Below, piece by piece: positions 1 to 30,697 of a stretch of DNA of 30,697 nt (positions are counted from its first letter, which is position 1; every line of letters starts with the position of its first letter). This stretch comes from a virus, in IMG/VR virus record IMGVR_UViG_3300032462_001224, positions 1 to 30,697 of that record; one strand, written 5' to 3'. A program made the position numbers and the translations under genes. The notes below the pieces were generated by a model that was given only the letters and a program-made list of their open reading frames with translations, did no database searches and was not told where the DNA came from.

Positions 1-1215
1 TGTCTTGCGCCAGAACGTATCTAGCAAATGGGTGTTGTCTGTGCTGTTCATAAAAGTAATAGCACTTTCGAATCCAACTGTAGCACGAGTTAATTGGTCC
101 AATGGTCGTAACCATTCTAAATGTTCTTCGTAACGGGTTTGAATCTGTTTTTTGTATTCAGCTGTTGCAACGTCAACTCGCAAATACGCAGGATCTTGTA
201 GTATATTTACGTTGAGGTCTTGCGGTCTCAACAACCCTTTTTCTACCCAGTCTTTATGGAAGTCTGGCAAATGCATTGCATTCATAATACTCAGCGTGGG
301 ACTAATATAAAAGTCTACCTTGGGACATATCTCCATCATTTGCCTGCGGTTTTCTTCTACCACATCCCATTCAGTGCCTTTTCTAATATACTCTCCGCGC
401 GGCCCGGACGCATCCAAACTGGCGCCAACTGCCACACTGTCAAATTTGCGCCAGTAATCAAACACAGTGCGATCTTTAAGACGGGTTTTTGTGAAATTGG
501 TATTGTATATTAGTCTAACATCAAATCGTCCTCTGCGTTCTAGTTCTTCTAGAATCAAATAGTGTTCTTCCATCATCAATGGCTCTCCACCAGCAAAGTA
601 AATTTGCTCTACATGATCAATATGTTCAATCAGTTGTTCCCACACATCAGTAGCAAACCGGCCAGCATAGTTCAATGGCTTGTTTATTTTTGCCCAAGCT
701 GGGCCTGCTAGTTCAGTTTGGTCTTTGTACCAACTGCTGCTGAAGATATGCCCGCAACTTCTGCAACTTAGATTGCACAAATTGCTAAAACGCAGATCCC
801 AGTACGTCATTTCAAACTGGTCAGTGTGTCCGGTTTTGTCGGTTGCATTCACCCGGTCAATATGGTGGCCGTGATGTTTGTTTGCACTTCGGCGACCGCT
901 AAAAAATCCAGACTCTTCTTGTTCGTAACAACGGCCGCAAGCAGCATTGGGTGTTTCAGTCAGCATATCAACTCGTAGTTGTCGTTGCTCTGGACTGTTC
1001 CAAATTTCTGCTAGTGTATTTGTTTTACAGTTTCCAATTTGTCCCACTTTCATTTCGGCATGACAGCAGGGATATGCTTCGCCAGTCGGGTATGCATGCA
1101 CATGTATCCAAGGATAGATACAGAACGTTTTGGAATCTTTTAATAGAAATTCTTCACGATCCGTTAACTCAATTGGTTTTACTAAATCACTGCTGTTGTA
1201 TTTGTAAGCTGTCAT
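1..1215 (-). CDS. Radical SAM protein with N-terminal twitch domain (third copy; C-terminus cut by window edge)
   Basis: I translated this frame by hand from ATG at 1215. It stays open for 405 codons to base 1, so the C-terminus is missing. Residues 30-36 read TFCIYPW, followed by the pair C50-C51 and by C93/C96. With C32 this gives Cx18Cx41CxxC, the layout of an N-terminal twitch (half-SPASM) iron-sulfur domain. The radical SAM cluster motif CNLSCRSC follows at 147-154 (CxxxCxxC), and AGGEP at 208-212 is the usual SAM-contacting GGEP. Family knowledge: such enzymes cleave S-adenosylmethionine to start radical chemistry and the auxiliary cluster helps hold substrate. The target is unknown. 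The start overlaps the end of the previous radical SAM gene by 29 bp, suggesting coupled translation. Of the three copies it is closest to the textbook N-twitch form, with the doubled cysteine and the following GQIGN. Family assignment is confident; substrate cannot be stated. Confidence 0.87.
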   Translation of the reverse strand, partial: MTAYKYNSSDLVKPIELTDREEFLLKDSKTFCIYPWIHVHAYPTGEAYPCCHAEMKVGQIGNCKTNTLAEIWNSPEQRQLRVDMLTETPNAACGRCYEQEESGFFSGRRSANKHHGHHIDRVNATDKTGHTDQFEMTYWDLRFSNLCNLSCRSCGHIFSSSWYKDQTELAGPAWAKINKPLNYAGRFATDVWEQLIEHIDHVEQIYFAGGEPLMMEEHYLILEELERRGRFDVRLIYNTNFTKTRLKDRTVFDYWRKFDSVAVGASLDASGPRGEYIRKGTEWDVVEENRRQMMEICPKVDFYISPTLSIMNAMHLPDFHKDWVEKGLLRPQDLNVNILQDPAYLRVDVATAEYKKQIQTRYEEHLEWLRPLDQLTRATVGFESAITFMNSTDNTHLLDTFWRKT

Positions 1216-2533
1216 ACCATTCTTTTAAATTAGGAAACGTTTCTCCAAAGTTTTTATGTCTACGAATATCGTACTGACTAAAAAATTGATAAAAATCGTT
1301 GTGCAGCGTAGGCATTTCAAATGCATCGCTATGAGGTGTTTTGACAATATCCAAATAATCTAATAGACGTAAAGTATGGTTAATTTCATACTCGTGCATA
1401 TAATCACTGTCTGCATGGCGTGCCAACCACTGAGATAAATTTTCTTTGTATTGTGTTTTAATGTCAGCTGGCAATATCAACGGACTTTGAAAACTAGGAA
1501 ATCGTAATATATTTAGCGAAAACTTTACACCATCTTTGCCGTATTTCTTTTTAAATTCTATCAATTGTTCTAGGAATTCAGGAAGACTGTCTAAGCACAG
1601 TGCATTGATTGTGCACATCACGTGAACGCCGCGGAACTTGCCACTCTCAACAAGTTTTACCACGTTCTGCATCCATACAGTGTAGTCCAACCCATCACGT
1701 ATATATTCTGCTTGTATACCCACTGCTTCATTGCTGGTATACAAATCAATTGCAACACCGTCTACACTTCCAATTAGTCGATCAATATCAACATCGGCAC
1801 CTAAGTTACTGTTGATTGCTAAACAAGTTTTGCTCTTGCCTTTGTTTGTTTTGAACCACTCAATCAGCTTCCACGTTTCGGCTGACATCAATGGCTCACC
1901 GCCGGTTATCCGCAGTTCCTGCAATGTTTTATGCAAGTCCGATTCCCACCATTTATGGAACGCTTCTACATACGGATTAACTTCTGCAATCTTAAACAAC
2001 TGAGCACTGTTATGAGCATGCGTAAAGTGATTACGACCATCACTGATTAAATTGTTGTATGCTCCGTTTTTCTTGATGTCTTTTACCCAAGTGCTACTGA
2101 AAGCAGGATTGCAATAGCTACAAGCAAATTGGCATGTTCGGTCAAACGCAATTTCAAGTGTGCGAAGATTTATATCTTCATTGTAAGGAGTGTTGTAAGC
2201 ATCATTTAGTGCCACTATAGGGTAAATTTTACTTTTGTACACACGATCGCTAATGGCATCGGTTGCCATGTCTTCGATCTTCCAGCAGTATTCACAACCT
2301 TCCGGACGTTCACCTGCTAACATTTTTTTACGGTCATCCTTCTTTTTTGCTGTGTTATGCAATGCAGCAGGATTAACCTTTAGCTCTTCTATATCAATTG
2401 CATGCGCCGGTGGATGATGACAACTTGTTGTTTGTCCCGAACCTAGCCATATAGTGGCATTGTACCATTTGGCAGCACAGAAACTAGCACTTTTGGTATC
2501 CAGTATTTGATGTTTAAAATCTAAATCATTCAT
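1187..2533 (-). CDS. Radical SAM protein with N-terminal twitch domain (second copy)
   Basis: A 448-aa protein. Twitch-type cysteines are C19, C38, C80 and C83 (Cx18Cx41CxxC), with TSCHHPP around C38 and CEYCW at 80-84. The radical SAM motif is C134, C138, C141 (CQFACSYC), continuing NPAFSSTW. ITGGEP at 209-214 matches the SAM-binding GGEP. It is clearly paralogous to the 474-aa gene upstream: both have HPP after the second cysteine, LHNT about 20 residues later, a CxYCW...ED...SDR block, and CSYC.P.FSSTW. It shares the same skeleton with the third copy but less sequence. ATG at 2533 overlaps the stop of the 356-aa gene by 8 bp (ATGAATGA). The gene sits between a GT10-like gene and another radical SAM gene, so it probably works in the same modification pathway. 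The reaction is unknown. Confidence 0.88.
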   Translation of the reverse strand: MNDLDFKHQILDTKSASFCAAKWYNATIWLGSGQTTSCHHPPAHAIDIEELKVNPAALHNTAKKKDDRKKMLAGERPEGCEYCWKIEDMATDAISDRVYKSKIYPIVALNDAYNTPYNEDINLRTLEIAFDRTCQFACSYCNPAFSSTWVKDIKKNGAYNNLISDGRNHFTHAHNSAQLFKIAEVNPYVEAFHKWWESDLHKTLQELRITGGEPLMSAETWKLIEWFKTNKGKSKTCLAINSNLGADVDIDRLIGSVDGVAIDLYTSNEAVGIQAEYIRDGLDYTVWMQNVVKLVESGKFRGVHVMCTINALCLDSLPEFLEQLIEFKKKYGKDGVKFSLNILRFPSFQSPLILPADIKTQYKENLSQWLARHADSDYMHEYEINHTLRLLDYLDIVKTPHSDAFEMPTLHNDFYQFFSQYDIRRHKNFGETFPNLKEWYDSLQIQQQ

Positions 2534-3596
2534 TGATATATTTTGTCATAAACTGTTTGAAGCGTTCTGGAAACTCGGCTCGGACTTTGATTCGCATTTC
2601 GGTAAGGTGTTGTTGATTGTATTTACATACATTGTAACACTCTTTTAGGAAACTTGCAAGATCTTGTTGACATAAATCCCGGACAAGTTGACTAACTCTT
2701 TCTAATCGAGCTTGATTATTCTCTATCAAATCAAAACTTTCATCGATCACATGACCAAATGTTTTAAATCCTAAATTATGCATATCTCTGTAATAGCCTT
2801 GATTGGCCACTGCTATCCAAGGATGTCCCATAGCAACGGGTTTCCATATCTTTTCTGTTCTGAAACTATAAGGATAATCAAATACTGTTTCGGTTACCAA
2901 GCTAAAGTAAGTGTCGCTGTATGGTCTAGCATCAAGGTATATTTCTCCCCATATTCCAGTGCCGAACAGTTTACTTTTTACATTGTTGTCACTGACAGAA
3001 AAGTCAGTATTGAATCTTTTATTTTCGTACTGCTTGTTTAGCAGTTTTATAGGCCCGTTGCTGGCGTCTAAGTTAGACCATAAAGCTGTATCAAGCAATT
3101 TGGATAGTGCTGCTATCATATACTTTCTATGATAGCGATATAGTCCATTTAAAAATAAAAACTTGTACGGTCTTTTTGTTGAATAATTGTTGTTATATGT
3201 TTGTATAGCATTGATGTTTTCATTGTAATCTAATATTTTTGGAAGAAAACTATCGTATTGCAAACACGGGTACGACTCTTCCATATCGCCGCCGCCGATC
3301 AATAATATTTTTTTATCTAATACCAATTGCGTTATGTTAAACATATTGCAATGTTTTTTTAATGTGTTAGACCCCTCCAACGGGTTGCTTAATATTATCT
3401 TAACAGTGTCATTGTTGTTTGCTACATCCTTGAGCCAAGGCATATTTAAAACAAATTGCTCTCGCCCTATTAGATATATAGCATTTGAAATTACAGCATC
3501 CTGATGTAAATTGCAAAACTTGTAATCCACATACGGGTCGATGTTGTCATGTACGTCACAATTTACATCAACTATTAGTTTACGATTGCCGATCAT
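2526..3596 (-). CDS. Putative glycosyltransferase, GT10 (fucosyltransferase)-like C-terminal half
   Basis: A 356-aa protein without signal peptide or membrane segment. The recognisable part is residues about 230-290: FSLVTET, then FRTEKIWKP, then GHPWIAVA, then LGFKTF and IDESFD. This order of an acidic T-E-T, a T-E-K-x-x-x-P and a G-H-P stretch resembles the nucleotide-sugar site of GT10-type fucosyltransferases and related phage proteins. The N-terminal half is less familiar; it holds LLIGGGDMEESYPC and an aromatic FLFLNGLYRYHRKYM segment. The gene overlaps the upstream radical SAM gene by 17 bp and the downstream one by 8 bp, so it is translated as part of the same set. A role transferring sugar to the substrate of the radical SAM enzymes, or to a shared acceptor, is inference. 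An uncharacterised phage-specific family is the main alternative. Confidence 0.55.
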   Translation of the reverse strand: MIGNRKLIVDVNCDVHDNIDPYVDYKFCNLHQDAVISNAIYLIGREQFVLNMPWLKDVANNNDTVKIILSNPLEGSNTLKKHCNMFNITQLVLDKKILLIGGGDMEESYPCLQYDSFLPKILDYNENINAIQTYNNNYSTKRPYKFLFLNGLYRYHRKYMIAALSKLLDTALWSNLDASNGPIKLLNKQYENKRFNTDFSVSDNNVKSKLFGTGIWGEIYLDARPYSDTYFSLVTETVFDYPYSFRTEKIWKPVAMGHPWIAVANQGYYRDMHNLGFKTFGHVIDESFDLIENNQARLERVSQLVRDLCQQDLASFLKECYNVCKYNQQHLTEMRIKVRAEFPERFKQFMTKYINE

Positions 3597-5004
3597 AGTA
3601 TTCGCACTGGGTCCACCAGCTTTTCATTTCAGGAAATGTTGCTAAAAAATCTGTGTCATGCCTGCGGTCCGCTTCACTGAAGAAACGATAAAAGTCTGCT
3701 TTGTTTGTTTGCAAGTATTCCTTGTCCAACTGTTGCCCGTTGCGCATCCACGCTATGTCACGATCAAGACGGGCTATTTCGTAATCTTTAAAGCCGTGGA
3801 ATCTGGTTGCTTCTGTTTCAATGTCTTGTTGCATTGAAGTTTTTAATTTGTCCAACTGTGCAACATAACTTTCTGGCAACAGTTGCAAACTTTGCCAAGT
3901 TGGTTGACGCAACACAGGAGTATCAAACCACACACGTTGATATGTGCTACTGTGTTTTTTTCTAAGATCAAGTATGCCAGCAATCAGTTTTGGCAAACTT
4001 GTGACACTTAGATTGTTCATTGTCACAATGAATGTAATGCTGTTACGGTAAGGAACTTCGGTTAGGAATTGATTTACCCTGGCCCATACCAAATCAAAGT
4101 CAAGTCCGTGACGCATGTATTCTGCTTGTTCGCCCCACCCATCTAAACTGATGTACTGCATAAAGTGTTCGATTACACCTTCTTGGCACAGTTGTTTTGT
4201 ATATGCAAGATACTTTTGCCATAGTTTTTCGTCTACACTAAAGTTACTGGTCACATTCAAGTGCAAATCAGGCTTGGGATTGACCAACACATAGTCAAAC
4301 ACTCTATATGTGTTTTTGTCCATCAAGGGTTCGCCACCGGTCATACGGAAGTGTTCTAGTTCTGGATACAGCGTAGGCCACCATTCCCAAAACGCATCCA
4401 CATAAGGATTATCTTCACGAACCGGAATAGGTTTACGTTCTCCTGCAAAGTGTTCCGGAGCATTATGCGGAGTTGATGTAGGGTAAGCGCCGTGGCGGTC
4501 TATTTCTTGTTGCCATGTGCTACTGAACTGTGGACTACAATAACTGCAAGCAAGATTACAAGCATTGTTGAAGTTTACTTCAACATAACTGGGAGTAATG
4601 TCAGCATCCCACTCGGCATTTACAATCTTGCCAAAGTCTTTGGCGGCCCATGGCTCACCAGATCTATAATGACGGTCGCTTAGTTTACCGTTGTCTTCCA
4701 TTGTCCAGCAATAGCTACACTCTGCTGGCCGTGTGCCTTCTAGCATCTGTTTACGCTGTTGCTTTTTGTAATCAGTGTTGTGCAGTGCAGAGGGATTACG
4801 ACCTATTGCTTCTACAGGAATACGATGCAATGGAGGATGATAACAACTGTTATTGAGTCCCGTAGTTAGGTGTAGACTGACTTGTTTCCATTTGGCCAAG
4901 CACATGCTGGGACTAACAGTGTCCAACTGTTCTTTGATCAGTTCAGCATCGCTTAAAAACTTTGATTTAAAGTCTTTGCTAACTTCGTCGCCTTTATTTT
5001 GCAC
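3580..5004 (-). CDS. Radical SAM protein with N-terminal twitch domain (first copy)
   Basis: A 474-aa protein starting with GTG directly after the TAA of the upstream gene (TAAGTG). AAGGA about seven bases upstream is a good ribosome binding site and decides this start. Twitch-type cysteines are C35, C54, C96 and C99 (Cx18Cx41CxxC) with NNSCYHPP and CSYCW. The radical SAM cluster ligands are C149, C153 and C156 (CNLACSYC), followed by SPQFSSTW. MTGGEP at 221-226 is the SAM-contact motif. The rest fits a partial TIM barrel with LNVTSNFS and YISLDGWG, where a strand usually holds the substrate. It is the closest relative of the 448-aa copy. Its N-terminus is 16 residues longer than that copy's. 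Cytoplasmic, no membrane segment. Function beyond radical SAM chemistry is unknown. Confidence 0.9.
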   Translation of the reverse strand: MQNKGDEVSKDFKSKFLSDAELIKEQLDTVSPSMCLAKWKQVSLHLTTGLNNSCYHPPLHRIPVEAIGRNPSALHNTDYKKQQRKQMLEGTRPAECSYCWTMEDNGKLSDRHYRSGEPWAAKDFGKIVNAEWDADITPSYVEVNFNNACNLACSYCSPQFSSTWQQEIDRHGAYPTSTPHNAPEHFAGERKPIPVREDNPYVDAFWEWWPTLYPELEHFRMTGGEPLMDKNTYRVFDYVLVNPKPDLHLNVTSNFSVDEKLWQKYLAYTKQLCQEGVIEHFMQYISLDGWGEQAEYMRHGLDFDLVWARVNQFLTEVPYRNSITFIVTMNNLSVTSLPKLIAGILDLRKKHSSTYQRVWFDTPVLRQPTWQSLQLLPESYVAQLDKLKTSMQQDIETEATRFHGFKDYEIARLDRDIAWMRNGQQLDKEYLQTNKADFYRFFSEADRRHDTDFLATFPEMKSWWTQCEYYDRQS

Positions 5005-5931
5005 TTACCATCCTTCTTGACTGCGTATTACATCAATCTCTCGTACAGCAACACCGCGGTTATGCCAGTTGCTACGGTAATGGTGTTTGAAGAATTTGCT
5101 AGTGGGTTCATCAAACCACACCATTGGCAAGTCCAACTGTGTGCCAAGTTCTTCTGCCACTTTGCTTAATACAATTTCTGGATCAGTATCTTTGACTGTG
5201 TCCCACAATTGTTCAAGTGCAGCAAAGTCTTGTACTGTACGATAGTCCCAATCTGTCAACATGGTCATGTAAGTGCCCATGCGCGAGCCTGCCATGCTCC
5301 AAACACCATGTTCCGCATCTCGGCCCACATTGTGCCATACAGTTAAGTTGTCAAGATTGCGTTTGTGTGCGCGGTCTTTGAATTCAGCCAAGGTGGGTTT
5401 TTTGCCCACATTCAAACACATCTTGACACCTTCTCTAAAGCCGGCTCTCCAGGCATGAAAAGCAGATCCATTTGGAAATGTAGTTGAATAGCAATCGTGC
5501 ATGGCCCAGTACAACGGATCAAAACAAAATTCTACTTCTGTGGCTTCGCGACCATCTGTGGCTTCGTGTGTTTGCATTTCGTTGGCAAACTTTCTTGTCC
5601 AAGAACTCAATCCACCGTTGCCGTACATCAAGCCATTGACATGATTGCGTGCTCGCCAACGAAACACAGCCGATTCCCATTGTTCAGTTGGTAGTTCTAA
5701 TGTTAGATTAAAGAACTCTGGATCCGGCATGTTGTCACCATCGATCAATACAAAGCGTTCTGTTTCGCTTGCGGCGGCTGCTGCTTTGTGTGCAGCATCG
5801 CTTCCTTTAACTCCGTCGACGCGTTTGGCCCACGGAACCATGTTGCGAATCTTCACCCAGAATTCTTCTTTCTGCGGCTCGTCGTATGTCAAGTAAATGC
5901 AGTCAAGGTCTGCAATATCAATCCGATTCAT
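5005..5931 (-). CDS. GT-A-type glycosyltransferase-like protein
   Basis: A 308-aa protein. The N-terminus (CIYLTYDEPQKEEFW) and FVLIDGDNMPD at 60-70 fit a nucleotide-diphospho-sugar transferase fold. DGD (64-66) is the DxD-type motif that would hold the metal and sugar nucleotide. A later WHNVGRDAEHGVWSMAGSRMG stretch with conserved-looking His and Trp residues may form the rest of the site, though that is inference. There is no membrane segment. ATG at 5931 overlaps the upstream gene by 14 bp with GGAG eleven bases upstream; the stop abuts the GTG of the radical SAM gene. Similar proteins occur in marine T4-like phages, where their acceptors are not established. The donor sugar and acceptor are unknown here. 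Confidence 0.65.
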   Translation of the reverse strand: MNRIDIADLDCIYLTYDEPQKEEFWVKIRNMVPWAKRVDGVKGSDAAHKAAAAASETERFVLIDGDNMPDPEFFNLTLELPTEQWESAVFRWRARNHVNGLMYGNGGLSSWTRKFANEMQTHEATDGREATEVEFCFDPLYWAMHDCYSTTFPNGSAFHAWRAGFREGVKMCLNVGKKPTLAEFKDRAHKRNLDNLTVWHNVGRDAEHGVWSMAGSRMGTYMTMLTDWDYRTVQDFAALEQLWDTVKDTDPEIVLSKVAEELGTQLDLPMVWFDEPTSKFFKHHYRSNWHNRGVAVREIDVIRSQEGW

Positions 5932-6265
5932 GTGATTTCAAACTCCATTTAATATTTGGTTGTTGCTGGTCAACAACAATACTGATGTTGCCGGGCAAAC
6001 AAGGTGTTCCAGAAATACCAGGAACTAGTTTGGTAACTATTTTCTTTGGTTTTATGTGTACCAGTTTGCCATCGACCACACGCACATTTCTTGAACTGTG
6101 TTGATATGCTGTAGCGTCTATGTCTATGTAATTACCTGGCAAGTCTTCCATGCTGTAAGATAATGGTGAACCATTCTCATTGTAGTACAGTCTAAAAAAT
6201 ACAGCACCGGGAACTGGCACTGGTTCCGCCCATGCTTTCCAGAAATTTTCAGTAGTTTTGTTCAT
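5918..6265 (-). CDS. Small conserved phage protein of unknown function
   Basis: A 115-aa soluble protein with no cysteine pair or membrane segment. The visible pattern is FFRLYYNENGSPLSYSMEDL, then PGNYIDIDATAY, then NVRVVDGKLVHIKP, and GTPCLPGNISIVV near the C-terminus. It looks like an all-beta domain with a conserved YSMEDLPGNYI core. I recall similar proteins in other marine phages but cannot name a function. ATG at 6265 overlaps the stop of the membrane-protein gene by four bases (ATGA), and its own end overlaps the next glycosyltransferase gene by 14 bp. Its place between two sugar-transferase genes suggests a helper role in the cassette; that is inference. Confidence 0.7.
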   Translation of the reverse strand: MNKTTENFWKAWAEPVPVPGAVFFRLYYNENGSPLSYSMEDLPGNYIDIDATAYQHSSRNVRVVDGKLVHIKPKKIVTKLVPGISGTPCLPGNISIVVDQQQPNIKWSLKSHESD

Positions 6266-6528
6266 TGTTTAACAACACAATTCCTGCGATAATTGATCAG
6301 TCCGTATGCGGCTATAATAAACCATACAATTTCAATAATTATACTACTGATGTTGGGTTTGTAGTATAAATTAATTCCCAAAAGTATTGCAACAATCAAG
6401 TTGGCCAAGTTGTACTGCCAGCCTTTGCTGTCTATCTTGCCTGCTACATTTAGGTAATAGGTGGTTAGTAAAATAACAACGCCAATGTTGCCAACAAAGT
6501 CACTCCAGCTGTAGTCATATTCAATCAT
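6262..6528 (-). CDS. Three-helix inner-membrane protein, CBU_0592-like
   Basis: The preferred start is ATG at 6528, giving 88 aa beginning MIEYDYSWSDFVG. GGAAC sits just upstream, the overlap with the previous gene is only 8 bp, and the sequence matches the usual family start. An in-frame ATG at 6561 would add 11 residues. Hydrophobic segments are at about 14-30, 40-56 and 62-78, ending in a basic NYRR tail. The order GNIGVV...YYLN...G, NLANLIVAILLG, and IIIEIVWFIIAAYGLI closely follows the small CBU_0592-type membrane family of bacteria, whose biochemical role is not known. It is the only membrane protein visible in the window. In a glycosylation cassette it could anchor the soluble enzymes or act on envelope lipids, but this is inference. 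Confidence 0.72.
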   Translation of the reverse strand: MIEYDYSWSDFVGNIGVVILLTTYYLNVAGKIDSKGWQYNLANLIVAILLGINLYYKPNISSIIIEIVWFIIAAYGLINYRRNCVVKQ

Positions 6529-7297
6529 AGTAGTTCCAATTTTTGTTGTTGTAATGCACAAATCCCCACTGTACTATTGTTTGTATTCGTAACCCTGGGT
6601 TGGTATTTTCCCATATCAACTCTTTTGTCCAATCTTTAGTATGAGTGGCAACAATGCCCTGCTTCATATGAACAATAGTAGGACCGTGCCCAACTGGCAA
6701 TGTCACTTGTTCTCTGCCCATTATGTCTGCAGCCATGGCATAAACAACATCGGTTGACGGCTCTTCTTCGGCAAACTTTAATAGTGTTTTAAAGTCTGCC
6801 CAATTCTCAAATATATCTCTTACCCATTGGAAAAACTCTTGAGCTGTTTTACTCAACCGCCAATACGTTATAGCATTGTACACGTCTGGCAAGTTGTTGG
6901 CATCAAACAGTTTACGATAACGACGATGTGCGCTGGGCTGGTCATAAAAGTCTCTACATCCTTGACTCACAACTACGTCACGATGTTCAAACATGGTCCA
7001 CAAATGGTCTACTGGACTGGCAACAATCATGTCTGCTTCCAGTTTAATAGTTTGCCTATAAGGACTTGCTCTGAACACTTGCCAGTCATTTGCAAAGCCA
7101 CCTTTGTCACCGTACGGCAACATTTCTTTTGTTAGGATAGTTATGTTGGCGTCAGGATGCCATGCTCGTATGCTTGCGGCCAACTGTTCTGCACAGGCCA
7201 CATAGTCCACTGTGTCTGTGTTGATGGCTGGGATCAAATACCCACGTTCAGCAAGGATTGGCAACGATTGCTCCCAGTTGTTGTTTGCCCATGGCAT
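6521..7297 (-). CDS. GT-A-like glycosyltransferase paralog with EAD in place of DxD
   Basis: A 258-aa protein. YLIPAINTDTVDYVACAEQ near the start, NITILTKE at 51-58, and SPYRQTIKLEADMIVAS (78-92) line up with the neighbouring 266-aa protein. Both therefore belong to one GT8/GT-A-like nucleotide-sugar transferase group. The first Asp of the DxD motif is Glu here (E87-A88-D89). A second acidic patch, PSTDVVYAMA, and VGHGPTIVHMK toward the C-terminus resemble the distal metal-binding His region of GT8 enzymes. Start choice is uncertain. ATG at 7297 overlaps the upstream gene by 50 bp and has no clear ribosome binding site. TTG at 7264, preceded by GGGAG, would shorten the protein by 11 residues and the overlap to 17 bp. 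Donor and acceptor are unknown. Confidence 0.66.
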   Translation of the reverse strand: MPWANNNWEQSLPILAERGYLIPAINTDTVDYVACAEQLAASIRAWHPDANITILTKEMLPYGDKGGFANDWQVFRASPYRQTIKLEADMIVASPVDHLWTMFEHRDVVVSQGCRDFYDQPSAHRRYRKLFDANNLPDVYNAITYWRLSKTAQEFFQWVRDIFENWADFKTLLKFAEEEPSTDVVYAMAADIMGREQVTLPVGHGPTIVHMKQGIVATHTKDWTKELIWENTNPGLRIQTIVQWGFVHYNNKNWNYYD

Positions 7298-8048
7298 GAA
7301 AGTCTTGGTTCAATATGATCCACCGTGGTTTTTTGTCAGGAGTTAAAAAGTCTACCCTGTAGGAGTCTTGTGAAAGTTGTGTCAATTTGTGTTCTGGGGT
7401 AATACTTGCCAACGTGCCGGCAATCTCGTTGACTTGTAAGGTGTGTCCGTTCAGAGTATTTAATGCAATACTAAGAGAATGATCATTCCTGTACGTGGGT
7501 GTGTTATTTTTATATAAATTTCTGTAGTGAGTCCAATTGTTGCGTATCATTTCCATTGATTCAAATAGCAGTTGCGTTTTACTACAACGACGAAACATCA
7601 TAACAGTTGCCCACCACATAGGCATCCTATGACTTCCAAAATAATTTAAATCATCAAATGTTTGTAGTCCGGTGACATCAGTTGCCCAGCGGTGGCATAA
7701 AAAGTCTTGATCACTTGCTAATACTGTAGAGAGTTGATTGCTAGCAACAACATAATCTGCATCCAATACCAATGTTTGATCCCATGGACTTAATTTGTAA
7801 GCATCCATGCGATTTGTATTGTGCCATGTTACATTTGAGTTGTAATCAGAAAAGTATCTTGCACCGCCCTGTGCCGGATCAGCAAGTATTACTTTGTCAA
7901 ACGAATGTCCGCCGGCAGGCTCTTCCCGGGTAACAACACAAACAGGAATATTCAAATGCCGTTGTATATTTTTGGCAGACCAGTTGGCCATTGCGACATA
8001 ATCAGTATGTTCGTTATTGAACGCAAATATTAATGCACCAACAGTCAT
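7248..8048 (-). CDS. GT-A-like glycosyltransferase
   Basis: A 266-aa protein with an N-terminal strand GALIFAFNN, then DYVAMANWSAKNIQ, VCVVTREE, and LSPWDQTLVLDADYVVAS holding D96-A97-D98. That is the usual DxD of GT-A enzymes that bind a nucleotide sugar through a metal ion. MPMWWATVMMFRRC and NDHSLSIALN follow, as in GT8-like proteins. No signal peptide or membrane helix is evident. ATG at 8048 overlaps the stop of the 101-aa gene by four bases (ATGA). It is paralogous to the next gene, suggesting an old tandem duplication with divergence. It probably uses a nucleotide sugar to glycosylate a virion or host-envelope acceptor; the acceptor cannot be read from the sequence. Confidence 0.72.
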   Translation of the reverse strand: MTVGALIFAFNNEHTDYVAMANWSAKNIQRHLNIPVCVVTREEPAGGHSFDKVILADPAQGGARYFSDYNSNVTWHNTNRMDAYKLSPWDQTLVLDADYVVASNQLSTVLASDQDFLCHRWATDVTGLQTFDDLNYFGSHRMPMWWATVMMFRRCSKTQLLFESMEMIRNNWTHYRNLYKNNTPTYRNDHSLSIALNTLNGHTLQVNEIAGTLASITPEHKLTQLSQDSYRVDFLTPDKKPRWIILNQDFHAMGKQQLGAIVANPC

Positions 8049-8350
8049 CGTTTTTTGTTTGTTTCTTCATGGTCAACTAGCCATGCGTTCATTTGTTCTT
8101 GCCATCTTTGCATTGCGATACCCCGTAGTTCTTCTGGATTGACTCTAACAGGAGTTTCGTACAAGTCCAACAGCACTGCGTCTCCAGGAGGTACAGTAGC
8201 AAGCAACACCAACAATGTTGGACCAGCAGTCCACATTCCTCCGCTGTGCGCAAACAGCATTTTGGCTTGATATTTTTCTTTGAGCAAACGACGTGCAGCC
8301 ACATGGTCAAAACGAGCACGGCTAGTTTCAATTAATTGATCAGTATTCAT
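8045..8350 (-). CDS. Small conserved phage protein, first gene of the accessory cassette
   Basis: A 101-aa protein. The N-terminal third is helical and basic (LIETSRARFDHVAARRLLKE), the middle is hydrophobic (FAHSGGMWTAGPTLLVLLAT), and the C-terminal third reads LLDLYETPVRVNPEELRGIA and then QRWQEQMNAWLVDHEE. I do not recognise a domain with a known function. The length and style fit the small conserved proteins that accompany structural genes in marine T4-like phages. ATG at 8350 has no ribosome binding site: the -10 box of the promoter ends only eight bases upstream, so the message may start at or next to the ATG. The stop overlaps the glycosyltransferase ATG by four bases. Being first in the run, it may set expression of the whole cassette. 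Confidence 0.72.
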   Translation of the reverse strand: MNTDQLIETSRARFDHVAARRLLKEKYQAKMLFAHSGGMWTAGPTLLVLLATVPPGDAVLLDLYETPVRVNPEELRGIAMQRWQEQMNAWLVDHEETNKKR

Positions 8351-8357
8351 ATAGATT

Positions 8358-8386
8358 ATTATACAGGAAAGATAGACAAAAGTAAA
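8358..8386 (-). promoter_or_regulatory. Sigma70-like promoter for the accessory cassette
   Basis: On the minus strand TTTACT (8386-8381), a 17-base spacer, and TATAAT (8363-8358) form a good host-type promoter. TG stands directly before the -10 box. The predicted start of transcription falls near 8351-8350, on or beside the ATG of the 101-aa gene, implying a leaderless or nearly leaderless message. The -35 box overlaps the distal arm of the terminator stem. The match is by eye; other phage late genes here use a different box. Confidence 0.6.
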
Positions 8387-8403
8387 GGGCCCGAAGGCCC
8401 TTT
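8384..8403 (-). terminator. Rho-independent terminator ending the structural module
   Basis: Read on the minus strand, AAAGGGCC, loop TTCG, GGCCCTTT form a perfect 8-bp stem closed by a very stable C(UUCG)G tetraloop, followed by the U-rich run ACTTTTGTC. It lies 21 bases after the stop of the 332-aa virion gene and before the cassette promoter. The flanks also carry a T run in the other orientation, so it might act bidirectionally, although no plus-strand gene is evident. Confidence 0.8.
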
Positions 8404-8424
8404 TGGTAAAAAATTACAGTTTAA

Positions 8425-9423
8425 TTAAGCAACTGATGCTGCAATAGTCGGAGTGCCCCAAGATGCACTTGTCAAGTAAGTGGCACTCGGTACAAATAAC
8501 GTAACTACTGTTGCAGGTGCTGTACCAAACGATACGAATGGTGACGCAGAAGCAGTACCACCTGTGATCACGTTGTTACCGCCTGGTGCTGGATCGCCGC
8601 CTGGGTCAACCCAAGTTGTAGTCAACACCAATTGTGTGCCGCTTCCGGCTGTTTTGGCATTTATGCTAATATACTGTCCGGCATACGGAGCAGTATCAGC
8701 ATATTGACGATATACTTGTGTATCGCCGGTTGTAAAATTGAACCATCCTGTGCCAGTGGCCAGTGTATTTGGTGTGCCAGTGCCGCCAACTTTAGTAGTT
8801 CCTGTATAACTTGATGCTGCGATAACTTGTGGATTTAGTGCAGCGCCGCCGGTGATATAAATATCGCCAACCAATGTAGTAGCCAAGTCATTCCATTCTG
8901 CATCACCGTCATTACCGGTTGAAGTTTTGCTTGATTCCCATTTGATGCGTCCACCTGCGTTGAAGAAATAACGTGCAGCATTGGCAGTAGCAAATGTTAC
9001 AGTATGTGTAAATGTGATTGTCCAGGCTGCGTTAGCGGATCCAGTGTTTGTTGTTTTGCTTGCTGCGCCACTAAATGTTGTAGTTTGGGCACCACTTGCT
9101 GCTGCATTACCACGCTTGGCAATAAGACTAGTGATGTCTGTGTTTAGATCTGCTAAAATTGCAACAGTAGTTCCAGTTGTTGGATTTGCTCTACTTGTGA
9201 TAGTGGTGCCTTGATGACTTGCCATTGAAGTAATTTTACTATTCAATGTGGCCCACTGTGTTGCTGTGATGGTTGCTGCGACCGAAACTGTGGTCAGTGC
9301 TGTTTCCCCGTATCCTGCTGTGTCTGCACCAGTTGACCAAATTCCGTTTACGTTTGCTCCGTTTGTGCTAACAAACCCATTATAGTCTGTTGCCGCGATG
9401 ATACTACCTGCTGTATATGCCAT
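8425..9423 (-). CDS. Virion structural / tail-fibre-associated protein
   Basis: A 332-aa protein, strongly rich in Ala, Thr and Gly, with almost no charged helices. The N-terminus (MAYTAGSIIAATDYNGF) and the TAGYGETALTTVS...ITATQWATLN region are typical of marine phage virion proteins. NAARYFFNAGGRIKWESSK (about 146-165) is a recurrent signature of the same group, followed by long beta-rich stretches such as GTGWFNFTTGDTQVYRQY. It is the last gene before the terminator and shares the MAYT start and an AGYGE tetrad with the 426-aa fibre-like protein. Likely part of the tail fibre or baseplate periphery. The specific role is not known. ATG at 9423 follows a weak AAAGGGA site. Confidence 0.68.
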   Translation of the reverse strand: MAYTAGSIIAATDYNGFVSTNGANVNGIWSTGADTAGYGETALTTVSVAATITATQWATLNSKITSMASHQGTTITSRANPTTGTTVAILADLNTDITSLIAKRGNAAASGAQTTTFSGAASKTTNTGSANAAWTITFTHTVTFATANAARYFFNAGGRIKWESSKTSTGNDGDAEWNDLATTLVGDIYITGGAALNPQVIAASSYTGTTKVGGTGTPNTLATGTGWFNFTTGDTQVYRQYADTAPYAGQYISINAKTAGSGTQLVLTTTWVDPGGDPAPGGNNVITGGTASASPFVSFGTAPATVVTLFVPSATYLTSASWGTPTIAASVA

Positions 9424-9463
9424 TTTGTTTTTAATCCCTTTGTATTAGTTGATCAACATCAAC

Positions 9464-9478
9464 GCGAAAACTTCTCGC
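9464..9478 (-). other. Weak hairpin in the 78-bp gap between the two fibre-like genes
   Basis: The gap 9424-9501 contains GCGAGA, loop AGT, TTTCGC on the minus strand (six pairs, one of them G-U), followed by the palindrome GTTGATCAAC at 9448-9457. There is no T run, so this is not a convincing terminator. It might be an mRNA processing or stability element. No late-promoter box is visible in this gap. Confidence 0.3.
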
Positions 9479-9501
9479 TGGGTGATTTTAATCTTGTAGA
9501 A

Positions 9502-10782
9502 TCAATTGATTTTAACAATCGCTTCTACAATGCCTTGTTCTTCTGTTAATTTATCATTTAATGAACGACCAATAACATTAAACGCTGTTGCTTCTCCGGG
9601 CTGGGCAGCTCTTGCCAATCCATTTCCGGCCGAAACAAGTCTATCTCCTTTGCGCACCAACCCCATAGTGTTGACCGGGACACGTCCTGTCATTGCAACA
9701 GCAGGGTGAGTTGTGTCGGTACCAGCAAGACTGTTCATCAGGTAAGCAGCTCGTGTACTTATGACACCAAACACTTTTTCGCTTAGTTCATCTGTAACTC
9801 GAGTGATTTCGTTGGCACCTCCAAGTTCAACAACAGTACCTGCTTCTAGTTCAGCGTCAGCTGCAAAACGTTCTGCAACGTCGGCGTACTGAGCACTAAT
9901 GTTTGTGCCACTGATACTGCCAGTGGCACCATTGATTGTCATAGCAGTAGTTGGTACACCGCCTTTGTTGACATTGAATGTTATGTTGCCGTTGTTAGTT
10001 TGATTATACAGTGTTACTGCTGTTCCTGCAACCCCGATTCGGGCATCTTGATTGGAACCAACCGATAAACCGGTATTGTTCAAAACAGCAAATGTACCTG
10101 TTGTTGTTTCCGCAACGTTCTTTAACATAAAGTCGGACGGATCATACCCTTCAAGTGTTTGAGCAACACTTGCTGTACCCTGGAACAACGGAACTTGCGC
10201 ACCAACCAGTGTGCTCAGTGTGATACCGGGACGTACTGTTGTGTATCCTGCAATAGTGCTAGCCGGAGTAAATGCAGCATCCTTGCTGACAATACCAACA
10301 ATATTATCTTCAACAAACAATTTAATTACAACGTGTGCTACTGCCACGTTGTCAGTTATAGAATCAGCAATTGCGCCAGTTGTACCTTGTCCGGATGTAA
10401 ATGCCGGCCCAACTAGCAAAAATGCACTGCCTGTCCATACTTTAAGCTGTGCATTAACTGTGTCAAACCACAAATCGCCTGTTACGTTGTTTGTAGGAGC
10501 AGTTGCTTGGGCAGTAGTAGACGAAATCGTTTTCCACTGCGCGCCGTTGTAGGCTTTCATCAAACCAAGACTACTGTCCCACCAAAGTTGACCAGTTAAT
10601 GGTGCTCCTGGCGCTGTGGGGTTGGACGAATTTTCCAACAGGTGGATACAGTTTTCGTTTAAGAATTCACCGTACCCAGCGTAGTTTTTACCAACCAGTA
10701 TCATTGAACTGGAAGTGTTGATTGTACCATCTGCAACTGTAGCAAAGATTGTACCGTCTGTTAAGTTAATTGTATATGCCAT
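9502..10782 (-). CDS. Tail-fibre-like protein with C-terminal processing-type domain
   Basis: A 426-aa protein. The N-terminus MAYTINLTDGTIFATV and the block YAGYGEFLNENCIHLLEN are common at the start of marine phage fibre proteins. Two copies of a short module follow: GQLWWDSSLGLMKAYNGAQW at about 64-83 and GDLWFDTVNAQLKVWTG at about 102-118. The C-terminal third, from ISAQYADVAERFAADAELEA (about 294), contains VFGVISTRAAYL, AMTGRVPV, LVRKGDRLVS and GIVEAIVKI. This pattern resembles C-terminal fibre or appendage domains that act as intramolecular chaperones, some of which cut themselves off (Peptidase_G2-like). Whether this one cleaves is unknown. ATG at 10782 follows GGAG, and a NATAAATA box lies about 22 bases upstream. 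A receptor-binding role is plausible. Confidence 0.72.
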   Translation of the reverse strand: MAYTINLTDGTIFATVADGTINTSSSMILVGKNYAGYGEFLNENCIHLLENSSNPTAPGAPLTGQLWWDSSLGLMKAYNGAQWKTISSTTAQATAPTNNVTGDLWFDTVNAQLKVWTGSAFLLVGPAFTSGQGTTGAIADSITDNVAVAHVVIKLFVEDNIVGIVSKDAAFTPASTIAGYTTVRPGITLSTLVGAQVPLFQGTASVAQTLEGYDPSDFMLKNVAETTTGTFAVLNNTGLSVGSNQDARIGVAGTAVTLYNQTNNGNITFNVNKGGVPTTAMTINGATGSISGTNISAQYADVAERFAADAELEAGTVVELGGANEITRVTDELSEKVFGVISTRAAYLMNSLAGTDTTHPAVAMTGRVPVNTMGLVRKGDRLVSAGNGLARAAQPGEATAFNVIGRSLNDKLTEEQGIVEAIVKIN

Positions 10783-10803
10783 TTGTAGCTTACTCCGTTA
10801 ATT

Positions 10804-10812
10804 TTATTTATG
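10804..10812 (-). promoter_or_regulatory. T4-type late-promoter-like box before the 426-aa fibre gene
   Basis: CATAAATAA on the minus strand overlaps the TAA stop of the preceding gene and lies 22 bases before the ATG. T4 late promoters have TATAAATA, and marine T4-like phages have been described with NATAAATA. Matched by eye only, so moderate confidence. Confidence 0.45.
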
Positions 10813-11428
10813 CTGCACTAAGGTTCGTTAAAGTTTGGATACGAATTGTGTAATCAATCTGTATCTGTCTGTTCAAACTCTTTTGCACTGGGTGAAAGAT
10901 TACATGGGTAATCAAGCGCAGGTCTGTTGCACTGCCGTTCCATGTTTTGAGCCCTAGCTCGTCAAACACATATTCACCATTGAAATTTGTGCTGTTATCA
11001 AACGCTTGTTGTCCATTCGGCTCGCCGTAGTCCAACAAACATGTTACTAAAATATCCGTGTATACCTTGCCAGATGTATGTAATACTTGCATTTTGTTAT
11101 TGGCAGTATCAGTGTTGGCAGAAGAATTATCATCTACTACTTTGGAATATGTTTCGTTGTATAAATTAGCATTTTGACCAACTGTGTTTGGCGGCAAATA
11201 TGTAATAATACCTGTGGGATCTACACTTGATCCACCGTTGCCAAACGCCATTGAATATATCTGGCCGCCACCTTGAGCAGATGTTCTGTTGCTGAGTGTT
11301 TGAGCCATTGCATACGATATATTTTCGTAATGGATTGCGTTCTTTTTGTCCACTAATACTTCGCCGGTAGCAGGGACATGGATTTTAACAAATCCTTCAA
11401 TTTTGGCTAGGCCTGGCTGAAATATCAT
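10808..11428 (-). CDS. Virion-associated protein (marine T4-like tail family)
   Basis: A 206-aa protein. The N-terminal motif IEGFVKIHVPATGEVLVDKK (10-29) continues NAIHYENISYAMAQTL, a signature I associate with structural proteins of marine T4-like phages. The middle has GGQIYSMAFGNGGSSVDPTG. The C-terminal half is beta-rich, with FDELGLKTW and a final LNRQIQIDYTIRIQTLT strand pair. ATG at 11428 overlaps the stop of the preceding 45-aa ORF by four bases (ATGA), so the two are probably translated together, and they share the N-terminal motif. It lies between the giant baseplate gene and the fibre gene, which suggests a connector or fibre-attachment role by position. No enzymatic motif is visible. 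Confidence 0.7.
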   Translation of the reverse strand: MIFQPGLAKIEGFVKIHVPATGEVLVDKKNAIHYENISYAMAQTLSNRTSAQGGGQIYSMAFGNGGSSVDPTGIITYLPPNTVGQNANLYNETYSKVVDDNSSANTDTANNKMQVLHTSGKVYTDILVTCLLDYGEPNGQQAFDNSTNFNGEYVFDELGLKTWNGSATDLRLITHVIFHPVQKSLNRQIQIDYTIRIQTLTNLSAA

Positions 11429-11562
11429 GCTCGCTTCTCCACTATAACTTCCTTGGTTTTTGGGTCAAAAATACGAATATGTCCTTCAACAGAAATAGTC
11501 CCAGTTTCCTGGGGTTTTTTGGCCGGTACTGCTGGCTGTTGCGGTGTTGTATTTTGATTCAT
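11425..11562 (-). CDS. 45-aa small protein sharing the N-terminal motif of the next gene
   Basis: I found this short frame by hand. ATG at 11562 lies 16 bases after the giant gene, with AAGG about ten bases upstream, and TGA at 11427-11425 overlaps the next ATG (ATGA). The protein has a Pro/Gln-rich start (TTPQQPAVPAKKPQ) and then VEGHIRIFDPKTKEVIVEKR at 25-44. That stretch aligns with residues 10-29 of the 206-aa protein: E, G, I, P, T, E, V, V and K are identical, and most other positions are conservative. The tight spacing and shared motif make a real gene likely. It may be a free copy of an interaction motif, or a shortened duplicate. Function unknown. Confidence 0.7.
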   Translation of the reverse strand: MNQNTTPQQPAVPAKKPQETGTISVEGHIRIFDPKTKEVIVEKRA

Positions 11563-11578
11563 ACTTTATTTACCTTGA

Positions 11579-14500
11579 TTATTCGCCCCGTAAAAACCTT
11601 GCGGCATCTGTGTCAGTATCTTGCAATGCAACTCCGTTGCTTGGTGTTCCGGCACCGGGTGCATACCATGTGACACCACGTTGAACCAAGATAGTAATCT
11701 CGGCCCCGTCTGCTGGCGCAGTGTCAAACAACACAGTTACCGGATTTTCGTTAGTAACTGTGTATCCGGCTGTTTGCAACGTGCCGCCTACATACACTTC
11801 GATTGCTTCAATATCAACAGTACTATCAGCACCTGACACATCTATCAGCGAAGCAACAAATGATGTTGTTACACCATTGCCAAGATTTATACCCGACACC
11901 AATGGATAAGGTACGGTGGACACAATATAGTTTTGATATTGTGATTCTAATAGATTACCACGACTGATGTTGTAAACGTCTGTGTTTATGGCATGGCTGG
12001 CTGCGCCTGTTCCTGCTGTGCCGCGACGTAATCCACTTACAGTATTGGCATTGGTGTCACGAGTACGGTACATAATTCGTTCGCCATCTATAGTCAACAG
12101 TCCCCAAATATTGCTAGTTAAATTTGGTTGATTAAGTGCAGCAGCGTTGTAAACATGAATTGTATCGTCAGTGGCACTCAATGCCTGAGTCAAGTATGTT
12201 GTGGTTGCTGAAGTAATTCGATAAGTTGCTTGGACTTTGCGCATGTCTTGGAATATGCGGAATGCCATTGCTGCCGGAGCAATACTTAAAGTAAACTCGG
12301 TAATCATCACAGTATCCGTAGCCGACAATGTGTATCCACCTGCTAGTACAATTTCGTTGTTGACAATTGTGTAATCAACATTGTTGAATATCAAGCGACC
12401 GTTCAATGTGACAAACAATCGATCTGGATCTGTGTTTGTATGGTCCAAGAATAAGTTGTTGAGTGATACTGCTTGTGTTGCACTGTAATCAAATGTTCCA
12501 GCTTCGTTGATCACTATGCCAACATCAAAGTTCAAACTATCAAATGGTTCTGTCAGCGTTTGTGTGCCGCCCACCGGACCAACATACACTTGTGTCAACA
12601 AATCTTGCTGACGAGTGTCATTCCAACTTATTACGGAAATAATTTCACCAGTGACTGGCACAAGGCCACCGTACTGGTTAAACAACAGTTGGTCTCCGTT
12701 TATCACTGCTTGTGCATTGGTTGTTACACAAATTAAAATCTTTTCGCCATCTGATGGTGTTGTAGCAAATATTACAGAACGAGGCGTTTCTGTATCATAC
12801 GGCTCTACCAGGTAATCAATATTAAGAATCAACGGAACATCGTTCATGTATACACGAACTTCGTTATCGGCAATCAAGGCTTGACTAAATCCCAACCGCT
12901 GCGGTAACAAATATTCACTTGTGCCGTCGGCCAAGTATTGTGCGCCAGCAGCAGTTCTAACACGACGGCCACCAACGCTGACGTAGACATTGTCTGGGTT
13001 GGTATACTCCATGTTGTAATTTACTGTGTAACTGTATTGATTGGTGACACCTGTAATATTTTGAGTAACCGGAAGTGCCCAGCTATAATCTACTGTAGCA
13101 TTATCAACAGTTGTTAATCCAATGGCCCCGATCATCAAATAATCAGCTGCAGTATAAGTTTCTCCAAATGTCAACAATGTGCTTGTGGTGCCATTGCTGG
13201 CATAGGTGTAATTGATAGTTAAACTGCCATTGACAAATATAACAAACTCTTCAATCAACGAAAATTGAACAGGAACTACCAACAAGTTTCCAACTTCGTC
13301 GCCGTTGAACGAACGCTTGAGTAACTGGTTTCCGCCACCAATTTCATATAGCGACAGTGATATCACTTGACCTACATTTACATCATTGCTGGTTATTGTT
13401 ATAGTTTGATTTGCCCAATTGGCTGTGTAATCTACGTTACGATACAACACCAACCCAGTTGTTTGATTTACTACAAACATTGTAGCAGGGGTTGTTTCTA
13501 ATCCAGCAAAACTAAATGTTTCCTGAAGTGTTGTTACCTTGTATTTTTGTAGTTCAATGCGGAAACCATGTCCATCACGCGCCCAGTCTGCACCTGGTGT
13601 TGTGTAAACGCGCATATCCAGCGTGTCAAACTCGCTGCCGGGCACTAGTTCTTCTGGAGCATAACTTGAATATGTGTCAATATATTCTCCGCCATCTGCG
13701 TTGATGCTGGTGGCCAGCGTTCCCAAATACGGATCGTTATATGGGCTTTCGTAAATAGCATCCAATATAGTTTGATCGTAAGTGGGTTTTCCTTCCGGAC
13801 CATATGTTAAATTATCAAAAGGTGTTGTGTCAAACGGTGCCAAGTCAAAGCCTGGGTATTGGTCATATCCTACTCCGAACATTTGTACGCCTGGGTATTC
13901 AACTCCGTCAATCAGCAATGGTAAACTTAATCCGGGCTCGTTGACAGTAGGAGTATAAAATCCCATTGTACGATCAACGCCGCTCAGCAAAGCAGGGCTA
14001 ACTATTGTCCACTGATCTGGATCAAAGGTACTACTTTGAATTCCTGGGCTGTCATCGGCATCAGCTTGCCACACACGATTTAAATAACGCACTTGTGTGC
14101 CATTGTCGTAGTTTGCGTCAGCTTGCCATTCAACAATATCAGACGAGTATTCGTATCTGTCGTACTTGATTCTGGTAGTGACTTGGCGAACCAACTCATT
14201 GCCCATTGTTACTGCGGCAGCTGCGCCTGTACCGTTGCCACCAGTAAATGTTATTGTAGCAGTGGTTGTGTAGCTGCTGCCATAATTGTCAATTGTAACT
14301 CCGGTGACCTGGCCTGCGCCGTTGATTATAGCAGTCATTTCTGCTTGTTCAACACTGTTGCCAGTCACTGTGATTGTTGGCGCAACTGTGTAACCAGTGC
14401 CGCCGCTTGTAATAACAACGCTTTGAATACTCAATGTGTGATTGGCGTACCATTCGTCCCATGGCGTTTGTGCCCACACTGTTGAGTTGGACAATGTGTC

Positions 14501-17500
14501 AGCATTAAAGTTTGTATTGCTGACCGCCGTTGACTGTGTGTATGGCAACAATACTGGGCTAATAAATTCCGGAACAGTTAATGTTGAATCCCAGTATGAT
14601 GGTATGTCAAAGTCGGTTACTGACCCAGGGAAAGCATCGTTGCCGTTGTAAGACAAATTAAACTCACGAATTTGTGTGTGGTAAGGTTTAACTTCTTGTA
14701 TATAGTTCAATACAAAATCTTGATTGTCTTGGTTGTAAAACTGGTACGGTAACAAATTGCGGATCTTGTGATCTACATCAATCAAACTGGTTTTGATTAA
14801 CCATTCGGGTGCTGCAAATTCGCTCATTATATATTCAAACACCAGTGTCAACGCACGGTTACGTTCAATCAACAATTCATCAACAAACAACTGTTCGTTA
14901 ATTGCTTGAATAATCTTGCGAGTTTCAATCACCGGCTCTTGATCAAAATATTGTGCATCAAATACTTCTACGTCAAACCCAAAATTGCCAGCAGCATAAT
15001 TCCATAATGACTTGCTGAATTCAATTGTGCCATCCTCTAAGCCTACACGATCCCATCCAAGATCGGTACGTTGATAAATTTCAAATTTGCCTGTTCCCAG
15101 TGCGTTGGTTACTTTAACGCTGGCACCCACTGGTGCAGTGTTTAACGTTAGTGCAGACAGTCCGGCGTAGTTTGATACTGTGGCCACAGGGTTTAGATTT
15201 TTATTATAGCCAATCAAGTACCAGTCAATGTAACTCCAGTAACGACGTGTGTCGTAGTTTTGCACACGAATCAAAGTTAACTTTCTTGATCCAAATAGTG
15301 ATCCTGCAACAACGTCGTATATTGTCCAAAACCCAGAATTGGTTGAATCAGACACTACCAAATATTTGTATCCATAAGGCACAATACTTAAATTTTGATA
15401 ACTCAATTCATCTAGGTTGGCAATACGCTTGTTCCACGCACCTGAGCTGGCCGACGGCTCAGGCTCTCTGCTGTTGAGTATTGTAAAGTTCTTTGTTTCG
15501 CTAACAGGATACTGTGCCACAACTGTGTTGGCTCGTCCAAGATAATTTTCCAATGCCAAGAAACGATCAACAAACATGCTTTGACGTGGGCGGAATTCAA
15601 CACCATAGCGCATTGCTGGACTCAATTCAGCATCTGGCACATTGGCGCCCAACAGGTTGATACCAGAGAAACTGTCTTGTAGTTTTAAGTATAAACTATC
15701 GCTTAGGAAACTGTTGCTGCGCCCGGCAGCAATTAATTCGTATTCTTGGTGTACATTGTCGTCATTTACCAAACGATCGTATTCGATATGCAAAATTGTG
15801 TCTTGAGCACTTACCAAATCAAGCACATTGTATATTGCAACGGTGCTTGCATCCAATGGTGCAAGATATGCAATACCACTGGCACGTGGATATTCAATAT
15901 AGTTGGCAATTGCAGTGGTGCTGAGTTTTTTGCCTGCTGCAGTATTGACTGTAGAAATATTTCTTACCCAGAAATAATAACGAGTAGCAAAAATATTTTC
16001 AGAATTTAATTCAGCACGAGTAGTAAAACTCAAGAAGCTCAATGGAGTTCCTGGGCCTGTATAGTTAGAAGGTGTTACATCACTTTCGATCCACTGATAA
16101 ACGTCAATACGGCTGCCCGGGAATGTCTGTCCCCATCGACGGCTTGCGTAAACAATATCGTCTTGATTTGGATCAATGAAACGAACTGAGTTGGTGTCCC
16201 ACCAAATTTGACCAACTCTTAAAGCACTCCACGGATTGCCAACATTATGAATCGGGCCATTGCTGTAATTTGCAGGATCCACTGCACCAATGTAATCAAT
16301 GTTTTCACGGGCAACACCAAGTATCTTGCCTTGCAATGGATTGAAGAAATCCAAATAACTAGTAACTTGTGATTCTAATTTATCATACATGTAAACAGAA
16401 TTCAGCAAAGCAACATCTACCACGGGTGTTTGCTGATGTTTCACTGCCCATGCTTGTTTGCGTTCAGGGTTGTCAAATATAACAACTTGACCAAAATTAG
16501 CAAATTGGCTGTCTTCTAGATCGTTACCAGGAGCGCCAACCAACAGTTTGCTTGTTACGTAACTGAGTCCTGTTCCGTAGTTGTCCAGCTCGTTGGTTTT
16601 GTTGTTGTACAATTGTTGGCCAAACACAAACTTGCCAGGGTCGGTCACTGTGTCTGTTGCACTTGGCAAATAATCAAATGTGTACGCTACGCCACTTTGT
16701 ACGATTGTAGTTGAGAATATTGTGCTACGGTCATCAAAGTAAGTTGCATTGGCATCAAATGTAACTGGCTGATACATGTTGCCATTTGGCGCGCCAACAA
16801 CCAAAGTTGATGCAGTTGAGTCAACAGTCAGACTAGCACCAAAGCGAGCAAATTGGCTTGGATTTGGACTTGTGATAGTTTGTGTATATGAATAGTTCAC
16901 AAAGCCAATGTTGACAAACGCTGTGCCAGTAAGCCCAGGCAATACGTTCAATTTTGTTCCTGGCAATGCAGCAGCAGAGTTTATAACACTGATAGTCAAT
17001 ATGCCAGACACTACACGAATTATAGTTCCGCTGGCCGGTGTGCTACCAAATGTAACAATGCCAGTAGTGTTGTTGTAAGTGTAATTGACATTTATTGTTT
17101 GCAACACAGTGTCGGCGTATACCACTAGCGTATAGCTGTTGTATTTTGAATATGTTACACCAATGTCAAACGTTTTTACAAGTCCGTTGGCGGTAAAGTA
17201 CACATCGTCGCTGACTGCGGCTGTGACGTTTGGAATACCAATTCCGTCATTCAACGCAGCAATTGCTGTAACTAATCCTGCTACATTGTTGTTGGGAATT
17301 GCTGGTACAGCAACTTGATAATTGTTGACGCGAATTGTATCTCCTGCTGTTAAACTTGGATTTGCAACAGGTGATGAAATTATTCCGTACACACGAGCTT
17401 GATTAACGTTGCGCTGTACTGCGCCAGTGTCATCGTTGGCATTTTGCGGTGCACCCGAATAAATGCTACAGTTTGTTGAGCATAAATCTACATCCCATCC

Positions 17501-20500
17501 AAATTGTGCTTGATAAATTGGCGTGTTGTCTGCTGTTTGATTAACAGTATCCCATGTGGATGTAGTTACAATTTGCTGCACTTGATTGAATATGTTGCTT
17601 TCAATTTCAACAATGTCGCCGACTGTCAATACAACAGCACTGGTCAATACAACATCGCTGCCAACTATGTTGAATCCACCGTTGATGTATTGTGCAGCAT
17701 TGGTCAAGAACACATTGTTGATCAATACGCTAACAGGCGCTGCAGACCCTGACGGCAATGCAAAAGTTGTTGTGCCAGTTTCGTTTATACCAATTTGGTA
17801 TCTCAACACACTACGATCGTAAACATATGTGCTGCCTGACTCCAACGTGCTAACAATGGTTGTTGGAGCACCAATTACAACTTGACGTCCGTCGGTTGAA
17901 GCAGCAACACTATAACCAAAGTTGGCGCTGCCTGCTGGACCAGCAATTTTGTCAATGTATCTGAAATATGTTTTGGCTAATGCATTGATTATAGCACCAG
18001 CAGCTGGATTGGATCCAGCTTCAAATGTAACTGTTGTTCCGGTAAATGTATAATCAATGTACGGACGCTGTACCAAGCCGTTGACTATCAATGTAAACGA
18101 GTTGGTGGTGGTTGCAGTATACAAATACTCTGCTAAATCAAAGTTACTTGTATTGTCAACGCCAGACCCAGCAGTAGTAAATGTAACAATGCCGCCAACG
18201 GTCACAGTTGATACTGTGACAACCAAATCATTTGCGGGTGATGTTCCACCACCAATGCTGGCAGCATTGATTGTAACAGTGTCGCCTATGGAATAATCCA
18301 AGCCAGGTGCAGTCAACTGCACAGCATATGTTCCGCGAGTACGGTCAACTGTGAATTTTGCTTGTGAACCTGCCCCAGATGTGGAATCTTGCGTTACGCT
18401 GTAATAAACTTGATGATCAAGCTGAGTGGCTTCGCGACGTGCAATTACAATTGTTAATCTAGATTCCGGAGCAGTAGTAAACAATACTGCATTTGCACTT
18501 AATGTATAATCAACACCTTCTATTTGTGCAGTATTGTTAACAACAACTACCATTTGACCTGGTTGTGTGTAATCAACAATAATATTGTCTGAAAATGCAT
18601 ATTGCTGAGTTGTGCCATCTGATGTGTATGTAACTGACTGCGGTGCTGAGTCAGCACGCCCGTATGCATAAACTGCATTTTCGGCAGGTGCTCCAACATA
18701 AACAATACGTTCGTCTTTGCTTATTGCAACTGATGTGCCAAAACTTCCTGCACTAGCAGCATAGTCCGGTGCAACCAACAATTGAGGCTGTGTAAACGCG
18801 CCCGAAGCAGACCGGTTGATAATTGATGCATACCCAACACCGCCGAAGCTGAGACTTGCTCCTGCCACTGCCCAAGTTTTATTACCAAAATCAATATTGT
18901 TTCCGTAACCCAACGTTCCGGGTGCAGTTAAGAACAACAAACTATCTTCAACGTATTCCCCAGCAGTGCCGCGCTGGTAAGGATATACTGCACCTGTTGC
19001 TGTGCTGGTCGAGTCATTGTAATAAGCAGGTGCGCCTACTAGTGCAGCAAGATTGTCATATGTTTGTGCAACACTTGTACCGTAACCAGTATTTTCTACA
19101 GGCAGATTCTGTGTTAAAGAATAGTTGTCAGCAAAGACATCTTGTTTCTCTAACACTTCCCATAACCCAGTGCCGTTGTTGTCAACCCAGGCCAGTGCGC
19201 CAGGCATCATGTCATCAGCGTATGATAATGAAGCAATGTCACTTGCTTGCGACACACGCATTGTGTCAAGATAAAACGCTAACCCAGACCCGGTTGCAGT
19301 GGTTTGATTGGTGTTGGGGAATGAATACGCTACTGTCAATGTAGTCGGTGTTGGTGTTGTTAGCACACGGAATACTCCGTTGACTGACTCGTTGAAGAAA
19401 CGCACAATCAACAAATTGCCGCGCGTTAAATTGTGTATTGCTGAGAATGCAAATAAACTTGTTCCGTCTAGATTATCACTGACACGAGTAATTTTTCCAG
19501 GTGTTTGTGTTGCACGGTATACATTCCAGTCAACACTATTTGTTTTGGCTACCCAAATGCGTGTTCCTGCGCCAATGTTGTTGAGCTCTGCTGCAATAGA
19601 ACTTGGATCGTCTAATGAAAATACTGTGATATCAACATCATCAATGTTTACATAACCTGCACTGGGCAAAGCTGTGTCCGTGATAGTAGATGTTGTTGTG
19701 GGAAGAACATTGGTTGATGTTAATTTGTAGCTTTGGTTCCATACATCATTCAAGTATACAGTTTGATTTGCTACACTTGTTTCACCAACATCAACAACTT
19801 GAATTGTTGATGGATCACTTTGTAACAACGCTTCGTTCAGTTGCAATTCAAAATAGCTACGGTTTGCATTGGCTCCGTATGTGCCACGGCGGATAGCCCA
19901 GTTTTCGTAGATCTGATAATCAGCAACTTCCTTGCCAAGGTTTGCACCTGTGAATATTTCAGCAGCAAGCGTTGTGCCTTTGGTGCCAATGAATTGTTGA
20001 TATAGATTAACTTGGCTTGTGTCGTCAAGATTCAACGCAACCATATAGTCCCGTGGCTGGAATCCAATCAATCCAAAACTTAATAAATCAGTATCACGCT
20101 CTAAGTTGGTTGTTTGTGTATTGTAACTATTGGCCAGTTGGTCTGCTTTGTTGGCAATGTTGGGCAATAGGCCTTTTTGTATTTTTGTGTAATCGCTCTT
20201 GACCCAGTCAGAGTAAACAAATTCTCTCTTTGGTTGCACAATTGTCTGTGCTGACCAGTAATTGTTTTTAAAGTTTACAATTTCGCCTTTGGCGTACTTG
20301 CGATTTGATACCCAGTTTTGAACATTGTCCTGATTAAGAATAAAGCCCTGGGCATTCAATGTTCCTTCCCACTCAGTGGTGGTCATTGCCACCACATTGA
20401 TACGATTTTGTCTCGCAGCAGTTGTTGGGTTATAAATTAAATCGTTAAAGATACTGACATTGTCAAGAATTACAAGATTTTCATAACTTGTGTAACGCAA

Positions 20501-23500
20501 GTTGGCATACGCAATTGCTTGGCCATTGGTGCTGGTAACACTAAATCTATTTTCTAAACGTTCAATAGTTAAATTTCTAGCATCAAACGGCAAGCGGTTT
20601 TGATCCAACATTATATTTTCAATGTTTTGCATCATGACATTGTCAATTACTGCACCTGGTTTTTCAGCAATCAATTGATTTGCTGCAGGGTTTAAATTGA
20701 TTAAACTATTAAGTCCCCATCCTTGGTTGGCCCAGTATAAAAATTCTCTTGCCATTTGTTGCCAGTCGAGCGGATATCCATTTTCTCTGTCTTCGCCGAA
20801 AATCAATCCTTGAGTGGTCAAGTATTGCCCGTAACTTAACAAAAAGTCAACCAATGACGATTGATTTGTGAATACAAATCCGTACGGCACTTGCACAACA
20901 TCTGTTGAGTACTGTTTTGGTACACGAACCACACTGCCACCTGCTGAAACTGTTTGCAATTGACCATTGGCACGGCTGGCCAATATATTAAAATATGCGT
21001 CAGTGGTGCTGTATCCAAGCACAGCATATCCGTTTTCAACTGCTTGCACAATAACAGCGCTGTACGCAATTGAACTAAACGGCACGTTCTTGTACAACAT
21101 CAAGTTGTAACTTTCGTCTGGCAATAACAAACTAGAATTTTGACTGTCAGGGCTAGAACGCTCGGTATATACTTTGAGATATTGCTTGTCTGTAAAACTG
21201 GCTGTTCTCCAGCATAGGCGCACATCAAGACTTGCCAACGCATCTTCTAACGCGTCAGTTGAATTGATACCCAACTGTTGATTGTAATCAACTATCCAGT
21301 TGATATAACTTGCTTTGCTAACAGGAGTCACTGTCCCATTGGTCGAAACATTGCCGCCATAAACTTGAACACCATTGGCATCCAATCTATAACGTCCGTT
21401 GTATAGATATTGGCCAAGGTCGGTGTCGTATTTGTAAAGGTCGCGGTCAGCAAACAAGCTGAAGAATTCTGCAGGACGTGTCAGTGCCAATAACCGCATA
21501 ACTGCAAATGGATAGCTACTGCTTGTCCACCATGCAGCTTCAGCGGGGCCGCCATCGCCTACTATCCAGCTCTTACGGAAAGCATTGGGATTGTATGATC
21601 CAACTACGCTTTGCAGTGGTGACAGCAATGCACCTTCAGAGCCAGAAGGAATAAAATATGTTGACAAGTTTGGACGCTTGTATTTTTCAATCACATAAGG
21701 TGCCAGTGGGTCAGCCACATACCCAGCTTGAATGTCATCCCACAATATCAAGTTATCACTTGTGTAAGGAACAGGGCCATACCGGTTGGCCCACCATGTA
21801 GGCTGTTGACTGAACCCAAGCATTTCCCACGGTGTAGTAGATGGACTCAATGTATCATAAAAGTCTCTGTAAATTCCTCGCCATGCTCCGAGCAATGGCT
21901 CATTTTTTTGTTTGTCGCCTGCTTGGTCGTAGTTGTATGTGAACTCGTTACTACTGATATATTGTTGAGTTTTAAAGTCAATCTTGTTTTGGCCAATCCA
22001 GGTTAAGAAACTTTCACTGAGTATATTTGTAATTTCAGCAGCAGTGTAATCTGTTGTTCTGAAGTATCCGGGTATTACATTATCTGCAACAAGTGGCACT
22101 GGATTGTTTTGAGTTTTTAAGTTGTTAAACACTCTACGTTCAAATTCCAACAACACATCGTCGCGCAGGTCACCAAATGCAGCAGTGATACTGCCGTCGT
22201 GTCCACGAATTACGTTTGTAGGATTAACATAGTTTGTATCCAAAAACATTTCAGGCTTGTAAGCTCCGTACAATCCCAGCTTGGTAGGTGTATTGGGAAC
22301 AAAACTTCCGGTGGTGGTGGTGTACTCGCGAATTGTAACTATGTCTCCAACCGCTAGTGTTGCAGAAACATTGATACGTGGTCCATCTGTGGCCACTGTG
22401 TAATTGTAGTTTAATGTCAGCAAGTTACCATTTAGATAAACCAACACACCTAAAAAGTTAGCAGATGTAAACGTATATGTTTGAACAGTATCAAACACAC
22501 CTGTGGTGATTGGAGTAACAGTGTGATTTACTTCTGTATAAACACTTCCGCTTGGAATCATGTCGCTGTAGAAGAAACTGTTTACAGTTGATTTGCCCAG
22601 ACTCATATCTGTAATAATAGAATCAAGAATCTGGCTTGTTGTGTATGTGCCCCATTCACTTAGAATAGAATTTTCTAACATTCTATTTTTAAATTTATTA
22701 TATTCTCTATCGTTAAACTCTAATGATTTAAATATATTATACTCAGGTTCTCTCATAAAAAAGCCAGCCAGCGTTGCTGGAGAACTTTGTTGTAATATTG
22801 TTGTGCCATATTGGCTGATATTACCCAAGTCACGAGTATTGTTGGAACCGTTTATTTTACCTGAAAAATCTATTAGATTTTCTGCAATACTTTCGTAATG
22901 TGTTCGTACTGTGCCAAGTGTAAACGAACTACTATTTGCGTTGAACGGATTATTTTCTAAGTTAACAGGAACTTTGTAGAATCCTGTTTTGCTGACTTGA
23001 TTGCTCAGTGCTTGCACTTCAATTACTGAGCCGGGAAGATAAATTTTATCAAGCGTAATTACAGTTGTGGCAGCATTTCTTGTAACTGTGTAATCGCCTG
23101 GCAATACAAATTCATTTGCCACATACAATAAAATTGGAGGAACTACTGTGTTTTCAGAAACAACAATGTCCAATTGTAAAGACCGGCCGTCATATGTGAA
23201 TTGGAACTGCTGACGAATTTGACTTGGTGCAACTGCAACTTCCCAACCAATGTTGCGCGAATACAAAACACGGTCTGCATACTGGTATACAAAACCAGCA
23301 CTGACATTGCCAACAACACCAGATGTACCAGTTACATAGTTAAATGTATCAACGTATAAGTTGTTATCAAACACAATATCGCCAATGTTGGCAAGACTCA
23401 AATAACGAATCGGAAATGCCAACACAGGGTCTGCTGTTCCTGTGCCTGTTGCATAGCTGAATAGTTTACTGCCAACAAAAGTAGAACTAGGGTATGTTGT

Positions 23501-26008
23501 TTGGTTGCTAAAACTTACACCAGCAGAATCAAACACATCGAACAAAGGTGCTTGGTTGGCAGAAGTTTTTTCTTGTGCCAATATCCAATCAACACCATCA
23601 AAGTAATAACTTAGGCCTTGTTGTTTTAGCCCATTTAATGCAACTACAGTTTGATCAATTAGCACTGCAGAATCAAATGCCGGCGTTAAATTTATAATAG
23701 GCTGGTTAATCAATGGATTAACTGTGTCAGGTTCAATGAATTCTACATTGTATATTTTATTACGAACTTGTAAATCCAAGTCATTGGCAAAAATAATGCG
23801 GCTACCAGTGATAAGTGTATAACCGTCGGTGCTATAACCGATTGAGCCGTTGATATCACTGAATGCATCGGTTGAATTAAAATCAACAATGTTAACTGGT
23901 TGTTTACCTTGTGTTCCAAATCCAAATAATTTTGTTCCGGTGTTGAACTCTAAAATCGGACGCTTGCCTCTAAATTCATTGTTCAATACTGCTACAGTAT
24001 TGTTGTACGCAGCACTGGCATTGATAACTTCAATATGGAACCAACGGTTAGACCGTGTCCATGCATTTAAATCAGCACTGGCACGATTGATTGTTATGTA
24101 GTCCGGAATTTCCGGAGCATTGTCTGTGGCATCAAAATTGCCAATGTCGTAGCCAGTACTATCGTAAGGAACACTGGCACTTTGTGTATATGTTTCGGGA
24201 GTGATGAAATCAGCAACTGGCAATAATTTAATTGCAGTTCCTACACCGTCAACGTAGTATTGCTGATTTTCGTAACTGGCAGGAAATGTTGTGCCACGGA
24301 ATTGTATTTTCAACCCGTTAGTAAAAATTACCCCCGTTGGACTGGTATATGTTGGTTGCCCAATAACATCGTCAATAAAGATTGTGTCAGCTTGGTCTTG
24401 GTCAATAATACGTAACTGTCCAAAAATCTCTGGGTCAGTTCCGTCTTGGTAATACAACACATCTTTGATTGCTGTCAACAAAGGAATCTGTTCAAACACA
24501 CCATTGGCATTTTTATACCAATCAGTGTTTGAATACTCAGTTCCAAATGCTATGTTAAATTTGTCCAAATTATCAACAAGTAATACATTGTTCAATTTGA
24601 TGTATTGCTGGCCACCTGTGGTAGTAACATATTCAATTTTCCATACACTATAACGTTGTGATTGAGTTAACGGTGTTGCTTGTGCGAACGGAATACTGTC
24701 AAAAGATCCAACACCACCTGCGCCGCCGGTGTTGATTAACGGATCAAATTGTGTGGCCAGATCCCATCCGCCTTGGTCAGCACTAGCATTGCTAACAAAT
24801 GCAACAGTTCGGCCATCTAAGTTAGTTATACCATCAATACCACTTGGATTTTGTGTAAAGAATTCTGTCAAGAATTGATTGTTTATTTGTTCAAATTTTA
24901 AATTAGTTATTAAATCAACTGAGCCAATGCTGGGCAGCGAATAATAAAAACTTTGTGCAGTTGATTGCGGAACATTAAATGTGACTGATCCAAGATCTTC
25001 GCCGTTGTTGGTTACCCCCAGTACATCTCTGCTGCTGATGTTTGGCGACCACGGTAATGTTCCGGCGGTGCCTGGCTCTGCTTGAATCCAGAAACCAGGG
25101 CCATTGCCAGGCGTTCCGTCTACAATTGCAAATGTTCCTTGCATATTGAATTGTGATTCGCTGGCGTAGTATAAATTATCTGGTGCATCCTGCGGCACAG
25201 TAAATGTAATATTTCCAGTTTGTGAACCATTGCGAGTTACGCCTGTGTTGTATTGATTACCTGTGCCTTGACTTGGCGCTGTCTTGATCCAAAAAGGTGA
25301 TGCTACATCAAGATTTAAATTAAAAATATAAGTGTTGCCGCGTACTAATGTTAGTGCTGGGTTTGGTGCATAATCAATTACATATGCAGATATGCCAGTT
25401 GATGTGACACGGAAATTTACTGATTCTTTTTTATTCTGTGCTACATTAAATGTATAATTGCCGCCACGAACAAGAGTGATTGCAGGATTGTTCGTGGTAT
25501 AATTAGAGAAAGTATATACGCCATTTTCTCTTGTGACGGTATAATTGGCGGTTAGCGGAACAGCAGTGGCGCCAACATTGACAGACAACGGGCCTGCAGG
25601 TAACCAATAATATTGACTAAAGTTTACAAACTTGTCAAAGTTGACTTGTGGATTCCATGTATAGTATTCACTGGTGTAAAGGCGACTGCTGTTGTTGGTG
25701 AACGCACCTTGAGTTGCCAGCGCATCATTGATGCCAGGATATGTAATGGCATCTTCAACAGTGTCACTATCGGTCTTTAACATAACAACACCGGGTTCTA
25801 ACTGATAGTTGGTACGAGCAGTTGTGGGTTCCACTACATATCGACTGTCGGCATTGACTCCTGGTCCAACGCGGCGGCCAACAAACCCTTGTGTCTTTTT
25901 AAACTGGGGTTCCTGAACCAGTTGATCTAAGGTAGCAGCTAAAAACTGTTTGTTTGTAGATGTTTGAAATATTTCAGGTAAGAAATCTACCGTTCTCACT
26001 TTTGCCAT
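11579..26008 (-). CDS. Giant baseplate/tail structural protein (4809 aa)
   Basis: One uninterrupted frame of 4809 codons. ATG at 26008 overlaps the gp6 stop by one base (TAATG). Residues 1-140 (KVRTVDFLPEIFQTSTNKQF, GFVGRRVGPGVNADSRYVVE, FVNFSQYYWLPAGP) match the conserved head of the giant structural protein that follows gp6 in marine T4-like phages. By position it takes the place of the T4 gp7/gp8/gp10 region, but homology to those cannot be claimed. Domains in order: cupredoxin-like segments (about 165-360); a long region with WWANRYGP and AAWWTSSSYPFAVM patches; a seven-blade FG-GAP-type propeller (about 2308-3180); GGTGYTVAPTITVTG-type repeats (about 3865-3925); and VNG...DYT beta modules, densest toward the C-terminus. 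A late block reads TIDGERIMYRTRD and GLRRGTAGTGAASHA. No signal peptide, transmembrane run or catalytic motif was seen. Probably a baseplate or fibre-network component. Confidence 0.82.
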   Translation of the reverse strand: MAKVRTVDFLPEIFQTSTNKQFLAATLDQLVQEPQFKKTQGFVGRRVGPGVNADSRYVVEPTTARTNYQLEPGVVMLKTDSDTVEDAITYPGINDALATQGAFTNNSSRLYTSEYYTWNPQVNFDKFVNFSQYYWLPAGPLSVNVGATAVPLTANYTVTRENGVYTFSNYTTNNPAITLVRGGNYTFNVAQNKKESVNFRVTSTGISAYVIDYAPNPALTLVRGNTYIFNLNLDVASPFWIKTAPSQGTGNQYNTGVTRNGSQTGNITFTVPQDAPDNLYYASESQFNMQGTFAIVDGTPGNGPGFWIQAEPGTAGTLPWSPNISSRDVLGVTNNGEDLGSVTFNVPQSTAQSFYYSLPSIGSVDLITNLKFEQINNQFLTEFFTQNPSGIDGITNLDGRTVAFVSNASADQGGWDLATQFDPLINTGGAGGVGSFDSIPFAQATPLTQSQRYSVWKIEYVTTTGGQQYIKLNNVLLVDNLDKFNIAFGTEYSNTDWYKNANGVFEQIPLLTAIKDVLYYQDGTDPEIFGQLRIIDQDQADTIFIDDVIGQPTYTSPTGVIFTNGLKIQFRGTTFPASYENQQYYVDGVGTAIKLLPVADFITPETYTQSASVPYDSTGYDIGNFDATDNAPEIPDYITINRASADLNAWTRSNRWFHIEVINASAAYNNTVAVLNNEFRGKRPILEFNTGTKLFGFGTQGKQPVNIVDFNSTDAFSDINGSIGYSTDGYTLITGSRIIFANDLDLQVRNKIYNVEFIEPDTVNPLINQPIINLTPAFDSAVLIDQTVVALNGLKQQGLSYYFDGVDWILAQEKTSANQAPLFDVFDSAGVSFSNQTTYPSSTFVGSKLFSYATGTGTADPVLAFPIRYLSLANIGDIVFDNNLYVDTFNYVTGTSGVVGNVSAGFVYQYADRVLYSRNIGWEVAVAPSQIRQQFQFTYDGRSLQLDIVVSENTVVPPILLYVANEFVLPGDYTVTRNAATTVITLDKIYLPGSVIEVQALSNQVSKTGFYKVPVNLENNPFNANSSSFTLGTVRTHYESIAENLIDFSGKINGSNNTRDLGNISQYGTTILQQSSPATLAGFFMREPEYNIFKSLEFNDREYNKFKNRMLENSILSEWGTYTTSQILDSIITDMSLGKSTVNSFFYSDMIPSGSVYTEVNHTVTPITTGVFDTVQTYTFTSANFLGVLVYLNGNLLTLNYNYTVATDGPRINVSATLAVGDIVTIREYTTTTGSFVPNTPTKLGLYGAYKPEMFLDTNYVNPTNVIRGHDGSITAAFGDLRDDVLLEFERRVFNNLKTQNNPVPLVADNVIPGYFRTTDYTAAEITNILSESFLTWIGQNKIDFKTQQYISSNEFTYNYDQAGDKQKNEPLLGAWRGIYRDFYDTLSPSTTPWEMLGFSQQPTWWANRYGPVPYTSDNLILWDDIQAGYVADPLAPYVIEKYKRPNLSTYFIPSGSEGALLSPLQSVVGSYNPNAFRKSWIVGDGGPAEAAWWTSSSYPFAVMRLLALTRPAEFFSLFADRDLYKYDTDLGQYLYNGRYRLDANGVQVYGGNVSTNGTVTPVSKASYINWIVDYNQQLGINSTDALEDALASLDVRLCWRTASFTDKQYLKVYTERSSPDSQNSSLLLPDESYNLMLYKNVPFSSIAYSAVIVQAVENGYAVLGYSTTDAYFNILASRANGQLQTVSAGGSVVRVPKQYSTDVVQVPYGFVFTNQSSLVDFLLSYGQYLTTQGLIFGEDRENGYPLDWQQMAREFLYWANQGWGLNSLINLNPAANQLIAEKPGAVIDNVMMQNIENIMLDQNRLPFDARNLTIERLENRFSVTSTNGQAIAYANLRYTSYENLVILDNVSIFNDLIYNPTTAARQNRINVVAMTTTEWEGTLNAQGFILNQDNVQNWVSNRKYAKGEIVNFKNNYWSAQTIVQPKREFVYSDWVKSDYTKIQKGLLPNIANKADQLANSYNTQTTNLERDTDLLSFGLIGFQPRDYMVALNLDDTSQVNLYQQFIGTKGTTLAAEIFTGANLGKEVADYQIYENWAIRRGTYGANANRSYFELQLNEALLQSDPSTIQVVDVGETSVANQTVYLNDVWNQSYKLTSTNVLPTTTSTITDTALPSAGYVNIDDVDITVFSLDDPSSIAAELNNIGAGTRIWVAKTNSVDWNVYRATQTPGKITRVSDNLDGTSLFAFSAIHNLTRGNLLIVRFFNESVNGVFRVLTTPTPTTLTVAYSFPNTNQTTATGSGLAFYLDTMRVSQASDIASLSYADDMMPGALAWVDNNGTGLWEVLEKQDVFADNYSLTQNLPVENTGYGTSVAQTYDNLAALVGAPAYYNDSTSTATGAVYPYQRGTAGEYVEDSLLFLTAPGTLGYGNNIDFGNKTWAVAGASLSFGGVGYASIINRSASGAFTQPQLLVAPDYAASAGSFGTSVAISKDERIVYVGAPAENAVYAYGRADSAPQSVTYTSDGTTQQYAFSDNIIVDYTQPGQMVVVVNNTAQIEGVDYTLSANAVLFTTAPESRLTIVIARREATQLDHQVYYSVTQDSTSGAGSQAKFTVDRTRGTYAVQLTAPGLDYSIGDTVTINAASIGGGTSPANDLVVTVSTVTVGGIVTFTTAGSGVDNTSNFDLAEYLYTATTTNSFTLIVNGLVQRPYIDYTFTGTTVTFEAGSNPAAGAIINALAKTYFRYIDKIAGPAGSANFGYSVAASTDGRQVVIGAPTTIVSTLESGSTYVYDRSVLRYQIGINETGTTTFALPSGSAAPVSVLINNVFLTNAAQYINGGFNIVGSDVVLTSAVVLTVGDIVEIESNIFNQVQQIVTTSTWDTVNQTADNTPIYQAQFGWDVDLCSTNCSIYSGAPQNANDDTGAVQRNVNQARVYGIISSPVANPSLTAGDTIRVNNYQVAVPAIPNNNVAGLVTAIAALNDGIGIPNVTAAVSDDVYFTANGLVKTFDIGVTYSKYNSYTLVVYADTVLQTINVNYTYNNTTGIVTFGSTPASGTIIRVVSGILTISVINSAAALPGTKLNVLPGLTGTAFVNIGFVNYSYTQTITSPNPSQFARFGASLTVDSTASTLVVGAPNGNMYQPVTFDANATYFDDRSTIFSTTIVQSGVAYTFDYLPSATDTVTDPGKFVFGQQLYNNKTNELDNYGTGLSYVTSKLLVGAPGNDLEDSQFANFGQVVIFDNPERKQAWAVKHQQTPVVDVALLNSVYMYDKLESQVTSYLDFFNPLQGKILGVARENIDYIGAVDPANYSNGPIHNVGNPWSALRVGQIWWDTNSVRFIDPNQDDIVYASRRWGQTFPGSRIDVYQWIESDVTPSNYTGPGTPLSFLSFTTRAELNSENIFATRYYFWVRNISTVNTAAGKKLSTTAIANYIEYPRASGIAYLAPLDASTVAIYNVLDLVSAQDTILHIEYDRLVNDDNVHQEYELIAAGRSNSFLSDSLYLKLQDSFSGINLLGANVPDAELSPAMRYGVEFRPRQSMFVDRFLALENYLGRANTVVAQYPVSETKNFTILNSREPEPSASSGAWNKRIANLDELSYQNLSIVPYGYKYLVVSDSTNSGFWTIYDVVAGSLFGSRKLTLIRVQNYDTRRYWSYIDWYLIGYNKNLNPVATVSNYAGLSALTLNTAPVGASVKVTNALGTGKFEIYQRTDLGWDRVGLEDGTIEFSKSLWNYAAGNFGFDVEVFDAQYFDQEPVIETRKIIQAINEQLFVDELLIERNRALTLVFEYIMSEFAAPEWLIKTSLIDVDHKIRNLLPYQFYNQDNQDFVLNYIQEVKPYHTQIREFNLSYNGNDAFPGSVTDFDIPSYWDSTLTVPEFISPVLLPYTQSTAVSNTNFNADTLSNSTVWAQTPWDEWYANHTLSIQSVVITSGGTGYTVAPTITVTGNSVEQAEMTAIINGAGQVTGVTIDNYGSSYTTTATITFTGGNGTGAAAAVTMGNELVRQVTTRIKYDRYEYSSDIVEWQADANYDNGTQVRYLNRVWQADADDSPGIQSSTFDPDQWTIVSPALLSGVDRTMGFYTPTVNEPGLSLPLLIDGVEYPGVQMFGVGYDQYPGFDLAPFDTTPFDNLTYGPEGKPTYDQTILDAIYESPYNDPYLGTLATSINADGGEYIDTYSSYAPEELVPGSEFDTLDMRVYTTPGADWARDGHGFRIELQKYKVTTLQETFSFAGLETTPATMFVVNQTTGLVLYRNVDYTANWANQTITITSNDVNVGQVISLSLYEIGGGNQLLKRSFNGDEVGNLLVVPVQFSLIEEFVIFVNGSLTINYTYASNGTTSTLLTFGETYTAADYLMIGAIGLTTVDNATVDYSWALPVTQNITGVTNQYSYTVNYNMEYTNPDNVYVSVGGRRVRTAAGAQYLADGTSEYLLPQRLGFSQALIADNEVRVYMNDVPLILNIDYLVEPYDTETPRSVIFATTPSDGEKILICVTTNAQAVINGDQLLFNQYGGLVPVTGEIISVISWNDTRQQDLLTQVYVGPVGGTQTLTEPFDSLNFDVGIVINEAGTFDYSATQAVSLNNLFLDHTNTDPDRLFVTLNGRLIFNNVDYTIVNNEIVLAGGYTLSATDTVMITEFTLSIAPAAMAFRIFQDMRKVQATYRITSATTTYLTQALSATDDTIHVYNAAALNQPNLTSNIWGLLTIDGERIMYRTRDTNANTVSGLRRGTAGTGAASHAINTDVYNISRGNLLESQYQNYIVSTVPYPLVSGINLGNGVTTSFVASLIDVSGADSTVDIEAIEVYVGGTLQTAGYTVTNENPVTVLFDTAPADGAEITILVQRGVTWYAPGAGTPSNGVALQDTDTDAARFLRGE
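16465..19087 (-). other. Seven-blade FG-GAP-type beta-propeller region within the giant protein
   Basis: Seven segments follow the FG-GAP_2 pattern (F/Y-G-x-S..., then V-x-G-A-x, then an aromatic Y-x-Y/F strand). The first Gly of each is at residues 2308, 2367, 2424, 2698, 2837, 3057 and 3145. Examples are FGTSVAISKDERIVYVGAP and FGYSVAASTDGRQVVIGAP; blade 2 has VAGAS. Gaps of about 270, 140, 220 and 90 residues after blades 3, 4, 5 and 6 hold extra beta modules. The DxDxDG calcium loop of integrin-type FG-GAP repeats is not seen. In other proteins such propellers bind partners or glycans. Confidence 0.68.
24935..25510 (-). other. Degenerate cupredoxin-like segments near the N-terminus of the giant protein
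   Basis: Residues about 165-360 carry repeats of NPALTLVRGNTYIFNL (about 215), SPFWIKTAP, GTGNQYNTGVTRNG, GNITFTVPQDAP and a final YY...MQGTF. A second copy starts at GFWIQAEPG (about 303) and a partial first one at NPAITLVRGGNYTFNV. The order resembles cupredoxin-like domains, but the expected His and Cys/His copper ligands are replaced by Ser, Ala or Gln, leaving only Met. They are probably structural only. Confidence 0.5.
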
Positions 26009-29000
26009 TAAATTACTCCGCTGCCTGGGGCAGTTCTAAGGTTGGTACTTGTTAATGCTTCAATAACTTGAATGTCAACCACTGTGGCAGCGTTGACAAA
26101 TATCTCGTTGGGAGCTGATCTAATTTCATATAGATCACCAAAACTCTTTTGTGGATTTAGCGGTACCAGCACAACAGAACTCACAATGTCGCCCATCTGT
26201 TGGTGCAAGTACGCTGACAGTTCTGAGAAGTAAAATACATCACCAAAATCCCAATTTTCAATTGCAAAATACGCATCTAAGTTGGCCACTACAGTGCTCT
26301 TAATTTCACTAATAGATGCAGTTGAATTGCTGGCACGAATAACTTTTATAGTTGCTCGTAATTGTTCAGCAGCCTTGGCACCAAACAACGGTTTAAAATT
26401 TACAGGATTAACAATCATGTTGTCAGAAATCATTTTATAATCTTGTAATCCTGCATACTCTGTACTTAGCGCATCAATTGTTGGGGGTGTTGGCTCTACT
26501 ACTGTGTTGGTAGAGTCTTGAATATAATTTCTATAAGCAGTGTAATAGGCCTGCGTTACAACATACAAATCAATGATGTTTGTTGAGCCTGGGTCAATGC
26601 GATTGGTCAATGCACTATTGTGACGATACTGGTAGTATAAATCTTGGCGGCCAACGCGGGTTTGATATTCTGTTGTTGTTACTAATACTGTTGTACCGAA
26701 GGTAGTCAAACTTAAAATATAAAATAGTTTGTCTGTATAAGCATAAAACACTTGTCCAACAATGTATTGAGCTTTTTCTAATGTGATGTCATTGAATGTT
26801 GCGTACTGGCCATTGACAGTGCCTGGCGCAACCAATACAAAACGTTCAAGACTATCAAAGTCTATAATCTTCTGAAAAAATACCAATTTGGTAGTTGCGG
26901 CCACATCCGGAGCAACAATTTCGTTAAAGAAATCTGGATTATCTGGCACTCCATCGGCATCTTTGTCTTGCCAAGACACCAACACCTGGTAATCATCAAC
27001 ATAACCATCTGGTTGCACTGGTTGTGCAATAATACGCATTGTGATGTCACTATCAAGCGGCAGGTTTGAGTCAGGGCGACTGTTTGTTTTCAACACTCTC
27101 ACAAAGTCACGAATAACTGTTCCTGTGCGACTGTCGTACACTTGCTCGTCGCCGTAGAAGAAAAAGCGTGTTTCAAGAACGCTGCCAAAGTAATAGTTCA
27201 GTGCTCGTGTTGTTACTGTATATGATTCACCGTCTGTTGCAAACTGTACAACCCAACTGGCATCAAGATTTGCGCCAGAAGTGTCTTGTGCATAGTCTTG
27301 ACTCCAAGTAGCGTTTGCTGCAAGATTAGATGCAGTAATTACATACCAAGTGTTGGTTAAGTTGTTGTAGCCTAGACCAAAATTGCGGTACAGTTCAATT
27401 TGTGTCAGTGCAGTTTGTTTGACAGTTGTTCCTAGATCAGTTACAAATAACGGAATAACTTCGACACATTGTGCATTTGTAGGAACATAGTTGTTGAGAA
27501 CTACAGGACCAAGACCGCTGGTAAAGTTGCCAATGCCTTGATTGGTTCCATCAAGATATACCGCGGTAGCAGAAGCCCATATGGTTAATTTTTCGTCTGC
27601 CCTTGTGGGAGTTCCCAGCACTAATCTATTGTTGGCGTCAAAATAATAGCCAGTTGGAGATTTAAATTTAATCAAACTTCCGAGCTGGACATATTGCATG
27701 TTGCCGCTGGAATACGTGCCCACTGACACAGGAAGTCCAGCAGCGTTTTTAAAATAACCAGTTGTTTCATTGGCCAATGTTGTACTTTGATTCCAGCTAA
27801 CTGACAGTGATGTCAATAACGGTCTTGGAAAATTTGCATAATAAAATTGTACAGCAGCTTCTGTTGCTATCAACGGCTCAACTCGATTAGAAAGTGCATC
27901 ACTTATATCATTGGTTGTCAACCAACTGAACAAAAATGTTGGCAACTCGTTTGATTCATACAGCGCGCCATCGCTACCAAATGTATTGGTGGAACTGTAT
28001 TTGCCTGTGTTGTCAACCAGGTCAAGGTAACGACTGGTGCCTATTGATGCACGGTTGAGTGCTTTGGATTTGATAATTGAATTGTAAGCAGTAAACGGAA
28101 AGTTATTGTAATCTTCTCCGTTGACCATACGGTTCTGTGTATAGTATCGGGCAGGGGCACGTTGCTTGATTTCATCAATGGTTTCACGAGCAAGTGCATT
28201 GCTCACCGGCTCTGTTATGCCACACGTAACTGTCAGTGTTTCTAACTGGCCGGTACGGCTAACATAGCTGATACTTAGAATTACATTTTGCATTTCTTCT
28301 GGATTGATAATATACTGCAACCCATTTGATGCTCGCACATAGGACCGGAAAAATCCCACAGGGATTTCAGAAAATACACCGTCGCCAAAATTCAATGTGA
28401 TTTGATCATTTGCTCTACTGGCAACTGAATATATAGGACGCAACGATTCTTGTTGCTCTGCCGCGGCTGTATAAACGCTTTCAACATAATCCCATTCGCG
28501 GGCAATATTTCCAACATTGTCTAATTGATACAACCAACGATCTGTATTGTTGACACCTTCAATGTTGACGTTGACTGCACGGTTGGCAATGCGTTCGGCT
28601 AAATTAAAATCTTGATTTTGCAGTACGCCTTGTTTAAAGTAAAAGAAGAATCCAGTATCAGCAGACGCAAAACCCAATTGGTCGTTGCGGAACAGCATGC
28701 CAAACTGTCCATTTGGCTGTGGACTTGGTTCGTAAACATATTCTACACCAGCAGGCAATCCGGTGGCAGTGGCACTTACAGCTTCGAACGGCATGTTTAC
28801 GCCATCAATAACTGCACTGAATGGAATCACAGGAAGGAATCCCGGAACCAAGTTGACTGTGTATTCATCTGTGCGAATACCTTGGAGTGTTGTCCTGTTA
28901 CCTGGACGACCCACACGTTGTGTGTTTATCAACGCAGAATTTATAATGGCATTGAATTGTTCTTGCCAGTCAAAGTTTGTGGGATCGGCCCAATTGACAG

Positions 29001-29421
29001 TGATGTTGGCCAAGTTGATGCCGTTGTAGTCAATTACATTTTCTGTTGTTTGTATTGAAAATACTTTGAGATATCCGTTTGCTTCAGTGTTGCGTTTGGG
29101 GGTGTAACTTACCAAGTTGGCAAGTTTGACAACACTGTCTCGACGTTCTGCAGTGTCTAAATAATTTTCACGAGTGTTTAGGTCTGTGCGGAAAGCCAAC
29201 GACTGGCCCATAAATGCCATTACATCTAGTATGGCAATAAATTCCGATGATTCAATGTAGTCATTGAATGTTTCTGGATAGTACAATCGTACATAATCAA
29301 CAAAACTCTTGCGCAGAGTTTCGAAGTCATAACTTTGGAAGTCAGCTTCGCGGTAAGTTTGATAGATTCGTTTCCAATCTTCAACTCCAAATACTGCGGT
29401 TTGTCTAGTAGTTTTTGCCAT
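26008..29421 (-). CDS. 6: Baseplate wedge subunit gp6 (baseplate J-like)
   Basis: A 1137-aa protein. Residues 13-110 are the T4 gp6 signature: DWKRIYQTYREADFQSYDFE, LRKSFVDYVRLYYPETFNDY, SSEFIAILDVMAFMGQSLAF and ENYLDTAERRDSVVKLANLV. gp6 dimers form the ring that joins baseplate wedges around the hub. RETIDEIKQRAPARYYTQNR (about 433-452) is the typical baseplate-J core block. The protein is much longer than T4 gp6 (660 aa), with extra beta-rich stretches in the middle and a C-terminal helical segment (FGAKAAEQLRATIKVIRAS). ATG at 29421 lies 20 bases after a late-promoter-like box, and the stop overlaps the start of the giant gene by one base. The gp25-gp6 order is the standard T4-like arrangement. 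Confidence 0.92.
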   Translation of the reverse strand: MAKTTRQTAVFGVEDWKRIYQTYREADFQSYDFETLRKSFVDYVRLYYPETFNDYIESSEFIAILDVMAFMGQSLAFRTDLNTRENYLDTAERRDSVVKLANLVSYTPKRNTEANGYLKVFSIQTTENVIDYNGINLANITVNWADPTNFDWQEQFNAIINSALINTQRVGRPGNRTTLQGIRTDEYTVNLVPGFLPVIPFSAVIDGVNMPFEAVSATATGLPAGVEYVYEPSPQPNGQFGMLFRNDQLGFASADTGFFFYFKQGVLQNQDFNLAERIANRAVNVNIEGVNNTDRWLYQLDNVGNIAREWDYVESVYTAAAEQQESLRPIYSVASRANDQITLNFGDGVFSEIPVGFFRSYVRASNGLQYIINPEEMQNVILSISYVSRTGQLETLTVTCGITEPVSNALARETIDEIKQRAPARYYTQNRMVNGEDYNNFPFTAYNSIIKSKALNRASIGTSRYLDLVDNTGKYSSTNTFGSDGALYESNELPTFLFSWLTTNDISDALSNRVEPLIATEAAVQFYYANFPRPLLTSLSVSWNQSTTLANETTGYFKNAAGLPVSVGTYSSGNMQYVQLGSLIKFKSPTGYYFDANNRLVLGTPTRADEKLTIWASATAVYLDGTNQGIGNFTSGLGPVVLNNYVPTNAQCVEVIPLFVTDLGTTVKQTALTQIELYRNFGLGYNNLTNTWYVITASNLAANATWSQDYAQDTSGANLDASWVVQFATDGESYTVTTRALNYYFGSVLETRFFFYGDEQVYDSRTGTVIRDFVRVLKTNSRPDSNLPLDSDITMRIIAQPVQPDGYVDDYQVLVSWQDKDADGVPDNPDFFNEIVAPDVAATTKLVFFQKIIDFDSLERFVLVAPGTVNGQYATFNDITLEKAQYIVGQVFYAYTDKLFYILSLTTFGTTVLVTTTEYQTRVGRQDLYYQYRHNSALTNRIDPGSTNIIDLYVVTQAYYTAYRNYIQDSTNTVVEPTPPTIDALSTEYAGLQDYKMISDNMIVNPVNFKPLFGAKAAEQLRATIKVIRASNSTASISEIKSTVVANLDAYFAIENWDFGDVFYFSELSAYLHQQMGDIVSSVVLVPLNPQKSFGDLYEIRSAPNEIFVNAATVVDIQVIEALTSTNLRTAPGSGVI

Positions 29422-29440
29422 AATAATCCATCTTGTGAAT

Positions 29441-29449
29441 TATTTATGG
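29441..29449 (-). promoter_or_regulatory. T4-type late-promoter-like box before gene 6
   Basis: CATAAATAA on the minus strand lies in the 53-bp gap between gp25 and gp6, 20 bases before the gp6 ATG. It matches the NATAAATA late box of marine T4-like phages. A looser GTAAATAC at 29861-29854, five bases before the gp25 ATG, is too close to count with confidence. Confidence 0.45.
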
Positions 29450-29474
29450 CGAAAATAAACCACCCAGTTTATGT

Positions 29475-29849
29475 TTATGAGTAGTTTGCTGTGGCAGTTT
29501 GTTGGTCAAAGTAGACGCTTAAAAATTCACTTGTTTGTCCCGGCACCATCATCAGTTCAATTTCAATCAATATACCATGCAGTTGCGGATACATGTTGGC
29601 GGATTGCAAATAAATCCGTGGATCTAAACTGGCTATTCTTTGTATTTCGGCCAGTATAGCACGTTCAGTATCTTGAGTTTGATTTTCAAATATGTAACTC
29701 CATATCATGGTTCCATAACCCGGGCGTCCAACCAGTTGCCCTTGTGTTATATTAAGTGCATTTAATAGATCACGCTTGACCAACTCAAAATCTACCAAGG
29801 TAAATTTCTTTGTTTGCCCTATTGTGTTAAAACCTCTGAATGTTGTCAT
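29475..29849 (-). CDS. 25: Baseplate wedge subunit gp25
   Basis: A 124-aa protein of the GPW/gp25 family, close to the 132 aa of T4 gp25. The signature is LVKRDLLNALNITQGQLVGR followed by PGYGTMIWSYIFEN, with the acidic TERAILAEIQRIASLDPRI helix after it. gp25 joins gp6 at the inner edge of the baseplate wedge and is one of the most conserved parts of contractile tails and type VI secretion systems. The glutamates of T6SS TssE/gp25 that anchor the sheath fit the E-x-x-x-L-x-E-I helix here, although I have not aligned them. It begins 19 bases after the preceding stop; the ribosome binding site is weak. Confidence 0.93.
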   Translation of the reverse strand: MTTFRGFNTIGQTKKFTLVDFELVKRDLLNALNITQGQLVGRPGYGTMIWSYIFENQTQDTERAILAEIQRIASLDPRIYLQSANMYPQLHGILIEIELMMVPGQTSEFLSVYFDQQTATANYS

Positions 29850-29868
29850 AGTTGTATTTACTTGTATT

Positions 29869-30696
29869 TTAAGTTACAGCCACCGGAGGCAATCCTAATC
29901 TTGCTCTAACAATTGGATCGTTGCCTGTGTACGGTGGCGCATTGGGATCGCCCAATGAGTTAGCGCCAGCGTTCAATGCACCTGACAGTCCCGACAATCC
30001 GCCCAGCTCGCTGGGTATACTTCCATTCAGTAAACTCTTGGCCTTTTGCCCAGCAGCTTGCAATGCACCTGACAGTCCCGACAATCCGCCCAGCTCGCTG
30101 GGTATACTTCCATTCAGTAAACTCTTGGCCTTTTGCCCAGCAGCTTGCAATGCTGATGTGTCAACTGCTTGCGGACTGAACGTAGGAGTTGAAATTTTAG
30201 TACTGCCGACAAGTTTAGTAAATGCTGCATTTACAGTTGTTCTATCAATTGTTTTGCTGAACCCAGCAGCTGGTATAACGCCTGCAACCGCAGCTGGCAA
30301 TTTAAAATCACTAAAATTAACAGCAAATTGTCCTTGCTTGGCTAAAGAATCCATTTGACTTTTTATTGAAGCAGAATTAATAGTTGGTATCTGACCTTTT
30401 GCCCACACTAATGCATTGTCAACGCCGAACTTGCTAGAAATTGCTAGTAATCCCCCAAGAGCAGCTATTCCTCGGTCTAGTGAGTTTGTCAGTCCTGACA
30501 AACTAGCAGTTGAAAGGCTGCTGATTGCTGTTTGCACAGAAGACAATTCACCTGTTGTAGCATTATATATTTGTCCGCTGGGCGCAACAGCATCAGTTCC
30601 AGGTGTTACAATTTCTCCGGTCTGAACTAGTTTAGTGTAGCTGTCTTTTATAATTCCAAGCTGAATTTTATCTTGTAGTTTGGAGTTAGTGAGCAA
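29869..30696 (-). CDS. Ala/Gly/Ser-rich structural protein, N-terminus beyond the window
   Basis: This frame runs to the window edge. The first codon visible (TTG at 30696) is not a supported start, so about 275 C-terminal residues are seen. The text is low in aromatic residues, with repeated small-residue helices (LSSLSTASLSGLTNSLDRG, IAALGGLLAISSK), PAAVAGVIPAAGFSKTID, and two identical copies of a 29-residue unit (ALQAAGQKAKSLLNGSIP continuing SELGGLSGLSG). The C-terminus is NAPPYTGNDPIVRARLGLPP. Directly upstream of gp25 one expects a baseplate hub, spike or related gene, so a baseplate role is plausible by position. I do not recognise the family. Confidence 0.62.
   Translation of the reverse strand: MLTNSKLQDKIQLGIIKDSYTKLVQTGEIVTPGTDAVAPSGQIYNATTGELSSVQTAISSLSTASLSGLTNSLDRGIAALGGLLAISSKFGVDNALVWAKGQIPTINSASIKSQMDSLAKQGQFAVNFSDFKLPAAVAGVIPAAGFSKTIDRTTVNAAFTKLVGSTKISTPTFSPQAVDTSALQAAGQKAKSLLNGSIPSELGGLSGLSGALQAAGQKAKSLLNGSIPSELGGLSGLSGALNAGANSLGDPNAPPYTGNDPIVRARLGLPPVAVT
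29974..30147 (-). repeat. Perfect 2 x 87-bp tandem direct repeat inside the gene upstream of gp25
   Basis: Bases 29974-30060 and 30061-30147 are identical, and the first six bases of a third copy (caatgc) follow at 30148. The unit is 29 codons, so the duplication keeps the frame. Absence of even silent changes points to a very recent duplication, active homogenisation, or a sequence-assembly effect. Confidence 0.95.
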
Positions 30697-30697
30697 A

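Follow-up and report, generated by a model that had tools for sequence, protein, structure and literature searches.

The window analysed here is the whole 30,697-nucleotide stretch of the IMG/VR virus record IMGVR_UViG_3300032462_001224, and its first part carries three minus-strand genes for N-twitch radical SAM proteins, designated A (positions 3580-5004, 474 amino acids, GTG start), B (1187-2533, 448 amino acids) and C (1-1215, truncated by the window edge, with 405 amino acids visible). The radical SAM set extends past the window end, where C is cut. The three genes had been described as lying side by side in the initial annotation; they do belong to the same cassette, but gt1 (2526-3596, 356 amino acids), a gene for a probable GT-B-fold glycosyltransferase, separates A from B and overlaps both. 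The remaining cassette genes in the window are also on the minus strand. A gap of 0 bp lies between A and GTA5 (5005-5931), whose product is tentatively glycosyltransferase-like, followed by a gene for a conserved 115-amino acid protein of family f20 (5918-6265; recovered in 9/12 records of related cassettes), a hydrophobic open reading frame of 99 amino acids with a TTG start (6262-6561; matches in 7/240 loci), GTA4 (6521-7297), a candidate glycosyltransferase gene tentatively regarded as GT8/glycogenin-like, and its relative GTA3 (7248-8048, about 20% identical). GTA3, GTA4 and GTA5 were present in 12/12 records, and from GTA3 through C the genes are overlapping or adjacent, with gaps of -50 to 0. 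Immediately upstream of the cassette, again in 12/12 records and on the minus strand, is a family f1 gene (8425-9423) whose product is probably a virion or tail protein; it gave no HMM match, and the tail label comes from its position. The next minus-strand gene (9502-10782) encodes a virion structural or tail-fibre-like protein with matches to PHROGs, among them families of virion structural and tail fibre proteins.

The cysteine positions read from the translations agreed in every case with those given in the initial annotation. The pattern Cx18Cx41CxxC has exactly one match per protein, at Cys 35/54/96/99 in A, 19/38/80/83 in B and 32/51/93/96 in C, and it is followed after 49, 50 and 50 residues, respectively, by CxxxCxxC (Cys 149/153/156, 134/138/141 and 147/151/154) and then by GGEP (starting at residues 223, 211 and 209). 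A and B form the closer pair, since they share 34% identity in BLASTP local alignments, as compared with 22% for A-C and 23% for B-C; the motifs HPP, LHNT, CxYCW and SDR are common to A and B only, and C carries the CC doublet at residues 50-51. All three proteins scored above the 170-bit cut-off of the NCBIfam model NF033640 (N_Twi_rSAM, twitch domain-containing radical SAM protein), with 326.8, 289.6 and 379.7 bits for A, B and C, respectively, which bears out their proposed N-twitch assignment. Pfam SPASM (PF13186) was matched by residues 32-97 of C (46.4 bits; gathering score 21.5) but not by A or B, although their four cysteines align in the family alignment, and the three window proteins reached 20.8, 25.6 and 26.2 bits against PF04055, under its gathering score of 29.5. 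The placement of A, B and C in the radical SAM superfamily therefore rests on the NCBIfam match of all three and on the fold of A. The AF2 model of A (mean pLDDT 86.4) gave radical SAM enzymes as its best matches in the PDB with VIA (SkfB, Z 14.1; SuiB, 13.4; BlsE, 13.2), and with Foldseek just two matches at E ≤ 0.001, SkfB and viperin. The VIA list thus mixes a sugar-nucleoside enzyme, BlsE, with peptide enzymes, and it is headed by the peptide maturase SkfB. BtrN, a twitch enzyme acting on sugar, was absent among the 50 VIA matches listed for A, a list that does not exclude it. We found no published reaction for any member of NF033640.

The initial annotation drew attention to the identical spacing of the N-terminal cysteines in the three proteins, and suggested from the neighbouring position of the paralogues that they may perform sequential or alternative steps on one substrate. 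The spacing was recounted with fixed patterns in 691 unique full-length relatives from viral loci. A Cx18C pair could be placed at the proper position in 681/691 of them, and the exact 18/41 pattern was found in 361/691: 137/150 A, 136/139 B and 83/135 C sequences, 0/120 D and 0/109 E sequences (D and E being two further paralogues described below) and 5/38 others. In a tally favouring the cysteine pair nearest to 18/41, the second spacer was mostly x45 in D and x51 in E. The match among A, B and C is thus beyond chance, but it reflects homology; as a signature it was rejected, being a product of ancestry that is exact in just 83 of the 135 C orthologues, and as inherited family architecture it is no evidence of a common substrate. 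The proposed retention of the ligands, in contrast, was upheld, since the full set of 4+3 cysteines is intact in 149/150 unique sequences of A and in all those of B (139/139) and C (135/135), as well as of D (120/120) and E (109/109).

The three genes are part of a larger array. In 12 records the gene order, with insertions in some, is tail genes-GTA3-GTA4-(w5918)-GTA5-A-(gt1)-B-C-D-E-f9-carbamoyltransferase, where an overlap rule had removed B (G016) and C (G001), both recovered in separate searches, and the cassette stands beside virion genes in 12/12. The co-occurrence of A, B and C was surveyed from three anchors, taking the best 80 loci per query (relatives 45-100% identical to the query) and counting a locus if it was long enough. 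Loci seeded with B contained A in 57/57 and C in 54/54 cases; loci seeded with GTA5, an anchor that is not a radical SAM gene, contained A in 58/58, B in 53/54 and C in 51/53; and loci seeded with E contained A in 58/58, B in 60/60, C in 60/62 and D in 63/66, with an O-carbamoyltransferase gene downstream in 43/44 and an amidinotransferase gene in 21/43. In the loci surveyed, A, B and C did not occur independently of one another. Joint use of the cassette enzymes is well supported, as had been suggested for the three paralogues; the unit, however, consists of five or more of them together with a glycosyltransferase-like set and a carbamoyltransferase. Among 32 records chosen from these best-80 loci, two of which (G012 and G013) may be the same virus as they score almost equally at corresponding relative positions, all 32 contained 7-21 N_Twi_rSAM genes and a carbamoyltransferase gene (PF02543). 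Beyond the cassette there are often genes for an amidinotransferase, a DegT aminotransferase and a nucleotide-sugar epimerase/dehydratase, and a repeat protein, f11, also encoded there, was considered as a possible substrate. The contig G001 carries DegT, carbamoyltransferase and SDR genes (Pfam) and an amidinotransferase gene (PDB sequence match) whose product is related to AGAT, inosamine-phosphate amidinotransferase and SxtG. The baseplate gene is akin to those of jumbo phages, and no close DNA relatives were found among named phages; in tblastn searches of these, A matched two Vibrio phages, and C the same two plus one single-cell marine virus, at 24-25% identity. A-E are five non-redundant N-twitch enzymes of one conserved cassette in large T4-related aquatic phages. 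A, B and C resemble the NF033640 family in their N-terminal four-cysteine motif and CxxxCxxC; here, by contrast, five members make up a fixed set.

For every lineage from A to E there is a separate relative in Bdellovibrionota, which argues against the set being a duplication made in phages, and a single phage clade was rejected (p-AU 1.6e-76), so that in-phage duplication of A-E was discarded. Sequence comparison thus indicates that the A-E paralogues were distinct before the split between phage and bacterium. Relatives of all five lie in one locus of Bacteriovoracaceae UBA6144 (G034:C41), a 2.66-Mb contig, G049, is another example of such arrays, and Bdellovibrionota have up to 20 N-twitch radical SAM matches per genome. 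Unlike the phage cassette, the bacterial arrays are not accompanied by the cassette glycosyltransferase set and are often incomplete, their recurring part being an E-D pair found in five of the six E-bearing loci. Apart from radical SAM genes, the genes common to E-bearing loci are mostly confined to the pair G098/G125, the exceptions being a family of about 240 amino acids in G049 and G034 and a carbamoyltransferase in G125 and G034. In ten Bdellovibrionota genomes unselected for the trait, 6/12 carbamoyltransferase genes have an N-twitch radical SAM gene no more than 15 kb away, as compared with 0.41 expected, at a distance set post hoc after the data had been seen; at 5 kb the values are 2/12 and 0.19. 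Among the twelve bacterial genomes taken first, four had been selected for carbamoyltransferase or amidinotransferase matches in their loci, and none of these four entered the statistic. A choice of 90 proteins neighbouring the bacterial arrays in nine genomes matched 99 Pfam families, the 25 commonest of which include Glycos_transf_2 (2 proteins), carbamoyltransferase (3) and DegT (2). Judged from these commonest families, the bacterial arrays do not resemble loci for polysaccharide synthesis.

The glycosyltransferase-like genes differ in how they were assigned. The AF2 model of gt1 (mean pLDDT 82.7) matched a glucosyltransferase (Z 13.2) and an alpha-1,3-fucosyltransferase (Z 12.2) with VIA, and the 50 matches listed (Z 13.2 to 10.6) are all of glycosyltransferase type by title; Foldseek gave weaker support, with three matches at E ≤ 0.001, all to the SdgB glycosyltransferase (TM-scores 0.28-0.43). 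Neither Pfam nor NCBIfam contained a match to gt1, the related proteins tried likewise matched 0 Pfam families, and a gt1 profile run against the PDB returned no glycosyltransferase, so that gt1 is classed as a probable GT-B glycosyltransferase by its predicted fold alone. GTA5 (mean column identity 78% in an 11-row alignment) is a tentative assignment because it matched Pfam Glyco_tranf_2_3 at E 0.089 and its profile search of the PDB gave no glycosyltransferase and nothing useful. A joint GTA3/GTA4 profile weakly matched several glycogenins (best E 0.13), and GTA4 matched no glycosyltransferase family in Pfam. On these weak matches GTA3, GTA4 and GTA5 may tentatively be regarded as glycosyltransferases. 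The PDB profile search with f9, which lies between E and the carbamoyltransferase gene, gave nothing useful.

We propose, at a probability of roughly one half, that the cassette encodes the synthesis of a glycan which is carbamoylated, is modified by radical chemistry and is located on the surface of the virion or the host. The starting material would be a nucleotide sugar leading to an unusual phage-built glycan. Each radical SAM enzyme would use its CxxxCxxC cluster to cleave SAM, would have a putative second [4Fe-4S] in the N-terminal twitch cluster, and would be responsible for a single reaction at a C-H bond of the sugar or the growing glycan, be it dehydrogenation, epimerisation or deoxygenation. 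The glycosyltransferases would then attach the sugar, the carbamoyltransferase, whose family acts on sugar-type hydroxyls, would cap a hydroxyl, and the product would decorate the tail or the host surface. Of this picture, the analysis shows the enzyme family, the intact ligands, the fixed and co-inherited gene set and its linkage to the carbamoyltransferase, whereas the two clusters, the glycan as substrate, the sequence of steps and the site of the product are inferred. Several observations point away from a glycan, namely the peptide maturase at the top of the fold matches of A, the few glycosyltransferase neighbours in bacteria, the weak assignments of GTA3, GTA4 and GTA5, the classification of gt1 by fold alone and the amidinotransferase in only 21 of 43 loci.

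Some of these observations would fit a modification of protein, which has perhaps one chance in four, where the five radical SAM enzymes would cross-link, epimerise or oxidise a tail fibre or the 115-amino acid protein and the glycosyltransferases would glycosylate the same protein. According to a passage of PMC11002830, SPASM/twitch radical SAM enzymes are common in peptide-modifying pathways. In the fold search with A, SuiB and anSME come close after SkfB, the cassette directly follows tail genes, and few glycosyltransferases are found near the bacterial arrays; however, the carbamoyltransferase, of a family that acts on sugar-type hydroxyls, is a near-constant downstream partner (in 43/44 loci and in all 32 records), the 115-amino acid protein was not recovered in 3/12 records, and no precursor peptide came to notice in the course of the annotation. 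Aminocyclitol pathways combine amidinotransferase, carbamoyltransferase, DegT, SDR and radical SAM enzymes, and the comparable genes near the cassette, including the relative of AGAT, inosamine-phosphate amidinotransferase and SxtG, together with BlsE and DesII among the fold matches of A, would suit a small diffusible aminoglycoside- or nucleoside-type metabolite rather than a surface glycan. This is rather improbable, given the immediate linkage to tail genes in 12/12 records and the restriction of the amidinotransferase to about half of the E-seeded loci. Large phages do carry scattered additional N-twitch radical SAM genes (in G007, ten of the 16 recovered lie outside the cassette), and gene content around the core varies, as would be expected if unrelated accessory genes had gathered in a variable island with no joint function; nevertheless, the near-complete co-occurrence and order seen from three anchors largely refute such a gathering, the same five lineages are grouped in a bacterial locus, and we consider it quite unlikely. 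Least probable of all is an action on phage or host nucleotides or DNA, which the viperin and MoaA matches in profile and fold searches could suggest, as the conserved core yielded no recognisable nucleic-acid gene, several of its genes having no assigned function.

Returning to the glycan pathway, a bolder version of it, which we hold only tentatively, is that a jumbo-phage lineage carries a radical assembly line for an undescribed carbamoylated glycan on the tail or host envelope that would control adsorption or superinfection. This version includes the A-E set held in common with Bdellovibrionota, and phage IscU and A-type carrier proteins often loading the clusters. The occurrence of a whole enzyme set in both points to exchange between jumbo phages and Bdellovibrionota, and the cassette provides genomic context for an uncharacterised N-twitch radical SAM family.

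Related gene groups have been described in other phages. For the host recognition cluster of pelagimyophages, the relevant part of PMC7029224 infers O-chain modification from glycosyltransferases and gives the radical SAM genes no role; the present cassette, in contrast, has a fixed order of five orthologous radical SAM genes plus a carbamoyltransferase gene in many large phages, its neighbourhood being that of virion genes throughout the 12 records and its glycosyltransferases comprising one recognised by fold and others tentatively. Aeromonas phage 332-Vera, a cultured giant phage, has eight radical SAM genes within its structural gene cluster; it differs in belonging to the Chimallinviridae according to the section of PMC12390700 that presents it, and it is likened to the cassette by description only. 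A T4-like environmental virus, in which 12 radical SAM genes occur together with an A-type carrier gene and the two kinds of gene were proposed to be connected, is alike in combining many radical SAM and Fe-S assembly genes in one genome, whereas the part of PMC5332604 dealing with it does not describe a set of paralogues, the order of these genes or the genes that accompany them.

Phage auxiliary metabolic genes are usually viewed as single or in small groups; it is unusual to see several radical SAM enzymes kept as a fixed set and, in many of the genomes concerned, Fe-S assembly genes as well. An A-type carrier gene was found in 17/32 cassette records and in 0/8 comparison phages, and IscU in 11/32 and 0/7, the seven comparison jumbo phages being cultured and from other habitats. 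Vibrio phage K566, which has N-twitch radical SAM genes and no A-type carrier gene, and the 15/32 cassette records in which no such gene was found, 12 of them below 194 kb, run counter to the supply link. The cassette nevertheless offers a testable reason for the presence of iscU and A-type carrier genes in some aquatic phages.

The minus-strand ORFs A (3580-5004), B (1187-2533) and C (1-1215, cut by the window edge) have exactly the cysteine positions, spacings and GGEP positions listed for them in the initial annotation, and each protein scored well over the cut-off of NF033640 (N_Twi_rSAM), the NCBIfam model for twitch domain-containing radical SAM (rSAM) proteins. The Pfam Radical_SAM score was below cut-off for all three, and only C matched SPASM. 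A and B are 34% identical, and C is 22-23% identical to either. From position 7248 down to C the genes overlap or abut (gaps of -50 to 0), and a 356-aa gene, gt1 (2526-3596), lies between A and B. The AlphaFold2 model of its product (mean pLDDT 82.7) matches GT-B glycosyltransferases (best Z 13.2; 50/50 listed matches glycosyltransferase-type by title); Foldseek gave a weaker result, with 3 matches at E <= 0.001 and TM-scores of 0.28-0.43.

The spacing shared by A, B and C is not special by comparison with 691 unique full-length relatives drawn from viral loci: the exact 18/41 pattern was present in 361, and a Cx18C at the right place was possible in 681. By paralogue, 18/41 was found in 137/150 A, 136/139 B, 83/135 C and 5/38 other sequences, and in none of the 120 D and 109 E sequences (the fourth and fifth rSAM paralogues, encoded beyond the window), where 18/45 and 18/51, respectively, prevail. 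The spacing says nothing on a common substrate for A, B and C. The claimed retention of ligands, on the other hand, was borne out: every B, C, D and E sequence and 149/150 A sequences keep all seven cysteines, four of them N-terminal and three at the SAM cluster, and this conservation argues that A, B and C are all probably active. GGEP was kept in every A to E sequence.

Five 100-base probes from the 30,697-base virus record were found exactly, and in the same order, in a 62,304-base contig that continues after C with D, E, the family f9, an O-carbamoyltransferase and more rSAMs, and that also holds an amidinotransferase, a DegT aminotransferase and a nucleotide-sugar epimerase/dehydratase past C. 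Gene order is the same in 12 records: tail genes, GTA3 (7248-8048), GTA4 (6521-7297), a 115-aa protein (5918-6265; recovered in 9), GTA5 (5005-5931), A, gt1 (recovered in 8), B, C, D, E, f9 and carbamoyltransferase, with extra genes inserted in some; the overlap rule removed B of G016 and C of G001, both of which separate scans recovered. GTA3, GTA4 and GTA5 are, on weak evidence from their sequences, candidate glycosyltransferases. Past the cassette, the amidinotransferase family and DegT were each found in 10 records, and the epimerase/dehydratase was found in 11, some of the 12 stretches stopping before these genes. Also located past the cassette, in 12/12 records, is the family f11 (521-2047 aa; e.g. 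L247:8441-11278), which has a variable number of ~65-aa repeats, a WxPxPxxPxYxYxF pattern occurring 0-8 times per protein and a part in common with GTA5 relatives; the two f11 proteins scanned had no Pfam match.

Around 138 dereplicated B genes, A was present in 134/136, C in 129/129, D in 120/123 and E in 101/117 of the loci long enough to show the gene. Because this set included loci fetched by the A or C query, co-occurrence was retested seed by seed, with the best 80 loci at most per query. B-seeded loci contained A (57/57), C (54/54), D (45/45) and E (42/42) throughout. E-seeded loci contained D in 63/66, C in 60/62, B in 60/60, A in 58/58, f9 in 44/47, carbamoyltransferase in 43/44 and amidinotransferase in 21/43, and GTA5, a non-rSAM anchor, was accompanied by GTA4 in 70/71, GTA3 in 70/70, A in 58/58, B in 53/54 and C in 51/53. 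Overall, the earlier suspicion that the rSAMs act jointly is strengthened, but the unit comprises five paralogues and glycan-type partners in a phage cassette rather than three rSAMs of special spacing. All 32 whole records had 7-21 N_Twi_rSAM matches each and at least one carbamoyltransferase. In G007 (346,856 bases), 16 N-twitch rSAMs were recovered with our own profile and a 300-aa minimum (21 with the N_Twi_rSAM model); of the 16, six belong to the cassette or flank it, and the other ten are dispersed.

Radical SAM enzymes use their CxxxCxxC cluster to cleave SAM and go on to abstract hydrogen, twitch and SPASM domains bear auxiliary clusters, and carbamoyltransferases of the family of the cassette enzyme act on sugar-type hydroxyls. 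This chemistry and the gene set make a glycan pathway the most likely reading of the cassette, with a probability of about 0.5. Protein modification by the cassette rSAMs ranks second and seems rather unlikely; the fold of A is undecisive on substrate type, since SkfB, SuiB, BlsE, anSME, MoaA and DesII all match it within ~2 Z units. Synthesis of a small metabolite, third in rank, is more doubtful still. Phages with multiple rSAMs as such are already noted in print: a T4-like environmental genome has 12 rSAM genes (PMC5332604), Aeromonas phage 332-Vera has eight (PMC12390700), and pelagimyophages bear rSAM cassettes within the tail-fibre and glycosyltransferase region (PMC7029224). Word searches of open PubMed Central, judged mostly from titles and the openings of abstracts, turned up no description of the five-paralogue set or of its carbamoyltransferase partner.

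A pattern scan across a collection of genomes from 84,980 species turned up 109 relatives, with 79 loci kept. Five of these (L290, L291, L292, L293 and L323), assigned to MAGs of Betaproteobacteria, Verrucomicrobia, Pelagibacter, Rickettsiales and Rhodobacteraceae, have phage tail genes and a full or partial cassette and are probably phage contigs put into wrong bins; L290, L292 and L293 have the order C-E-D instead of C-D-E. The nearest bacterial sets belong to Bdellovibrionota. A Bacteriovoracaceae contig (G034:C41) encodes consecutive proteins that best match B, E, D, C, D, A, B and A, and is most likely chromosomal, as phosphofructokinase, phosphoglycerate mutase, glutamate dehydrogenase and Obg genes lie near the array. 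In a 50-protein tree, with which a quick 114-protein tree agrees, every phage paralogue clusters with bacterial orthologues (for A, one from L370, 100/100; B, 100/98; D, 100/99; E, 100/100), the grouping of C being weaker (91/75). A single phage clade for A-E was rejected (log-likelihood 1063 lower, p-AU 1.6e-76). Judged from these trees, the five lineages predate the phage/bacterium split, and a set has passed between phages and bacteria, in one direction or the other. Of 290 sampled Bdellovibrionota genomes, 12 had an E-type match at the E 1e-60 threshold, six of them at E < 1e-150; E adjoins a D in five of the latter six loci and stands without D in the remaining one. On another Bdellovibrionota contig, N-twitch rSAM genes form an extended series (G038:C1:745513-774880), in a genome with 20 such matches at E 1e-20.

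Judged by the neighbouring proteins surveyed, the bacterial N-twitch arrays do not look like polysaccharide loci. A Pfam survey of 90 proteins near arrays in nine bacterial genomes matched 99 families, and among the 25 commonest, Glycos_transf_2 was present in 2/90 proteins, carbamoyltransferase in 3/90 and DegT in 2/90. In ten genomes first met via the E-type search, 6/12 carbamoyltransferase genes lay <=15 kb from an N-twitch rSAM versus 0.41 expected (naive P ~1e-6, the distance having been picked after seeing the data), and 2/12 lay <=5 kb away versus 0.19 expected (P 0.015). On MH319727.1 (Marine virus AG-345-D19, a single-cell virus contig; 5916-7953), a carbamoyltransferase 45% identical to that of the cassette directly precedes a radical SAM fragment related to C.

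An A-type carrier gene was present in 17/32 records, i.e. in 17/20 over 194 kb and 0/12 shorter ones, and IscU in 11/32. Seven cultured jumbo phages related by their baseplate gene had neither A-type carrier nor IscU and no N-twitch rSAM over the cut-off, two showing weak sub-cut-off matches. This contrast between phage groups is suggestive only, because the groups differ in habitat and host, and Vibrio phage K566, with N-twitch rSAMs but no A-type carrier found, counts against a strict link. A link of Fe-S assembly genes to viral Fe-S proteins was proposed earlier, in PMC5332604. In G007, IscU and the carrier are adjacent, and an additional N-twitch rSAM follows ~0.85 kb later; at 291406-294227 (L265) they are followed by a 272-aa ORF and then the rSAM, and the preceding 297-aa ORF starts with a radical-SAM-like cysteine motif.

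Elsewhere in the window, positions 11579-26008 form one 4,809-aa ORF in the structural region, adjoining a gene related to baseplate wedge proteins, and the translation of the ORF at 29869-30696 contains a ~30-residue stretch (ALQAAGQKAKSLLNGSIPSELGGLSGLSG) present twice in tandem.
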